Origin: Achromobacter sp. AONIH1
Lineage (GTDB): Bacteria; Pseudomonadota; Gammaproteobacteria; Burkholderiales; Burkholderiaceae_B
Direction of reading: 5' to 3'
NCBI RefSeq assembly: GCF_002902905.1
Contig: NZ_CP026124.1
Location: 3,286,001 to 3,350,000, forward strand
DNA: 64,000 nucleotides
The translations under genes were made by a program, and so were the position numbers. Positions within the stretch are counted from its first letter, which is position 1; every line of letters begins with the position of its first letter. Under the pieces are notes generated by a model, which saw only the letters and a list, made by a program, of their open reading frames with translations, made no database searches and was not told the origin of the DNA. Shown one piece after another: positions 1 through 64,000 of this stretch.

Positions 1-1
1 C

Positions 2-616
2 GACGGCACGCCCGAAGAGGTGGCGCACGAGATCGCGCGCATGGAGGCCGTGTTCCGCGATGCCGGCGCCACCCGCTGCCAGGTATCCGCGTCGGAAGCC
101 GAGCGCCTGAAATTCTGGGCGGGTCGCAAGAACGCATTCCCCGCTGCGGGGCGCGTGTCGCCCGATTACTACTGCATGGACGGCACCATCCCGCGCCGTC
201 ATCTGGCGCGCGTGCTGGGCGCCATCGAACAGATGGAAGACGACTTCGGCCTGCGCTGCGCCAACGTCTTCCATGCGGGCGATGGCAACCTGCACCCGCT
301 GATCCTGTTCGATTCGAATAAACCGGACGAAGTGGAACGGGCCGAGAAATTCGGCGCCGCCATACTCGAACTGTGCGTGCAGGTTGGAGGAACCGTGACG
401 GGAGAACACGGCGTAGGAATGGAGAAAATAAATCAAATGTGCGTGCAATTCTCGCGAGAAGAACTCGACGCGTTCCTGGCGGTCAAGCGGGCGTTCGACC
501 CGCCGTGCCTGCTCAACCCTGAAAAAGTCATCCCCACGCTGGCACGTTGCGCCGAATACGGCAAGATGCATGTGCATGGGGGAGAGCTGAGCTTTCCCGA
601 TCTCGCCCGCTTCTAG
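2..616 (+). CDS. glcD: Glycolate oxidase FAD-linked subunit, C-terminal part (5' end outside window)
   Basis: The reading frame is open from the first complete codon, so the gene begins upstream of the window; about 204 C-terminal residues are visible. They match the FAD-linked oxidase C-terminal domain of GlcD: the NVFHAGDGNLHP segment followed by the GEHGVG motif and the terminal FDPPCLLNPEKVIP stretch seen in D-lactate/glycolate oxidases. GlcD binds FAD and oxidises glycolate to glyoxylate together with GlcE and the iron-sulfur subunit GlcF, feeding electrons to the respiratory chain at the inner membrane. glcE starts 12 bp downstream, so the three subunits form one operon. The N-terminal FAD-binding half cannot be checked here. 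Confidence 0.93.
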   Translation, partial: DGTPEEVAHEIARMEAVFRDAGATRCQVSASEAERLKFWAGRKNAFPAAGRVSPDYYCMDGTIPRRHLARVLGAIEQMEDDFGLRCANVFHAGDGNLHPLILFDSNKPDEVERAEKFGAAILELCVQVGGTVTGEHGVGMEKINQMCVQFSREELDAFLAVKRAFDPPCLLNPEKVIPTLARCAEYGKMHVHGGELSFPDLARF

Positions 617-628
617 GACGTACCCCGT

Positions 629-1735
629 ATGGATTTCGTCCTGTCGGAGTTGTGCGACCAGGTCATGACGGCGCGCGCCGGCCACAAGCCCCTGTTCGTC
701 ATGGGCGGCGGCAGCAAATCGTTCTATGGCAACTACCGGCCCGTCACGCCGCAGGATGGGCATTGCCTGCTGGACATGACGCCGTATCGCGGCATCGTCA
801 ACTATCACCCGTCCGAACTCGTCGTCACGGTGCGCGCCGGCACGCCGTTGGCCGATCTGGAGGCCGAGCTGGCCGCCCACGGTCAGATGCTGGCCTTCGA
901 GCCGCCGCATTTCGGGCCCGCCGCGACGGTGGGCGGCTGCGTGGCGGCCGGCTTGTCCGGGCCGCGCCGTATGAGCGCGGGCGCCTTGCGCGATTTCGTG
1001 CTGGGCGCGCGGCTGCTGGATTCCGACGGACGCATGCTGTCCTTCGGCGGCGAGGTCATGAAGAATGTGGCCGGCTACGACGTGTCGCGCCTGCTGGCCG
1101 GTTCGCACGGCATCTTCGGCGCCCTCCTGGAGGTGTCGCTCAAGGTCGTGCCGAAGCCCATGCAGGAAGTGACGCTGGCGCGGCCCGCCACGCAGGCGCA
1201 GGCGCTGTCCTGTTTCGCGCAGTGGCGCGGCAAGCCGCTGCCGGTGTCCGCGACCAGCTGGAGCGGCGACGCCGATGGCGGCGAGGGCATGTTGTGCGTG
1301 CGCCTGTCCGGCGCGCCGCCCGCGCTGGCCAGCGCGCGGCAGCAGATCGGCGGCGACGCGATGGAACCGGACGCGGCGCAGGCCTGGTGGCGTTCGCTGC
1401 GCGAGCAGACCCACACCTTCTTCGAACCCGGCAAGCCGCTGTGGCGGCTGGCCCTGCCGCCGACCGCCGCCGCGCTCGATCTCGGTCCGACGCTGCTGGA
1501 GTGGGGCGGCGGCCAGCGCTGGCTTTGTGGCAATTACGAGGCGGCCGCGCTGCGCGAGCGCGCCGCCAGCTTGGGCGGGCACGCCACGCTGTTCCGGCCG
1601 GCGGGCATGTCCGTGCCGGAGGATGGCGTGTTCCATCCGCTGGCGCCAGCGCTGGCGCTGATCTCGCGCCGCCTCAAGCAAGAACTCGATCCCGCCGGGC
1701 TCTTCAACCCCGGCCGCCTGATCCTGGAGCTGTAG
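629..1735 (+). CDS. glcE: Glycolate oxidase subunit GlcE
   Basis: A 368-residue FAD-binding protein of the GlcD/GlcE family, somewhat shorter than GlcD as is usual for GlcE. The PCMH-type FAD-binding region is visible in the first 180 residues (VTVRAGTPLADLEAEL, then PAATVGGCVAAGLSGPRR and KNVAGYDVSRLLAGSHG), and the C-terminus ends in the typical FNPGRL motif. It forms the glycolate oxidase complex with GlcD and GlcF. The gene starts 12 bp after glcD stops and ends 6 bp before glcF starts, so all three are very likely co-transcribed and translationally coupled. No defect is seen. Confidence 0.93.
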   Translation: MDFVLSELCDQVMTARAGHKPLFVMGGGSKSFYGNYRPVTPQDGHCLLDMTPYRGIVNYHPSELVVTVRAGTPLADLEAELAAHGQMLAFEPPHFGPAATVGGCVAAGLSGPRRMSAGALRDFVLGARLLDSDGRMLSFGGEVMKNVAGYDVSRLLAGSHGIFGALLEVSLKVVPKPMQEVTLARPATQAQALSCFAQWRGKPLPVSATSWSGDADGGEGMLCVRLSGAPPALASARQQIGGDAMEPDAAQAWWRSLREQTHTFFEPGKPLWRLALPPTAAALDLGPTLLEWGGGQRWLCGNYEAAALRERAASLGGHATLFRPAGMSVPEDGVFHPLAPALALISRRLKQELDPAGLFNPGRLILEL

Positions 1736-1741
1736 CACGCC

Positions 1742-2992
1742 ATGCAAACCCATCTGGCTTCCTGGGCGAAAGACACCGATCTGGGCAACGAGGCCGACGC
1801 CATCCTGCGGCGCTGCGTGCACTGCGGTTTCTGCACGGCCACCTGTCCCACCTATCAGGTCCTGGGCGACGAGCTAGACAGCCCGCGCGGGCGCATCTAT
1901 CTGATCAAGCAGGTGCTGGAAGGCGCCGAGCCCACGCAGTCCACGCAGCAGCATCTGGACCGCTGCCTGACCTGCCGCAACTGCGAGACCACCTGCCCGT
2001 CGGGCGTGCAGTACGGGCACCTGATCGATATCGGCCGCAAGATCGTCGACGAGCGCGTGCCGCGCTCCTGGGCCGAGCGCACCAAGCGCAAGCTGCTGCG
2101 CCAGGCCATGCTGTCGCCGCTGTTCGGTCCCGCGATGCGCCTGGGCCAGGCCGTGCGCGGCGCACTGCCGCAGGCGCTGCGCCGCAAGGTGCCCGAGCGC
2201 CGCGATCCGGGCCGCCTGCCGCAGGTGGCCGGGCACGCGCGCCAGGTGCTGATGCTGGCCGGCTGCGTGCAGCCGTCCATGATGCCCACCATCGACGCCG
2301 CCACCATCCGCGTGCTGGATGCGCTGGGCATCGGCGCGCGCATCGCGCCGGGGGCGGGCTGCTGCGGCGCGGTCAGCTTCCACCTGGATGAACAGGACGC
2401 GGCGCTGGCGCAGATGCGCGCCAACATCGACGCATGGTGGCCGCTGGTGCGCGACGGACGCGTCGAGGCCATCGTGATGAACGCCTCGGGCTGCGGCGCC
2501 ATGGTGAAGGAATACGCGCATCACCTGCGCAACGATCCGGCCTACGCGCAACGCGCGGCGGACATCGTGGCGCTGGTCAAGGACGTGGCCGAGATCGTCG
2601 CGCCGCAGGCGCAGGCGCTGCGCGCGCGCTTGCCGCAAGCGCCGCGCGCGGCCTTTCATCCGCCGTGCACGCTGCAGCATTGGCAGGGCCTGCGGCCCTT
2701 GTCGGAGCAGCTGCTGGCGGACCTGGGATTCGAATTGCAGCCGTTCGCCGACAAGCATCTGTGCTGCGGCTCGGCCGGGGCGTATTCGGTGCTGAACCCG
2801 GACATCGCGCTGGAGCTGCGCGACCGCAAGCTGTCGGCCATCGCGGCGGGCGGTCCGGACGTGATCCTGTCGGCCAACATCGGCTGCATCGGCCACCTGC
2901 AAAGCGGCACCGACACGCCGGTGCGGCATTGGGTCGAAGTGGTGGACGAACTGCTGCGCCAGCCGGCCGACGGCCGGCGCCAGGAAGCATAG
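1742..2992 (+). CDS. glcF: Glycolate oxidase iron-sulfur subunit GlcF
   Basis: A 416-residue two-cluster ferredoxin-type protein. Two CxxCxxCxxxCP motifs are present at C25/C28/C31/C35 and C75/C78/C81/C85, each expected to hold a [4Fe-4S] cluster, followed by two CCG-type cysteine-rich domains (GAGCCGAVSFH near residue 203 and LCCGSAGAY near 340), as in heterodisulfide-reductase-like electron-transfer subunits. GlcF passes electrons from the flavin subunits to the quinone pool. It is the last gene of glcDEF; a GC-rich hairpin lies between it and the convergent pntB. Confidence 0.94.
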   Translation: MQTHLASWAKDTDLGNEADAILRRCVHCGFCTATCPTYQVLGDELDSPRGRIYLIKQVLEGAEPTQSTQQHLDRCLTCRNCETTCPSGVQYGHLIDIGRKIVDERVPRSWAERTKRKLLRQAMLSPLFGPAMRLGQAVRGALPQALRRKVPERRDPGRLPQVAGHARQVLMLAGCVQPSMMPTIDAATIRVLDALGIGARIAPGAGCCGAVSFHLDEQDAALAQMRANIDAWWPLVRDGRVEAIVMNASGCGAMVKEYAHHLRNDPAYAQRAADIVALVKDVAEIVAPQAQALRARLPQAPRAAFHPPCTLQHWQGLRPLSEQLLADLGFELQPFADKHLCCGSAGAYSVLNPDIALELRDRKLSAIAAGGPDVILSANIGCIGHLQSGTDTPVRHWVEVVDELLRQPADGRRQEA

Positions 2993-3033
2993 CGCCAGCC
3001 GTCAGCCGCCAGTCGGCCAGCGCTGGAAAACAT

Positions 3034-3070
3034 GGCCCCCGCCCGGACCGGCATCGGGCGGGCAGGGGCC
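3034..3070. terminator. GC-rich hairpin between convergent glcF and pntB
   Basis: Two nested stems are visible: GGCCCC (3034-3039) pairs with GGGGCC (3065-3070), and inside it CGCCCG (3040-3045) pairs with CGGGCG (3055-3060). It lies in the 89-bp gap between two convergent operons. There is no clear T run on either strand, so it may terminate weakly or protect 3' ends in both directions. Confidence 0.5.
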
Positions 3071-3081
3071 GGGCCGGCGGT

Positions 3082-4521
3082 CTATTCGACCGCCTTCACC
3101 ATGTCCTCGAGCACCTTCTTGGCGTCGCCGAACACCATCATGGTGCGGTCCATGTAGAACAGCTCGTTGTCCAGCCCGGCGTAGCCCGAGGCCATCGAGC
3201 GCTTGTTCACGATCACCGTGCGCGCCTTGTAGGCTTCCAGGATGGGCATGCCGGCGATCGGCGACTTGGGATCGTTCTTGGCGGCCGGGTTGACCACGTC
3301 ATTCGCCCCCAGCACCAGCACCACGTCGGTCTGGCCGAACTCGCTGTTGATGTCCTCCATCTCGAACACCTGATCGTAGGGCACCTCGGCCTCGGCCAGC
3401 AGCACGTTCATGTGGCCGGGCATGCGGCCGGCCACCGGGTGGATGGCGTACTTCACCGTCACGCCGCGCTCGGTCAGCTTCTCGGCCAGTTCCTTCAGCG
3501 CATGCTGGGCGCGCGCCACGGCCAGGCCGTAGCCGGGCACGATGGTGACGCTTTCGGCGTTGGTCATGAGGAAGGCCGCATCGTCCGGGCTGCCCGACTT
3601 CACGCTGCGCTGCTGGCCGTCGCCCTGCTGCGCGCCGCCGCCCGCCTGCGCGCCGAAGCCGCCCAGGATGACGTTGAAGAACGAGCGGTTCATGGCCTTG
3701 CACATGATGTAGGACAGGATCGCGCCCGACGAGCCCACCAGCGAGCCGGCGATGATCAGCATGGGGTTGTTCAGCGAAAAGCCGATACCCGCCGCCGCCC
3801 AGCCCGAGTAGCTGTTCAGCATGGACACCACCACTGGCATGTCCGCGCCCCCGATCGGGATGATGATGAGCACGCCCAGCACGAAGGCGATCAGCGTCAT
3901 GATGATGAACGGCGTCCATTGCTGCGTCAGCATGAACCACACGCCGGCGGCCAGCATCAGCAGCGCCAGCGCCAGGTTCAGCATGTGCTGGCCGGCGAAC
4001 ACCACCGGCGCGCCCTGGAACAGGCGGAACTTGTACTTGCCCGACAGCTTGCCGAAGGCGATCACCGACCCCGAGAAGGTGATGGCGCCGACGAAGGTGC
4101 CGATGAACAGCTCGAAGCGGTTGCCCACCGGGATCGGCATGCCGGCCGGCGCGATGCCGAAGGCCTGCGGCTCGGCCACTACGGCGACGGCGATGGCCAC
4201 CGCGGCCAGGCCGATCATGCTGTGCATGAAGGCGACCAGCTCGGGCATCTTGGTCATCTCGACGCGCTTGGCCATCAGCGTGCCGATCGAGCCGCCCACC
4301 AGCAGGCCCAGCACCACCCAGCCCAGGCCGATGGCGGACGCGCCTTCGCGCGCCAGGCCCACGATCAGGGCGGCGGTGGTCAGCACGGCGATCGCCATGC
4401 CGGCCATGCCGAAGGCATTGCCCAGGCGGGACGTGGTGGGGTGGGACAAGCCCTTGAGCGCCTGGATGAAGCAGACCGAGGCGACCAGGTAGAGCAGGGT
4501 GACGAGGTTCAGCGAGATCAT
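3082..4521 (-). CDS. pntB: NAD(P) transhydrogenase subunit beta PntB
   Basis: A 479-residue protein with about nine hydrophobic segments over the first ~270 residues (transmembrane domain II) and a C-terminal cytosolic NADP(H)-binding domain III, where the [32 protein letters not shown] and [14 protein letters not shown] motifs are plain. With the two alpha polypeptides it couples hydride transfer from NADH to NADP+ to inward proton movement, supplying NADPH. It overlaps the end of pntAB by 4 bp. Length and motifs are normal for the family. Confidence 0.96.
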
Positions 4522-4835
4522 TGCGCGTCCTCCTTGCCCGGCTTCCTGTCCTTCTTCTTGAACATCTCCAGCATGCGGCGCGTCACGAGGAAACCGCCGA
4601 ACACGTTGACCGCGGCCAGCGCCACGGCGAACACGCCCATGCCGCGCGCCAGCCCGCCCTCGGTCAGCGCGGCGGCCAGCATGGCGCCGACGATGATGAT
4701 GGCCGAGATGGCGTTGGTCACGGCCATCAGCGGGGTATGCAGCGCGGGGGTGACGTTCCAGACCACGTGGTAGCCGACATAGATGGCCAGCACGAAGATG
4801 ATGAGATTCATCAGGGTGGGGTTGATCGCTTCCAT
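4518..4835 (-). CDS. pntAB: NAD(P) transhydrogenase subunit alpha part 2 (membrane part)
   Basis: A 105-residue membrane protein with three hydrophobic helices (around residues 6-25, 34-54 and 60-82), the small membrane piece of the alpha subunit in organisms where PntA is split. I start it at the ATG at 4835 because a strong GGAGGA ribosome binding site lies about 7 bp upstream; a longer in-frame start 12 codons earlier would overlap pntAA and has no such site. The first residues [14 protein letters not shown] agree with the family. It sits between pntAA and pntB in a tight operon with 2-4 bp junctions. Confidence 0.92.
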
Positions 4836-4837
4836 GC

Positions 4838-5956
<1,119 letters not shown>

Positions 5957-6120
5957 CGACGCCTCTCCTCAGAAGGTTCGCGGATAGTTATACACGGAAT
6001 AGAGAGGGGAGGCCCGCAAGGTTCATTGGGACGAGTCCGAGTCGGCCTTGATAAGGCGCGCAAACGCCGTTTCCTTGGACAGGCGCGGGAATGCGGTCTG
6101 GTTGCGAATTCGAAAGACAG

Positions 6121-6148
6121 AAGCCCCGCGGCGCGGGCCGGGGGGCTT
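6121..6148 (-). terminator. Hairpin downstream of the N-formylglutamate amidohydrolase gene
   Basis: AAGCCCC at 6121-6127 pairs with GGGGCTT at 6142-6148. It lies just past the stop of the leftward gene ending at 6187. On the minus strand it is followed by a modest T-containing tract, so intrinsic termination of the Bug/amidohydrolase transcript is plausible. Confidence 0.5.
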
Positions 6149-6186
6149 GCGGGGCAGGCTCGCGGCGCGAACGCGCGCGTCAAGGG

Positions 6187-7062
6187 TTACGCCGTCTGCG
6201 CGCGCGTCCAGAGGATCAGCGCCGCCGTCAGCTCGCGCAGGTCGGCTTTCAGCCGGCCGTAGCCCGCCGTCGGACGCAGCGAGACTTCATCCATGTAGAG
6301 CTTGCGGTTGATCTCGATCTGCAGGCTGTGGCGGCCCTCGGCCGGGCAGCCGAAGGCGCGCACCAGTTCCACGCCCTTGTACGGGTCATTGACCGTCACG
6401 TGGTAGCCGCGCGCGCGCAGCCAGGCCGCGATGAATTCGCGGAAGGCCGGGTCGCTGGTGCTGCCGTCGCGGTCGCCCAGCACGAAATCGGGGTGGACCA
6501 GGCCGGGCTGGTCGGTGGCGTAGGCGCCGGCCACGCTGGGCATGGAGTGGCAGTTGATGTGCCAGACCTTGCCGAACTTGCGATGGGCGCCGTCCAGCAG
6601 CTGGCGCAGCGCCGCGTGATAGGGCTTCCAGCAGGCCGCGATGCGGTGCTCGACTTCCTCGACCGGGAGCTTGCGGTCGTACAGCGGCGTGCCGTCGTCC
6701 AGCATGCGCCAGATCAGGCCCTTGCCCAGGCGGACCTTGGGCGAGGCGTTGACGGCGCCGGGCCAGGGGCGGTCCAGCAGCAGTTCGTCGATCTCGTCGG
6801 GCGCGCGGTTGGCGTCGATATAGGCGCGCGGAAAGGTCGCCGCCAGCAGCGGCGCGCCCATGTCCACGGCGTCGCTCCACAGATCGTCAACCCAGGTGTC
6901 CTCGGCGGTGCGCAATGCCCCGTAGTCGGCCGCGGCGGCGAAGTCGGGAGGGTAGGCCGTGCCGCTGTGCGGGGAGTCCAGCACGAGCGGGGCCGAGGGA
7001 TCCGATTCGGGATAGCGGGGCGGAAGGTCTAGCCGGTAGGACAGGGGTTGGGTAAATCGCAT
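6187..7062 (-). CDS. N-formylglutamate amidohydrolase family protein
   Basis: A 291-residue enzyme of the N-formylglutamate amidohydrolase (HutG/FGase) family. The N-terminal VLDSPHSGTAYP motif with its metal-binding histidine, the WHINCHSMPS segment and the LQIEINRKLYMDE segment near the C-terminus fit this zinc hydrolase fold. Such enzymes release formate from N-formyl-L-glutamate in histidine degradation or act on related N-formyl amides. I use the ATG at 7062; the frame stays open further upstream but only because it runs antisense-free through the Bug gene in another frame. Neighbours are a Bug receptor 89 bp upstream and no hut genes, so the physiological substrate is uncertain. Confidence 0.88.
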   Translation of the reverse strand: MRFTQPLSYRLDLPPRYPESDPSAPLVLDSPHSGTAYPPDFAAAADYGALRTAEDTWVDDLWSDAVDMGAPLLAATFPRAYIDANRAPDEIDELLLDRPWPGAVNASPKVRLGKGLIWRMLDDGTPLYDRKLPVEEVEHRIAACWKPYHAALRQLLDGAHRKFGKVWHINCHSMPSVAGAYATDQPGLVHPDFVLGDRDGSTSDPAFREFIAAWLRARGYHVTVNDPYKGVELVRAFGCPAEGRHSLQIEINRKLYMDEVSLRPTAGYGRLKADLRELTAALILWTRAQTA

Positions 7063-7151
7063 AAGGGGTTTCAGGTTCGTTGATCGGAGACCCCCGCGCC
7101 CGGCGCGAGACGGGGCGGTGGGGGCCGAAGACCGCAGGCCGTGTGACGGGC

Positions 7152-8141
7152 TCAGTCGATCTTCACGTTGGCTTCTTTGGCGATGCGCTTGTTCTTGGCG
7201 ATCTCGGCCGAGATCTGCGCGGCGAATTCGGCCGGGGAGTTGGCGGCGGGCGCGGCGCCCAGCGCTTCGAGCTTGGCCTTGACGTCCGGATCGGCGCTGA
7301 CCTTGCGCACGGCGGCATTGAGCTTGTCCAGCACCGGCTGGGGCAGCTTGGCCGGCGCGACCAGGCCGAACCAGGAGGCATCGTTCACCGCCGGCAGGCC
7401 GGCCTCGGCGAAGGTGGGCACGTCGGGCAGGCTGGCCACGCGCTTGGGCCAGGCCACGGCCAGCGGCACCAGGCGGCCGGATTGCGCGTGCGGCAGCGTC
7501 GAGGGCAGGTTGTCGTACAGCACGTCCACCTGGCCGGCCAGCGCGTCGTTCAGCGCCGGACCGACGCCACGGTAGGGCACGTGCATCAGGTTGGCGCCCG
7601 AGGCCATCTTGAACAGCTCGCCCATCATGTGCGAGACCGAGCCGTTGCCGGCCGACGCATAGGTCAGCTTGCCGGGTTCGCTCTTGGCCAGCTTGATGAA
7701 GTCGGCGATGTTCCTGGCCGGGACTTTCGGGTTGACGGTCATGATGTTGGGCACGGCGGCCAGGTTCGAGACGGGCGTGAAGTCCTTCTCGCCATCGAAC
7801 GGCAGGTTCGGGTAGATGGCCGGGTTGATGCCGTGCGTGCTGACGGTGGCGATTCCCAAGGTATAGCCGTCCGGCGCGCTGCTGGCAACAAAGGCGCTGC
7901 CGATCGAGCCGCCGGCGCCCCCACGGTTTTCCACCACCACGGTCTGGCCCAGTTCCTTGCCGAGCTTGTCGGCGTACAGGCGGCCGACGATGTCGGTGGT
8001 GCCGCCGGGCGGGAAGGGCACGATCAGGCGCACGGGCTTGCTGGGATAGGCATCCTGGGCATGGGCGATGCCCGAGGCCAGCGGAGCGGCCAGGGTCGCG
8101 GCGGCGACACACAGGCCCAGGACTACGTTACGGCGTTGCAT
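7152..8141 (-). CDS. Bug-family tripartite tricarboxylate transporter substrate-binding protein
   Basis: A 329-residue exported receptor. A signal peptide ends at AHAQ-DAYP (about residue 28), followed by the family signature YPSKPVRLIVPFPPGG and later the VENRGGAGG and PYRGVGPALNDALAG motifs. Bug proteins (PF03401) are greatly expanded in Bordetella and relatives and bind carboxylates, amino acids or amides in the periplasm. No TctA/TctB membrane genes are adjacent, as is common for orphan Bug genes. The downstream N-formylglutamate amidohydrolase and the divergent LysR gene suggest an inducible uptake-and-hydrolysis unit; the ligand cannot be read from sequence. Confidence 0.92.
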   Translation of the reverse strand: MQRRNVVLGLCVAAATLAAPLASGIAHAQDAYPSKPVRLIVPFPPGGTTDIVGRLYADKLGKELGQTVVVENRGGAGGSIGSAFVASSAPDGYTLGIATVSTHGINPAIYPNLPFDGEKDFTPVSNLAAVPNIMTVNPKVPARNIADFIKLAKSEPGKLTYASAGNGSVSHMMGELFKMASGANLMHVPYRGVGPALNDALAGQVDVLYDNLPSTLPHAQSGRLVPLAVAWPKRVASLPDVPTFAEAGLPAVNDASWFGLVAPAKLPQPVLDKLNAAVRKVSADPDVKAKLEALGAAPAANSPAEFAAQISAEIAKNKRIAKEANVKID

Positions 8142-8166
8142 GGTTTCCCCTTGTACAAAATTGGAA

Positions 8167-8190
8167 GGCGGATGCGAAAACGCATCCGCC
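8167..8190. promoter_or_regulatory. Perfect 10-bp inverted repeat upstream of the Bug gene
   Basis: GGCGGATGCG (8167-8176) and CGCATCCGCC (8181-8190) flank an AAAA loop. It lies 26-49 bp upstream of the Bug start, in the 227-bp gap before the divergent LysR gene. It could be an operator or a leader hairpin in the Bug transcript. Confidence 0.55.
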
Positions 8191-8218
8191 AGACAAACGA
8201 TTCTTTCTTTCGGGGGCG

Positions 8219-8230
8219 GTTTGCGCAAAC
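8219..8230. promoter_or_regulatory. 12-bp palindrome, candidate LysR-type binding site
   Basis: GTTTGCGCAAAC is a perfect palindrome in the middle of the divergent intergenic region between the Bug gene and the LysR gene. Its position is right for a site bound by the LysR protein encoded at 8369-9298; the assignment is by position only. Confidence 0.4.
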
Positions 8231-8368
8231 GAAAGTTTCTCCGTAATCTATGACTTTTTTTCATGCCTCTTTCCGGAGCGCGTCCCCTTTTTGCTGCGGG
8301 CCGTGGATCCCGAGGCGACATGCCCCCTGGCGGGCAAGGAGCCCGCGCCCGTCGCGGGAGCTTCACGC

Positions 8369-9298
8369 ATGCGGCGTTTCTGCCCGTCCCTGACCGATCT
8401 GCAGGCTTTTGAAGTGGCCGCCCGGCATTCCAGCTTCACCCGCGCCGCCCAGGAGCTTTGCGTCACGCAAGGCGCCGTCAGCAAGCAGGTCAAGCATCTG
8501 GAGGCCTTCGTCGGCGTCGAACTATTCCTGCGCATCAGGCAAGGCCTGGTCTTGACCGAGGCCGGACGCGCCTACCTGGCCAAGATCCAGGCCGGCCTGG
8601 GGCAGATCGAGGCGGCCACGGTGGAACTGATCGCGCACCAGGGGCGCGGCGGCACGCTGAACCTGACCTGTATGCCCACATTCGGCGCGCGCTGGCTGAT
8701 CCCGCGCCTGACGGCCTTCATGCGCCAGCGCCCGGACATCCACGTCGAATTCCTGCCGCACCGCCAGGGCTACGATTTCTCCGCCCCCGAGCTGGACGCC
8801 GCCGTGCGCTTCGGCGAGGGCCTGTGGCCCGGCAGCGGCGCCGACTACATCGTGGGCCGGGACATCGTGCCCGTGTACAGCCCCAGGCTGATACCCGGCG
8901 GCTGCGCCGCCCCCGAAGACCTGCTGGCCTATCCGCTCCTGCACCACACGTCCGCGCTGGATGGCTGGCGCGACTGGTTCGAGCAGGCAGGCTGCGACAC
9001 CCGCCGCAGCCTGGAGGGAGCCCGCTTCGACCAGTACGCGCTGCTGTCGCAGGCCGCCGCCGCCGGTTTCGGCGTGGCGTTGATCCCGCGCTGCCTGGTC
9101 GAGGATGAACTGCGCGACGGCCGGCTGTCGGTCGCCGTGGAGCTGCCGATCCGGGCGCGCATGGGCTATTACCTGTGCTATCCCGAACAGAAAGCCAGCC
9201 TGCCGACGCTGCAGGCGTTCCGCGCCTGGCTGATGGAAGTCTCCCGCGCCGCCGAGCCCAGGCCCGACGAGGAAGCCGCGGCCGACGCACTAAAATGA
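8369..9298 (+). CDS. LysR-family transcriptional regulator (GcvA-like)
   Basis: A 309-residue regulator. The N-terminal helix-turn-helix is clear ([20 protein letters not shown], then [21 protein letters not shown]), followed by an effector-binding domain. The [11 protein letters not shown] beginning resembles GcvA-type LysR proteins. I place the start at the ATG at 8369, which gives the usual spacing to the HTH; an in-frame start 26 codons earlier adds a low-complexity tail. It is transcribed divergently from the Bug receptor and likely controls it and the amidohydrolase gene. mnmA begins 7 bp after its stop. Confidence 0.9.
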
Positions 9299-9305
9299 TC
9301 GCATC

Positions 9306-10424
9306 ATGAGCCAAACATCCACCAAGAAAGGCCGCGTTGTCGTCGGCATGTCCGGCGGGGTCGATTCTTCGGTCACCGCCTGGCTGCTCAAGCAGCAAGG
9401 CTACGAGGTCGTCGGCCTGTTCATGAAGAACTGGGAAGACGACGACGATTCCGAATACTGCTCCACCCGCCAGGATCTGCTGGACGCGGCCAGCGTCGCC
9501 GATCTGGTCGGCGTGGAATTCGAATACGTCAATTTCGCCGCCGAATACAAGGACCGCGTCTTCGCCGAGTTCCTGCGCGAGTATTCCGCCGGCCGCACGC
9601 CCAATCCCGACGTGCTGTGCAATGCCGAGATCAAGTTCAAGGCCTTCCTGGACCACGCCATGGCGCTGGGCGCCGAGCACATCGCCACCGGCCACTACGC
9701 GCGCGTGCGCGAGGTGCCGGCGGCCGGCGGCGGCAGCGAGTTCCAGCTGCTCAAGGCGCTGGACGGGTCCAAGGACCAGAGCTACTTCCTGCACCGCCTG
9801 AACCAGGCGCAGTTGTCGCGCACGCTGTTTCCCCTGGGCGAGATCCACAAGACCGAGGTGCGCCGCATCGCGCACGAGATCGGCCTGCACAACGCGGCCA
9901 AGAAGGATTCCACCGGCATCTGCTTCATCGGCGAGCGGCCGTTCCGCGAGTTCCTGAATCGCTATCTGCCGACCGAGCCGGGTCCGATCCTGACGCCGGA
10001 AGGCCAGAAGGTGGGCCGCCACGAAGGCCTGTCGTTCTACACGCTGGGCCAGCGCAAGGGCCTGGGCGTGGGCGGCGTCAAGGGCAAGCAGCGCGAGGAC
10101 GGCACCGCCGAGGCCTGGTACGTGGCGCGCAAGGACCTGGAGCGCAACCGGCTCTATGTGGTGCAGGGTCACGACCATCCCTGGCTGTTGTCGAACCGCC
10201 TGCAGGCGCAGGACGCCAGCTGGGTGGCGGGCCGCCCGCCCGAGGCGCGTGGCTATGGCGCCAAGACCCGCTACCGCCAGGCCGACGCGGCCTGCCGGCT
10301 GGAGGACGCCGCCGACGGCCGCTTCTCGCTGGTGTTTCCGCAAGCGCAATGGGCCGTCACGCCGGGCCAGTCCGCCGTGCTGTATGACGGCGATATCTGC
10401 CTGGGCGGGGGTATCATTGCCTAG
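9306..10424 (+). CDS. mnmA: tRNA-specific 2-thiouridylase MnmA
   Basis: A 372-residue PP-loop enzyme that puts sulfur on C2 of the wobble uridine 34 of tRNA-Lys, -Glu and -Gln. The ATP-binding motif SGGVDSS spans residues 16-22; the catalytic cysteines C105 (NPDVLCN) and C206 ([10 protein letters not shown]) that handle the persulfide are both present. Length and motifs are normal. The gene starts 7 bp after the LysR stop, so it may be co-transcribed from there or have its own promoter inside that gene. An intrinsic terminator follows at 10481. Confidence 0.97.
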
Positions 10425-10480
10425 CTGACGGTCGGCCCGCAGAGGCCGGCCCGGCGCGCGGCTTGACCGCGCAACACACC

Positions 10481-10501
10481 AAGGCCCCCGCGCGGGGCCT
10501 T
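10481..10501 (+). terminator. Intrinsic terminator after mnmA
   Basis: AAGGCCCC and GGGGCCTT form an 8-bp stem around a CGCGC loop, followed by TGTT. It lies 57 bp downstream of the mnmA stop and upstream of the TSUP gene. Confidence 0.7.
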
Positions 10502-10530
10502 GTTCATGACATCAAAAAGGGGAGAGAGAC

Positions 10531-11349
10531 GTGGATGTGACGATGGTGATCTGCCTGCTGGCGCTGGGCGCGGCGGCGGGCTTCGCGGCGGGTTTGCTCG
10601 GCATAGGCGGAGGCATGGTGCTGGTGCCGTTCCTGACCATGCTGTTCAGCTGGAAGGGCATGCCGGCCGACCTGGTGGTGCACGCGGCCATCGCCACGTC
10701 CATGACCTCGATCCTGTTCACCTCGATCTCCAGCGTGCGCGCGCACCAGCAGCGCGGCACCATCAAATGGGGCATCGTCGCCGCGATGGCGCCGGGCATC
10801 ATCATTGGCGGCCTGCTGTCGGGCGGCGCGGTGTTCGCCGCGCTCAGCTCGCACTGGCTGTCGCTGTTCTTCGCGCTGTTCGTGGGCTATTCCGGCTGGA
10901 GCATGCTGCGCAACAAGAAACCCAAGCCCAGCCGCCAGATGCCCGGCGTCGCGGGCACCAGCGCGGCCGGCGTGGGCATCGGTTTCCTGTCGGGCCTGGT
11001 GGGCGCCGGCGGCGGCTTCCTGTCCGTGCCCTTCATGGTCTGGTGCAACGTGGCCCTGCACAACGCCGTGTCCACCTCGGCGGCGCTGGGCTTTCCCATC
11101 GCGCTGGCCAATAGCGCGGGCTATGTGGTGTCGGGCCTGAATGAGTCCGTCTCGCGTCCGGGCATGCTGGGCTATATCTACTGGCCGGCGCTGATCGCGC
11201 TGGTCTGCGCCAGCGTGCTGACCGCGCCGCTGGGCGCGCGCATGGCGCATCGCCTGCCGGTGGCCACGCTGAAGAAGGTGTTCGCCTGCCTGCTGTTCGC
11301 GCTGTCGGCGTACATGCTGTTCAAGGCCGGGCAGGCGTTTAGCGTCTGA
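10531..11349 (+). CDS. TSUP-family (TauE/SafE) sulfite/organosulfonate exporter-like permease
   Basis: A 272-residue membrane protein with about eight hydrophobic segments and the paired internal repeats of the TauE/SafE family: GFAAGLLGIGGGMVLVPFL near the N-terminus and GIGFLSGLVGAGGGFLSVPF at the middle. Such proteins move sulfite, sulfoacetate or other sulfur-containing or C2 anions. I use the GTG at 10531, preceded by a GGGGAGAGAG ribosome binding site. The gene stands alone between the mnmA terminator and a pair of extragenic repeats. The substrate is unknown. Confidence 0.9.
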   Translation: MDVTMVICLLALGAAAGFAAGLLGIGGGMVLVPFLTMLFSWKGMPADLVVHAAIATSMTSILFTSISSVRAHQQRGTIKWGIVAAMAPGIIIGGLLSGGAVFAALSSHWLSLFFALFVGYSGWSMLRNKKPKPSRQMPGVAGTSAAGVGIGFLSGLVGAGGGFLSVPFMVWCNVALHNAVSTSAALGFPIALANSAGYVVSGLNESVSRPGMLGYIYWPALIALVCASVLTAPLGARMAHRLPVATLKKVFACLLFALSAYMLFKAGQAFSV

Positions 11350-11400
11350 AAGACGAAGGTAAGCAGTATGTGCCCGTGGGGTCGCGCGGAGCCGGCTTTG

Positions 11401-11456
11401 CCGGTCCGCAGCGACGCCCCCTTGAGGGGGAGCGCGCAGCGCTTCGGGGGTGGGTT
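11401..11456 (+). repeat. Extragenic GC-rich repeat, copy 1
   Basis: About 56 bp beginning CCGGTCCGCAGCGACG and ending GGGGGTGGGTT, with an internal CCCCCTTGAGGGGG palindrome. A second copy starts 63 bp further on. Similar short repeats occur between genes in Bordetella and related genomes (from general knowledge). Confidence 0.75.
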
Positions 11457-11463
11457 CCGCCCT

Positions 11464-11518
11464 CCGGTCCGCAGCGACGCCCCCTTGAGGGGGAAGCGCG
11501 TAGCGCTGCGGGGGTGGG

Positions 11519-11520
<2 letters not shown>
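11464..11520 (+). repeat. Extragenic GC-rich repeat, copy 2, overlapping the GST stop codon
   Basis: About 57 bp, nearly identical to the copy at 11401 and containing the same CCCCCTTGAGGGGG palindrome. Its final TT forms part of the stop codon of the leftward glutathione S-transferase gene, so the repeat reaches exactly to the 3' end of that gene. Confidence 0.75.
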
Positions 11521-13661
<2,141 letters not shown>

Positions 13662-13675
13662 TCCGAGTCCGTCCG

Positions 13676-13694
13676 CCGCGCGCGGGGCGCGCGG
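13676..13694 (+). terminator. Hairpin after purB
   Basis: CCGCGCGC (13676-13683) and GCGCGCGG (13687-13694) form an 8-bp stem with a GGG loop, followed by CATTCTTGTTT. It lies 15 bp after the purB stop and 30 bp before the cytochrome c' start. Confidence 0.6.
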
Positions 13695-13723
13695 CATTCT
13701 TGTTTCATTCACGGGAGATTGTT

Positions 13724-14182
13724 ATGAAGAAGTTGTCCATGCTCGCCGCGCTGGCCTGTATGACCGTGGGCCCGCTGCTGGCCACGTCCGCCCAGGCGCA
13801 GTTCGCCAAGCCCGAGGACGCGGTCAAGTACCGCCAGTCGGCGCTTTCGCTGATGGCCTCGCACTTCGGTCGCATGACGCCGGTGATCAAGGGCCAGGCG
13901 CCCTACGATGCCGCGCAGATCAAGGCCAACGTCGAAGTCCTGAAGACCCTGTCGGCTCTGCCGTGGACGGCCTTCGGCGCGGGCACGGAAGGCGGCGACG
14001 CCCGTCCCGAGATCTGGAGCGATGCCGCCGGGTTCAAGCAGAAGCAGCAGGCCTTCCAGGACAACATCGTCAAGCTCTCGGCCGCCGCCGATGCCGGCGA
14101 CCTGGACAAGCTGCGCGCCGCCTTCGGCGACGTGGGCGCGAGCTGCAAGGCTTGCCACGACTCGTACCGCAAGAAGAAGTAA
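13724..14182 (+). CDS. Cytochrome c' (periplasmic class II c-type cytochrome)
   Basis: A 152-residue exported protein. A signal peptide runs to about residue 26 (ATSAQA-QFAKPEDA), and the single haem motif CKACH lies at residues 141-145 near the C-terminus, the hallmark of cytochrome c' (PF01322), a four-helix bundle that binds NO and CO. I start at the ATG at 13724 because a GGGAGA ribosome binding site precedes it and the signal peptide then has the usual length. The convergent downstream gene encodes a cytochrome b561, a frequent partner of cytochrome c'. Confidence 0.93.
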   Translation: MKKLSMLAALACMTVGPLLATSAQAQFAKPEDAVKYRQSALSLMASHFGRMTPVIKGQAPYDAAQIKANVEVLKTLSALPWTAFGAGTEGGDARPEIWSDAAGFKQKQQAFQDNIVKLSAAADAGDLDKLRAAFGDVGASCKACHDSYRKKK

Positions 14183-14214
14183 GCCGTCGCGGGCCTCACG
14201 CCCGTGTCGATGCA

Positions 14215-14243
14215 ACGCCCCCAGGCCGCGCGCCTCGGGGGTG
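14215..14243 (+). terminator. Intrinsic terminator after cytochrome c'
   Basis: ACGCCCCC and GGGGGTGT arms, with AGG/CCT pairing inside, form a stem followed by a TTTTT run. It lies about 33 bp past the cytochrome c' stop. Confidence 0.7.
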
Positions 14244-14272
14244 TTTTTCATTGCGCGCCGCCCGCAATGAAA

Positions 14273-14299
14273 AAGCCGCCCGGATCATCCGGGCGGCTT
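14273..14299. terminator. Bidirectional terminator between convergent cytochrome genes
   Basis: AAGCCGCCCGGAT and ATCCGGGCGGCTT form a near-perfect hairpin. AAAAA precedes it and a T-rich tract follows, so it could stop transcripts from both cytochrome c' and the facing cytochrome b561 gene. Confidence 0.75.
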
Positions 14300-14337
14300 G
14301 CTCTGCGTTTTGTATGTCGTCGTGGCGTCTGAGCGGC

Positions 14338-15030
14338 TCAGGAGAACGACATGTCTGCGGCGATCTCAAGCGAGCGGATCCACAGCACCAATCCGGTCAC
14401 CATGGCCGCCAGCAGCAGCGCGCGCAGCCAGACGGCGGCGCCATTGTCGGCCGGTGGCGTGCCGGGCGGCACGTCCCTGGCATCGGCCTTGCCGGTGATG
14501 ATGGCGCGCACCAGGCGCTTGCGGCGCACCAGCGCGTACCAGGCCACGGCCAGCATGTGCAGCGCGACCAGTCCGATGATGACCCACTCGTTGAGCTTGT
14601 GCCAGGACGTCATTGCGCCGGCAGTGGCTTCGGCGACGTGGCCGTACAGCGGCCCTTGCACCATGATGTCGTCGGAGGTGAACAGGCCGCTGACCGCCTG
14701 GAAGCCCAGCACCAGCAGCAGCGCCAGCACCGACAGCGCCCCCAGCGGATTGTGCCCGGCGGGCGCGGCGGCCCCTTTCAGGTAGCGGGCCACGGCCGCG
14801 GGGCCGCGCAGGAACTGGCTGAAACGCGCATAGCGCGGGCCGATGAAGCCCCAGATGAGGCGGAACAGGAGCAGGCCCAGCGTCGCGCAGCCGAAGCGTA
14901 TGTGCCAGTCCATGTAGAGTCCGCCGAGCTTGACGGTGACGAACGCGCCCACGATACAGACGACCAGCGCCCAGTGGAACAGTCGGGTGGGGAGGTCCCA
15001 GATCAGGACGGCTTGGCGGTTGTTCTGCAT
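14338..15030 (-). CDS. Cytochrome b561 (prokaryotic, di-haem membrane cytochrome)
   Basis: A 230-residue membrane protein with four main hydrophobic helices and histidines placed as in bacterial cytochrome b561/hydrogenase-type b cytochromes: VLIWDLPTRLFHWALV near the N-terminus, DWHIRFGCATLGLLLFRLIWG, and LVALHMLAVAWYALVRR. It probably passes electrons from quinol to a periplasmic c-type cytochrome; the convergent cytochrome c' is the obvious candidate. The ATG at 15030 gives the family-typical start. Confidence 0.92.
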   Translation of the reverse strand: MQNNRQAVLIWDLPTRLFHWALVVCIVGAFVTVKLGGLYMDWHIRFGCATLGLLLFRLIWGFIGPRYARFSQFLRGPAAVARYLKGAAAPAGHNPLGALSVLALLLVLGFQAVSGLFTSDDIMVQGPLYGHVAEATAGAMTSWHKLNEWVIIGLVALHMLAVAWYALVRRKRLVRAIITGKADARDVPPGTPPADNGAAVWLRALLLAAMVTGLVLWIRSLEIAADMSFS

Positions 15031-15118
15031 GGTCGGATCCGCGAGAAAAAAAGCTGCTGCGACTGTATCACGCGGAAATCAGGCCGCCGCCCGGGCGGGC
15101 GGAGGTGTTTGCGCGGAC

Positions 15119-15394
15119 TCAGGCCGCGCGGCGGACGGACTCGATGCGATGCACGTGCTCGTGGCGGAAGCGGATGCGCTGGGCGGGCGTCTTCTGCGCC
15201 GCGCCGGCCGGCAGGACTTCCGTCGTGTAGGTCGTCATGCCGTCGATGGGCGCGTTGAAGATGACCGCGGCGCGGATCGCCGGACCATTGGCCGGTTGCA
15301 GGTACACGATGTCGCCGATGTGGATCGGCATGTCGTCCAGCTGCGTGTGGGCCGGGCGTCGGATCAGGTCCGAGGTGGTGAAGCGAGTATTCAT
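15119..15394 (-). CDS. Small conserved-looking hypothetical protein
   Basis: A 91-residue soluble protein that I do not recognise. It contains the segment IHIGDIVYLQPANGPAIRAAVI, suggesting a small beta-barrel, and a C-terminal stretch RIRFRHEHVHRIESVRRAA rich in Arg and His. Codon use is like that of the neighbours. It stands alone, 89 bp upstream of cytochrome b561 on the same strand, so co-transcription is possible. An extended region without convincing genes lies on its other side. Confidence 0.6.
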   Translation of the reverse strand: MNTRFTTSDLIRRPAHTQLDDMPIHIGDIVYLQPANGPAIRAAVIFNAPIDGMTTYTTEVLPAGAAQKTPAQRIRFRHEHVHRIESVRRAA

Positions 15395-16369
15395 AGGGTG
15401 TTCTCTTTGAAGTTCTTGTTATGGAAAAAGCGGTGTCCGGCCTGGCCATGGCGCCGCGCGGATTCAATATTTCCGCGCCGTGGCGTCATTGGCCCGATCG
15501 CGACGTTTCGCGTCGGATCCCAGGACAGACACTAAGGCATTGCCATGACGCCTGTATTGCGCCGGATCATGGCGCGCAGGAGCAAGGCGGTTCGCGCGCG
15601 CCGGCGCAGTCTCCGGCGTTGCGCACCCTGAGGCGGGACGCGGCATCCGGCAATGGGCCGGCGGGCGCGTACGCGGCATGGGCGTTGCTGGGCGGCTTGG
15701 GCCGTCCCGGTTGGTCCGGGATGTACTCCCAGAATCCCCGAGGGTGGAAAACCGGACTGGCGGTTTTCCAGCGGGGCGCGGAATGCGCCGCGTTGCTGCT
15801 GTCGGGCCGGCACGACAAGGTGTCCGATCGTCGAGCGCCGTGGCGCCATGTGGCTTGCGCAAGGCTGGGCAAGGGCCGGGCCGGCAAGCGCAGGGATGTG
15901 CCGCTCAAGGCGGCGGGCGGGCCGAAAGGAACCGGTCTTGGTCCGTTCTTTTCTGGTCCGGAAGATTCCGACCCGTCGTGCTTGTTCTTCTTTCCGGCAT
16001 GCCGTGGGCTTTACGCGGCATGTGGATCCGGGCCTACGCTCGTCTGCCCGTAATGGATGCAGCCGTCGCCATTGGGTTGGCTTTCGAGTGCGTTCCGGAT
16101 CCGGGTTGGCTTTCCGCTGTCGTATGCGCTAAGCCACGCGCCTTTGCCATGTGCTTTTGCCATCAGCCGGCGCGCCGCAGGTTTTGCGCGGCGAGCTTTG
16201 TGCTTTGCTTGTGCCTTGGCCGCATGCCTGGGATTCAGTGCCCTGGATCCGGTCCTGCCGGTTGCCTTTTTTATTTAGAAGAACGTAGGCAACAAACGAT
16301 CATATCCCAACTTTCGATGAAAATCAAGAGCTTGGGGCGAATCGCAGCGAAAGGACCGGACTCTCCCGG
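15395..16369. other. About 970 bp with no convincing gene
   Basis: Open frames here on both strands are short on recognisable motifs and have compositions typical of out-of-frame GC-rich DNA (many Arg, Pro, Gly). A strong isolated hairpin lies at 15745-15770. The right end (about 16260-16340) turns AT-richer, around TTTTTTATTTAGAAG, and could hold a promoter or a small RNA. I see no tRNA, rRNA or insertion sequence. Confidence 0.5.
15745..15770. repeat. Perfect 10-bp inverted repeat in the gene-free stretch
   Basis: TGGAAAACCG (15745-15754) and CGGTTTTCCA (15761-15770) flank a 6-nt loop GACTGG. No T run follows on either side, so it is not a standard terminator. Confidence 0.6.
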
Positions 16370-16726
16370 TCAATGCGTCGTCGGGCTCGCCTGACGCTGC
16401 GCCTCGATGATCAGGCCTTCCAGTCGCGGCGACATGCGCAGCGCCACGTGCGCGGCGGTCGAGCCGTCGGGCAGTTGCTGGGTTTCCAGGGCCAGCCCGA
16501 TCGCTTCGCCGTCGAACGCCTCGGGCGCGGCCTGGATCTCGACGTAGCGCGCCAGCAACGCGTCCACCGCCTTCTGCGCGTCCGCCAGCGCTTCCTCTGA
16601 CAGCCGGCCGTCGCCCAGGTACTGGTTGACCACGCGGGCCAGGTCGTTCATGAAGAACAGCAGGGCGGCCGCGCCGCGACAATCGGGCTGGGCGAAGCCC
16701 CAGTCGGAGGAAGTGTTCGAGCTCAT
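16370..16726 (-). CDS. Hypothetical 118-residue helical protein
   Basis: I do not recognise a named family. The sequence is soluble and largely helical (NDLARVVNQYLGDGRLSEEA, then ALADAQKAVDALLARYVEIQ), ending in a beta-like segment with SPRLEGLIIEAQRQ. I choose the ATG at 16726, after which charge and composition look like a real protein; the frame upstream of it overlaps the divergent GNAT gene's promoter region and looks non-coding. It is transcribed away from the acetyltransferase gene, with 130 bp between the starts. Confidence 0.7.
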   Translation of the reverse strand: MSSNTSSDWGFAQPDCRGAAALLFFMNDLARVVNQYLGDGRLSEEALADAQKAVDALLARYVEIQAAPEAFDGEAIGLALETQQLPDGSTAAHVALRMSPRLEGLIIEAQRQASPTTH

Positions 16727-16856
16727 GGGTGAATGCGGGTCGATGCGGCCGCCGGGGCCGGAAGCCGCTGATTGTAGGGGATGCGCGGCTGCCGCCGGTT
16801 GGCCCGCGCCGTCCGCGCCGGCAGGCGGCCGTGCTTTGCGGCATACTCTGTGCCCC

Positions 16857-17366
16857 ATGACCGTCCGACCCGCTCTTCTTGCCGATATTCCCAGCCTTGC
16901 CGCCGTCGAGCGCTCGGCTGCCGCGCGTTTCGCCGGCACGCCCATGCGCTGGGCCGTCGAGGGCGATACCTTGCCCGCGGATGTCCTGCGCCAGGCGCAG
17001 GCCGCCGGGCTGCTATGGGTAGCCGAGGCCGACGGCCAGCCGGGCGGGTTCGCGCTGGCCGAACCCATGGATGGGTCGTTGTTCCTGCTGGAGATGTCCG
17101 TGGCCTTGCCGCAGCAGGGGCGCGGGCTGGGCTCGGCGCTGCTGGCGGCGGTGATCGCGCACGCCCGCGATTGCGGCTACGCCTCCCTGTTGCTGACCAC
17201 CGACCGCGAATTGTCCTGGAACGGGCCGTACTATCGACGCCGGGGTTTCTCCGAGCTGGGGCCCGGGCGCCATGGTCCGGGCCTGCGGGCCCGGCTGGAC
17301 GAAGAGGCCGCGGCGGGCTTCGATCCCGCGCGGCGGGTGGCGATGGCGCATGACCTGCGGCCATGA
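16857..17366 (+). CDS. GNAT-family N-acetyltransferase
   Basis: A 169-residue acetyltransferase with the acetyl-CoA binding motif A visible as LPQQGRGLGSALLAAVIAHA (Q/R-x-x-G-x-G/A at about residue 85), preceded by the beta-4 strand LFLLEMSVAL and followed by YRRRGFSELGPG near the end. The substrate is unknown. The start at 16857 gives a typical N-terminus (MTVRPALLADIPSLAAVERS). It is a single gene, divergent from the 118-residue hypothetical. Confidence 0.88.
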   Translation: MTVRPALLADIPSLAAVERSAAARFAGTPMRWAVEGDTLPADVLRQAQAAGLLWVAEADGQPGGFALAEPMDGSLFLLEMSVALPQQGRGLGSALLAAVIAHARDCGYASLLLTTDRELSWNGPYYRRRGFSELGPGRHGPGLRARLDEEAAAGFDPARRVAMAHDLRP

Positions 17367-17550
17367 GCGGCGCGGGCCTGTGTCATATCGCTTCGATGGC
17401 AACAAATTCCGCCCGCGGCCAGCGGTGGGTCGGGGCTTCGGGATAATTGGTGTCACGTAGAGTCGCAGGCGGCGCGGCAAGGCATGAAGCCATGCGCGGC
17501 CGCTGGCGACGCGGATTGCCTGGTTCGGCATGCGGAATAGGAGGGTAGGC

Positions 17551-18369
17551 ATGGCTTGGCTGCGTGTATGCCTGATAGGCCTGATCGCGGCGTTGGCGCT
17601 GCTGCTGGGCGCCTGCGGCAATCGCGAGCCCGAGGCGCGCGCCGCCTTCATCGCGCTGCTGCAGAGCCGCAGCGAGGCCGCCGCCGGCGGACCGGTCGCC
17701 CTGCCGTCCCTGAGCAAGGAAGAGCGGCAGGCGCTGGGCGATTACGCGCAAGCCTACGGCATCATGTCGGACTACCAGGCCGAGCTGCGCAAGGCCGCGC
17801 AGCCGCTGCGCGAGGTGTTGGCCACCGAGACGCTGCGCTCGGTCGGCGATATCGTCGCGCGCCATGACGCGCTGACGCTGGCCCGCAAGACGCTGCAGGC
17901 CAATGTTGCGGCCGTGCGCGAGGCGCGCGCGCGGGCGGACAAGGCCCGTTCCTCGCTGGAACTGCCGCCCGATCTGGCGCCCGCCTATGACGGCGTGTAC
18001 GACGAATCCCTGACCGCCCCCGCCAACGAGCTGCTGGCCGCGGCCGACACGCTGGATGCCGTGGCGCGCGACGCGCTCGCCATCGCCGATTTCGTGGCGG
18101 CGAACGCTGCGGGCATCGAACTGGCCGGGGGCCAGGCGCGCGTGGCCACGCCTTCGCTGCAACAGGCGCTGAACCTGCGCCTGCAAGGCCTGAACGCGCA
18201 ATCGGACGATCTGGAGCGGGCTCGGGAACAGATCCGTCGGGCGGTGGGTCCGAGCCTGACGGATCCGGCGGCGACGCCCTCGGCCGGGGCGGCGTCGACG
18301 CCTGCGACGGGTGTGGTGTCGGCGCCTGCGGCCGGGTCCGCGGCGGCGCCCGCGGCGGTTCGGCGCTAG
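17551..18369 (+). CDS. DUF3053 (YiaF-like) lipoprotein
   Basis: A 272-residue protein whose N-terminus is a lipoprotein signal peptide with the lipobox LLGAC (cysteine near residue 27). The mature region resembles enterobacterial YiaF (DUF3053): NREPEARAAFIALLQSR, then the LPSLSKEERQALGDYAQAYG segment. The C-terminal ~35 residues are a low-complexity Ala/Pro/Thr/Ser tail. I use the ATG at 17551 because an AGGAGGG site lies 7 bp upstream, rather than the ATG at 17530. The function is unknown. It is 99 bp upstream of an AI-2E-family permease gene on the same strand. Confidence 0.82.
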   Translation: MAWLRVCLIGLIAALALLLGACGNREPEARAAFIALLQSRSEAAAGGPVALPSLSKEERQALGDYAQAYGIMSDYQAELRKAAQPLREVLATETLRSVGDIVARHDALTLARKTLQANVAAVREARARADKARSSLELPPDLAPAYDGVYDESLTAPANELLAAADTLDAVARDALAIADFVAANAAGIELAGGQARVATPSLQQALNLRLQGLNAQSDDLERAREQIRRAVGPSLTDPAATPSAGAASTPATGVVSAPAAGSAAAPAAVRR

Positions 18370-18467
18370 CGCTTCCGGGCCCAACCAGACCGGACCGTCG
18401 GCGGGCGCTGCGACACCGGCTTTGTACAATGCGTTTCTCGCGGCGCCAGCCGCAACAGGGATCGACC

Positions 18468-19559
18468 ATGAGCCAATCCTCCAGCCTGCACTACCGCGTC
18501 TTCCTGCTTCTGCTGGCCGGCGTCACCCTCGCGTTCGCCTGGCTGCTGTGGCCGTTCTACGGCGCGGTGTTCTGGGGCGCCATCCTCGCCATCATCTTCG
18601 CGCCGCTGCAGCGGCGGCTGAGCGCGCGCCTGGGCGGCCGGCGCAACATGGCGGCGCTGATCACCTTGCTGCTGGTCCTGCTGCTGGTGATCATGCCGGT
18701 CGCCTTCATCAGCGGTTCGCTGGTGCGCGAAGGCGCCAATCTCTACCAGAGCATCAAGTCCGGGCAGCTGAATTTCGGCGCCTATTTCCAGCAGGCCATG
18801 GAGGCGCTGCCGCCATCGGTGCATGACCTCCTGGCGCGCTTCGACCTGGCGGACATCCCCAGCCTGCAGGAAAAACTCAGCGCCGGCGCGATGCAGGTCA
18901 GCCAGTTCCTGGCGACGCAGGCGCTGAGCATCGGGCAGGACACGTTCCAGTTCGTGATCAGCTTCGGCATCATGCTGTACCTGCTGTTCTTCCTGCTGCG
19001 CGACGGGCCCCGCCTGTCGGCGCGCATCAGCCGCGCCATTCCGCTGAGCGAGACCCACAAGCATCACCTGCTGCTCAAGTTCACCACCGTGGTGCGCGCG
19101 ACCGTCAAGGGCAACATCGCCGTGGCCGCGTCGCAGGGTGCGTTGGGCGGGATCATGTTCTCGATCCTGGGCATCCAGGGCGCCATGCTGTGGGGCGTGA
19201 TCATGGCCTTCCTGTCGCTGCTGCCGGCGGTGGGCGCGGGCCTGATCTGGGCGCCGGTGGCGATCTATTTCCTCTTGACCGGCGCGACGGTCAAGGGCGT
19301 GGTGCTGATCCTGTTCGGCGTGCTGGTCATCGGCATGGTGGACAACATCCTGCGCCCGGTCCTGGTCGGCAAGGACACCAAGATGCCGGACTACGCCGTG
19401 CTGATCTCCACGCTGGGCGGCATGGCCTTGTTCGGCCTGAACGGTTTCGTCATCGGTCCCTTGATCGCCGCCTTGTTCATGGCGTGCTGGGACCTGTTCG
19501 CGCCCGCGCCGGAAGAGCCGGCGGCGCGGCCGGCAGAGGCGCCGACCCAGCAGGAATAG
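18468..19559 (+). CDS. AI-2E transporter family permease
   Basis: A 363-residue membrane protein of the AI-2E/PerM/YdiK family (PF01594). Hydrophobic helices occur near residues 9-60, 145-175 and in the C-terminal half, with the family features LRDGPRLSARI in the middle and LPAVGAGLIWAPVAIYFLLTG followed by VDNILRPVLVGKDTKMPD toward the end. Members have been linked to autoinducer-2, sodium-proton exchange or other export, so the substrate is open. Start at the ATG at 18468; a GGGATCG stretch just upstream is a weak ribosome binding site. Confidence 0.92.
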   Translation: MSQSSSLHYRVFLLLLAGVTLAFAWLLWPFYGAVFWGAILAIIFAPLQRRLSARLGGRRNMAALITLLLVLLLVIMPVAFISGSLVREGANLYQSIKSGQLNFGAYFQQAMEALPPSVHDLLARFDLADIPSLQEKLSAGAMQVSQFLATQALSIGQDTFQFVISFGIMLYLLFFLLRDGPRLSARISRAIPLSETHKHHLLLKFTTVVRATVKGNIAVAASQGALGGIMFSILGIQGAMLWGVIMAFLSLLPAVGAGLIWAPVAIYFLLTGATVKGVVLILFGVLVIGMVDNILRPVLVGKDTKMPDYAVLISTLGGMALFGLNGFVIGPLIAALFMACWDLFAPAPEEPAARPAEAPTQQE

Positions 19560-19660
19560 CGTCTTCGAGCCGGGCCCGGCAGGCCTTGTTCCGTCTTCGC
19601 CACGGAACCGGGCCGGCCATGGCCGCGATGGCCGGCAGCATCGATAGGGAGCGCATCGTC

Positions 19661-19882
19661 ATGGAATGGAAACCGCAACGGTCCGGCTGGATCGAAGAGC
19701 GCAATTTCGACATCGAGTTCGCCGAAACCCCCGAGGGCTATCACGTCCGCGTGCGGGTGCTGGGCTTTCCGCCGCTGGAGGATACCAAGAACGTGTACCC
19801 GAACGCCGCGCTGGCCGAGAAGGGCGCGTTGGCGCTGCTGAGCAGCCAGTTCCCCGGCACGCCGGACCTGGAAGACGCGTAG
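19661..19882 (+). CDS. Small hypothetical protein
   Basis: A 73-residue soluble protein beginning MEWKPQRSGWIEERNFDIEF; not assigned to a family. It has a compact alternating strand/helix pattern (FDIEFAETPEGYHVRVRVLG, ending in AEKGALALLSSQFPGTPDLEDA). The ATG at 19661 is chosen because recognisable protein-like sequence starts there; an in-frame ATG lies about 14 codons earlier and the AGGGAG element 14 bp upstream is an imperfect ribosome binding site. It lies between the permease gene and the convergent DUF4153 gene. Confidence 0.6.
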   Translation: MEWKPQRSGWIEERNFDIEFAETPEGYHVRVRVLGFPPLEDTKNVYPNAALAEKGALALLSSQFPGTPDLEDA

Positions 19883-19976
19883 GCGTATCGCGGACCGGGG
19901 CAGGGCCGCCGCCTGCGATGCAGGCAACCCGGCCAGCCATTGAGGCCGGGCGCCGCGGCGGCGCCCCTTGCCCCTT

Positions 19977-21791
19977 CTAGCGCAGCTGCAGGCGGAAGTC
20001 GCCGATGATCAGGTCGCGCTCCTTGGGGGCCTCGGTGCGGATCTGGCCGCCGTCCAGCGCCCATTGCGTTTCGGTGCCGCTGGCCCGCTTTGCGTCCGGT
20101 GGCGTTTCCAGCCTGCCCAGATGCTGCCAGCCACCGTCCGTCTTGCGGCGGTACGCTTGCGGCGAACCTTGGGTGGCGTACTTGTTGTCGGCCGTGTAGA
20201 CCCGCGTGAACAGGACCAGATCTTCCTGGCCGCTGCCGGACAGGTCCACGAACAGCAGCAGGCACGGCGCGTCTCGCTCGTATTGCTTGACGGTCGCGGG
20301 CGGCGTTGTGCTCGCCGTCGCGCAAGTCTGCGCCACGTAGGGATTCTGCTGCACGAGGAATTTCCACCAGCCGTCCGGCGCCTGCCGTCCGGCGGGCACG
20401 GTGTCAAAGGTGGGCGACGCGGCGATCAGGTCGGTCTTGGGTTCGTCCCAGGAGTAATACTTGCCTGTCAGCGCGCTCGCCGCCGCCTGCGCGATGCGCG
20501 GATCGCGCTTGCTGGCGGCGCCGTCGGCCAGCTGGCGCAGGGCATCGCGCCCCCAGCGGCCGTGGTCGTTGCGCATGCTGCTGTAGCGGTATTCGCGCGG
20601 TTCCAGGCGGCCGTCCAGCAGGCCCTGCAGCTGGCTTTGCGCGGCGATGCGGCGCGGGTCGGCCACGGGCGTCTGCACCAGCGCCAGCAGGACCAGCGTG
20701 GCGAAGGCGGCCACGAGGTTGGTCGTCGCCAGCGTGCCGTAGAAGCCCGCGGGCCGCAGCGCGGCCCAGGCGTAGCCCAGCGCGTACAGCGCCAGCAGGC
20801 CGCCGCAATAGAGCGCCCAGACGCGGGGAATGGTCCAGCCGTACTGCCCGACCCGCAGGCCCAGGCCGTACAGCGCCACGGCCGCCAGCGGCAGCAGGCA
20901 GAGCATGGCCAGGCGCAGCGTTCTGGACAGGCCCTGGCCGAACGGCGCGGCCCCGGGGCTGTCCTGCCAGGCTGCGTTGATCAGCTTGATCCACAGCGCG
21001 CAGAAGGCGATGAGCGCGCCGGCCGACAGCTTGACGGCCTCGAAGCCGAGCGCCATGCGCGCCGCCAGCGCGATGGTGAACGCCAGCCCCACCAGCGCCA
21101 CCAGCGGCAGCAGCCAGGCGTTCAGCGTGAGCCATGAACGCCGCAGCGTGTCGGCGATCTGCGGACGGCGGCGCACGCCGACCAGGCTGACGGCCAGCAC
21201 GATGGGCCAGGCGGCGATGTGGAAGCGCGCGTGGCCGAGCACGTCCAGCACGGTATTGATGCCGATCATGCGGAACATCATGCCGGCGATCCACAGCAGC
21301 ACGAACACGCTGATCGACAGGCAGACGGCCAGCGCCAGGTGCACCGTGTTGCGCCACGCGGCGCGGAACACCGCGGGATAATTCCATTGAGGCTGGCGCG
21401 GATCGAGTTCCTGGACCAGCGGCAGCAGCACGAAGCCGGCCGCGCCGATCAGGAAGGTGATCAGCATGGGACGCTGGCTGTCCGAGACCACGGCCAGCAT
21501 GTTTTTGGCGTCCCAGCCCAGTCCGTAGGCGGCCAGCAGGGGCAGTACCAGCACATAGGCGGCAAGCGCGATCAGCCAGCGCGCGCCGCTGCGCATGCCC
21601 GACAGCAGCGCGCCGGCCAGCGGCGCGAGCCAGGCGAGCTGCAGCAGGAACACCATGGTGAAGGGCTGATCCCAGGGCCGGTAGCGGTGTATGGCGACAA
21701 AATGCAGGCCCAGGCCCAGCAGCGCGGCCAGCAGGCCATAGAACAGCACGGTCCGGTCGGCCGCGTCCAGTCGCTTCGTCGTTTGTGTCAT
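19977..21791 (-). CDS. DUF4153-type integral membrane protein with C-terminal DUF7057-like region
   Basis: A 604-residue protein with roughly ten to twelve hydrophobic helices in the first ~380 residues, then a soluble domain of about 220 residues (LEPREYRYSSMRNDHGRWGR onward) ending in LIIGDFRLQLR. The layout matches DUF4153 proteins. The function is unknown. The start codon at 21791 lies only 4 bp after the stop of the tailocin repressor gene, on the same strand, so the two may share the repressor promoter. No promoter of its own can be recognised between them. Confidence 0.82.
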   Translation of the reverse strand: MTQTTKRLDAADRTVLFYGLLAALLGLGLHFVAIHRYRPWDQPFTMVFLLQLAWLAPLAGALLSGMRSGARWLIALAAYVLVLPLLAAYGLGWDAKNMLAVVSDSQRPMLITFLIGAAGFVLLPLVQELDPRQPQWNYPAVFRAAWRNTVHLALAVCLSISVFVLLWIAGMMFRMIGINTVLDVLGHARFHIAAWPIVLAVSLVGVRRRPQIADTLRRSWLTLNAWLLPLVALVGLAFTIALAARMALGFEAVKLSAGALIAFCALWIKLINAAWQDSPGAAPFGQGLSRTLRLAMLCLLPLAAVALYGLGLRVGQYGWTIPRVWALYCGGLLALYALGYAWAALRPAGFYGTLATTNLVAAFATLVLLALVQTPVADPRRIAAQSQLQGLLDGRLEPREYRYSSMRNDHGRWGRDALRQLADGAASKRDPRIAQAAASALTGKYYSWDEPKTDLIAASPTFDTVPAGRQAPDGWWKFLVQQNPYVAQTCATASTTPPATVKQYERDAPCLLLFVDLSGSGQEDLVLFTRVYTADNKYATQGSPQAYRRKTDGGWQHLGRLETPPDAKRASGTETQWALDGGQIRTEAPKERDLIIGDFRLQLR

Positions 21792-21795
21792 CGGG

Positions 21796-22569
21796 TCAGA
21801 AATCCTCGCTGCGCCAGACCTTCAGCACGCGGCCGAAGACCTCGAAATCCATGCCTTCGGTGATGTCCCAGGCGTCGTACTTGGTGTTCTCGGACTTGGC
21901 CCGGACCACCAGGCCGGTGGCGGTGGGGATGCGCTGCAGCCGCTTGATGAAGCCTTCGCTGCCCACGCGGAAGAAATAGATCGCATCGTACTCGACCGCC
22001 TGCACGCCCCGGTCCACGATCAGGGGATCGCCGGGATTGAACATGGGGCGCATCGAGTCGCCGAAACCCGTGACGATGCACAGGTTCTTCGGGGACGAGA
22101 AGCCCCGGACGTTCTTTTGCAGCCATTCCGGGCTGACGTTCCAGCTCTGGATCACGCCGGGCTGATCGCGCAGCTCCAGACCATTGCCCATCGCGCCTCC
22201 GGTATCGAATTGGGAAATCAGGACGTTGTCGCGGACCAGCCCGCCCAGCCGCGCATGGCTGAAGGACAGCAGCCGCCCGGCCGGGACTTCCGCGGACTCG
22301 CCCGCCAGTTCGTCGTCCCCCAGCGCGCGCCAGAGGTCGGGGTGGGGCTGGTCCATCCAGCTGTCGTGCAGGCCCAGCCCCAGCGAGATCTTGCCGGCCA
22401 GGGCGTCGCCGACGCGGCGCGGGTTCTTGTCGCGCTTGCCCTGGAAGCCCTGGAGGATCTGGTCCAGGTACTTGCGGCTGACGCCGGCCCGTTCGGCCAG
22501 GCGGTCGACGCCCCCGGCCTCCAGGACCGCGTACTTGAGGTTGTTCAGTCGTATCGAGCGGATATCCAT
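21796..22569 (-). CDS. S24/LexA-like repressor of the tailocin island
   Basis: A 257-residue repressor with an N-terminal helix-turn-helix (GVDRLAERAGVSRKYLDQIL, residues 20-39) and a C-terminal S24 peptidase-like domain. The candidate catalytic serine is S172 in GFGDSMRPMF and the lysine K209 in EGFIKRLQRI. Ala-Gly pairs occur at 89-90 and 97-98, rather far upstream of S172 compared with LexA/CI. It is transcribed away from the early genes, with three 17-bp operators in the gap. By analogy with PrtR and CI it should hold the cluster off until DNA damage, though self-cleavage is not assured. Confidence 0.9.
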   Translation of the reverse strand: MDIRSIRLNNLKYAVLEAGGVDRLAERAGVSRKYLDQILQGFQGKRDKNPRRVGDALAGKISLGLGLHDSWMDQPHPDLWRALGDDELAGESAEVPAGRLLSFSHARLGGLVRDNVLISQFDTGGAMGNGLELRDQPGVIQSWNVSPEWLQKNVRGFSSPKNLCIVTGFGDSMRPMFNPGDPLIVDRGVQAVEYDAIYFFRVGSEGFIKRLQRIPTATGLVVRAKSENTKYDAWDITEGMDFEVFGRVLKVWRSEDF

Positions 22570-22581
22570 GGTGGTAGCGAT

Positions 22582-22598
22582 GGTAGCAACACGCTACC
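22582..22598. promoter_or_regulatory. Operator 1 (17-bp inverted repeat)
   Basis: GGTAGC-AACAC-GCTACC, a perfect 6-bp dyad around a 5-bp spacer. It lies 13 bp upstream of the repressor start. An extra GGTAGC half-site is at 22573-22578. It is one of three operators of the same design. Confidence 0.85.
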
Positions 22599-22607
22599 CA
22601 AAAGTAC

Positions 22608-22624
22608 AGTAGCGAATCGCTATT
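22608..22624. promoter_or_regulatory. Operator 2 (17-bp inverted repeat)
   Basis: AGTAGC-GAATC-GCTATT, a dyad with weaker outer bases than operators 1 and 3. Its left edge is 26 bp from that of operator 1, and its end abuts the candidate -35 of the rightward promoter. Confidence 0.8.
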
Positions 22625-22651
22625 GAAATTTCGGTAGCGAGTCGCTACCAT
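22623..22651 (+). promoter_or_regulatory. Candidate rightward early promoter
   Basis: TTGAAA (22623-22628) and TACCAT (22646-22651) are spaced by 17 bp and would start transcription near 22658 toward the replication-type genes. Operator 3 lies inside it. The hexamer match is moderate, but the arrangement relative to the operators is convincing. Confidence 0.6.
22633..22649. promoter_or_regulatory. Operator 3 (17-bp inverted repeat)
   Basis: GGTAGC-GAGTC-GCTACC, a perfect dyad, 25 bp from operator 2. It occupies the spacer and part of the -10 of the candidate rightward promoter, so repressor bound here would block it. Confidence 0.85.
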
Positions 22652-22764
22652 TGATTCTACAAATGAGCTATTCGCGGCGACCGCAGTCAGCGGCGCCGAG
22701 CGCCGCGCGGGGCGGCGCTACCCAGGCGCGGGTCCACGCGTCCGATTCGCTACCAAGGAGGTAT

Positions 22765-23607
22765 GTGATTCCCCTGAACCCCCATCCGGCGGCCGCGTCC
22801 CAGCCGCAACGGGCCGGCCATATCCGCATCCCGAACTCGCTGTACGACGCCATCACCGCGTTCCCTTTCAAGCTGACGACCCTGCGCGTGCTGCTGGCGG
22901 TACTGCGCAAGACCGAAGGCTACGGCAAACAGGAGGACGACTTGTCCGCATCCCAGCTGGCCTCGCTGTGCGGCGCGATGTCGCGCCAGCACGTCACCAC
23001 GGCGCTGAACGAACTGGCGGCCCTGAACGTCATCCGCAAGCGGCCCGGCCGCTACGGCTGCGTGGTCGGCCTGAACCGGGATCCGGCGCAGTGGCGCCAG
23101 CCGGCCAGGCGCGCGGGCGTGTCCGGGACCGGCACGGGTCCGCAAGACGGACCCTTGTCCGAATCGACCGCGCCAGACCGTCCCGTTGCCGGACAGAGCG
23201 ATCGTCCCGGATTCGGACAAACAACAGACAACCTTCCAACAGACAACCCAGACAACATTCCGGCGGCGAGCCCTGCTTGCGCCGGACCGGCCGCTCCGCC
23301 TCCCGTCATCGCGCTCGCGCTGAAAGACGGCTCCGAGTACGCCGTGACCGAGTCCCAGGCCGCCGAGTGGAGAGCCGCCTACCGTGAACTGAATGTGGAC
23401 GCCGAGCTTCTGCGCATGCGCGCCTGGCTCGACGCGAAACCGCAGAACCGCAAGACACGCCGCGGCATCGGCGCGTTCGTGGTGGGCTGGCTGAACAGGT
23501 CCCTCGAACGCCGCCAGGTCCAGGCTTCAACCACGAGGGTGAACGCGCATGCACGCTTCGAACAGCAGGACTACCGCGCCGGGGTGGCGGCCGATGGCTC
23601 GTTTTAG
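22765..23607 (+). CDS. Phage replication initiator-like (lambda O-type) DNA-binding protein
   Basis: A 280-residue protein if started at the GTG at 22765, which follows AAGGAGG at short spacing; the frame is also open from an ATG at 22663, which would be nearly leaderless from the candidate promoter. The N-terminal half matches phage O-type replication domains (RIPNSLYDAITAFPFKLTTL, then LASLCGAMSRQHVTTALNEL, a winged-helix). A low-complexity linker follows, then a helical C-terminus. With the adjacent DnaC-like gene it would form an initiator/helicase-loader pair, unusual to retain in a headless element. Confidence 0.78.
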   Translation: MIPLNPHPAAASQPQRAGHIRIPNSLYDAITAFPFKLTTLRVLLAVLRKTEGYGKQEDDLSASQLASLCGAMSRQHVTTALNELAALNVIRKRPGRYGCVVGLNRDPAQWRQPARRAGVSGTGTGPQDGPLSESTAPDRPVAGQSDRPGFGQTTDNLPTDNPDNIPAASPACAGPAAPPPVIALALKDGSEYAVTESQAAEWRAAYRELNVDAELLRMRAWLDAKPQNRKTRRGIGAFVVGWLNRSLERRQVQASTTRVNAHARFEQQDYRAGVAADGSF

Positions 23608-24352
23608 TTTTCCCACCGAACCCAGGACCTGCGAACGCCACGGCGATTTCCTGGACCTGAAGATGCCGGCGGGCTGGGCGGGCTGCCCGCGCTGCAACGG
23701 CGAGCGCATCGCCCGCGAAGATGCGGGCAAGGCAGCCGCGGCCACATCGGCGCACCGGCGCCAGGTGGCCGACAGCCTGCTAGGCCGCGCGGCCATTCCC
23801 GCGCGCTTCGCCGACAAGCGGCTCGACAACTTCGCGCCGCACGCCGAGGGCCCGCGGCGCGCGCTGGAACTGGCCCGCCGCTACGCCGACGGCTTCGGCG
23901 CCGAGGCCGCGAAGTCCGGCGCCAGCCTGGTGTTCTGCGGCGGCGTCGGCGCGGGCAAGACCCATCTGGCCGTGGGCATCGCCCATCGCCTCATGGAGCA
24001 GGGCCGCATCGCGGTCTTCACCTCGGTAATCAACGCCATCCGCCGGGTCAAGGACACCTACCGCCGCGACAGCGGCCAGTCCGAGGCCCAGGTGGTGGCC
24101 GGCTTCATCCGGCCCGACCTGCTGATCCTGGATGAAGTGGGCGTCCAGTTCGGCAGCGAGACCGAGAAGATGATCCTGTTCGAAATCATCAACGGCCGCT
24201 ACGAGCAGCTCAAGCCCACCATCGTGATCAGCAACCTGGCCAAGGACGCGCTCACCGACTACCTGGGCGAACGCGTGGTCGACCGGCTGCGCGAAGGCGG
24301 CGGGCGCATGCTGATCTTCGACTGGCCCAGCTACCGCAGGCAGGCCGCCTAG
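23549..24352 (+). CDS. DnaC-like replicative helicase loader (AAA+ ATPase)
   Basis: A 267-residue ATPase. A possible zinc site is formed by C29/H31 and C46/C49 (CERHGDF and CPRCNGE). Walker A is GGVGAGKT at residues 131-138 and Walker B LLILDE at 191-196, followed by the NGRYEQLKPTIVISNL segment with sensor-1 asparagine, typical of DnaC/IstB-like loaders. It overlaps the O-like gene by 59 bp; a GAGGGTG site precedes the ATG at 23549, and a later ATG at 23594 is also possible. The expected partner is the host replicative helicase DnaB. Confidence 0.88.
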   Translation: MHASNSRTTAPGWRPMARFSFPTEPRTCERHGDFLDLKMPAGWAGCPRCNGERIAREDAGKAAAATSAHRRQVADSLLGRAAIPARFADKRLDNFAPHAEGPRRALELARRYADGFGAEAAKSGASLVFCGGVGAGKTHLAVGIAHRLMEQGRIAVFTSVINAIRRVKDTYRRDSGQSEAQVVAGFIRPDLLILDEVGVQFGSETEKMILFEIINGRYEQLKPTIVISNLAKDALTDYLGERVVDRLREGGGRMLIFDWPSYRRQAA

Positions 24353-24397
24353 GCGCGGCTCGCGGGGCGCAGGCAGGAAACCGGCAAGGACAACAAG

Positions 24398-24814
24398 ATG
24401 AAGAAGGAACGCAACATGGAAAAGGAACGCAATATGGGTTATCCCCGTTGGGTCGAAGACGAGCTGTGGAACTGGTCGCGCTGGTGCTGGCTGGGCGACT
24501 GGCCGCAGCCCGATCCCAACGTCAAGTGCATTTCGGCCGAACGGGCCTACCGCGCGCCGGCCGGCCCGGACGACGAGCCGGCGCCGATCCCGGTGCACAT
24601 GGACCACGCGCGCAAGGTGCAAAAGCTGTACGACTCGCTGGCGCACGTCGAGCAGCGCGTGCTGCAGGCCGAGTATCCGCGCCGCCACGAATACGCCGGC
24701 CTGACCGCGGGCGAGCGCATCACGCGCGCCTGCGACAGGCTGGACATCAGCCCGGTCTACTACAAGATCGCGCTCGGCCACATGAAGGATCAGGTGCGGA
24801 GGGCCTTCCAATGA
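24398..24814 (+). CDS. Hypothetical phage regulator (candidate late-gene activator/antiterminator)
   Basis: A 138-residue protein not assigned with certainty. The N-terminal part is Trp-rich (DELWNWSRWCWLGDWPQPDP); the C-terminal half (VQKLYDSLAHVEQRVLQAEY and ITRACDRLDISPVYYKIALG) looks like a sigma-region-4 or ArpU/Q-type helix-turn-helix, as in small phage late regulators. It begins with a tandem KKERNM/EKERNM duplication, giving two good ATG choices (24398 or 24419). It lies immediately before a stretch with three terminators and upstream of the tail operon, which fits a late-control role. This role is inference. Confidence 0.65.
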   Translation: MKKERNMEKERNMGYPRWVEDELWNWSRWCWLGDWPQPDPNVKCISAERAYRAPAGPDDEPAPIPVHMDHARKVQKLYDSLAHVEQRVLQAEYPRRHEYAGLTAGERITRACDRLDISPVYYKIALGHMKDQVRRAFQ

Positions 24815-25068
24815 AGTACGCGAAGGAAGTGCTGGATCTGATGTCGGCCTTTCCCGGCCGCGAGTGGCGCATGGCCGAACTGGTGCGCGACGCCTCTGGC
24901 GGCCGCGAGCTGGCGCGCCGCGAGCGCGACGCCATGCGCCAGGCCATCCTGCGCGTGCTCGAGGCGCTGCAGGATTGCGGCCAGGTGCAGCGCATCGAGT
25001 ACGCGCGCAATTCGCTGACCTACGCCTGGGGCGAGGTGCGACACGAGCAAGCTTGCGCCTGCGACTGA
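24811..25068 (+). CDS. Small hypothetical protein at the end of the early operon
   Basis: An 85-residue protein whose ATG overlaps the previous stop (ATGA), so the two are translationally coupled. The composition is helical and charged, with MSAFPGREWRMAELVRDA, GGRELARRERDAMRQAILRV and QRIEYARNSLTYAW, resembling a winged-helix DNA-binding protein. The last ~30 bp belong to a ~79-bp sequence that is repeated at 25266. No named family is recognised. Confidence 0.65.
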   Translation: MKYAKEVLDLMSAFPGREWRMAELVRDASGGRELARRERDAMRQAILRVLEALQDCGQVQRIEYARNSLTYAWGEVRHEQACACD

Positions 25069-25115
25069 TCATGCGACAATTCCTCCGGGCCATTGCGTCT
25101 TGCGCGAGCGGCCCG
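25037..25115 (+). repeat. Duplicated structured unit, copy A
   Basis: About 79 bp, roughly four-fifths identical to 25266-25344 with no gaps. Its distal 45 bp are almost the same in both and contain a hairpin, CGGGCC...GGCCCG, around a CTTGCGCGAG-like core. A weak promoter-like pair, TTGCGC (25053) and GACAAT (25075) at 16-bp spacing, precedes the hairpin; an intrinsic terminator follows. It begins within the 3' end of the 85-residue gene. Confidence 0.7.
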
Positions 25116-25128
25116 CAAGCCTGAAACC

Positions 25129-25156
25129 AAAGCCCGCCGATGCGGGCTTTTTGTTT
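25129..25156 (+). terminator. Intrinsic terminator 1 of the late-control region
   Basis: AAAGCCCGC and GCGGGCTTT form a 9-bp stem with a CGAT loop, followed by TTGTTT. It follows copy A of the duplicated unit and the last early gene. Confidence 0.85.
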
Positions 25157-25265
25157 GATGTGTCAGGCCTGCGCTTGCTTGGACAGGCGTCATTTCCGCC
25201 GCGCTTTGATCACCGCGAACCACGCCATGCGCGGTGGCGCGAACCGCTGGCGACGCCGCGCCGAG

Positions 25266-25344
25266 TGCGACACCCGCCACGTTGCCGATGCGACGAATGA
25301 TGCGACAATACGTCCGGGCCATTGCGTCTTGCGCAAGCGGCCCG
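25266..25344 (+). repeat. Duplicated structured unit, copy B
   Basis: Second copy of the unit at 25037, with the same internal spacing: TTGCCG (25282), GACAAT (25304) at 16 bp, and the CGGGCC...GGCCCG hairpin, here with a perfect CTTGCGCAAG palindrome in the loop. A terminator again follows directly. In the frame corresponding to the 85-residue gene it ends RVRHPPRCRCDE then a stop, so it may be a partial duplication of that gene end plus its terminator. Confidence 0.7.
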
Positions 25345-25359
25345 ACGAACCGCACACCC

Positions 25360-25381
25360 ACCCGCGCAAGCGGGTTTTTTT
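25360..25381 (+). terminator. Intrinsic terminator 2 of the late-control region
   Basis: ACCCGC and GCGGGT form a stem with a GCAA tetraloop, followed by seven T. It is directly downstream of copy B. Confidence 0.85.
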
Positions 25382-25423
25382 ACGCCCCGGATATTCCCGC
25401 TCAGGGAATGCCGGGGCGTTTTG
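25382..25423 (+). terminator. Intrinsic terminator 3 of the late-control region
   Basis: ACGCCCCGG (25382-25390) pairs with CCGGGGCGT (25411-25419), and inside it ATTCCC pairs with GGGAAT; TTTT follows. It is the third terminator within 300 bp ahead of the tail operon. Confidence 0.85.
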
Positions 25424-25699
25424 CTTGGCGCCGTCCAGCGGCCTGCCGCCTCGCCATTTCCTGCTCGCTCCGGGTCCCGTCTCCCCCCGGCACGCGAGCC
25501 AGCGGCTTGAGGCGGCAGCCCGGTGGGCGACAGCCGGAATCCGCCGCACACAGGCCGCACGCACATGCAACGCGGCACCGCGCTCTTCGCGCAGCAAAGC
25601 CGGCCTTCCGCCTCCAGGCAACTGGATTCCCGCCACCGGCCTTCGGGCCGGCCCAATCTTTCCGGGCGCGTCCCGCCCGTCACGCTACAGGAGTGAATC
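25424..25699. other. Gene-free leader of the tail operon
   Basis: No convincing gene is seen here. A hairpin with a TTCG tetraloop, CCGGCC-TTCG-GGCCGG, lies at 25636-25651. I cannot point to a strong promoter. This is where the head module (terminase, portal, protease, capsid) would stand in a related phage. Confidence 0.5.
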
Positions 25700-25798
25700 A
25701 TGCCGCAGCCGCATGCACAGGCCGCGTCGCGGGCGTATCGCCGCCTTGGCCCGGCCGCCACCAGCGGTCCCCTGACGGGAGCCGCGCATGGCGAATAA
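25700..25798 (+). CDS. Possible 32-residue small ORF coupled to the tail operon
   Basis: MPQPHAQAASRAYRRLGPAA onward, 33 codons, with a good ACAGGAG ribosome binding site 6 bp before the ATG. It overlaps the start of the tail-terminator gene by 11 bp. It may be a leader peptide that couples translation, or the leftover end of a removed head-module gene. No homology can be judged at this length. Confidence 0.35.
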   Translation: MPQPHAQAASRAYRRLGPAATSGPLTGAAHGE

Positions 25799-26381
25799 CT
25801 CCGCCACCGGCGGCTACCTGTTGCCTCTGCAGGCGTCTCCGCCCCTCGAAGACGCCGAACTGGAGGCCGTGTTCCAGGGCTATATCGCCGGCGTGTCCGG
25901 CCTGCCCAGCAACCTGGTTCGTACGCGCTGGCCGGCGGCCGGCGCGGAACCGCCCGCGCCCGACCAGACCTGGTGCCTCATGGACATCCGGTCACAGGCC
26001 GCGGACGCCGCTCCTGCCGTGACACACGATCCGGCCGGGGAGGGGACTGATTCCCTTGTTCGGCACGAGAGCATCGAAGTGCTGTGCTCGATGATCGGCC
26101 CGCGCGCGCTGCGCCACGCGGCGCAGCTGCGCGACGGCTCGGCCGTGCCGCAGAACCGCGAAGCCCTGCAGGCGCAGGACATGGCGGTGACCGGCGCGGG
26201 GCCCATCCAGGCCAGGCACGAACAAGTGAATCAGCAGTGGATTCGGCAGTACGACATCAGCCTGCGCTTCGCGCGCAGAGTGAAGCGCGTCTATCCGGTC
26301 CTGAATCTTCTGTCGGCGCCAGTCACGACGCATGCCGCGTCCGTGTCGTCGACGGATTTCGTCAACTACCTTGCAGATTAA
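25788..26381 (+). CDS. Phage neck/tail terminator-like protein (first gene of tail operon)
   Basis: A 197-residue protein. It has the pattern of tail/neck terminator proteins of contractile phages (gp12-like, LIC_12616 group): [20 protein letters not shown], then VRTRWP and a C-terminal [20 protein letters not shown] with a beta-rich end. It would cap the tail tube and sheath and, in phage, join to the head. It is the first recognisable structural gene of the rightward tail operon; no head gene precedes it. The GTG/ATG region at 25788 has a GGGAGCCGCGC site upstream. Confidence 0.72.
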
Positions 26382-26394
26382 GGGATCTACCACC

Positions 26395-27867
26395 ATGGCT
26401 AATGGATTGCCGGTATCGCGCCTGATCAACGTCACGATCAACATGTCGCCGCTGGCGGCGCAGGGCGCCAACCTCAACACCGCCCTGCTGCTGGGCTCGT
26501 CCGCCGTCATCGACACGGGCGAGCGCATGCGCTCCTATGGCGGCATCGACGCCGTCGCGGCGGACTTCGGCATCACGGCGCCGGAATACCGCGCCGCGCT
26601 GCTGTACTTCCAGCAGACGCCGCAGCCGTCGCAGCTCTACATCGGCCGCTGGGCCAAAGCCGCGACCTCGGCCACCCTGCGCGGCGCCGTGCTGTCGGCC
26701 GCCGAGAAGCAGATGTCGGTCTGGACCGCCGTCAAGGCCGGCGGCTTCAAGCTGAGCGTCGACGGCGTCGAGAAGACGGCCACGGGCCTGGACTTCTCCA
26801 CGGCGACCAACCTGAACGGCGTCGCCTCCATCATCGGCGCCGCGCTGGCCGGCACCACGGTGCAATGGAACGGCTCGCAGTTCGTCGTCACGTCCACCAC
26901 GTCCGGCGCCAGCTCGACGCTGGGCTACGCCTCGGCGCCCGCCACCGGCACCGACGTGTCGGACATGCTGGGCCTGAGCGCCGCCAAGGCGTCCGCGCCC
27001 GTGGCCGGCATCGTTGCCGAAACGCCCGCGGCCGCCGTCTCGCTGTTCCTGGATCGTTTCGCCAACAAGTTCCTGGGCCTGACCTTCGCCGACAGCCTGA
27101 CCGACGCCCAGCACCTCGCCGTGGCCGAACTGATCGAAGCCGACCAGCGCCACCTGTACGGCGTGTCGACCCAGGCGCCGCAGGTGCTGGACCCGACCAA
27201 CGCCGACGACATCGCCAGCCGCCTGAAGGCGCTGAAGTACAAGTACTCGATCGTGCAGTTCTCCAGCGCCAGCCCCTACGCCGTGGCCTCGCTGCTGGGC
27301 CGCATGCTGACGGTGAACTTCAACGCCAACAACACCACCATCACGCTGATGTACAAGCAGGAGCCCGGCATCGTCGCCGAGACCCTGAGCAGCAGCCAGG
27401 CCGACACGCTGGCGGCCAAGCGCTGCAACGTGTTCGTCAACTACGACAACGACACGGCCATCATCCAGTACGGCGTGACGCCCAGCGGCATCTTCATCGA
27501 CTCGGTCTACAACGCGATCTGGTTCCGCAACCGCGTGCAGACCGACGTCTACAACCTGCTCTACACCAGCCCCACCAAGGTGCCCCAGACCGACGCCGGC
27601 AACCAGCTGATCGCCTCGGTGATCGAGGCCGCCTGCGAAGCCGCGGTCAATAACGGCTACCTGGCGCCGGGCGTGTGGAACTCGGCGGGCTTCGGCGCGC
27701 TGAAGCAGGGTGATCCGCTGTCCAAGGGCTACTACGTGTACGCCCCGGCCATTGCCACGCAGTCGCAAGCCGACCGCGAGGCGCGTAAGGCCGTTCCGTT
27801 CCAGGTCGCCGCCAAGGAAGCCGGCGCCATCCACACCGTCGACGTCCTCGTCACGGTCAATCGCTAA
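26395..27867 (+). CDS. Tail sheath protein (DUF3383)
   Basis: A 490-residue protein of the DUF3383 family, the contractile sheath of Pam3-like and related myoviruses. Recognisable parts are the N-terminal [20 protein letters not shown], the [20 protein letters not shown] region, [19 protein letters not shown] and the C-terminal [20 protein letters not shown]. It forms the outer cylinder that contracts to drive the tube. I use the ATG at 26395; the upstream in-frame extension lies in the previous gene. Strong codon adaptation and high Ala/Thr content suggest high expression. Confidence 0.88.
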
Positions 27868-27882
27868 ACAGGAGCACAGCAG

Positions 27883-28323
27883 ATGTCTACCTATTCGTTC
27901 GCTGATATCAGCGCCAGCCTCGTCGGTCCCGGCGGCGCAATCTCGCTGGGGTATGGCTCGGGCGTGGCCGACGAGGGCATCGCCATCGCCGCCAAGGCCG
28001 AGAAAAGCGCCATGACCGTGGGCGCCGACGGCGAAGTCATGCACACCCTGCGCGCCGACAAGAGCGGCACCGTGACGCTGACCTACCTGAAGACCTCGCC
28101 GATCAACGCGCAGCTGCAGGCCCTGTACGACGCTCAGTCGCTGGACAGCCGCCTGTGGGGCAAGAACCTGATCACGGTCACCAACCCGTCGACGGGCGAC
28201 GTGACCACCTGCCGCTCGTGCGCGTTCAGCAAGAAGCCGGACCTGTCCTACAAAAAGGACGGCGACACGGTGAAGTGGACCTTCGACGCGGCCAAGATCG
28301 ACACGATCCTCGGCATTTACTGA
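27883..28323 (+). CDS. Tail tube protein (DUF3277)
   Basis: A 146-residue protein with features of DUF3277 tail tube proteins: MSTYSFADISASLVGPGGAI, VGADGEVMHTLRADKSGTVT and the typical YLKTSPINAQLQALYDAQ stretch. It polymerises as stacked hexamers inside the sheath. It lies 15 bp after the sheath gene with a CAGGAG ribosome binding site, an order conserved in contractile tails. Confidence 0.88.
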   Translation: MSTYSFADISASLVGPGGAISLGYGSGVADEGIAIAAKAEKSAMTVGADGEVMHTLRADKSGTVTLTYLKTSPINAQLQALYDAQSLDSRLWGKNLITVTNPSTGDVTTCRSCAFSKKPDLSYKKDGDTVKWTFDAAKIDTILGIY

Positions 28324-28333
28324 GCACGGCGCC

Positions 28334-28783
28334 ATGGCATTGGAAATCGACCTGAACGGCCACCGGTATTCCATCGGAAAACTGAGCGCCAAGCAGCAGT
28401 TCCACATGTCGCGCCGCATCGCCCCGATCGTTCCCACGCTGATCCCCGTGTTCGTCCGCCTGGCGGCGGGCGGCAAGCGGATCAGCGAGGATCCGGGCGG
28501 CATGGCCGATGTGCTCCAACCCCTGGCCGATGGCCTGGCCGCGATGAAGGACGAGGACGCCGAGTACGTGCTCGACACCTGCATGCAGGCGGTGCAGCGC
28601 AAGCAGGAGCACGGCTGGGCCAACATCTGGTCGGCCAGCCAGCGCGTGCCGATGTTCCAGGACATCGACCTGGCCGTCATGCTGCCGCTGGCGCTGCGCG
28701 TGATCACCGAGAACCTCGGGCCTTTTATTCAAGGGCTGCTTACCAGCCAGACCGGCAGCCCCGAGGCGACACAGGCTGGCTGA
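28334..28783 (+). CDS. Tail assembly chaperone, short form
   Basis: A 149-residue protein beginning MALEIDLNGHRYSIGKLSAK, in the position of the lambda gpG or P2 gpE-type chaperone between tube and tape measure. Its stop at 28781 is followed by a conserved-looking coding stretch in the -1 frame with no start codon of its own, so this is probably the product made without frameshifting. The segment GPFIQGLLTSQTG just before the end is encoded by a U-rich CCTTTTATTC run that is a possible slip point. Confidence 0.8.
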   Translation: MALEIDLNGHRYSIGKLSAKQQFHMSRRIAPIVPTLIPVFVRLAAGGKRISEDPGGMADVLQPLADGLAAMKDEDAEYVLDTCMQAVQRKQEHGWANIWSASQRVPMFQDIDLAVMLPLALRVITENLGPFIQGLLTSQTGSPEATQAG

Positions 28784-28968
28784 AGCGCCTGCCTGGCGGC
28801 GAGGACTGGCTGCTGGCGCCGGTCCTCGAGGGACTCTGCAAGTACGAGTCCCTCAAGGACGGCACGCTGGACCTGGCCGACATCGCGCTCCTGAACGACG
28901 CCTTGTCGGTCCGGGCAGACAACAAGGCGGAAGCGCACCGCCGCTACATGGCAGAGAAAAATGACTAG
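28729..28968 (+). CDS. -1 frame extension of the tail assembly chaperone (DUF6889-like)
   Basis: The -1 frame stays open across the chaperone stop and encodes WLKRLPGGEDWLLAPVLEGL, CKYESLKDGTLDLADIAL and NDALSVRADNKAEAHRRYMA before stopping at 28966-28968, overlapping the tape-measure start. There is no ATG, GTG or TTG near its beginning. Its composition is protein-like and it resembles small proteins annotated as DUF6889 in similar clusters. A programmed -1 frameshift, as in lambda gpG-T and P2 E-E', is the simplest explanation. The exact slip site is not fixed; the start given is nominal. Confidence 0.68.
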   Translation, partial: SRAAYQPDRQPRGDTGWLKRLPGGEDWLLAPVLEGLCKYESLKDGTLDLADIALLNDALSVRADNKAEAHRRYMAEKND

Positions 28969-30760
28969 TATTTCCGTGCCCGTGGATGCGGGCGGAACCG
29001 CGACCTTCAAGATAGACAAGGGGCAGATGGATCAGCTGATGTCGCAGCTGGGCCAGCTCAGCGACCAGGGCAAGCCGTCCCGGTCCGAGAAGCTGATGCA
29101 GGCGCTGCAGACGTTCGTGGACCGGGCCCATACCGTGGTCAGCTTCGCCGAGAGCCGCCTCGAACGCTTTGAAAACGCGTTCATGGCGGCGCGCCTGGCG
29201 GGCACATCGGGCAGGGAGCTGCGCGCGCTGGAGGCGGCCGGGCAGGAATTCGGCCTGTCGGCCGAAGCCATGCGCAATGGCGTGCAGGCGCTCTATCGCT
29301 CCGTGCGCGATGATCCCGAGGCCGCGGCAGCCCTGCGCAACCAAGGCATCAGCACGCATGACGACGAAGGCAATCAACGCAGCACCGCCGATCTGGCGCG
29401 AGCGCTGAGCAATGTGCTGCAGAAGCTCGATGGCAAGCAGGCGAACGAGCTGGGCAAGCAGCTCAATCTTGACGCCTCCGTGATCGAGGCGCTGCGCAAC
29501 CCCGCGTTCCCGGCACAGGCCGACAGCGCGTATGCCGGCCTGGAAGGCAGCAAGGTCGACGCCGCCGGCGAACGCGCTCATCGCGTGATGACTTCCGTTC
29601 GTGAGGTCGGACGCCAGCTGGACAGTGTGTTCGCGCAGGCCTTCCTGACCATGGCCGACAAGCTTGAACCATTCCTGCAGAACGTCGCCACCTGGCTGAA
29701 GGAAAACGGCACGCTGTTGGGCACGCGCCTGGGAGAAGTCGGAAATTTCTTCATCTCCATCCTGTCCGGGCTGGGACCACTGATCTCCATGTTTCAGTGG
29801 TTGGACGAGGCGACCGGCGGATTCTCCACGCAACTTACGCTGGCGCTGGGCGGCCTGTTGCTGCTCGGTGGCGGCGGCGTGATCAGGGGACTGTTCAGCC
29901 TGCTGTCGTCCTTGTCGAAGGCAACCGGTTTGACCGAGTTCCTGGGGAAACAGTGGACGCGGTTGAAAGATGCCCTGGGTCCGATGGCGGAGCGGGCTGG
30001 AGCCGCGATGCGTTCGGCATTCTCCCGCATGGGCAACTTCCTGCTGTCGTCGGGCAGGGCGATGGCGACGGGCATCGGTCAGATGGCCGCCAATGCCTGG
30101 GCCCGGCTAGGCACGTTCGCGACGCAGGCGGGCAGCTTCGTGGCCAATGGCCTGAGCGCCGTCGGCAGGGCGGTGGCGCAGACCGCCGAGTCGCTGTGGT
30201 CCAGGGTCACATCGTGGTTTGGACGCGCGTCGGCGTCGCTGGGAGAACTGTCCGGCCAGGCCGCGCGGGTTGGCGCCCGTGTCGGCGGCGGCGCAGCGCT
30301 GATGCTGATGCCGAGCGAACTGGGAGACGATCAGCTGGAGCTGAAGAAGCTCCAGTACCGGCGCGCCAACGGCCTGCCCCTGGACGGTTCGGCCGATCCC
30401 GATCAGGACGGTCTTGAAGGCAGCGTGATGCAGTACTACGTCAAGCCAGATGGGCCGGAACCTGCGCGCACCGCGCCCTATCCGTCGTCGCCGACGGCCG
30501 ACCGACTGAGTCGCATGTTGAACCCGAGCAGCATCGAACCGTGGCAAGGCTATGCGCCGGGTTTCGCGGGCACCGGCCTGCTGGGCCTGCCGGGAATGCC
30601 GCCGGCGCAACCCGGCGTCACCTCGGCAACCGTGAACGCCAACACCACCATCAACGTGCATGGCGTATCCGACCCGCTGGCCGTCGGCAACGCTGTCGCC
30701 AACGAGCAGAACCGGGTCAACAGCGACCTGGCTCGCAATACGCGAGGAGCAATGGAGTGA
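28961..30760 (+). CDS. Tail tape measure protein
   Basis: A 599-residue protein in the tape-measure position after the chaperone. Its long helical N-terminal half (residues 1-250, for example RSEKLMQALQTFVDRAHTVV) is followed by hydrophobic segments (LGGLLLLGGGGVIRGLFSLL near residue 300), as expected of a protein that enters or approaches the target membrane. The C-terminal ~80 residues are Pro/Gly-rich and end in a NANTTINVHGVSDP strand. Tape-measure length sets tail length, so a fairly short tail is expected. It overlaps the chaperone extension by 8 bp. Confidence 0.8.
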   Translation: MTSISVPVDAGGTATFKIDKGQMDQLMSQLGQLSDQGKPSRSEKLMQALQTFVDRAHTVVSFAESRLERFENAFMAARLAGTSGRELRALEAAGQEFGLSAEAMRNGVQALYRSVRDDPEAAAALRNQGISTHDDEGNQRSTADLARALSNVLQKLDGKQANELGKQLNLDASVIEALRNPAFPAQADSAYAGLEGSKVDAAGERAHRVMTSVREVGRQLDSVFAQAFLTMADKLEPFLQNVATWLKENGTLLGTRLGEVGNFFISILSGLGPLISMFQWLDEATGGFSTQLTLALGGLLLLGGGGVIRGLFSLLSSLSKATGLTEFLGKQWTRLKDALGPMAERAGAAMRSAFSRMGNFLLSSGRAMATGIGQMAANAWARLGTFATQAGSFVANGLSAVGRAVAQTAESLWSRVTSWFGRASASLGELSGQAARVGARVGGGAALMLMPSELGDDQLELKKLQYRRANGLPLDGSADPDQDGLEGSVMQYYVKPDGPEPARTAPYPSSPTADRLSRMLNPSSIEPWQGYAPGFAGTGLLGLPGMPPAQPGVTSATVNANTTINVHGVSDPLAVGNAVANEQNRVNSDLARNTRGAME

Positions 30761-31356
30761 ACGAGCTCGACTTCCAAGGGGCCGACATGGTCGGCCTGTC
30801 GTCCAAGCGCATCGGCGACATCCTCATCCAGGCGACCACCAGCGAGTCCTACGACGACACGCTGTCCATCACCAGCCACCCGGTCGAGTCCGGCCCCTAT
30901 GGCAACTCGGCGATCAGCGACCACGCCTACAAGCAGCCGCTGACCGTGACGCTGAAGTGCGGCTGGAGCAACGCTTCCTACGAGGCGCTGCTGGGCGCCA
31001 GGGCGATGGACGTGGCCAACGGCAAGGCGGCCGCCGACGACTACGCGACCGCGATCTATTCGCAGCTGCTGAGCCTGCAGGAAGCGCGCGAGCCGATCGA
31101 GGTGGTCACCAGCCGCCGGCGCTACGTGAACATGCTCATCGAGAGCCTGGGCGTCGAGCACAACCTGGCCAGCTCGGGCGCGCTGTTCGTGACCGTCAAG
31201 CTGCGCGAGGTGATCGTGGCGCAGACCCGCGTCACCTCGCTGCCGCCCTACGCGCACCAGCAGCAGAAGGAAAAGACGGCCGACAGGCAGAACCTGGGCA
31301 CGAAGTCGCCCAAGCCCGTGGCCGCGCCATTCGACGGCCCGCGGGCCTCGACCTAG
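30757..31356 (+). CDS. Baseplate protein, DUF6046/Dit-like N-terminal domain
   Basis: A 199-residue protein starting at the GTG at 30757, which overlaps the tape-measure stop (GTGA). The core (DILIQATTSESYDDTLSITS, YKQPLTVTLKCGWSNASYEA, VTSRRRYVNMLIESLGVEHN) resembles distal-tail/Dit-like proteins that start the baseplate at the tube end. The C-terminal ~35 residues (HQQQKEKTADRQNLGTKSPK) are charged and probably flexible. Its place between tape measure and plug is as in Pam3-type tails. Confidence 0.75.
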   Translation: MNELDFQGADMVGLSSKRIGDILIQATTSESYDDTLSITSHPVESGPYGNSAISDHAYKQPLTVTLKCGWSNASYEALLGARAMDVANGKAAADDYATAIYSQLLSLQEAREPIEVVTSRRRYVNMLIESLGVEHNLASSGALFVTVKLREVIVAQTRVTSLPPYAHQQQKEKTADRQNLGTKSPKPVAAPFDGPRAST

Positions 31357-31365
31357 GAGACGACC

Positions 31366-31665
31366 ATGAACTACTTCGAAATCCCGCTGTCGCCGATCCC
31401 GCAGGTGTTCGCCATCTCGCTGGGCGGAGAGGACTACCGGCTGACGCTGCAATACCGCGACGGCTGGATCCTCGACGTGGCCGACGACCTGGGCAAACCG
31501 CTGGTGTCGGGCCTGCCGCTGGTGACCGGGCTGGACCTGCTGGCGCAGCATCGCCATCTGGGTTTTGCAGGCGGGTTGTGGGTCAAGGGCGCGGAATCGC
31601 CCGACGACGCGCCCACCTTCAACGACCTGGGACGCGGTTCCCATCTCTACTGGGCGGCTGAATGA
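31366..31665 (+). CDS. Baseplate plug protein (cyanophage Pam3 gp18-like)
   Basis: A 99-residue beta-rich protein: NYFEIPLSPIPQVFAISLGG, then EDYRLTLQYRDGWILDVADD and the terminal FNDLGRGSHLYW. This is the pattern of the small plug protein described in the Pam3 baseplate (DUF6983), which sits within the hub. It follows the Dit-like gene by 9 bp with a GGAG ribosome binding site. Length is normal. Confidence 0.78.
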   Translation: MNYFEIPLSPIPQVFAISLGGEDYRLTLQYRDGWILDVADDLGKPLVSGLPLVTGLDLLAQHRHLGFAGGLWVKGAESPDDAPTFNDLGRGSHLYWAAE

Positions 31666-31666
31666 C

Positions 31667-32713
31667 ATGGCCGACATACCGATGATGGAACCCGTCACCA
31701 CCTACGGCGATCCGGTGGCGGACGAGGCGGGCGTGCGCCAGTGGGGCCGCAAGGTCTCGCTGATCGTGGGCGGCGAAGAGGCGCTGGACCTGTCTGAACT
31801 GAGTTTCAGCTTCGAGATCAAGCGCAACGACGCCAGCTCGCCCAACACCGCGACCATCAAGGTGATGAACGCCAGCGCCGAAACCGCCAGCATGGTGCAG
31901 AAGGAGTTCACCCGGGTGGTGCTGCAGGCCGGCTACGAAGGCAACTACGGCGTGATCTTCCACGGCAATCTGGTGCGCGCCAAATGGGGCAAGTCCGGCG
32001 GCGTCGACACCGTGCTGAACCTGACCGCCGCCGATGGCGACCAGGCCTACAACTTCGCCGTGGTGAACACCACCCTGCCCAAGGGCGCGACCAAGGCCGA
32101 CAAGCTGCGGCTGCTGTGCTCGGCCATGAACCCCTATGGGGTCAAGCAGGGCTACGCGCCCGAGCTGGACGGCAAGGCTTCGATCCGCGGCACGGTGATG
32201 TCCGGCATGGCGCGCAGCTACATGAATGATGTCTGCGGCAGCGCCAACGCGCTGTGGAGCATCCAGGACGGCAAGGTCAACGTCGTGCCGGAGACTGCCT
32301 ACATGCCCGGTTCGGTGCCGGTCATCTCGCACGAGACCGGCCTGGTCGGCATGCCCGAGCAGGCCGAGAACGGCATCAAGCTGCGCATGCTGCTCAATCC
32401 CAGCATCCGCGTCGGCGGGCTGATCCACCTGGACAACAGCCGCATCGCCGAATACGGCTTCCAGGCCAAGGCGGGCGCCAAGCGCGACGGCGGCAAGAAG
32501 GCCGAGGCGGAAGTCGACCGCAGCGAGCAGCGCAAGATCAGCAGCGATGGCTACTACTACGTGATGGTGGTCGAGCATCGCGGCAACACGCGCGGCGGCG
32601 ATTGGTACACGGACGTGCTGTGCGTGGCCACCGACGCGACGCTGTACCCGGGCGATCTCGGGCAGGCCGGCCCCGGCGGCGGCGATGGCAAGGCCGCCAA
32701 CGTCGTCAAGTAG
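31667..32713 (+). CDS. Baseplate hub protein
   Basis: A 348-residue protein in the position of phage hub proteins (T4 gp27 / P2 gpD-like). It starts MADIPMMEPVTTYGDPVADE at the ATG at 31667, 2 bp after the plug stop. Beta-rich segments such as LSELSFSFEIKRNDASSPNT and GVIFHGNLVRAKWGKSGGVD, then a RISSDGYYYVMVVEHRGNTR-like end, fit hub folds that hold the spike and connect to the tube. It precedes the spike gene, as expected. Confidence 0.78.
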   Translation: MADIPMMEPVTTYGDPVADEAGVRQWGRKVSLIVGGEEALDLSELSFSFEIKRNDASSPNTATIKVMNASAETASMVQKEFTRVVLQAGYEGNYGVIFHGNLVRAKWGKSGGVDTVLNLTAADGDQAYNFAVVNTTLPKGATKADKLRLLCSAMNPYGVKQGYAPELDGKASIRGTVMSGMARSYMNDVCGSANALWSIQDGKVNVVPETAYMPGSVPVISHETGLVGMPEQAENGIKLRMLLNPSIRVGGLIHLDNSRIAEYGFQAKAGAKRDGGKKAEAEVDRSEQRKISSDGYYYVMVVEHRGNTRGGDWYTDVLCVATDATLYPGDLGQAGPGGGDGKAANVVK

Positions 32714-32750
32714 GCGGCGCGCGTTTCAGATGACCCAGGCAGGATGACTC

Positions 32751-33494
32751 ATGAACCGACTTGAAAGCTTGAACGATCCGGAAGCCAGCTTGCGCGCCGG
32801 TATGCGCGGCGCGCTGGCTGAAACCTGGACCGCCATGCCGGCCGTGATCGTGGACTTCGATCCGGTGGCGATGACGTGCTCGGCGCAGCCCGCGATCCGC
32901 GCGCGCGTCACGGCGCCCTCGGGCGGCCAGCAGCACATGCCGCTGCCGCTGCTGCTCGATTGCCCCGTCTACTTTCCGTCGGGCGGCAATTGCACGCTGA
33001 CCTTTCCGGTCAAGCCCGGCGACGAATGCCTGGTGGTGTTCGCCTCGCGCTGCATCGACGCCTGGTGGCAGTCGGGCGGCGTGCAGGACCAGGCGGAAAT
33101 GCGCATGCACGACCTGTCCGACGGCTTCGTCTTCGTGGGGGTGCGCTCGCAGCCGCGCGTGCTGCCGTCGGTCAACACCGGCGCCACCGAGCTGCGCAGC
33201 GACGACGGCTCGACCTTTCTGCGACTGGATCCTGCCAGCCAGAAGGTGAAGATCGTGGCGCCGGGCGGTTTCGAGGTCGTGGCGCCGGTGTCCGAGTTCT
33301 CGGATCAGGTGCTGGTCAAGGGGCTGCTCAGCTACGTGGCCGGCCTGGTCGGCAGCGGCGGCCAGGGCAGCGCCGCGCGCATCACCGGCGCGCTCAACGT
33401 GATCGGCCAGATCATCGCCAATGGCAAGCGGGTCGACGACACCCATACCCATACCGCGCAAGGCGCCAACGCGGCCACCACGCCGCCCAACTGA
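32751..33494 (+). CDS. Membrane-puncturing spike protein (Gp138-like) with HxH tip
   Basis: A 247-residue protein with an N-terminal OB-fold-type domain (MPAVIVDFDPVAMTCSAQPA, then VYFPSGGNCTLTFPVKPGDE) typical of Gp138-family spikes, a beta-helix-like middle and a C-terminal DDTHTHTAQGANAATTPPN. H232 and H234 form the HxH motif that binds iron at the apex of P2- and phi92-type spikes. The protein trimer tips the tail and pierces the outer membrane of the target. It has its own clear start at 32751. Confidence 0.88.
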   Translation: MNRLESLNDPEASLRAGMRGALAETWTAMPAVIVDFDPVAMTCSAQPAIRARVTAPSGGQQHMPLPLLLDCPVYFPSGGNCTLTFPVKPGDECLVVFASRCIDAWWQSGGVQDQAEMRMHDLSDGFVFVGVRSQPRVLPSVNTGATELRSDDGSTFLRLDPASQKVKIVAPGGFEVVAPVSEFSDQVLVKGLLSYVAGLVGSGGQGSAARITGALNVIGQIIANGKRVDDTHTHTAQGANAATTPPN

Positions 33495-33502
33495 GGACAC
33501 CT

Positions 33503-33856
33503 ATGCGTTACCGAAAACTCGACGCCGACGGGGACTACTCGTTCGGCGCGCGGCAGGCCGACTTTTTCCGGGACTCTCCGGACACCGTCGCGCAGGCCGT
33601 CAAGACGCGGCTGATGCTATTGCGCGGCGAGTGGTTCCTGGACTCGACCGAGGGCATGCCCTGGCAGGGCGAGGTGCTGGGCAAGCAGCCCCGCGCCAGC
33701 TACGACTGGGCCATCCGCCAGCGCATGCTGGGCACGCCCGGCGTGACCGGCATCAGCGACTACGCCAGCCGCCTCGATCCGCAAAGCCGCGGCCTGAGCG
33801 TCACGGCAACCCTTACAACCCTTTATGGCTTGGCCATCGTGCAGGCGGCTCTATGA
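33503..33856 (+). CDS. Baseplate wedge protein, gp25-like
   Basis: A 117-residue protein with the gp25/lysozyme-like wedge pattern: YSFGARQADFFRDSPDTVAQ, then VKTRLMLLRGEWFLDSTEGM and TPGVTGISDYASRLDPQSRG. In T4 and P2 this protein begins sheath assembly and is part of the wedge that triggers contraction. It overlaps the start of the J-like gene by 4 bp (ATGA). The length is right for the family. Confidence 0.88.
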   Translation: MRYRKLDADGDYSFGARQADFFRDSPDTVAQAVKTRLMLLRGEWFLDSTEGMPWQGEVLGKQPRASYDWAIRQRMLGTPGVTGISDYASRLDPQSRGLSVTATLTTLYGLAIVQAAL

Positions 33857-35037
33857 CGATACTCTCTACCGCTCCGGTGATCGACGCCGCGGGCATACGC
33901 GCACCGAGCTACGGCGAAGTGCTGCAGTACTTCAAGGACCAGTACCGCAACATCTACGGCGCGGACACCTACCTGGAGGCCGATAGCCAGGACGGCCAGC
34001 TGCTGGCCGTGTTCGCGATGGCGATCCACGACGCCAACACCGCGGCCGTCCAGGTCTACAACGCCTTCTCGCCGGCCACGGCCTCGGGCGCCGCGCTGTC
34101 CAGCAACGTCAAGATCAACGGCCTGGCGCGCGGCGTGGCCACGCGCTCGTCGGTCGATCTGCGCATCGTGGGGCAGGGCGGCACCACCATCTCCGGCGGC
34201 GTGGCGCTGGACGGCGATCGCGTGCAGTGGGAGCTGCCGGCCAGCGTCACCATCCCGCCGGCCGGCGAGATTACGGTCACCGCGCTGTGCCGCAAGGTCG
34301 GCGCCGTGGCCGCCGCGCCGGGCTCCATCACGCGCATCGGCACGCCCACGCTGGGCTGGCAGTCCGTGACCAACCCGGCCGCCGCCACGCCCGGCGCGCC
34401 CGTCGAAAGCGACGCGGCGCTGCGGGTCCGGCAAGCCGTGTCGGTGGCGCTGCCGTCGCGCACCGTGCTGGAAGGCACGGTCGGTGCGGTGGCGTCCGTG
34501 CCGGGCGTGCTGCGGCACGTCGCCTACGAGAACGACACGGCCGTCGCGGATGCCAATGGCCTGCCGCCGCACAGCATCGCGCTGGTGGTGGACGGCGGCG
34601 ACGCAGGCCTGATCGCCAGCGCCATCGCCGCCAAGAAGACGCCAGGCACCGGCACGCATGGCTCGACCAGCGTGGTGGTCACCGACATCTACGGCATCGC
34701 GCATCCGATCCGCTTCTTCCGGCCCATTCGCGTGCCGGTGTCCGCCGAGATCCAGATGCGCGCGCTGGCCGGCTACACCACGGCCACGGGCCAGGCGGTG
34801 CAGCGGGCGGTGGCGGACTACATCAATGGCGTGGCCATCGGCGGCGGCGCCAGCGCGTCCGTGGAATGGGCCGACGCCATCTCGGCAGCCAATGGCGTGC
34901 CGGGCAGTGGCACCTTCAAGATCACCGGCCTGGCGCTGCGCCGGTCATCCGGCAACGGCGCGCCCGACGTGGCGCTCGCCTTCAACGAGGCGGCGTCGAC
35001 CACGCCCGACGCGGTCAAGATCACGGTGAGCGGGTGA
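33853..35037 (+). CDS. Baseplate J-like protein (gp6/gp47-like wedge)
   Basis: A 394-residue baseplate J family protein. Signs are the N-terminal YGEVLQYFKDQYRNIYGADT, the SGAALSSNVKINGLARGVAT segment, and the core region SDAALRVRQAVSVALPSRTV with VPGVLRHVAYENDTAVADAN. It forms the iris-like wedge around the hub and carries fibres through its partner. Its ATG overlaps the gp25-like stop and its TGA overlaps the next start, so translation is coupled throughout. Confidence 0.92.
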   Translation: MTILSTAPVIDAAGIRAPSYGEVLQYFKDQYRNIYGADTYLEADSQDGQLLAVFAMAIHDANTAAVQVYNAFSPATASGAALSSNVKINGLARGVATRSSVDLRIVGQGGTTISGGVALDGDRVQWELPASVTIPPAGEITVTALCRKVGAVAAAPGSITRIGTPTLGWQSVTNPAAATPGAPVESDAALRVRQAVSVALPSRTVLEGTVGAVASVPGVLRHVAYENDTAVADANGLPPHSIALVVDGGDAGLIASAIAAKKTPGTGTHGSTSVVVTDIYGIAHPIRFFRPIRVPVSAEIQMRALAGYTTATGQAVQRAVADYINGVAIGGGASASVEWADAISAANGVPGSGTFKITGLALRRSSGNGAPDVALAFNEAASTTPDAVKITVSG

Positions 35038-35708
35038 GCGACATGGCCAATGCTGACGAATATCTCGGGCTGCTGTCCGCCTATCACCGCCCGCGGCCCA
35101 GGTTCGGCGCCACCGTGGCGGCGGTCTGCGGCGCGGCGGCTGCCGTGCGCGACCTGTACGCGGGCATGCCGGACACCTTCGACCTGGACCTGGCCGTCGG
35201 CGCGCAGCTGGACACCGTGGGCCGCTGGATCGGGCTGGGACGTCGCGTCGCCACGCCGATCTCCGGCGTGTACTTCGCGCTGGACATCGAGGGGCTGGGC
35301 ATGGACCAGGGCGTCTGGCAGGGGCCCTTCGATCCGGACAACGGCCTGACCGTGCTGGACGACGACACCTACCGGCTGCTGCTGCGGGCCAAGATCGGCG
35401 CCAACCACTGGGACGGCACGCTGGAAACCTCGGCCGCCATCCTGAACCAGATCTTCCAGGGCGGCACCCATGTGCTGATCGAGGACAACGGCGACATGTC
35501 GGTGGACATCGGCGTGGCCGGCGCGCCGCCTTCGGCGCTGTTCCTGGCCCTGCTGACCGGCGGCTACATCCCGCTCAAACCCGAAGGCGTGCGCATCAAG
35601 TACTACGTGCTCCCTTCGGGTGAGGGGCCGCTGTTCGGTTTTGACGTGCAGAACCAATACATCTCGGGGTTCGACAACGGACTCTGGGGATCGCTGTTCG
35701 CCGGTTGA
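35034..35708 (+). CDS. Baseplate protein, DUF2612 (gpI-like)
   Basis: A 224-residue protein of the DUF2612 family, the functional counterpart of P2 gpI that links the fibre to the baseplate. It has FDLDLAVGAQLDTVGRWIGL, the WQGPFDPDNGLTVLDDDTYR loop and LKPEGVRIKYYVLPSGEGPL near the C-terminus. The start is at the GTG at 35034, overlapping the J stop; an ATG three codons later is an alternative. The fibre gene follows by 29 bp. Confidence 0.85.
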   Translation: MSDMANADEYLGLLSAYHRPRPRFGATVAAVCGAAAAVRDLYAGMPDTFDLDLAVGAQLDTVGRWIGLGRRVATPISGVYFALDIEGLGMDQGVWQGPFDPDNGLTVLDDDTYRLLLRAKIGANHWDGTLETSAAILNQIFQGGTHVLIEDNGDMSVDIGVAGAPPSALFLALLTGGYIPLKPEGVRIKYYVLPSGEGPLFGFDVQNQYISGFDNGLWGSLFAG

Positions 35709-35737
35709 ATTCGCCGGTTCAATAAGGAAAACACTCC

Positions 35738-36706
35738 GTGGCTATCAATCAAATCCTTCCCTTCGGCACCGCCGCCGGCGCCAACGTGCTCGCACCCGCC
35801 GACTATCAGGCCCTGGCCAGCCGCAATGCCGGCTTCTCGGCCGGCACCGCCAAGTCTAAAGAACTGAATACCGTCTGGCGCCAGGCGTCCTTCGTGGCCG
35901 CCATGCTCGGCCAGTACATCGCCGACAAGAGCGGCCAGGACGTGCTGGACAACGGCGACCTGGCCGCGCTGCAGGCCAAGTTCGTGGCCGCCCTGGCCGC
36001 CTCGCCGGCCTTCACCGGCACGCCCACCGCGCCCACGCCCGCCGCCGGCGACAAGAGCGGCAAGCTTGCCACCACCGCCTTCGTGGCCGGCAACTTCCCG
36101 CGCGTGTGCTCGATCGGCGCGCTGCCGACGCAGGACATCGGCCCGATCATCGTGGCGGAATGCTCCGAGGTCTGGACCTGGGTATCCACCCCGTACTACA
36201 CCGGCTACCGCTCGCCGCTCTGCGGCCGTCCGGTGGACGGTCACACCGTCACCCCGCTGGCCAGCGAAGTCGACGCGGTCGGCGGCGAGCTGAGCAAGAC
36301 CGACTATGCGCGCCTGTGGGGCTATGCGCGCGAGAATAATCTGGTGGTGTCCGATGCGGTCTGGACCGCGAACCGTGGGGCGCATTACTTCGCGGATGTC
36401 AGCGGGACGACGTTCCGGGTGCCGGATTTGCGGAATATGTTCCGGCGGTATACGGGGACTGACGCTGACACTGCAAATGCGAGGGGGCTGGCGAGCAGGC
36501 AGGGTGACTTGCTACGGAGGCATTCACATCGCTTCCAGACATCAGGTCAAAGCGGGACTAGCTCAGGCGAGGCCATCGCGGTCCATCGCAATGTCATGAG
36601 CGCTGTCAACATCATTTGGAACAATTCCGGCTCTACCATTGATGACAGTGGCGGGAACGAAACCCGACCGGTGAACACGGCGTACCACCCCCGCATCCAC
36701 GTATGA
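35738..36706 (+). CDS. Tail fibre with tail-collar domain; currently expressed shufflon variant
   Basis: A 322-residue fibre. Residues 1-130 are a baseplate-binding region (MAINQILPFGTAAGANVLAP onward); residues ~150-240 form a tail-collar-like domain (CGRPVDGHTVTP ... FRVPDLRNMFRRYTG). At residues 245-250 (TANARG) the gene crosses the 13-bp element CACTGCAAATGCG, and the rest (ASRQGDLLRRHSHRFQTSGQ to NTAYHPRIHV) is an exchangeable tip. Three alternative tips lie downstream on the other strand. The tip presumably binds the receptor on the target cell. The stop is 2 bp from the stop of the first inverted cassette. Confidence 0.9.
   Translation: MAINQILPFGTAAGANVLAPADYQALASRNAGFSAGTAKSKELNTVWRQASFVAAMLGQYIADKSGQDVLDNGDLAALQAKFVAALAASPAFTGTPTAPTPAAGDKSGKLATTAFVAGNFPRVCSIGALPTQDIGPIIVAECSEVWTWVSTPYYTGYRSPLCGRPVDGHTVTPLASEVDAVGGELSKTDYARLWGYARENNLVVSDAVWTANRGAHYFADVSGTTFRVPDLRNMFRRYTGTDADTANARGLASRQGDLLRRHSHRFQTSGQSGTSSGEAIAVHRNVMSAVNIIWNNSGSTIDDSGGNETRPVNTAYHPRIHV
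36469..36481 (+). repeat. Shufflon crossover site in the expressed fibre gene
   Basis: CACTGCAAATGCG followed by AGGGGG. It is the only copy in plus orientation; the other three are inverted. It codes for T-A-N-A within the fibre. Confidence 0.85.
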
Positions 36707-36708
36707 AA

Positions 36709-36979
36709 TTAGGCATGGATACGTGGGTGATAAGCGACGTTTTCCGGTCTAACCATGGCAGACATGCTCGACATTGTGACGGAGGTGTAGCCGCCCGGGA
36801 CGATGGTGGAGCGCAGTGCCGGATAACGAGACAAGTCGGCGCTATCGGCGCCGATCGACGCAGGTGCGTTCGGGCTAGGACAACCCAGCGCCGTCACCCC
36901 CTCGCCGTCACTTGTTAAGGGATCGTAGGGTATGAGGGTGCCGCGCTGCTTGCTCCCAACGACTCTCGCATTTGCAGTG
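36709..36979 (-). other. Silent fibre cassette C
   Basis: From the site at 36967-36979 it encodes TANARVVGSKQRGTLIPYDP and onward to RPENVAYHPRIHA with a TAA at 36709-36711, tail-to-tail with the expressed fibre. It codes for 89 residues from the shared T. No start codon or ribosome binding site precedes it, so it should be silent until inverted. Confidence 0.85.
36967..36979 (-). repeat. Shufflon crossover site of cassette C
   Basis: CACTGCAAATGCG on the minus strand, followed by AGAGTCG. It is inverted relative to the site in the fibre gene. Confidence 0.85.
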
Positions 36980-36988
36980 AGGCAGTCG

Positions 36989-37196
36989 TCAAGCATGGAT
37001 CCGAGGGTGGTATGCGGCGTTTACCGGCCGCGTCTCGGCTCCGCCGGCCTGGCCGGTAACACCTGCGCCGTACAGCGCATAAGAACTCTGGCCAGCGCTC
37101 AAAGATCCAGAGCCCACACCGACCGCGAGGCTGGCGTGGTGGTGGCTCTGGAGCTGCTGGAGTTGCTGCGAAGCCAGCGCGCGCGCATTTGCAGTG
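36989..37196 (-). other. Silent fibre cassette B
   Basis: From the site at 37184-37196 it encodes TANARALASQQLQQLQSHHH and onward through AVGVGSGSLSAGQSSYALYG to ETRPVNAAYHPRIHA, with TGA at 36989-36991. It is the shortest tip, 68 residues from the shared T, and has a His-rich, Gly/Ser-rich sequence. It has no start of its own and therefore can be missed by gene finders. Confidence 0.85.
37184..37196 (-). repeat. Shufflon crossover site of cassette B
   Basis: CACTGCAAATGCG on the minus strand, followed by CGCGCG; the bases after the 13-mer differ from those of the other sites. Confidence 0.85.
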
Positions 37197-37205
37197 AAGT
37201 GGACG

Positions 37206-37476
37206 TCACATGTGGACTCGAGGGTAATAGGCAGTGTTCATTGCCCTAGTCTCAGATGAAGTACGTGTTCCTGCCGAAAGTGCGAACACGGCATCTATAA
37301 ACCTCAGAGGAGCCACACCGCCGGTCGAAGCTGCGTAGATCAGCCCCGTATCGCGTGTTTTGGCAAAGACACCATCGACCATGCCGCTGGTGCCAGCGGC
37401 TAGGTCGATCAGCGTTCCTGTTGCGCGCTGGATGGCGTCCAACTGCTTACTGGCTAATCCCCTCGCATTTGCAGTG
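37206..37476 (-). other. Silent fibre cassette A
   Basis: From the site at 37464-37476 it encodes TANARGLASKQLDAIQRATG and onward through AAGTSGMVDGVFAKTRDTGL to ETRAMNTAYYPRVHM, with TGA at 37206-37208. It codes for 89 residues from the shared T. A chance in-frame ATG lies upstream of the site, but without a ribosome binding site. The LDAIQRATGTLIDLA segment is typical of collar-type fibre tips. Confidence 0.85.
37464..37476 (-). repeat. Shufflon crossover site of cassette A
   Basis: CACTGCAAATGCG on the minus strand, followed by AGGGGATTAGCC, the copy most like the one in the expressed fibre (shared AGGGG). It marks the outer edge of the shufflon, 25 bp before the fibre-assembly gene. Confidence 0.85.
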
Positions 37477-37500
37477 CAAACCCCATTTAAAGGAAAAACT

Positions 37501-37857
37501 ATGCACAAATCCGTATTTCAAACCGACGACGACGGCCTGTTCCTCTATGAGACCGTCGCCAATGATCTGCCCCTGTCGCCCGGCGCCTACAACGTGCCCT
37601 TTGGCGCCTATCCCGATGCGCCGCCCGCAGGCGGCAGCGGCCGTTGGCCGCGCTGGACGGGCAATGGCTGGCAGATGGTCGAAGACCATCGCGCCACGCC
37701 GCTATGGGTGGCGGAAACGGGGGAGTCCTATGCGATCGGCAGCAAGATCAAGCTGCGCGGCGGTGTTGACGACCTGCGCTATCCCGGCTGGGGACCGTTG
37801 CCCGCCTGGCTGAGTGATACGGCGCCGCAGCGTCCGGCCGAGGGCGCGGGCGTCTGA
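37501..37857 (+). CDS. Tail fibre assembly-type protein
   Basis: A 118-residue protein directly outside the shufflon. The N-terminus (MHKSVFQTDDDGLFLYETVA) and the core YPDAPPAGGSGRWPRWTGNG WQ-type stretch are like small proteins that follow tail fibre genes and help fibre folding or trimerisation. An AAAGGA ribosome binding site precedes the ATG at 37501. Any transcript from the fibre gene must pass through the three inverted cassettes to reach it. It would have to serve all tip variants. Confidence 0.7.
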   Translation: MHKSVFQTDDDGLFLYETVANDLPLSPGAYNVPFGAYPDAPPAGGSGRWPRWTGNGWQMVEDHRATPLWVAETGESYAIGSKIKLRGGVDDLRYPGWGPLPAWLSDTAPQRPAEGAGV

Positions 37858-37915
37858 CGATAGTCCGGCAGTGCTGTCTCTTCGGCGGCCCTGCACCGGG
37901 CGCTGGATCTGCGCG

Positions 37916-38938
37916 CTAGGCGGCGAGCGGAAGAGCGTCCAGCCCTTCGAGTCGTTCGCGGCGCAGCTGTTCCAGCTGGCGCTTGCCCAGCGGACTGCGC
38001 GCCAGCTTCTGCGCCAGCTCGCGTCCATGCGGATGGTAGTAGCGCAGCAGCATGCGGGTGTCGACGTTGCCGTTGACCTTGGCCAGCTCGTGGATCTGGA
38101 ACACCGTGGCCAGCTGTGAGGTGCCTTCGTGCCGCAGATCGTGAAAGCGCAGATCGCGGAAATAGGCCGTGTTGGGACGCCGTCCGTGATGACGGCACAG
38201 CGCTTCGTAGCGCAGGCGGGCGCGGCGTCGCGCGCGGATGAAGGCGCGCGTGACGGAGCCCGGACGCATCGCGAAGATGCGCCCGCGCATCGGCTTGCCG
38301 GTGACCCAGCGGCGTAGCGCCTCGCGCGCTAGCGGGGTCAGCGGCACGTCGCGCGCGCGGCCGTTCTTGGTGTGGGGCAGGTGGACCACGCCATGCATCA
38401 GGTCCAGGTGCTCGCGCTGGATGCCGACCACTTCCGAGCGGCGCATGCCGGTTTCCCGGGCCACCGTCAGGATGGTGGGCAGCTCGCTGGAGCGGGTGGC
38501 CTGGATGATCCAGTCCAGTTCCTGGCGCGGGCATTGCTCTTCGGACAGGCCGCGCAGCGTGATGCGGTCGAACAGTCGACGGTCGCGGGCATCGTCGATC
38601 GCCGGCCTGCGCACCAATTGAACCGGGTTCGCCAGCTGGTCGAAGCCCCAATCCTTGCGGATCACCGTGTAGACGTGGGACAGGAAGGCCATGCGCCGCA
38701 CGACGGTGGCCGGCGCGCGGTCCTTCAGCCATTCGTCGCGCAGCTCGGTCAAGTCCGAGCTGCGGATCCGGTCCACCGGCCGGATCGCCTGCCGGGTCGC
38801 TCGCCAGATGCGGGCTATGGACTGCTCTGATACGTGCCCCTTCTTCGTGGCTGAGACCTCGGCCAGATAGCGATCGAGCGCATCGGCCAGGGTGGGCGCG
38901 GGTTTGCGGCGGGGCTGTCGGCGGGTCCAGGGCTTCAT
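37916..38938 (-). CDS. Tyrosine recombinase, probable shufflon recombinase (Rci-like)
   Basis: A 340-residue site-specific recombinase. Catalytic residues in order: R166 (ETGMRRSE), K191 (HTKNG), H266 and R269 (FHDLRHEG), and nucleophile Y300 (LLRYYHP). The position usually held by His or Trp before the tyrosine is N291 (VNGN). The HDLRHEGTSQL stretch resembles the HDLRHEA-type motif of Rci and other shufflon recombinases. The gene is transcribed toward the cassettes and ends 58 bp from the fibre-assembly gene. No att-like sites are seen and the element is headless, so a role in tip inversion is more likely than integration. Confidence 0.82.
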   Translation of the reverse strand: MKPWTRRQPRRKPAPTLADALDRYLAEVSATKKGHVSEQSIARIWRATRQAIRPVDRIRSSDLTELRDEWLKDRAPATVVRRMAFLSHVYTVIRKDWGFDQLANPVQLVRRPAIDDARDRRLFDRITLRGLSEEQCPRQELDWIIQATRSSELPTILTVARETGMRRSEVVGIQREHLDLMHGVVHLPHTKNGRARDVPLTPLAREALRRWVTGKPMRGRIFAMRPGSVTRAFIRARRRARLRYEALCRHHGRRPNTAYFRDLRFHDLRHEGTSQLATVFQIHELAKVNGNVDTRMLLRYYHPHGRELAQKLARSPLGKRQLEQLRRERLEGLDALPLAA

Positions 38939-39039
38939 TGCAGGTTCGGAAATCAGAGTGGGATCAGGAGTGTAGGCGCCCCATTGGCGGGCGCGCGACG
39001 CGAGCGGGCGAGAGTTTCGCCCGGATCGCGTTTTTTTCT

Positions 39040-39072
39040 TCCATGGCCGGCGCCTCCCTGCGCCCGGCCATG
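39040..39072. repeat. Long inverted repeat before the lysis genes
   Basis: CCATGGCCGG (39040-39049) pairs with CCGGCCATGG (39063-39072), extended by three pairs with one bulge around a CTCCCT loop. A seven-T run lies just before it at 39030-39036. It stands between the recombinase start and the holin start and could be a regulatory hairpin in the lysis leader. Confidence 0.55.
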
Positions 39073-39116
39073 GGCGGGAGACAGGGATGCGGGGTGGTCA
39101 GAGGAGTAGCAAGGAT

Positions 39117-39578
39117 ATGGAACCGGGATCGACGGGGTTGGGCGGGTTTGCCGCGTTGAAGATTGCGCTGGCGTTCGGCATGCCGGCGGCCATGGCGGCG
39201 CTGATCGGCATGTTGCTGATGCCGCCGCGCAGCTCGCGCGAGTTCGTGGCGCGCACCGCCTGTACTGTGGTGAGTTCGTTCTTGTTCGGGCCTTTGCTGG
39301 CGATCGGGATGATCGCCTGGATGCCCGACATTGTTTCGTCCGCCTATTGGCTGGCCCAGCGCACGGGCCTGGGCGAGGACGGGCTGCTGGCCATGTTCTA
39401 CGTGCTGGGGCCGTGCATGTTGCTGGCAGGGCTGCCGGCCTGGTGGGTGCTGGGCGCCTATCTGCGCCTGACGGCCAAGCTGCAGAACCAGGACCTGGTC
39501 GATTGGGCGGTCGAGATCCGGCGCAAGGCGCTGGGCTTGGGGCAGGGTACGGAGAAAGGAGGAAATCATGACGCTTGA
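39117..39578 (+). CDS. Putative holin
   Basis: A 153-residue protein with three hydrophobic segments (around residues 10-35, 47-68 and 88-115: ALKIALAFGMPAAMAALIGM, VVSSFLFGPLLAIGMIAWM, LLAMFYVLGPCMLLAGLPAWW) and a charged C-terminus, directly before the endolysin gene and overlapping it by 11 bp. This is the usual holin position and layout. No family name is certain. The ATG at 39117 has GAGGAG and AAGGA motifs upstream. Confidence 0.7.
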   Translation: MEPGSTGLGGFAALKIALAFGMPAAMAALIGMLLMPPRSSREFVARTACTVVSSFLFGPLLAIGMIAWMPDIVSSAYWLAQRTGLGEDGLLAMFYVLGPCMLLAGLPAWWVLGAYLRLTAKLQNQDLVDWAVEIRRKALGLGQGTEKGGNHDA

Positions 39579-40056
39579 ACAAGTGATGCGGGACGCGATC
39601 CGGCCCGCGCTGGCCCTGCTACCGGCCGCCATGGACACGCCGCAGGCGCGCTGCATGCTGTTGGCGATCGGCCTGCAGGAAAGCCGTTTCGTGCATCGGC
39701 GGCAGATCGGTGGTCCGGCGCGCGGCTTCTGGCAGTTTGAACAAGGCGGCGGCGTGCGCGGCGTGCTGGCGCATCCGGCCAGCGCGGCGCTGGCGCGCCA
39801 GGTATGCCAGGTTCGCGGGGTGCCGCCGACGGCGCCGTCCGTGTACTCGCGCCTGGAACTGGACGATGTGCTGGCGGCCGCGTTTGCGCGGCTGCTGCTT
39901 TGGACCGATCCGGCGCGCCTGCCGCGCACGGGCGATGCCGATGCTGCCTGGGCGTTGTACTTGCGCACCTGGCGGCCGGGCAAACCCCATCGCCAGACCT
40001 GGGACGCGCTGCATGCCCAGGCGGCGCAAGCGACCGAGGAGTTGGAACATGCTTGA
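39568..40056 (+). CDS. Endolysin/transglycosylase-like lysis enzyme
   Basis: A 162-residue soluble protein. The LQESRF segment (glutamate near residue 39) followed by GPARGFWQFE resembles the catalytic region of lytic transglycosylase/lysozyme-type phage endolysins. Its place between holin and spanins supports a role in degrading the producing cell's peptidoglycan for release. No signal peptide is seen, so it depends on the holin. The fold is inferred from short motifs. Confidence 0.72.
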   Translation: MTLEQVMRDAIRPALALLPAAMDTPQARCMLLAIGLQESRFVHRRQIGGPARGFWQFEQGGGVRGVLAHPASAALARQVCQVRGVPPTAPSVYSRLELDDVLAAAFARLLLWTDPARLPRTGDADAAWALYLRTWRPGKPHRQTWDALHAQAAQATEELEHA

Positions 40057-40318
40057 GTCATGGGTGAAGCGTAGCCTCGGCTGGATGGCGGCCTTGCTGG
40101 CGGGCCTGGCCGCCGTCGCCGGGGTGTATTGGAGGGGGCGGGCCCGGGGGCGCGAACAGGAGCGCGCCGACACCGAGGCCCGCCTCCAGGCCAGGGCCGT
40201 GCAGGCCCGCAAGGAGGTGGAACATGTGCGTGAGAACGTGGCTCGCAGCGATGACGATGCCGTGGCTGCTCGGCTCAAGTCTGGCTGGGTGCGCGGCGGT
40301 CCCGAAGACCGGCGTTGA
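40049..40318 (+). CDS. Inner-membrane spanin (Rz-like)
   Basis: An 89-residue protein with one N-terminal transmembrane helix (LGWMAALLAGLAAVAGVYW) and a long helical periplasmic part rich in Arg, Glu and Ala (GREQERADTEARLQARAVQA), as in i-spanins. It overlaps the endolysin end by 8 bp. The o-spanin gene is nested in its 3' end in a different frame. Confidence 0.8.
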   Translation: MLESWVKRSLGWMAALLAGLAAVAGVYWRGRARGREQERADTEARLQARAVQARKEVEHVRENVARSDDDAVAARLKSGWVRGGPEDRR

Positions 40319-40445
40319 ATATTGCGACCATGCCCGGCCGGTCTATTTTGGAACCGCGGCCGAGGTCGATGCCACGCCGCCCGGTGTAAGAAGGCAGATT
40401 CTGGAACATAATGAAACGGTCGCGCGCCTCTGCGTTTTGAATTAA
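40224..40445 (+). CDS. Outer-membrane spanin lipoprotein (Rz1-like), overlapping i-spanin
   Basis: A 73-residue protein with a short signal peptide and the lipobox LAGC (cysteine near residue 23), then a short mature part ending RLCVLN. It begins inside the i-spanin gene in another frame and extends 127 bp past it. This is the usual nested Rz/Rz1 layout. Together they fuse the inner and outer membranes in the last step of lysis. It is the last gene of the island. Confidence 0.82.
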   Translation: MCVRTWLAAMTMPWLLGSSLAGCAAVPKTGVEYCDHARPVYFGTAAEVDATPPGVRRQILEHNETVARLCVLN

Positions 40446-40733
40446 ATTGGGGACGCGGTGTTTCATCCTATGCTGTTCGGTCATGGACCGGGTAGCCGCC
40501 GATACCGCCCGGCGAGGCGGTCAATCCGCTGTGGCGGACGCGGCACGGCAGGGACAGTTGCTGGCGCTCATTGTGTGATTGCGGGGTTTTGCAATAATTT
40601 CTGACTTTCTCTTCCCGCCATTTATTGGCCGGAACGAGGCATCGGGAGGCGCTATGGGGCGGGGAGTGCGGTTCGGACAGCGCGCGTGGCGCAGGGCGCC
40701 GCGCGTTTCGAGTGCCATGGATTCCTGACGATC

Positions 40734-42308
40734 ATGACCGACGGCGAGAGCTTGGTCAGCGCGCGGGCACGCCCGCCACGCCGGTACTCCATGCGCACCG
40801 GTCTGCTGCTGCTGGTGTTCGCCTGTATTTTCCCGGCGCTCGTGGTGGCCTCGTTGGCGGTGTACGAGAGCTACGTCATCCAGAAAGAGCGCATATTCCG
40901 CGACAAGATATTCCTGGCCCGCAATCTCACCGCGATTCTTGATCGCGAGTTGACGGCGGTCGAGGCTGGCATGCAGATGTTGGCGTCTTCGCCCGATCTG
41001 GTGGCGGGCGACCTGCCCGCGTTCCATCAGCGCGCCCGCGATGCGGTGCGCTTCCAGATCGCCGACAGTTACGTGCTGACCGACAGGGCGGGCCGGCAGG
41101 TCCTCAATACCCTGGTTCCCTACGGCACGTCGCTGCCGATGAGTCGGGTGCCGCGCGATCTGGACCGTGTGTTCGAGTCACGCGCGCCGGTGCTGAGTGG
41201 CCTGTTCACCGGCGCGGTCAGCGGCAGTCCCAGGATCGCGCTGGGCGTGCCCGTGCTGCGCGGCGAGGACGTGATCTACAGCCTGAACGTAGGCCTGTCG
41301 CCGGAGCGCATCGGTGCGGTGCTGGGCCGCCGCTCCTTGCCCGAAGGCTGGGTGGCCGCGGTGCTGGACAGTTCCGGCACGATCGTCGCGCGCACGCGCG
41401 ATACGGCCAAGTTCGTGGGGCAGAAGGCAGTGCCGGCCTTGGCGCGCGCCGTCCAGGACGAGAGCGAGGGTTCGCTGGAGACCCTGACCAAGGAAGGCAC
41501 GCCGGTCTACACGGCCTTCAGCCGTTCCGCCTTGTCGGGATGGACCGTCGCGGCCGGCGCGCCCATGACCCTGGTGACCACGGATCTCTATCGTTCGATC
41601 GCCTGGATCGCGCTCGGCACGCTGGCGGCCTTCGGGCTGGGCTTGTGGCTGGCCTTGAAACTCGCCAGCCGCCTGACGTCGGCCGTGCAGGGACTGGTCG
41701 GGCCGGCGCTGGCGCTCGGGGAAGGGCGGCCGGTGGAGGTGCCGCGCACCCATGTGAAGGAAGCGGTGGAAGTGGGGACAGCCTTGCAGCAGGCCTCGCG
41801 GATGTTGGCCCATGCTCAGCATCTGGCGCACTACGACCCACTGACCGGCTTGTGCAACCGCGTGCTGTTCGGCGAACTGGTGCTGCGTGAATTGGCCGTG
41901 GCGCAACGCAGCGGCGCTTCGTTCGCGATCCTGGCGATCGACCTGGACGGTTTCAAGGCCGTGAACGACATGCACGGGCACGCCGCCGGCGATACCGTGC
42001 TGAAAGAGGCCGCCGACCGGATGGCCAATGCCATTCGCGTCTCTGACGTGGCGGCGCGGCTGGGCGGCGATGAGTTCGCCATTCTGTTGCTGGCGGGCAA
42101 CCGGGAAAGCGCCCAGGCCGTGGCCGAGGCGCTGGTGGAAAGCCTGTCGCTGCCCTATGCCAACGTCAAGGTCGCGGTGTCGGCCAGTGTGGGCATCGCC
42201 GTCTATCCGCAATCGGGCACGACCATGCTGCAGCTGCTCGAGCGCGCCGATGTGGCCTTGTACCAGGCCAAGGGGCTGGGCAAGCGCCGGGTCGCATCCG
42301 ACGTGTGA
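40734..42308 (+). CDS. Membrane-bound diguanylate cyclase with periplasmic sensor domain
   Basis: A 524-residue protein. A transmembrane helix near residues 22-42 is followed by a periplasmic double-Cache-like domain, a second helix (WIALGTLAAFGLGLWLALKL near residue 290) with a HAMP-like stretch, and a C-terminal GGDEF domain. The GGDEF motif is intact at residues 444-448 and an RxxD inhibitory site (RVSD, 435-438) lies five residues upstream, so it should make cyclic di-GMP and be subject to product inhibition. The start at 40734 is chosen; others at 40686 and 40791 are possible. It lies just outside the tailocin island. Confidence 0.9.
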   Translation: MTDGESLVSARARPPRRYSMRTGLLLLVFACIFPALVVASLAVYESYVIQKERIFRDKIFLARNLTAILDRELTAVEAGMQMLASSPDLVAGDLPAFHQRARDAVRFQIADSYVLTDRAGRQVLNTLVPYGTSLPMSRVPRDLDRVFESRAPVLSGLFTGAVSGSPRIALGVPVLRGEDVIYSLNVGLSPERIGAVLGRRSLPEGWVAAVLDSSGTIVARTRDTAKFVGQKAVPALARAVQDESEGSLETLTKEGTPVYTAFSRSALSGWTVAAGAPMTLVTTDLYRSIAWIALGTLAAFGLGLWLALKLASRLTSAVQGLVGPALALGEGRPVEVPRTHVKEAVEVGTALQQASRMLAHAQHLAHYDPLTGLCNRVLFGELVLRELAVAQRSGASFAILAIDLDGFKAVNDMHGHAAGDTVLKEAADRMANAIRVSDVAARLGGDEFAILLLAGNRESAQAVAEALVESLSLPYANVKVAVSASVGIAVYPQSGTTMLQLLERADVALYQAKGLGKRRVASDV

Positions 42309-42421
42309 GCGGTCGGGCGGGCGCCTGGCTGGCGCGGTCAATTGGTTAAACTGCCCGGCTTTGGCGTCCCGGTTGTTCGGGGGGCTGGCCGTCATGAGCG
42401 GCGCGCAGCAGGAAGTCGCAG

Positions 42422-43342
42422 TTGAAATCAGTCATTGGAATTGGCAGCAGCCGCAATGCCGCCACCTTGTCCGGCCTTGCGGCGGTGGCGCTGTGGGGCA
42501 CCGTCGTCGGCTTGATCCGAGGTGTCAGCGAGAACTTCGGCCCAATCGGGGGAGCGGCGCTGATCTATACCGTCGGGTCGGTCCTGCTTCTTGCGATGCT
42601 GGGGTTCCCGCGCCTGGGCGCATTCCCGCGCCGTTATCTCATCGTCGGCAGCGCGCTGTTCGTGTCCTATGAAATCTGCCTGTCGCTGTCGCTGGGCTTC
42701 GCCGCCGATCGCGCGCAGGCCATCGAGCTGGGCATCGTCAACTATCTGTGGCCCTGTTTGACGGTGGTTTTCGCCATGCTGATCAACGGTCAGCGCGCCA
42801 GCGCCTGGGTGGTCCCGGGCATCGCGCTGTCGCTGTGCGGGATCGCCTGGGTGGTGGGTGGCTCGGCCGGCCTGTCGTGGGAGCGCAGCATCGCCAACGT
42901 TGCCAGCAACCCAGTGAGCTATGGCCTGGCTTTTTGCGGCGCGATCATCTGGGCCGTCTACTGCAACGTGACCAAGCGATATGCCGACGGCAAGAACGGC
43001 GTGGCCCTGTTCTTCATGTTGACGGCGGCGGCCTTGTGGGTCAAATACCTGTTGGCGGGCGAAGCGACGCTGCGTTTCGCCTGGCCGGCGATGCTGGAGC
43101 TGCTGGTCGCGGGCAGCGCCATGGCGGCGGGCTATGCCTTGTGGAACATCGGGGTGCTCAGAGGCAACCTGACGCTGCTGGCCACGGCTTCGTATTTCAC
43201 GCCGGTGCTGTCCACGCTGTTTGCCGCGCTCTGGCTGTCCACGCGGTTGACCATGGCCTTCTGGCAAGGCGTGCTGATGGTCACGGCGGGGTCGCTGCTG
43301 TGCTGGGCGGCGACGCGCGGCCGGCCTGCGCGGGCAGGCTAG
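42422..43342 (+). CDS. yddG: YddG-type aromatic amino acid/drug-metabolite exporter
   Basis: A 306-residue DMT-superfamily permease with about ten helices and EamA-like repeats. It resembles E. coli YddG, which exports aromatic amino acids and methyl viologen: the N-terminal TLSGLAAVALWGTVVGLIRG and the ELGIVNYLWPCLTVVFAMLI segment are typical. I use the TTG at 42422 because an AGGAAG ribosome binding site lies 8 bp upstream and no good in-frame ATG is near. The gene is monocistronic. Confidence 0.85.
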   Translation: MKSVIGIGSSRNAATLSGLAAVALWGTVVGLIRGVSENFGPIGGAALIYTVGSVLLLAMLGFPRLGAFPRRYLIVGSALFVSYEICLSLSLGFAADRAQAIELGIVNYLWPCLTVVFAMLINGQRASAWVVPGIALSLCGIAWVVGGSAGLSWERSIANVASNPVSYGLAFCGAIIWAVYCNVTKRYADGKNGVALFFMLTAAALWVKYLLAGEATLRFAWPAMLELLVAGSAMAAGYALWNIGVLRGNLTLLATASYFTPVLSTLFAALWLSTRLTMAFWQGVLMVTAGSLLCWAATRGRPARAG

Positions 43343-43360
43343 CCGCAAGGGGACAGCACA

Positions 43361-43549
43361 CTAGCGGACCAGCGTCTGGGCGACGGCGTAGCCGATCGGA
43401 ATGACCAGCAGCGAGGCGAACAGCGCGCTGACGATCGTCGCTGAAATCTTGAGCCAGGGCTCGGGCCCCGCGCTTTGCACCGTCTGAACCATCAACGTGA
43501 CGATACCCACAACCATCAAACAGCTCATTGCCACTGCGATGTAAGTCAT
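43361..43549 (-). CDS. Small two-helix membrane protein
   Basis: A 62-residue hydrophobic protein with two probable transmembrane helices (MTYIAVAMSCLMVVGIVTLM and ISATIVSALFASLLVIPIGY). No family is recognised. It is convergent with yddG, 18 bp apart. Confidence 0.6.
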   Translation of the reverse strand: MTYIAVAMSCLMVVGIVTLMVQTVQSAGPEPWLKISATIVSALFASLLVIPIGYAVAQTLVR

Positions 43550-43867
43550 GTTGTCTCCGTCTTCGCCTGATTGAAGGGCTACGGCATGCCGCTGGGCGGT
43601 CTTGTTGTTTGACTTGATTGTGCGCCTGCTTTCGCGGGCAAGGCCCTAGGGGTTTTACTGACGGGAAGCGGGATCTGTGGCGTCCTGGCCGCGCAGTTCG
43701 CAGCAAAAACGCGAGTTTGAATCTGCGATTCTGGCAGGCGGATCCCCTGGCTGCCAGGATTGGCGCGGGTTTATTGATTTCGCCGCGCTGCGCAATCGTT
43801 TCGAATGGACGCAGGCGCGGGACTTTGCGTTACGATGGTCCTCCCCACTAGTCGATCCGTTCGCGAC
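43550..43867. other. Gap of 318 bp without a convincing gene
   Basis: Between the small membrane protein and the next small gene. The open frames that cross it lack clear starts or motifs. A promoter for the gene at 43868 may lie within; I cannot place it. Confidence 0.4.
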
Positions 43868-44095
43868 ATGTCACACAAACTCCGCCCAGGCACGCGCGCG
43901 ACCCTGCAGGTCAGGCAGCTGATGCCTGGCGAGTTCGCATGGATCATCACGCTGCTCGATCCCGACAGCGGCAACGTGCGCAGCACCAATTATTCCGAAC
44001 GGCGCTATGGCAGCCAGGACGAGGCGTCCTCGGCGGGCAAGTCCGCGGTGATGGCCTATCTGGCGGACGCGGCGCCGCCGGCTCCGCGCGCTTGA
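43868..44095 (+). CDS. Small hypothetical protein
   Basis: A 75-residue soluble protein (MSHKLRPGTRATLQVRQLMP onward, with WIITLLDPDSGNVRSTNYSE). It is not recognised. The ATG at 43868 is used; longer in-frame starts at 43805 and 43835 add weak sequence. Composition and codon use fit the host genes around it. It is convergent with the exported protein ending at 44164. Confidence 0.55.
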   Translation: MSHKLRPGTRATLQVRQLMPGEFAWIITLLDPDSGNVRSTNYSERRYGSQDEASSAGKSAVMAYLADAAPPAPRA

Positions 44096-44163
44096 GTCGG
44101 CACCGGCGCGCGTCACTTGAACGAGCGGCGCGGCAAGAGGGAGGCGGAGCTGCGCCGTCCCGG

Positions 44164-45138
44164 CTAGCGCATGTCGCCCGGCATGAAAAAAGCCGAACCG
44201 ACCTGGCAGCGTTGCGGGCAGGATTTCCAGTTGGCCTTGAACCAGCCGTAGATGGCTTGCTCATACTGAACGTGGTTGCGGGCAACGCATTGCATCTGCT
44301 GGTAGTTCTTCCTGGCTTGCGGCGTGCTCTGGTTGGCTGCGGCGGCGCGCAGCATTGCCTGGATGTCGCGGGCCGTGAATTCATTCCAGATGTAGTCGAT
44401 CGGCACGCCCGGCGCCGCTTCGCCGATGACCGTGAATCGCGGGGTTTCCAGGAATATGGATCTGCCGCCCTTTTCCCGAGCCATGAGCGACGCCGGCGAT
44501 GCCTCCACGCGATACAGGCCCAGATCGCTGGTCGCGCACGGGCCGCCCGTGCCGACGATCATCGGACTTCCCTGCCGGTTTTCAAACCGGAACTCGATGC
44601 CCATTGCCGAGGTGCCGGACGATACCGCCACCGCTGCTCCGGAAAGCGGGGCGCTGGCGGCTTTGGGGGCGCTGGTGCCGTTGGTCTGGCCACGGGCCTT
44701 GGCGATGGTCCAGCAGCCCGGCGCGGCCAGGCATTCGGCCTCGGTGATCTTGACGGCCGGCTGCCCCGCTTGCTTGAAATGGATGTACGTCTTGGCGTTT
44801 TCCAGGTAGCTGTAGACGTCCGACGTTTCGAACGGCCGCCTGCCGGCCTGCAGCGTTTCCCAGGCGGTGTTGACGCGTCCGTCCTTCCAGGTGTGAATCA
44901 GTTTTCCCGTGCCTTCGGCCAAGCCATTGCGACATGATCCTGACCAGGAGATCTGCTGGTAGGCGGCCGCGTATCCGCGCACTTCGACGACCTTGCATCC
45001 TTCCACGGTTTTCACTTGCGTGTATTCCACGGCGTGGCTGGGGCGGGCGGCAAGCATCAGCGCCAGCGCGGGCAACACCAAGGCCAAGAGCTGTCTGGCG
45101 CCGCGATAGGCGCGAAAACCTGGGGCGGACCGGCGCAT
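44164..45138 (-). CDS. Hypothetical exported protein with MORN-like segment
   Basis: A 324-residue protein with a signal peptide ending near RPSHA-VEYTQ (about residue 36). The next part, SGSCRNGLAEGTGKLIHTWKDG, looks like a single MORN-type repeat. Several cysteines (CKVVE, CLAAPGCW, CPQRC) suggest periplasmic disulfides. The C-terminal half has no recognised family. I start at the ATG at 45138, which gives a standard signal peptide. Function unknown. Confidence 0.72.
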   Translation of the reverse strand: MRRSAPGFRAYRGARQLLALVLPALALMLAARPSHAVEYTQVKTVEGCKVVEVRGYAAAYQQISWSGSCRNGLAEGTGKLIHTWKDGRVNTAWETLQAGRRPFETSDVYSYLENAKTYIHFKQAGQPAVKITEAECLAAPGCWTIAKARGQTNGTSAPKAASAPLSGAAVAVSSGTSAMGIEFRFENRQGSPMIVGTGGPCATSDLGLYRVEASPASLMAREKGGRSIFLETPRFTVIGEAAPGVPIDYIWNEFTARDIQAMLRAAAANQSTPQARKNYQQMQCVARNHVQYEQAIYGWFKANWKSCPQRCQVGSAFFMPGDMR

Positions 45139-45286
45139 GGCGAACCTCACGAGGAAAGGAGGAGGGGGCGGCAGGCGCCAAGCATAGCACCGGCGTTGGC
45201 GTGGCAAGGCCATTTTCGACCCTGCCGCGGAGGCGGCGGATCAATGCAGCGGATCGGGCGCCATGACAACGACGAGCCAAAAGCAA

Positions 45287-45312
45287 AAGGCCCGCAATTG
45301 CTTGCGGGCCTT
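45287..45312 (-). terminator. Terminator downstream of tRNA-Met
   Basis: AAGGCCCGCAA (45287-45297) and TTGCGGGCCTT (45302-45312) form an 11-bp perfect stem with a 4-nt loop; on the minus strand TTGCTTTT follows. Confidence 0.85.
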
Positions 45313-45321
45313 GGTATTCCT

Positions 45322-45398
45322 TGGTGGCGCATCCCTGATTCGAACAGGGGACCTGCGGATTATGATTCCGTCGCTCTAACCGGCTGAGCTAATGCGCC
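45322..45398 (-). tRNA. tRNA-Met (anticodon CAT), elongator type
   Basis: On the minus strand the sequence folds as a full cloverleaf: acceptor GGCGCAT pairing with ATGCGCC, D-arm GCTC...GAGC with GG in the loop, anticodon loop ATCATAA (anticodon CAT at 45362-45364), and a T-arm with TTCGAAT. CCA is encoded at the 3' end. Anticodon CAT could also belong to tRNA-Ile2 read by lysidine, but overall this looks like elongator tRNA-Met. A terminator follows. Confidence 0.93.
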
Positions 45399-45596
45399 AT
45401 CTCGTTTGCTTGTCCGCGTGGCCTAGCGTTTTCACGCTGGCTGCTGTGTCAGCAACGAAGAACGAAATTCTAGCATGAAAAAATTTGTCCGTGCAATACC
45501 CGGGAAAGAAATCGGCACGCATGCCGACCTGATCCCATCCCCAGGCCTACGGCCTCAGGTCCGTTGGGGGTTGTGTGTTTCGAACCAAGGCCGGCC

Positions 45597-46904
<1,308 letters not shown>

Positions 46905-46943
46905 CCTCCTGGGGGGCGTTGATTGGGCCGAGGCCAGCCGGCC

Positions 46944-47912
46944 TCAGGCGTGGGCGAGGAAGACCGAAAACCAGCCCCGCGTATCCGACCAATGGCGCAC
47001 GTCGCGGTAGCCGGCGCGTTCCAGCAGCCCCTGGAAGGCGTCGGGCGTGAATTTGTATGAGTTTTCCGTGTGGATGCGTTCGCCGGCCTGGAAGGCGCGT
47101 TCGCCGCCCGGCCAGCGCACGCGCAAGGCGCGGCGCGCTTCCAGGTGCATTTCGATGCGCGAGCGCTCGGCGTTGTACAGGGCGACATGGCGCCAGTCCT
47201 CGACCTGGAAATCGCTGGCCAGCAGCGCGTTGACGTGCCGCAACAGGTTCAGGTTGAAGGCCGCCGTCAGCCGCAGCGCATCGTCGTAGGCCGGCTCCAG
47301 CACCTCGCGCGGCTTGACGCGATCCACGCCGATCAGCAGGCCGCCGTCCGGACAGAGTCCGCGCACATGCCGCAGCATGGCCAGCGCGTCGTCGGGGTTG
47401 AGATTGCCGATGCTGGAGCCGGGATAGAAGAACAGGCGCCGGGCGGACGGGATGTCGGTGGGCAGCGACAGGCCCTGCGAGAAATCCTGTCCCAGCGGCG
47501 TCACCCGCAGCTCGGGATAGGCCGGGCGCAGACGGCGCGCGGCGGCTTCCAGGTAGTCCGTGGAGATGTCGATGGGTACGTAGCGGCGCGGCCGCAGGAC
47601 GGGGAACAGGCGCTCGGCCTTGGCGCAATCGCCCGCGCCCAGGTCCAGCAGCGTTTCCACGGCGCCCGCGTGGCGCGCGATGGCGGCGCCATGCGCGGCA
47701 TGGATCTCGGCTTCGCAACGCGTCGGGTAGTACTCGGGCAGCTGCGTGATGGCGGCGAACAGCGACGAGCCAAGCGCATCGTAGAGGAACTTCGGGTCGA
47801 TGTGCGCCGGGCGGTCCAGCAGCCCGTGATGCAACTCCAGCCGCTCGGCGCTCCAGCCTGGCGGTGGCGATAGCGGCGGCGCGGCCGCCAATCGTGCGGA
47901 AGGGGTAAGCAT
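46944..47912 (-). CDS. egtD: L-histidine N-alpha-methyltransferase EgtD
   Basis: A 322-residue SAM-dependent methyltransferase of the DUF2260/EgtD family. The VETLLDLGAGDCAKAERLFP motif binds SAM; RRLFFYPGSSIGNLNPDDAL and ERSRIEMHLEARRALRV are family-specific. It trimethylates histidine to hercynine, the first step in ergothioneine synthesis. I start at the ATG at 47912; the longer frame begins in the intergenic stretch. It is the first gene of egtD-egtB. Confidence 0.94.
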   Translation of the reverse strand: MLTPSARLAAAPPLSPPPGWSAERLELHHGLLDRPAHIDPKFLYDALGSSLFAAITQLPEYYPTRCEAEIHAAHGAAIARHAGAVETLLDLGAGDCAKAERLFPVLRPRRYVPIDISTDYLEAAARRLRPAYPELRVTPLGQDFSQGLSLPTDIPSARRLFFYPGSSIGNLNPDDALAMLRHVRGLCPDGGLLIGVDRVKPREVLEPAYDDALRLTAAFNLNLLRHVNALLASDFQVEDWRHVALYNAERSRIEMHLEARRALRVRWPGGERAFQAGERIHTENSYKFTPDAFQGLLERAGYRDVRHWSDTRGWFSVFLAHA

Positions 47913-48235
47913 GCGTCCGGCTCCTGGTAGAGGCCGCTGAAGCGCAGCGCGGAACGCCCATTGTCGCGGCCCCACGGGGCCGGGTGTCAAGCGCCAAGCC
48001 CCTGAATGCAATGGACTTTTACCAAATGGGTTCCATGCCTGCCCTGCGGGTGTTCCGACACGGGCCTGTGAAATATCGGTTTACGGCTGGTTGCCAACGC
48101 TCGGGCGGGATCGGCGCTCACTTGTCACAATGCAAGCGTGGACCAGGGCCGCAGGCCCCGGCAGAGCCCGGGCGTCAGGCGCGCAGCCGCTGGACGCCGG
48201 TCCGCGCATCCGACGAACCAGAACAAGGAGCGACC

Positions 48236-48571
48236 ATGAACAGAAAGTCCCAACGCGCCGAGATTGCCTTGCATCGCGCCCGCGTCAGCGACAGCTTCCA
48301 GGAGCTGCTGGCCGGCACGGAAGACCTGTTGCGATCGACGGCCTCGTATACCGGCTCGGAGATCGAGGCGGCGCGCGAGCGGCTCAAGCGCCAGCTGGCC
48401 GAGGCCCGCGAATCGGCGGGCGAGTGGGAAACGGCGGCTCGCCAGCGCGCCCGCCGCGCTTCGGTCTACGCGGACGAGGTCGTGCACGAGCATGCCTGGA
48501 AATCGGCGGGCGTGGCCGCGCTGGTGGGGGTGCTGCTGGGATGCTGCCTGGCCTCGGGCGGCCGGCGCTGA
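48236..48571 (+). CDS. DUF883 (ElaB/YqjD-like) membrane-anchored protein
   Basis: A 111-residue protein with a long charged helix (ELLAGTEDLLRSTASYTGSE, then IEAARERLKRQLAEARESAG) and a single C-terminal transmembrane helix (AGVAALVGVLLGCCLASGG), the layout of DUF883 proteins such as ElaB and YqjD, which tether ribosomes or respond to stress at the inner membrane. An AAGGAG site precedes the ATG at 48236. It is a single gene. Confidence 0.88.
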   Translation: MNRKSQRAEIALHRARVSDSFQELLAGTEDLLRSTASYTGSEIEAARERLKRQLAEARESAGEWETAARQRARRASVYADEVVHEHAWKSAGVAALVGVLLGCCLASGGRR

Positions 48572-48664
48572 ACGATCGCGGCGGGACGCCCGCCGCAGGG
48601 CGCCCGCCGCCGAAAGCCCCGGTGGGGGCGCGGCGCCGGCCGTGACGGCCGGCCGCCGGCGGGT

Positions 48665-50329
48665 TCAGGCGGGCGCCGCTTGCGGCTCGAGCTTGCGGGC
48701 CAGCGCGGTCGTGAGGTCGTGCGTGGGCTGGAACGAGTTCGCCTGCGCCATGGCCCAGCCGGTCTGGAAGACCTGGTGGCGGAACTCGCCACGTAGCAAT
48801 TCGCCGGGCGTCAGTTCCGGGAACAGCGCCGACAGCAGCCGGATCTCGCTGGAGGAAATGCGCCGCGCGATGTGATGCGGGCGCAGCTGGCCGGGATGCG
48901 TCAGGCCCGCGGCCGCCAGCAGCTCGGCCAGCGCGTGCAGCGTGTTGCGATGGAAGTTGGCCACGCGCTGCGCCTTGTCGGGCACCACCAGCGCGCGCTG
49001 GCGCAGCGGGTCCTGCGTGGTGACGCCGGTGGGGCATTTGCCGGTGTGGCAGGCCTGGGCCTGGATACAGCCGATGGCGAACATGAAGCCGCGCGCCGAG
49101 TTGCACCAGTCCGCGCCCATCGCCATCACGCGCGCCATGTCGAAGGCGGTGATGATCTTGCCCGACGCGCCCAGCTTGATGCGGTCGCGCAGGTTCACGC
49201 CGATCAGCGTGTTGTGGACCAGGCGCAGCGCTTCGCGCAGCGGCGTGCCGACGTGGTCGACGAACTCGACCGGGGCCGCGCCCGTGCCGCCCTCGGCGCC
49301 GTCCACCACGATGAAGTCCGGCGTGATGCCGGTTTCGAGCATGGCCTTGACGATGGCGAACCATTCCCAGGGATGGCCCACGCAGAACTTGAAGCCCACC
49401 GGCTTGCCGCCGGACAGCTCGCGCAACCGCGCCACGAACTTCATCAGGCCGATGGGCGTGTCGAAGGCCGAATGGGTGGCGGGCGAGTTGCAGTCCTGCC
49501 ATGGCGCCACCCCGCGCGCCTCGGCGATCTCGGGCGTGACCTTGCCGGCCGGCAGGATGCCGCCGTGGCCCGGCTTGGCGCCTTGCGACAGCTTGATCTC
49601 GATCATCTTCACCTGCGGCGTACAGGCGTTCTTGATGAATGCTTCCTCCGAGAACGCGCCGTGCTCGTCGCGGCAGCCGAAATAGCCCGAGCCGATGTTC
49701 CACACCAGGCCGCCGCCCGGCTGCCGGTGATAGCGGCTGATGCCGCCTTCGCCCGTGTCGTGGGCGAAATCGCCCTGCCGCGCGCCTTCGTTCAGCGCCA
49801 GGATGGCATTGGCCGACAGCGCGCCAAAGCTCATGGCGGACACGTTGAAGGCCGACATCGAATATGGCTGCTTGCAATCCGGCCCGCCGACGGTGACGCG
49901 GAAATCGGTGTCCTCGATGTGCGAGGGCGACATGGAATGGTTGATCCACTCATAGCGGTCGCCGTAGACATCTTCCTGCGTGCCAAAGGGGCGCTTGTCG
50001 ATCTCGCGCTTGGCGCGCTGGTAGACGATGGAACGCTGCGCGCGCGAGAAAGGCGCGGCCTGCGTGTCGTCTTCCAGGAAATACTGGCGGATCTCCGGAC
50101 GGATGAACTCGAACAGGAATCGCAGGTTGCCCAGCACCGGGTAGTTGCGGCGGATGGCGTGGCGCGTCTGGATCAGGTCGTAGACGCCCAGCGCGGCCAG
50201 CAGCGCCAGCGGCACGGCGGCGCACAGCCACCAGGGCGAGGCGGTATAGGAAAGGACGGCCGTCGCGGCAGTGCCCAGCAAAGTCAACAAAAAGGCCGTG
50301 TAACGGCCGGCGATCCAGCGCATGTCCAT
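48665..50329 (-). CDS. FMN-binding glutamate synthase family protein, membrane-anchored
   Basis: A 554-residue protein. The N-terminus has two transmembrane helices (YTAFLLTLLGTAATAVLSYT and WWLCAAVPLALLAALGVYDL), followed by the FMN-binding/glutamate-synthase central domain: DTGEGGISRYHRQPGGGLVW, LSQGAKPGHGGILPAGKVTP, DGAEGGTGAAPVEFVDHVG and GCIQAQACHTGKCPTGV with the cysteine pattern of a 3Fe-4S cluster. It lacks the amidotransferase domain of real GltB, so it is not a full glutamate synthase; the function of this widespread family is unproven. The start is the ATG at 50329. Confidence 0.9.
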   Translation of the reverse strand: MDMRWIAGRYTAFLLTLLGTAATAVLSYTASPWWLCAAVPLALLAALGVYDLIQTRHAIRRNYPVLGNLRFLFEFIRPEIRQYFLEDDTQAAPFSRAQRSIVYQRAKREIDKRPFGTQEDVYGDRYEWINHSMSPSHIEDTDFRVTVGGPDCKQPYSMSAFNVSAMSFGALSANAILALNEGARQGDFAHDTGEGGISRYHRQPGGGLVWNIGSGYFGCRDEHGAFSEEAFIKNACTPQVKMIEIKLSQGAKPGHGGILPAGKVTPEIAEARGVAPWQDCNSPATHSAFDTPIGLMKFVARLRELSGGKPVGFKFCVGHPWEWFAIVKAMLETGITPDFIVVDGAEGGTGAAPVEFVDHVGTPLREALRLVHNTLIGVNLRDRIKLGASGKIITAFDMARVMAMGADWCNSARGFMFAIGCIQAQACHTGKCPTGVTTQDPLRQRALVVPDKAQRVANFHRNTLHALAELLAAAGLTHPGQLRPHHIARRISSSEIRLLSALFPELTPGELLRGEFRHQVFQTGWAMAQANSFQPTHDLTTALARKLEPQAAPA

Positions 50330-50486
50330 CTCCGGGATTCGGGGTGGAGCTAACCATACACCAGCGCGGCGGCGACGTTGTCCCGCCGCGTGGAAAGAGT
50401 ATCCCGCGATTGGGGTTTGCTCGGGGGGAGGTCGCGCGTCGCGCAGACCGCCGGGCAGCCGTTCTTGAATCGGCGTCGCAATGACA

Positions 50487-50509
50487 AAGCCCCCTGTTAC
50501 AGGGGGCTT
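50487..50509 (-). terminator. Intrinsic terminator after the YeeE-type gene
   Basis: AAGCCCCCTG (50487-50496) and CAGGGGGCTT (50500-50509) form a 10-bp stem with a TTA loop. On the minus strand TTTGTC follows. It is 15 bp past the stop of the gene ending at 50524. Confidence 0.8.
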
Positions 50510-50523
50510 GAGGGGATGGCGCG

Positions 50524-51747
50524 TCAGCAGCTCGACGCAGGCGGCGTCTTTTCCACGGCCAGGCCGAACAGCGGACGCAGGCGCACGCCCAGCGCGCTGC
50601 CCAGGAAGGCGGCCGGCAGCCAGAGCCAGGCATGCAGGCTGCCCGACAGGATGCCGCTGAAGTAGGCGCCGATGTTGCAGCCGAAGGCCAGGCGCGAGCC
50701 GTAGCCCAGCAGCAGGCCGCCGATGACGGCGCCGGCCAGCGAGCGCGCCGGCACTTTCCAGACCGGCGCGAACTTGCCGGCGGCGCTGGCCGCGGCCAGC
50801 GCGCCCAGCATCAGGCCCAGGTCCATGACCGTGGTCACGTCCTGGCGCAGCGGCGCGGCCAGCGAGGCCTGCTTGCTCCAGTAGGTCCAGGCGGCCACGT
50901 CGCCGCCCAGCGCGTCCAGCGTCTTGGCGCCCCACAGCGCGAAGGCCGAGGTCACGCCCCAGGGGCGGCCGGCCAGCGCCAGGGTGGCGAAGTTCAGCGC
51001 GACCAGCGCCACGCCGCCCCAGATCAACGGCCAGGGGCCTTGCAGCAGCGAACCCGGCCGCGCGGTGCGCGAGGCGAAGGAGATCACATGACCGTGGCGG
51101 CGCTTCTCCAGCGCGGTGGCGGCCCAGGCGATCAGCGCGAAGACGGCCAGGTTGGCGATCAGCGCGGGCGCCAGGCCCCAGCTCTTGACCAGCGAGGTCG
51201 GCGCCAGCGCCGGCAGCGCCGACCACCAGCCGAAGTTGGCCGTGGCGATGACCGAGCCGACGATGAAGAACAGCAGCGTGACCACCATGCGGGTATTGCC
51301 GCCGCCGACCGCGAACAGCGTGCCCGAGGCGCAGCCGCCGCCCAGCTGCATGCCGATGCCGAACAGGAAGGCGCCCAGCAGCACCGACACGCCCGGCGGC
51401 GAGACGAAGCCGGCCACCGGCTGGCCGAACAGCGAGCCTTGCGACAGCACGGGGAAGAACAGCAGCACGCCCAGGCCCAGCATGAACATCTGCGCGCGCA
51501 GGCCGGCGCCACGGCGGTCGGACACGAACACGCGCCAGGCCTGGGTGAAGCCGAAGGATGCGTGATACAGCGCCACGCCCAGCAACGCGCCGACGATCCA
51601 TAGCGCGCCCTGGCGCCAGCTGACGCTCTGGTTCAGATAGACGGCGCCGGCGGCCACCAGCAGCAGCGCGATCCACAAGGGGGCGCGGTTGGCGCGGATG
51701 GGCGGCAAGGCCGAGGGCAGGGGCAGGGTGGAAGCGTTGGCGCTCAT
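50524..51747 (-). CDS. YeeE/YedE family (thiosulfate/sulfur-compound) transporter
   Basis: A 407-residue membrane protein with around ten helices. The two conserved cysteine motifs of the YeeE/TsuA family are present: LGGGCASGTLFAVGGGN near residue 137 and LAFGCNIGAYFSGILSG near residue 355. In characterised members these cysteines relay thiosulfate through the membrane. A TusA-like protein often lies adjacent but none is seen here. The gap upstream is AT-rich and may be a regulated promoter. It is monocistronic. Confidence 0.9.
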   Translation of the reverse strand: MSANASTLPLPSALPPIRANRAPLWIALLLVAAGAVYLNQSVSWRQGALWIVGALLGVALYHASFGFTQAWRVFVSDRRGAGLRAQMFMLGLGVLLFFPVLSQGSLFGQPVAGFVSPPGVSVLLGAFLFGIGMQLGGGCASGTLFAVGGGNTRMVVTLLFFIVGSVIATANFGWWSALPALAPTSLVKSWGLAPALIANLAVFALIAWAATALEKRRHGHVISFASRTARPGSLLQGPWPLIWGGVALVALNFATLALAGRPWGVTSAFALWGAKTLDALGGDVAAWTYWSKQASLAAPLRQDVTTVMDLGLMLGALAAASAAGKFAPVWKVPARSLAGAVIGGLLLGYGSRLAFGCNIGAYFSGILSGSLHAWLWLPAAFLGSALGVRLRPLFGLAVEKTPPASSC

Positions 51748-52060
51748 GGATGAGTCCCGGAGAAAAAGCGGAAAGCGGCACGTGGCCGCGCCTGGGGCGG
51801 CCGTCGTGAACCCGGAGGCGGCGTCGGTCTGTCGCCAAAGGCCACGAAAAACGGGCGCGTTAGCGCACCCGTGGAAAGGGCGTCAGTCTACGCGTTGGCG
51901 TAAATATCTCAAACCACAAATATGTGTTTGATAAATAACCAAAAGTAATAAACAAGTGATTAGAGCGCATGGGCTTGGCGACGGCGTTGCGTGGTCCGGG
52001 CTGCGCGCCAAGGGGATCCAGGCCGACGCCGGTCGTCCCGCCTCTTTCCCATCTGCGTCG
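51748..52060. other. Intergenic stretch with AT-rich core upstream of the YeeE-type gene
   Basis: No gene is seen. From about 51890 to 51965 the sequence is strikingly AT-rich for this genome (TATTT, AATAAAC and TTTGATAAATAACC runs). It likely holds the promoter of the leftward YeeE gene and possibly a CysB-type site, which I cannot prove. Confidence 0.5.
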
Positions 52061-52855
52061 CTATTCCAGGATCGCCGCGAAATCCTCGGCATAGCCCAGC
52101 AGCAGCACCTTGCTGGCCTGCACGGCCTGGGCCAGTTCGTGCCAGGCCGGCGCGGCCTCGCCCTGTTCGTCGTCCTGGACGTCGTACAGCTCGGTCAGGT
52201 CCGCCACCAGCCGCCGCGCCTCGTCGGCGCCGGGCGCTTGCGGGCGGATGAAGCCCAGCCATGCCGCGCCGATGCCGAAAAAGCGGTAGCCGTGCCGTTC
52301 TTCCAGGCGACGGATGATGGCGTGGTTCTGGAACACGTCCCAGTCGGCGGAAAAATAGCCGTTGACCATGCCGGCGATCAGCAGATTGTCTTCCGGCACG
52401 GGCACGCGCTGCACGTAGACGACCTGGTCGAGCACGCGCTGGGGATCCCGGTTCATCGCGGCCAGCGCGGCGATGTCGTCGGCGTTGACGTAGAGCGTGC
52501 CGGGCAGCGATTCCCAGGCCTGTTGCAGCTGCGGATCCTGAAGCTGGGCCACCACGTGCGCCAGCCGGCGCGACTCGTAGGCGCGCACGGACTCGGGATC
52601 GTCCAGGTCCAGGTCGTCGTAGTCGTAATCGAAGGTCAGGCGCTCGTCTTCCAACGCGTGGCCGCGGGTGTAGCAGCTCTGGTTCACATCGTCGAGCGTG
52701 CACAGGTAGCGGTATTGCGGCTCGGCGGCGCGCAGGCGCTCGGCGACCTGCAGCACCTGCTCCAGCGTCGGCGCGTCCGACAGCCGGCTCGCGCTGAAGC
52801 TGTCCACGGGCTGGAAGCTGTAGGTTTCGCGGTAGTCGACGAGGGTTTCCTGCAT
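52061..52855 (-). CDS. Hypothetical protein (264 residues)
   Basis: A soluble, acidic protein I do not recognise with certainty. It begins MQETLVDYRETYSFQPVDSF at the ATG at 52855 and contains an acidic stretch (FDYDYDDLDLDDPESV) and a C-terminal NGYFSADWDVFQNHAIIRRL, RHGYRFFGIGAAWLGFIRPQ segment that is reminiscent of DUF4253-type proteins. It is single, upstream of the ArsB gene in the same direction but 80 bp past its stop side. Function unknown. Confidence 0.68.
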   Translation of the reverse strand: MQETLVDYRETYSFQPVDSFSASRLSDAPTLEQVLQVAERLRAAEPQYRYLCTLDDVNQSCYTRGHALEDERLTFDYDYDDLDLDDPESVRAYESRRLAHVVAQLQDPQLQQAWESLPGTLYVNADDIAALAAMNRDPQRVLDQVVYVQRVPVPEDNLLIAGMVNGYFSADWDVFQNHAIIRRLEERHGYRFFGIGAAWLGFIRPQAPGADEARRLVADLTELYDVQDDEQGEAAPAWHELAQAVQASKVLLLGYAEDFAAILE

Positions 52856-52991
52856 GGCGGCTCCTGTAGCGGTCCTGTCGCGGGCGATGGCGGGCGACGG
52901 CGGGGGCGGATGCGCGATGCTAGCATCGCGGCGCGTCATGCGCGCCGGCGCGAGCTGGCCCGCCGCCGGCCACGCCGGGATGGCTGGCCGC

Positions 52992-54272
52992 CTATTGCAG
53001 GCGCCAGGCCAGCGCCGCCAGCGTCAGCAGCAGCACCGGCAGCGTCAGCACCAGGCCGACGCGGAAGTAATAGCCCCAGGTGATGCGCAGGCCCTTGCGC
53101 GCCAGCACGTGCAGCCACAGCAGGGTGGCCAGGCTGCCGATCGGGGTGATCTTGGGCCCCAGGTCGCTGCCGATCACGTTGGCGTAGATCATGGCGTCCT
53201 TCACCGGACCCACGGCGCTGGTGTCGCCGATGGACAGCGCGCCCACCAGCACGGTGGGCAGGTTGTTCATGACCGATGACAGGAAGGCCGTCGCCAGCCC
53301 GGTGCCCATCGCCGCGCCCCACACGCCGTATTCCGCGCAGCGTTCCAGCACCTGGGTCAGGTAGGCGGTCAGGCCGGCGTTGCGCAGGCCGTATACCACC
53401 AGGTACATGCCCAGCGAGAACACCACGATATGCCAGGGCGCGCCGCGCATGACGCGTCGCGTGCCGACGATGTGCTGGCGGCCGGCGATCAGCAGCAGGC
53501 CCAGCGCGCCGGCGGCCGCGATGGCGCTGACCGGGATGCCCAACGGTTCCAGGATGAAGAAGCCCGCCAGCAGCAGCGCCAGCACGACCCAGCCGGCGCG
53601 GAACGTGACCGGGTCGCGCACGGCCGAGGCGGGGGCGGGCAGCTGGCTCACGTCGTAGCGCGGCGGGATGCTCTTGCGGAAGAACAGCAGCAGCACCGCC
53701 AGCGTGGACGCCACCGCCATCAGGTTCACCGGCACCATCACCGAGGCGTACTCGCCGAAGCCGATGCCGAAGAAGTCCGCCGATACGATGTTGACCAGGT
53801 TGGAGACGATCAGCGCGATGCTGCCGGTGTCGGCGATGAAGCCGGCGGCCATGACGAAGGCCAGCGAGGCGCCGGGGCCGAAGCCCAGCGCCAGCAGCAT
53901 CTCCATGACGATGGGCGTGAGGATCAGCGCCGCGCCATCGTTGGCGAACAGCGCCGAGACCACGGCGCCCAGCAGCACGATCAGCACGAACAGCAGCCGG
54001 CCGCGACCGCCGCCCCAGCGCGCCACGTGCAGCGCCGACCATTCGAAGAAGCCCGCCTCGTCCAGGATCAGGCTGGTGATGATGATGGCGATGAAGGTCG
54101 CGGTGGCGTTCCAGACGATGCGCCAGACATCGGGGATGTCGCCGGGCTGCACCACGCCGGTGGCCAGCGCCAGGGCGGCGCCGATCAGCGCGCTCCAACC
54201 GATGGACAGGCCGCGCGGCTGCCAGATGACGAGGGTGATGGTCAGGATGAAGATCGCGGCGGCAAGCAGCAT
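52992..54272 (-). CDS. arsB: Arsenite efflux pump ArsB
   Basis: A 426-residue membrane protein that follows E. coli ArsB closely over its whole length: [20 protein letters not shown] at the N-terminus, [40 protein letters not shown], and the terminal [20 protein letters not shown]. It exports arsenite and antimonite, using the proton gradient. No arsR, arsC or arsH is found in the window, so it stands alone, possibly regulated elsewhere. An AEC permease gene lies 22 bp upstream on the same strand. Confidence 0.94.
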
Positions 54273-54294
54273 GGCAGGGCTTTCAGTTGAGACG

Positions 54295-55239
54295 TCAGTT
54301 GATGGGATGGGCGCTGATCCAGGCCACCAGCAGGCTGATGGTGAGCACCGAGGCCAGGGTCGAAACGAGGATGGCGCGCGAGGTCAGGCGGGCGTCGCGC
54401 CCGTACATGCGCGCCAGCATGAAGGGGCCGGTGCCGATGGGCAGCGCGCTCATCAGCACGGCGGTCCAGGCCCACAGCGGCGGCATGTCGAACACCAGGA
54501 AGGCCAGGGCCGCCGTGGCGGCCGGCTGCAGCAACAGCTTGCCCAGCACCAGCCGCAGCACGCCGGGGCCGGGGCTGGCCGTCTCGGTCTGCGCCAGGAA
54601 CAGGCCGATGGCCACCAGCGCACAGGGGCTGGCCGAGGCGCCCAGCAGCGTCACGTAACGGTCCAGCCCTTCGGGCAGCGCGATGCCGGTGGCGGCCCAG
54701 GCCAGGCCGGCCACGGGCGCGGCCAGCAGCGGGTTGCGCATCAGCGCCTGGCCGACCTTGAGCAGGGTGGCGCCCAGGCCGGGCGCCTGCTGGCGGTCCA
54801 GCTCGATCAGGGCGATGGCGCAGCCGAACAGGACGCTGGCCGTCAGCAGCGTGGCGAAGGCCGCCGGCGCCAGGCTTTCGGCGCCGAACAGGGCCACGCA
54901 CAGCGGAATGCCCATGTACCCCGCGTTGGCGTAGGCGGCGGCCAGGCCTTCGATGCTGCGGTCGGTCAGGGCGCGCGCCGCGCGGCGGCGGCCGGCGAAA
55001 CCGGCGACGAAGGTGATGGCGATGCCGCCGGCGAAGGCGCCGACGTAGCCCCAGTGCGTCATGGCGGCCAGATCGACCTGGGTCATGGCGCGGAACAGCA
55101 GCGCCGGCAGCGACAGATAGACCACGTAGCGGTTGAGCGCGTCGGTGGCGCCGCTGCCCAGGAGGTTCCAGCGGGCCGCCAGCCAGCCGGTCAGGATCAG
55201 CGCGAAAACCGGCAGGGCGGCGGTGATGACGGCGTTCAT
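54295..55239 (-). CDS. AEC-family (auxin efflux carrier-like) permease
   Basis: A 314-residue membrane protein with about ten helices and the AEC pattern: [40 protein letters not shown], the [17 protein letters not shown] motif and [20 protein letters not shown] near the end. Bacterial members move dicarboxylates such as malonate or malate. It starts at the ATG at 55239. It lies 22 bp upstream of arsB and could be co-transcribed. Confidence 0.87.
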
Positions 55240-55308
55240 TGGGGGAAGACGTGGGCGGGGCGGCGCGAAGACGCCCATTCTACTTGGCCGCCGGAGGCCG
55301 TGCCCGTG

Positions 55309-56199
55309 CTACCTGGCGGCCGCCGGCCGCGCCCGCGTCACCAGCAGGATACCCAGCGCCGCCAGCGCCATGCCCGGCCAGGCCAGCGCCGGGATGGCCT
55401 CGTCCAGCGCGGCATAGGCGATCACGGCGGAGCAGGGCGGCACCAGGAAGAACAGCGCGGACACGCGCGAGGCCTCGCCGTGACGCAGCATGGCCAGCAG
55501 CAGCGAGATGGCCACCAGCGAGTTGCCCACCACCAGATAGGCCAGCGAGCCGAACAGCGCCCCGGTCCATTCCACCCGCATGGGCTCGAGCCAGACCGCC
55601 AGCGGCGCCGTCACCAGGAGACCCACCGAATACTGCACCAGATTCGAGACGACGGGATGCGTGTCCGTCCCGTGGCGCTTTTCATACAGCGTGCCGCCGG
55701 TGATGCACAGCAGCGCCGCCACCGCGTAGGCCAGTCCCGCCGCCGATTGCAGGTCCACCGAGGCCTTGGCCACGATCACCAGGCCGGCGCCGAGCACGCC
55801 CAGCGTCAGCCCGGCCCAGCGCCGCGCATCGACGCGCTCGCGGGCGATGGCCGGAGCCAGCAGGCCGACCAAGATGGGTTGCAGCGAGGTGATCAGGGCC
55901 ACGCCGCCGGCCGAGATGCCGTGCGCCAGCGCCAGGTAGGTGAAGCCGAAGTAGCCGGCCTGCAGCAGCAGCCCCACCATGGCCAGATGCGTCCATGCGC
56001 GCGGGCTGGCCGGCATGGGCGGGCGCAGCGCTGGCAGCAGCGGCGCCAGCAGCGCGACGACGCAGGCATAGCGCAGCGCCAGGAAGGTCAGCGGGTCGGC
56101 ATGGGCCAGGCCGATCTTCAGCACGACGAAGCCGCTGGACCACAGCAGCAGGAACACGAGGGGCGCGGATTTCAACCAAAGCGGAGCAGGGGTGGGCAT
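55309..56199 (-). CDS. EamA-family (drug/metabolite) permease
   Basis: A 296-residue protein with ten predicted helices and two EamA repeats: LVFLLLWSSGFVVLKIGLAH at the start, ISAGGVALITSLQPILVGLL in the middle, and VSALFFLVPPCSAVIAYAAL toward the end. The substrate is unknown; relatives export amino acids or metabolites. I start at the ATG at 56199, from which the usual N-terminus is obtained. Confidence 0.9.
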   Translation of the reverse strand: MPTPAPLWLKSAPLVFLLLWSSGFVVLKIGLAHADPLTFLALRYACVVALLAPLLPALRPPMPASPRAWTHLAMVGLLLQAGYFGFTYLALAHGISAGGVALITSLQPILVGLLAPAIARERVDARRWAGLTLGVLGAGLVIVAKASVDLQSAAGLAYAVAALLCITGGTLYEKRHGTDTHPVVSNLVQYSVGLLVTAPLAVWLEPMRVEWTGALFGSLAYLVVGNSLVAISLLLAMLRHGEASRVSALFFLVPPCSAVIAYAALDEAIPALAWPGMALAALGILLVTRARPAAAR

Positions 56200-56450
56200 G
56201 GTGTCCGGTTCGTGGCGAAAGCAAGCCACGATGGTACGCCCATTTGGCTGAATAGTTGCAATTGCATCTATTCGCCGTTTTCCGCCGATCTGTTGTTTCC
56301 TGTCGATCCATTGCGTCAGGTCGCTGTTTTCTCCCGGTTCATTTGAGAGAATATGACTGGCAAGGCGGTCTCGCGCGCTGGGGCATTTTCCCGATGGCGG
56401 CCGTCCTTGGCATGGAAACCATGATCAGCCCGGGCAGCAAGGAAACACGC

Positions 56451-56891
56451 ATGAAAGCCGCGACATCAAGCATACGCATCACTTTGGGAACCTGGGACCG
56501 CCTGCGCGAGGATGCGACCAGCGTGCGCCACGAGGTCTTCGTGGTCGAGCAGCGCGTGCCGGTCGAGGTCGAGCTCGACGACGACGACGCGGTGTCGGTG
56601 CATGCGGTGGCCTACGATACGGACGGCACGGCGGTGGGCACCGGACGCCTGTTGCCCGACGGCCACATCGGCCGCATGGCCGTGCGCAAGCGCGCGCGCG
56701 GCCTGGGCGTGGGCGGGCAGATCCTGGACGCGCTGATCGGCCAGGGGCACGGCGACGGGCACCGCATGCTGGTGCTGCACGCGCAGACGCACGCCGCCGG
56801 TTTCTACGAAGCGCACGGGTTCCAGGTGGAAGGCGAGGAATTCATGGAAGCCGGCATCGCCCATGTGGTGATGACGCGCACGCTGGCCTAA
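56451..56891 (+). CDS. GNAT-family N-acetyltransferase (ElaA-like)
   Basis: A 146-residue acetyltransferase. RHEVFVVEQRVPVEVELDDD near residue 25 is typical of the ElaA/YjcF-type group; the acetyl-CoA motif is MAVRKRARGLGVGGQILDAL, and AAGFYEAHGFQVEGEEFMEA follows. The start at 56451 is preceded by an AAGGAA site. The substrate is unknown. It is divergent from the EamA gene. Confidence 0.88.
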   Translation: MKAATSSIRITLGTWDRLREDATSVRHEVFVVEQRVPVEVELDDDDAVSVHAVAYDTDGTAVGTGRLLPDGHIGRMAVRKRARGLGVGGQILDALIGQGHGDGHRMLVLHAQTHAAGFYEAHGFQVEGEEFMEAGIAHVVMTRTLA

Positions 56892-56959
56892 AGGCTCGGC
56901 GGCCGGGCCCGGGAGCGGGCCCGGTGCGGGCCGGGTGCGCGGGGCGCGGGTCGGCCGGG

Positions 56960-57847
56960 TCAGGCGTCGGGCAGGCCCCAGGTGGCCCGCAGCGCGCTCA
57001 CCACCGCGACCATGGCCGGGTCGGACTGCCGTTCGACGGCATGGATGAAGGACAGGCGCGCCGTGGCGGCACAGGTCCGCAAGCGCTTTAGTTCACCGCG
57101 CGCCTCGCCCATCTCGGCCAGTTCCTGGCGCAGCAGGCCGATGCCCACGCCCGCCGCCACCAGCGCGTGGATGACGGCTTCGTGGTCGGCTTCCATCACT
57201 TCCAGGCGCGGCGCGCCGATCTGCTGCTGGATCTCGCGCATCATGTCGAAATGGGCGCTGCGCGGACTCATCCGGATCCAGGGCAGCGCAAGCAGCGCGT
57301 CCGGGTCGGGATTGGCCGGCACATCCCAGGCGGCCGGCATCACCAGCTCGAACACCATGTTTTTCAGGGGCACTTCGGCGATGCCGGGCAGGCTGTTTCG
57401 ACAGACCGAGATGGCCGCGTCGATTTCCGCGATGCGCAGCGCGTCGTAGAACCAGCTGATCCGCCCGACCTGCAGGTCGACCCGCAGACCGGGGTAGTCG
57501 CGCGCGAGCCGTTGCATCAGCGCGCCGACGCGCATCACGGCCGGGTCGTACATAGCCAGCCCGATGCGCAGCTGCCCGGCCACGGCGCCGCGCCGCGACT
57601 TGGCTGCGTTGACGAATTCGCCGAAGGCGTCGATCACCTTTTCCGCGCGCAGCTTGAGATCCTGTCCGGCGCCCGTCAGCGTCAGGGCCGTCGGCGTGCG
57701 CAGCAGCAGCTTCACGTCCAGCGCTTCCTCAAGGCTCTTGATCTGCCCGCTGACGGCGGGCTGCGTCAGGTGCAGGGCCTCGGCGGTCTTCGTGATGCTG
57801 CCCAGCCGGGCCACGGTGACGAAGGTGCGCAAGTGCTTGATGTCCAT
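56960..57847 (-). CDS. LysR-family transcriptional regulator
   Basis: A 295-residue regulator with the standard N-terminal helix-turn-helix (MDIKHLRTFVTVARLGSITK, then LTQPAVSGQIKSLEEALDVK) and an effector-binding domain. It is divergent from the MFS/M19/DUF5943 operon, whose start is 298 bp away, and probably controls it. The intergenic region has AT-containing dyad-like stretches (GCATATCGCATATTC near 58120) suited to LysR binding. The inducer is unknown. Confidence 0.92.
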   Translation of the reverse strand: MDIKHLRTFVTVARLGSITKTAEALHLTQPAVSGQIKSLEEALDVKLLLRTPTALTLTGAGQDLKLRAEKVIDAFGEFVNAAKSRRGAVAGQLRIGLAMYDPAVMRVGALMQRLARDYPGLRVDLQVGRISWFYDALRIAEIDAAISVCRNSLPGIAEVPLKNMVFELVMPAAWDVPANPDPDALLALPWIRMSPRSAHFDMMREIQQQIGAPRLEVMEADHEAVIHALVAAGVGIGLLRQELAEMGEARGELKRLRTCAATARLSFIHAVERQSDPAMVAVVSALRATWGLPDA

Positions 57848-58145
57848 GGGCCGAGTCTTCCTGAGAGCGATCTGCGGGCGGACGCCGCGCGGGGTTGTGC
57901 AGGCTCCAGGCTAGCGGATCCGCGCGCCGGGCGGGCACAAGACGGCGTTATACCCCCCATCAGAATATGCGATTTTACGGCGCGCATGACGGCGTTTAGC
58001 CTTGCTTTCACCGCGCATCCCGACATGCGCGGCCTCGCGGGCAAGGAGGGCGGCAGCGCGCAGGAATGCCCTCCCTGGCGGCCGCGCCGTTCATCCGGCG
58101 ACGCGTCGCGATCCCCGCGGGCATATCGCATATTCAGGGGAAAAC

Positions 58146-59564
58146 ATGAGCCAGCAGCGCAGCATCGCGGCCTACAGCGCCGCCGCACGTCTCGAACGCC
58201 TGCCGATCAGCGGCTACCACCGCGTCATCTTCATCATCATCGCGGGCGCCTTCTTCTTCGATTCCATCGACCTGGGCATGATGACCTTCGTGCTGGGTTC
58301 CATCAAGCAGGAGTTCGGCCTGAGCACCGCCCAGGCGGGACTGCTGGCCAGCGCCAGCTTCCTGGGCATGGCGGCCGGCGCGGCGCTGTCCGGGCTGCTG
58401 GCCGACAGGTTCGGCCGCAAGCCGGTGTTCCAGGTGAGCATGATCATCTGGGGCGTGGCCAGCTACCTGTGCTCCACCGCCGCCAGCGCCCAGGAACTGA
58501 TCTTCTACCGCGTGCTGCTGGGCCTGGGCATGGGCATGGAATTTCCCATCGCCCAGACCATCCTGTCCGAGTTCACGCCCACCCGCCAGCGCGGCCGCTA
58601 CATCGCCCTGATGGACGGCTTCTGGCCGCTGGGTTTCATCACCGCCGGCCTGATCGCCTACTACCTGCTGTCGGTGGCGGACTGGCGCACCGTCTTCGTG
58701 GTGCTGGCGATTCCGGCAGCCTTCCTGCTGGTGGTGCGGCGCTACGTGCCGGAATCGCCGCGCTGGCTGGAGCACGCCGGCCGCCACGACGAGGCCGAGC
58801 GCGTCCTGAGCGACATCGAGGCCAGGGTCAGCAAGAGCCTGGGCGTGCGGACGCTGCCGGAGCCGGTCGAGATCCATGCCGCCGCGCCGGAAAAGCGCGG
58901 CGCGCTGGGCCTGCTGTTCTCGGCGCAGTACCGCAGCCGCACCATCATGGTGTGGGGCCTGTGGTTCTTCGCGCTGCTGGGCTTTTACGGGTTGACCACC
59001 TGGCTGGGGGCGCTGCTGCAGCAGGCCGGCTTCGCCGTGACCAAGTCCGTGATGTACACGGTGCTGATCTCGCTGGGCGGCATTCCCGGCTTTCTCTGCG
59101 CCGCCTGGCTGGTCGAGAAATGGGGGCGTAAGCCCACCTGCATCGCCGCGCTGCTGGGCGGCGCGCTGGCCGTGTACGCCTACGGCCAGACCGCGATCCT
59201 GGCGGGCAGTGAGACGCCGCTGATCGTCTCCGGCCTGATCATGCAGTTCTTCCTGTTCGGCATGTGGGCGGTGCTGTACGCCTACACGCCCGAACTGTAT
59301 TCGACCGGCGCGCGCGCGACCGGATCGGGGTTCGCGTCGGCCGTGGGGCGGGTGGGATCGCTGCTGGGCCCGTACCTGGTGGGCGTGGTGCTGCCGAACT
59401 GGGGGCAGGGCGGCGTGTTCACGGTCGGGGCGGGCTGTTTCTTCGTCGCCGCGCTGCTGGTCTATGTGCTGGGCGTGGAAACGCGCGGCATCTCGCTGGA
59501 AGAACTGTCGGCGCGCCAGCCCGAGCCGTCCGCGCGGGCGGTGAGCGTGCCGCGCACACGCTGA
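58146..59564 (+). CDS. MFS transporter (sugar/organic acid type)
   Basis: A 472-residue permease with twelve predicted helices. Family signs are GLLADRFGRKPVFQVSMIIW after helix 2, RVLLGLGMGMEFPIAQTIL, and PESPRWLEHAGRHDEAERVL at the central loop, as in the metabolite:H+ symporter group. It starts at the ATG at 58146, preceded by a CAGGGG stretch. The M19 dipeptidase gene begins 13 bp after the stop, so they are an operon and the substrate may be related to the dipeptidase/DUF5943 pathway. Confidence 0.9.
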   Translation: MSQQRSIAAYSAAARLERLPISGYHRVIFIIIAGAFFFDSIDLGMMTFVLGSIKQEFGLSTAQAGLLASASFLGMAAGAALSGLLADRFGRKPVFQVSMIIWGVASYLCSTAASAQELIFYRVLLGLGMGMEFPIAQTILSEFTPTRQRGRYIALMDGFWPLGFITAGLIAYYLLSVADWRTVFVVLAIPAAFLLVVRRYVPESPRWLEHAGRHDEAERVLSDIEARVSKSLGVRTLPEPVEIHAAAPEKRGALGLLFSAQYRSRTIMVWGLWFFALLGFYGLTTWLGALLQQAGFAVTKSVMYTVLISLGGIPGFLCAAWLVEKWGRKPTCIAALLGGALAVYAYGQTAILAGSETPLIVSGLIMQFFLFGMWAVLYAYTPELYSTGARATGSGFASAVGRVGSLLGPYLVGVVLPNWGQGGVFTVGAGCFFVAALLVYVLGVETRGISLEELSARQPEPSARAVSVPRTR

Positions 59565-59577
59565 GCAAGGAGCATGC

Positions 59578-60594
59578 ATGAACACACCGCATATGAACGC
59601 AGCACTCAAAGACGCACCGCATATGAACGCGCTGCATCAACGCAGCATCGTCATCGACGGCCTGATCATCGCCAAGTGGGACCGCTCGATCTTCGAGGAC
59701 ATGCGGCGCGGCGGGCTCAGCGCGGCCAGCTGCACGGTCTCGGTCTGGGAAGGGTTCCAGGACACGGTCGCCAACATCGCCGACATGAAGGCGCTGATTC
59801 GCGACTGCCAGGATCTGGCCATCCTGGTGCGCACGGCCGAGGATATCCCGCGGGCCAAGCGCGAGGGCAAGGTCGGCATCATCCTGAGCTTCCAGAACGC
59901 CCATGCCTGCGAGGATCACCTGGGCCATGTCGAGGCCTTCGCCGACATGGGCGTGCGCGTGATCCAGCTTTGCTACAACACCCAGAACCTGGTCGGCACC
60001 GGCTGCTACGAGCGCGACGGCGGCCTGTCGGGCTACGGGCAGGAGCTGATCCGGGAAATGAACCGCGTCGGCATCATGGTGGACCTGTCCCATGTCGGCG
60101 GCCGGACCTCGCGCGAGGCAATCCTGGCCTCCACCCGGCCGGTCTGCTATTCGCACTGCGCGCCGCTGGGCCTGAAGGAGCATCCGCGCAACAAGTCCGA
60201 CGACGAGCTGCGCTTCATCGCCGACCACGGCGGCTTCGTCGGCGTCACCATGTTCCCGCCCTTCCTGCGGCGCGGGGTCGAGGCGACGGTCGACGACTAT
60301 GTGGAAGCCATCGGCTACACCATCGACCGGGTCGGCGAAGACTGCGTGGGCGTGGGCACGGACTTCACCCAGGGCTACGACAAGGGCTTCTTCGACTGGA
60401 TCACGCACGACAAGGGGCGCTACCGCAGGCTCACGGACTTCGGTCCCATCCTGAACCCGGAGGGCATTCGCACCATCGGCGAATTTCCCAACCTGACCGA
60501 CGCCATGGCGCGCGTGGGCTGGCCCGAGTCGCGCATCGAGAAGGTCATCGGGGCGAACTGGCTGCGCGTGTTCGGCGAAGTCTGGGCGACCTGA
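59578..60594 (+). CDS. Membrane dipeptidase family protein (peptidase M19)
   Basis: A 338-residue zinc metallopeptidase of the renal-dipeptidase family. Motifs include VIDGLIIAKWDRSIFEDMRR near the N-terminus, VDLSHVGGRTSREAILAST and RPVCYSHCAPLGLKEHPRNK, and GVGTDFTQGYD near the end, where metal ligands lie. A very similar gene precedes DUF5943 and dgcAB in Pseudomonas. It starts at the ATG at 59578 after an AAGGAG site; in-frame ATGs follow closely. Co-transcribed with the MFS gene. Confidence 0.9.
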   Translation: MNTPHMNAALKDAPHMNALHQRSIVIDGLIIAKWDRSIFEDMRRGGLSAASCTVSVWEGFQDTVANIADMKALIRDCQDLAILVRTAEDIPRAKREGKVGIILSFQNAHACEDHLGHVEAFADMGVRVIQLCYNTQNLVGTGCYERDGGLSGYGQELIREMNRVGIMVDLSHVGGRTSREAILASTRPVCYSHCAPLGLKEHPRNKSDDELRFIADHGGFVGVTMFPPFLRRGVEATVDDYVEAIGYTIDRVGEDCVGVGTDFTQGYDKGFFDWITHDKGRYRRLTDFGPILNPEGIRTIGEFPNLTDAMARVGWPESRIEKVIGANWLRVFGEVWAT

Positions 60595-60617
60595 TCCCGT
60601 TCATTCCGGAGACACAT

Positions 60618-61142
60618 ATGCATCCGCAAGTTCCCATCGACGTTGACGAGAAGACCGGCGTCTGGACCACCGACGCCTTGCCCATGCTCTACGTGCCGCG
60701 CCACTTCCTGGTCAACAACCACGAGGCGGTGGAGCAGGCGCTGGGGCGCGAGGCCTATGCCGCCATCCTCTATGCGGCAGGCCACAAGTCGGCGTACTAC
60801 TGGTGCGACCGCGAAGCCCGGCAGCACGGCATACGCGGGGTCGATGTCTTCGCCCACTATCTGACCCGGATCTCGCAGCGCGGCTGGGGGCAGTTCTCCA
60901 TCGCCGGCATCGACCCGGAGCGGGCCACGGCCGACATCGAGCTGCGCCATTCCGCCTTCGTGCTCCAGGCTCACGAAGGGGAGGGCAAGCGCTGCCATAT
61001 GTTCGCGGGCTGGTTCGCCGGCGCCATGGATTGGGTGTCGCTCGATGCGGGCTCCACGCTGCGCGCCCGTTGCCATGAGGCTGTGTGCGCCGGCGAGCAT
61101 GGACCGGAACACGCCTGCGTGTTCGACGTCCGGCCCATGTGA
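60618..61142 (+). CDS. DUF5943 / 4-vinyl-reductase-like protein
   Basis: A 174-residue protein beginning MHPQVPIDVDEKTGVWTTDA, with YAAGHKSAYYWCDREARQHG and a C-terminal MFAGWFAGAMDWVSLDAGS and CHEAVCAGEHGPEHACVFDV stretch rich in Cys and His, the layout of V4R-like small-molecule-binding domains. In pseudomonads a like gene sits between an M19 dipeptidase and dgcA in dimethylglycine catabolism. It lies 23 bp after the M19 gene. dgcA and dgcB themselves are not in the window. Confidence 0.78.
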   Translation: MHPQVPIDVDEKTGVWTTDALPMLYVPRHFLVNNHEAVEQALGREAYAAILYAAGHKSAYYWCDREARQHGIRGVDVFAHYLTRISQRGWGQFSIAGIDPERATADIELRHSAFVLQAHEGEGKRCHMFAGWFAGAMDWVSLDAGSTLRARCHEAVCAGEHGPEHACVFDVRPM

Positions 61143-61240
61143 GCGAGGCGGCCGCGCGGGACCGATCCATGCGCGCGGGCGTCATCCCGGGTAGTCGCGC
61201 CAACCCCGGGGCCGGCGGCGACTGCCCGGCCTGCCGGCGG

Positions 61241-62122
61241 CTACAGCACCACCGTCCGGTTGTCGTTGATGAAGACGCGGCGTTCGAGATACAGCCGCAC
61301 GGCCCGCGCCAGCGCCACGCATTCCATGTCGCGTCCTGCGGCGAGCAACTGCGCGGGGTCGTAGCTGTGGTCCACGCGGTCCACCATCTGTTCGATGATG
61401 GGGCCTTCGTCCAGATCCCCGGTCACGAAGTGCGCGGTGGCCCCGATCAGTTTGACGCCGCGTTCGAAGGCCTGGTGATAGGGGCGCGCGCCCTTGAAGC
61501 CGGGCAGGAACGAATGGTGGATGTTGATGGCCCGGCCCGCCAGCCGCGCCGTGGCGTCGGGCGACAGCACCTGCATGTAGCGCGCCAGCACCACCAGGTC
61601 CGCGCCGCTGTCCTCTACCAGCCGCAGCAGCCGGGCCTCCTGTTCGGGCTTGGTCTGCGGCGTGACGGGCAGGTGGTGGAAGGCGATCGCGTGTTCCCGC
61701 GCCAGGGGGAGCAGGTCGGGGTGGTTGGACACGATGGCGGCGATGTCCATGCGCAGCTCGTCCATGCGCCAGCGGAACAGCAGGTCCGCCAGGCAGTGGT
61801 CCAGCCTGGACACCATGATGATCACCTTGGGCCGCCGCGTCAGGTCGTACACCTGCCAGGACATGTCGAAGCGCGCCGCGATGTCGGCGAAATCGCGCTT
61901 CAAGGCATCCAGTTCCAGCGGCTGCGCCGCCACGCCGTGAAAGATGCAGCGCAGGAAGAAGCGCTGCTTGCTCTTGTCGTCGAAGACCGCCAGTTCATCG
62001 ACATAGCCGCCGCGCCGGTCCAGGAACCCGACCACGGCGGCGACCTGTCCTGGTTCGCTGGGGCAGGTCAGGGTCAGGCAGAACGGGTGGGGCGTAGGTG
62101 TATGGGCGTCCTGGGCGTGCAT
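61241..62122 (-). CDS. purU: Formyltetrahydrofolate deformylase
   Basis: A 293-residue enzyme with an N-terminal ACT domain (FCLTLTCPSEPGQVAAVVGF) and a formyltransferase-like catalytic domain with ARYMQVLSPDATARLAGRAI and NIHHSFLPGFKGARPYHQAF, including the INIHHSFLP motif. It releases formate from 10-formyl-THF, regenerating THF. It is 24 bp downstream of glyA in the same direction, a pairing known from sarcosine/glycine-betaine catabolic loci. Confidence 0.95.
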   Translation of the reverse strand: MHAQDAHTPTPHPFCLTLTCPSEPGQVAAVVGFLDRRGGYVDELAVFDDKSKQRFFLRCIFHGVAAQPLELDALKRDFADIAARFDMSWQVYDLTRRPKVIIMVSRLDHCLADLLFRWRMDELRMDIAAIVSNHPDLLPLAREHAIAFHHLPVTPQTKPEQEARLLRLVEDSGADLVVLARYMQVLSPDATARLAGRAINIHHSFLPGFKGARPYHQAFERGVKLIGATAHFVTGDLDEGPIIEQMVDRVDHSYDPAQLLAAGRDMECVALARAVRLYLERRVFINDNRTVVL

Positions 62123-62146
62123 GGCGGAGGTCCTCTGGCTGGCGAC

Positions 62147-63418
<1,272 letters not shown>

Positions 63419-63663
63419 GGGACCGTTCCTTGCAGGGAAGTGAGGGGAAAGTGGCCGCGCGCGCTGTCGTCGCGCGATGCGGCGGACTGGACGCAGTACA
63501 GCATCGCGGCCCGGCGCGCGACTAGAACGGAACCGCCTCGGCGACGGCATATTCGCGCCAGCCGCGAACTGCCCCTGGCGCCGCATCTCTGGAATAATGG
63601 CTCGGCGGCGCCGTCGAGCCGCCACGCACCCTGCCGCACCGTACAAGGGATTCCCGCCACGCC

Positions 63664-64000
63664 ATGAACGCTCCCGACGCGCAGGACGGCGCGCCCGTCC
63701 GCTTTGGCATCATCCTGCTGCCGGACTTCACCTTGACGGCCTTTTCGGGGCTGGTGGACGTGCTGCGCCTGGCGAGCGACGAGGGCGACAACAGCCGCCC
63801 GCGCCGCTGCTCCTGGGAAATACTGGGAGAGAATCCGCAACCGGTGCGGGCGAGCTGCGGCGTGCAGATTGCGCCCTGGAGCCTGTTCGGCCGTCCCGAT
63901 GCCTACGACTATCTGGTCGTGGTGGGCGGACTGTTGCGCGCGACGCCCGAAATCAGCAAGGCGACGCTGGATTTCATCCGCGCGGCGGGCGGCTCGCGCA
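63664..64000 (+). CDS. GlxA-type (GATase1-like/AraC) transcriptional regulator, N-terminal part
   Basis: About 112 residues are visible before the window ends. [40 protein letters not shown] and the [20 protein letters not shown] segment belong to the DJ-1/PfpI-like sensor domain of GlxA-type AraC regulators; a C-terminal HTH would follow outside the window. Its divergence from glyA-purU recalls GbdR, the glycine-betaine/dimethylglycine regulator of pseudomonads. That identity is inference from context. Confidence 0.82.

Follow-up and report, generated by a model that had tools for sequence, protein, structure and literature searches.

A probable tail-fibre cassette array beside a tyrosine recombinase in a contractile-tail locus of Achromobacter sp. 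AONIH1

The contractile-tail locus of Achromobacter sp. AONIH1 contains a tail-fibre gene followed by three further fibre ends on the opposite strand, which raises the question of whether the fibre tip can be exchanged by DNA inversion and, if so, by what enzyme and in what kind of particle. The segment 36469-37476 of the window (the whole 64 kb stretch of DNA that was analysed) is, to judge from its sequence, very probably a fibre cassette array in which the recombinase likely inverts DNA between opposed copies of CACTGCAAATGCG, one tip being joined in frame (Table 1).

Table 1. Features of the fibre array and of the surrounding tail locus, in positions of the window.
Feature	Position	Strand	Basis or remark
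S24-type repressor, left edge of locus	21796..22569	-	PF00717; syntenic in 4 relatives
Phage O-like replication initiation protein, sign of prophage descent	22651..23607	+	profile match
DnaC-like helicase loader, sign of prophage descent	23549..24352	+	profile match
Tail terminator (neck) protein	25788..26381	+	profile match
Tail sheath	26332..27867	+	phrog_205 and DUF3383
Tail tube, KPP10 Orf10 family	27883..28323	+	tube role inferred from position
Tail assembly chaperone	28334..28783	+	profile match
Tape measure protein	28961..30760	+	profile match
Dit-like tail protein	30541..31356	+	PF21821 and phrog_817
Baseplate plug, Pam3 gp18-like	31366..31665	+	profile match
Baseplate hub	31565..32713	+	profile match
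Phage protein PF18352	32751..33494	+	spike role inferred from position
Baseplate wedge (Baseplate_J)	33421..35037	+	profile match
DUF2612 protein	35043..35708	+	baseplate role inferred from position
Tail-fibre gene, present state, 322 aa, GTG start	35738..36706	+	PHROG tail-fibre families
Constant fibre part, residues 1-244	35738..36469	+	translation; database proteins
Crossover-site candidate S0 (CACTGCAAATGCG)	36469..36481	+	in frame within fibre gene, codon 244
Tip 0, now in frame, 78 residues + stop	36470..36706	+	PHROG tail-fibre match
Silent tip 1, 89 residues + stop	36709..36978	-	start matches database protein P0005
Site S1 (CACTGCAAATGCG)	36967..36979	-	exact-match search
Silent tip 2, 68 residues + stop	36989..37195	-	PHROG tail collar match
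Site S2 (CACTGCAAATGCG)	37184..37196	-	exact-match search
Silent tip 3, 89 residues + stop	37206..37475	-	PHROG tail-fibre match
Site S3 (CACTGCAAATGCG)	37464..37476	-	distal site, adjoins chaperone gene
Tail-fibre assembly (chaperone) protein, 118 aa	37501..37857	+	PHROG phrog_1807 and phrog_105
Tyrosine recombinase, 340 aa, likely invertase	37916..38938	-	PF00589
Two small genes, right edge, perhaps lysis (from position)	39087..40056	+	phrog_1024, phrog_3108, function unknown

The 13-mer CACTGCAAATGCG has exactly four exact copies in the 6.65 Mb genome, all packed in 1,008 bp, and the whole-genome search bore out the one plus-strand and three minus-strand copies reported by the first-pass annotation. 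A simple composition model predicts about 0.2 copies per genome of the 13-mer with A or G as its last base, so that four copies in 1,008 bp are far beyond chance. The genome has one additional copy at one mismatch, and the 64 kb window has none besides the four at up to two mismatches; the two-mismatch tally for the window (4, with 3.0 expected from shuffles) would by itself be no proof of enrichment. Chance repetition was ruled out by the genome-wide count, the codon evidence and the clustering of sites in relatives.

Each minus-strand site opens an intact, in-frame alternative tip. The motif TANAR is the start of tip 0 (included in its 78 residues), directly after constant residues 1-244, and the silent tips begin with TANAR and finish with NxAY(H/Y)PR(I/V)H plus one residue. 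The first-pass annotation was right about the TANAR starts and about the logic of in-frame fusion to the fixed 244 residues, and the 12 arrangements computed to be reachable by inversion alone jointly expose all four tips; the shared AYHPRIH end that it described fails for the last tip (AYYPRVHM), and its claim that the silent tips lack start codons did not survive the finding of an in-frame ATG six codons upstream (tip 1) and a TTG 11 codons upstream (tip 3). Two general features of shufflons are present: at least three short repeats in both orientations between partial genes, and a constant 5' part with in-frame alternative 3' parts. The fibre model predicted by AlphaFold had a mean pLDDT of 48 and was set aside, and sequence searches found no relatives of solved structure for either the fibre or the recombinase.

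The tyrosine recombinase adjacent to the array, the likely engine of inversion, had been overlooked by the first-pass annotation. In an alignment of 45 sequences, its residues R166, R269 and Y300 are invariant, with a short N-terminus only ahead of the conserved stretch and about 40 residues past Y300; the place of the second catalytic histidine is occupied by Asn291, which counts against the assigned activity. Its sequence identity to a plasmid relative encoded next to PilV is about one third. PADLOC gave no match for the recombinase, the fibre or the chaperone.

The site itself is evidently conserved at the DNA level, because among 141 cassettes located by their C-terminus alone the exact 12-base core lies in the same open stretch in 127 (125 of them in the expected frame), as against 0.7% predicted for ACT GCA AAT from codon usage alone; the remaining cassettes comprise nine with a one-mismatch core and five without a core. 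Conservation at the protein level only was ruled out on this codon evidence. Base 13 varies inside 10 of 27 tip families, a point against the proposed reading. The left flanks of the sites form three classes by position (fibre side, internal and chaperone side, the flank of the S3 class being mostly fixed among relatives). Since these flanks are set by position while the right-hand cassettes vary, crossover would fall within the 13-mer, and since the site, like that of the R64 shufflon, is asymmetric, inversion rather than deletion would be expected.

Comparison with relatives makes inversion activity likely. Of the 43 genomes from the genus, 18 have the recombinase; in the family as a whole, at a stricter cut-off, 32 of 268 have it. 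At least two exact sites within 3 kb were found in 15 of the 18 recombinase-bearing genomes of the genus versus 1 of the 25 others (Fisher p 8e-8); this one genome (G039), with clustered sites and no recombinase match, was counted against the association. Clustered sites account for 51 of the 63 exact sites across the 43 genomes, and the reversed site pattern gave 7 matches in total. Of 20 further loci with a recombinase match, 15 have the core or a variant of it in opposed orientations next to the recombinase, in ten other genera of the family. Of the 41 tip families represented by at least two records, 13 include an active tip at one locus and a silent one elsewhere; F7, F0 and F10, to which silent tips 1, 2 and 3 respectively belong, are active in none of the 77 compared sequences, which weighs against their use.

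Draft assemblies break at the sites: a contig end lies within the array in 6 of 16 loci, compared with 0 of 16 for the 5 kb that flank the recombinase on its far side, and 13 inspected contig ends fall within a site or 0-98 bases away, the distance being no more than 5 bases for 7. Two drafts, G019 and G021, contain the cassette that follows the fibre a second time, at a silent, minus-oriented internal site, with all 111 available bases of the repeated cassette start identical and the recombinase on the contig of the silent copy. Four of seven compared broken pairs share no cassette, although for two of these four (G006 and G018) only 12-13 bases are comparable. In G039, the same 77-base cassette start follows two fibres that are themselves only 91.7% identical. 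Duplicated cassettes are another possible source of such contig ends and of the shared starts.

The database proteins P0002, P0005 and P0006 share 243 of the 244 residues of the constant part (the start residue differs) and have different C-termini; P0005 continues from the constant part into tip 1, matching it at 27 of 27 residues from the start of the tip, where the protein ends, which was counted against it as a witness to that fusion, and P0006 and P0043, which hint at tips 2 and 3, are frame-broken. Several database fibre proteins are shortened or frame-shifted soon past the joint; inversion, if it occurs, would explain both these proteins and the draft contigs that end at sites. Annotated phages gave no match to the array by DNA, nor to the tip 2 protein. 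The nearest phage fibre N-terminus is that of Bordetella phage vB_BaM-IFTN9, whose annotation lists a single fibre gene and a single assembly gene, with an integrase some 3 kb onward; a 10 kb stretch of this phage has no exact core and one copy with one mismatch, outside the fibre gene.

The surrounding locus has the contractile sheath, tube and baseplate genes of an R-type tailocin, and it departs from the usual lack of a phage replication module by its O-like and DnaC-like genes (22651-24352). No capsid, portal or terminase gene was recognised among the ORFs scanned in about 16-48 kb of the window (most ORFs, the small ones partly, and some against one library only), in agreement with the headless gene content proposed by the first-pass annotation, whose placing of a multi-cassette fibre inversion system in a contractile-tail locus is likewise supported by the anatomy and by the relatives. 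Synteny shows that the locus shares its chromosomal place, bounded by chromosomal genes, with four relatives (G040, G029, G011 and G012), and the small genes of the right edge are syntenic in four relatives. An ORF at 30660-31661 is probably not a real gene, and PADLOC returned weak matches of the DnaC-like protein to DrmD and TRIP13.

In the proposed mechanism, the recombinase would invert the DNA that lies between two CACTGCAAATGCG sites of opposite orientation, so that the fixed 244 residues would be continued in frame by one of the four tips. The particle would be an R-type tailocin whose tips, putatively receptor-binding, may recognise different cell surfaces, and the cells of one culture would then differ in the specificity of the particles that they make.

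That the repeats merely encode the TANAR joint, with the minus copies being old duplicated ends acted on by homologous recombination and the recombinase a leftover integrase, is very improbable: TANAR is conserved at the protein level too, but its codons are fixed far past codon usage, and although phage relatives of the recombinase are often annotated as integrases, opposed sites recur beside it in the ten other genera. The phage replication genes show prophage descent and the tips are common to different species, against which stand the fixed chromosomal place of the tailocin locus and the silent frames that remain open. A real shufflon in the tail of a defective or split prophage, with a switch that served phage host range only, is an unlikely reading that nonetheless carries some weight. 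The O-like gene at 22651-23607 makes it slightly more likely, the DnaC-like gene and the S24 repressor lie within the locus, and three proteins among the tail genes, structural ones, match PHROGs filed as head and packaging; moreover, in G041 the same module belongs to a prophage that also encodes a terminase, a portal and a capsid. The four syntenic relatives, however, have conserved tail genes in a fixed order, the distance from repressor to tail terminator is about 1 kb in G040, and in 10 of 43 genomes the sheath has been kept, its frame open and its identity 89-100%.

It is improbable, too, that the array is frozen, having shuffled in ancestors, and that tips now change mainly via gene transfer between strains. 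The recombinase and all four tips are intact in the window, two drafts have the same cassette start in two contexts, and P0005 joins the constant part to the start of tip 1, whereas the nearest IMG/VR record (L066/L099, perhaps the same strain) has an arrangement identical to that of the window, and the third-position GC of the tips (0.54-0.67, versus 0.88 in the constant part) is a sign of import. Decay is also seen in relatives, as a truncated recombinase (G034) and as broken or read-through tips (L032, L042 and L046), and a non-shuffling allele is found in G009 and G021. An active array of the kind proposed may have a wider role, although this is a tentative and rather doubtful suggestion: the recombinase clade and the 12-base site would form a family-wide cassette currency, with tips shuffled in the locus and passed between tailocins and prophages, possibly even between two elements of one genome in the manner of integron cassettes. 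The suggestion derives from the occurrence of tip families F0, F1 and F2 both in syntenic tailocin loci and in loci with another tail type, from the distribution of 181 tips over 83 families (some places counted twice), and from the cassette start shared by two fibres in G039.

If inversion does switch the tips, a clone making tailocins with several tips at once could strike competitors of more than one kind, which might find it harder to escape by altering one receptor. The module is widespread, compact and apparently intact here, so a change of target within a clone is directly testable.

The array resembles the R64 shufflon with its recombinase Rci in having several inverted, asymmetric sites (the longest conserved stretch of R64 being 13 nt, as here), according to the excerpts available of PMC11852207 and PMC3414803, and in having an adjacent tyrosine recombinase and alternative C-termini of one surface protein (PMC11852207, in part). 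The R64 system switches the pilus adhesin PilV in those excerpts, whereas the split gene here is a tail fibre. The catalytic R, R and Y of the Rci family are present in the Achromobacter recombinase, and the extra C-terminal domain of that family is absent; in the alignment, a relative from plasmid p28NP2 extends much further past Y300. Within the available portion of a 2012 survey (PMC3414803), none of nine predicted betaproteobacterial prophages in the recombinase family of the R64 enzyme had a shufflon-like structure. Among the titles and abstract openings of the matches listed, which took in neither subscription papers nor preprints, there was no report of a fibre shufflon in Achromobacter, and one may be in print.

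Ein, the invertase of carotovoricin, is of the serine type, to which the neighbouring PF00589 recombinase does not belong. Carotovoricin Er, the nearest precedent and one that the first-pass annotation omitted, is described in the available parts of PMC13195805 and PMC12090994 as a tailocin in which DNA inversion exchanges the ends of the fibre, the resulting forms differing in killing spectrum; the present locus differs in the type of its recombinase (tyrosine) and in its array of several cassettes with short tips. Phage tail-fibre ends alternate by inversion in the Min, Cin and Gin systems as well, Min with multiple inversions (PMC6109161, in excerpt), and these enzymes are serine recombinases, unlike the tyrosine type found here. 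The Rin shufflon of Bifidobacterium prophages, as far as the same excerpt describes it (PMC6109161), has a tyrosine recombinase at the far end of the array, as here, together with short asymmetric repeats (11 bp versus 13 bp here) and a constant N-terminus with alternative C-termini of 95-100 residues (68-89 here); several orientations were seen there in read data. Its tyrosine recombinase lies beside the ends of a receptor-binding protein, an arrangement shared by the present locus insofar as the tips bind receptors. A further trait of Rin is a recombinase that lacks an arm-type N-terminal domain; for the present enzyme, the alignment shows a short N-terminus ahead of the conserved stretch. 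Rin belongs to complete, flexible-tailed phages of Gram-positive hosts in that account, whereas the Achromobacter locus is contractile, apparently headless and from a betaproteobacterium. The rix repeat of Rin, TTCCCTAACCC, has no exact match in the window, where the shared repeat is CACTGCAAATGCG. The array is likely a Rin-like tyrosine-recombinase shufflon placed in a likely tailocin, the inversion of tailocin fibres as such being already known from carotovoricin.

Sequence search of the window recovered the repeat copies reported by the first-pass annotation, one on the plus strand and three on the minus strand, and in the whole genome (6,648,943 bases) these are the only exact copies of CACTGCAAATGCG, with one single-mismatch copy elsewhere. 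The first base of the plus site is the third base of codon 244 in the fibre gene (35738-36706). The minus sites do open alternative fibre C-termini, as had been claimed: tips 1, 2 and 3 share one frame, begin with TANAR, are free of stops, and finish in a C-terminal end resembling that of tip 0, the in-frame end of the fibre. Tips 0, 2 and 3 individually match PHROG tail-fibre or collar profiles; tip 1 has no PHROG profile match when scanned alone, and a relative with 57% identity is the tip of an Achromobacter ruhlandii fibre protein (P0018). Third-position GC is 0.54-0.67 in the tips versus 0.88 in the constant part (residues 1-244), which suggests that the tips were imported. By computation, inversion alone can reach 12 arrangements of the array, which between them expose each of the four tips, in agreement with the annotation's proposal that inversion could fuse new tips to the fibre.

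Coordinates of features of the fibre-tip array and the tail locus
Feature	Position	Strand	Details
Tyrosine recombinase (likely engine)	37916-38938	-	340 residues; PF00589, E 7e-17
13-mer CACTGCAAATGCG	36469	+	sequence search of window
13-mer CACTGCAAATGCG	36967	-	sequence search of window
13-mer CACTGCAAATGCG	37184	-	sequence search of window
13-mer CACTGCAAATGCG	37464	-	sequence search of window
Tip 1	read from minus copy 36967	-	89 residues
Tip 2	read from minus copy 37184	-	68 residues
Tip 3	read from minus copy 37464	-	89 residues
O-like replication gene and DnaC-like helicase-loader gene	22651-24352		between repressor and tail genes

The tyrosine recombinase was absent from the first-pass annotation. 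When it was aligned with 42 proteins from fetched loci and two plasmid proteins (45 sequences in total), R166, R269 and Y300 proved invariant. At the position of the second catalytic histidine, the window's protein and the nearer relatives shown have asparagine (Asn291), and more distant recombinases such as that of locus L103 and the plasmid proteins have histidine. The N-terminus ahead of the conserved part is short and only about 40 residues follow the tyrosine, so the window's recombinase is without the long C-terminal part that the plasmid relative shown possesses. The gene of this plasmid relative, whose product is 34% identical to the window's recombinase, adjoins a PilV gene annotated as a shufflon adhesin; the highest identity of phage relatives among the matches listed is 35%. 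Within the genus, 18 of 43 genomes have the recombinase (E up to 1e-30); across the family, 32 of 268 genomes do, representing 11 of 43 genera (E up to 1e-70). The hits with names are Achromobacter, Bordetella and Herbaspirillum. From viral contigs, 33 loci were retrieved via the recombinase and 7 via the fibre.

Comparison of the window with 76 fetched loci (77 sequences in all, several places having been fetched twice) identified the exact 12-base core in 65, with as many as eight cassettes (L105), an order and orientation that vary among loci, and 181 tips that group into 83 families when clustered at 70% identity. Exact sites are clustered in 15 of the 18 genomes of the genus with the recombinase (counting one truncated and two diverged recombinases) versus 1 of the 25 without it. 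Of 20 further loci with a recombinase match (18 belong to other genera of the family), 15 have opposed core copies, exact or variant, next to the recombinase; no opposed site pair was found in L163, L167, L169, L178 and L045. One locus (L179, genome G039) has four sites and no recombinase match within its stretch. The sites of more distant relatives (L164, L170, L176 and L177) are variants (CTGCGAATGCGG, CATTGCAAATGC, CACTGCAAATGT and CAATGCAAATGC), a pattern suggestive of joint drift of site and recombinase. The recombinase and sites are also carried by a prophage (G041:C1:2170001-2210000; L108, L109) that encodes terminase, portal, protease and major head protein.

A search for cassettes that used only the motif at their C-terminus gave 141 distinct ends in 70 loci. 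Upstream within the same open stretch, 127 of them have the exact core CACTGCAAATGC (125 in the expected frame), nine have it with one mismatch and five lack it; the cassettes are related, and these counts are not independent. Their codon usage gives ACT GCA AAT a probability of 0.0067. The left flanks of the sites form three classes according to position (fibre site, internal sites and chaperone-side site), and crossover should therefore fall within the site; in each class, 94-100% of the sites are preceded by a G eight bases ahead of their first base. In genome G019, base 13 (A) travels with the cassette, a weak point because this base is constant in only 17 of 27 tip families.

Indirect signs that the array may be active come from assemblies, database proteins and tip families. 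Of 16 genome loci, 6 have a contig end inside the array and none has one within 5 kb on the far side of the recombinase. Thirteen contig ends, from seven genomes, are located at a site: seven fall inside the 13-mer or 0-5 bases from it and six 64-98 bases beyond it, where a short-read assembler would be expected to break off if a sequence had more than one neighbour. The start of the fibre-fused cassette recurs in G019 and G021 at a silent minus internal site of the contig that holds the recombinase, identical over all 111 available bases, and a single contig of G011 carries one tip at both ends (260 bases identical); collapsed duplicates could also produce such patterns. The broken contig pairs of G009 and G013 have no cassette in common, nor do those of G006 and G018, where the comparable stretch is just 12-13 bases. 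Two fibres of G039 that are 91.7% identical (C44, L184; C97, L179) have an identical 77-base cassette start, which may reflect either exchange between two elements or assembly-graph overlap.

Protein P0005 equals the window's constant part at 243 of 244 residues (the start residue alone differs) and then runs into tip 1, matching it at 27 of 27 residues before it stops; P0003, P0004 and P0020 join a near-identical constant part to other tips, and P0006 and P0043 contain frame-broken stretches resembling tip 2 and tip 3. Of 41 multi-record tip families, 13 have an active tip at one locus and a silent one elsewhere. Against activity, the nearest viral record keeps the window's cassette order, the families of tips 1-3 are active in none of the 77 sequences, and there is decay in some relatives.

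The array is surrounded by genes for tail terminator, sheath, tube, tail assembly chaperone, tape measure, Dit-like protein, plug, hub, PF18352, Baseplate_J, DUF2612 and an S24-type repressor. No capsid, portal or terminase families were found among the ORFs scanned (approximately 16-48 kb, the small ORFs in part); three proteins among the tail genes match phrog_280, phrog_349 and phrog_587, which are in the category head and packaging and are described in PHROG only as structural proteins. Because O-like and DnaC-like genes lie between the repressor and the tail genes, the locus is of prophage descent; in G040, the gap from repressor to tail terminator is only about 1 kb. In G040, G029, G011 and G012, the stretch that opens with the repressor and closes with the small genes at 39-40 kb has the same chromosomal neighbours as in the window (on the left AI-2E-type transporter and DUF4153, on the right GGDEF and EamA). 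Across the genus, 10 of 43 genomes have the sheath, with 89-100% identity. The locus looks like a fixed R-type tailocin, of which production and killing are predictions only. In two of the ten sheath-bearing genomes (G009:C4, L153; G021:C12, L154), the fibre at the tailocin locus matches only the first 164-165 residues, with no site and no recombinase within the 14 kb stretch read, which we interpret as a non-shuffling allele.

Judged by its sequence organization, the fibre-tip array is a shufflon in kind. A tyrosine recombinase combined with a multi-tip array in a contractile betaproteobacterial tail that appears headless was not found in the literature searched. The likeness to the R64 shufflon is in site logic: the 31-base R64 sites (PMC11852207) are conserved in the core and right arm only, the longest conserved stretch being 13 nt. 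A precedent for a tailocin with fibre inversion is Carotovoricin Er, in which an invertase adjoins the invertible fibre region and killing spectra differ (PMC12090994, PMC13195805).
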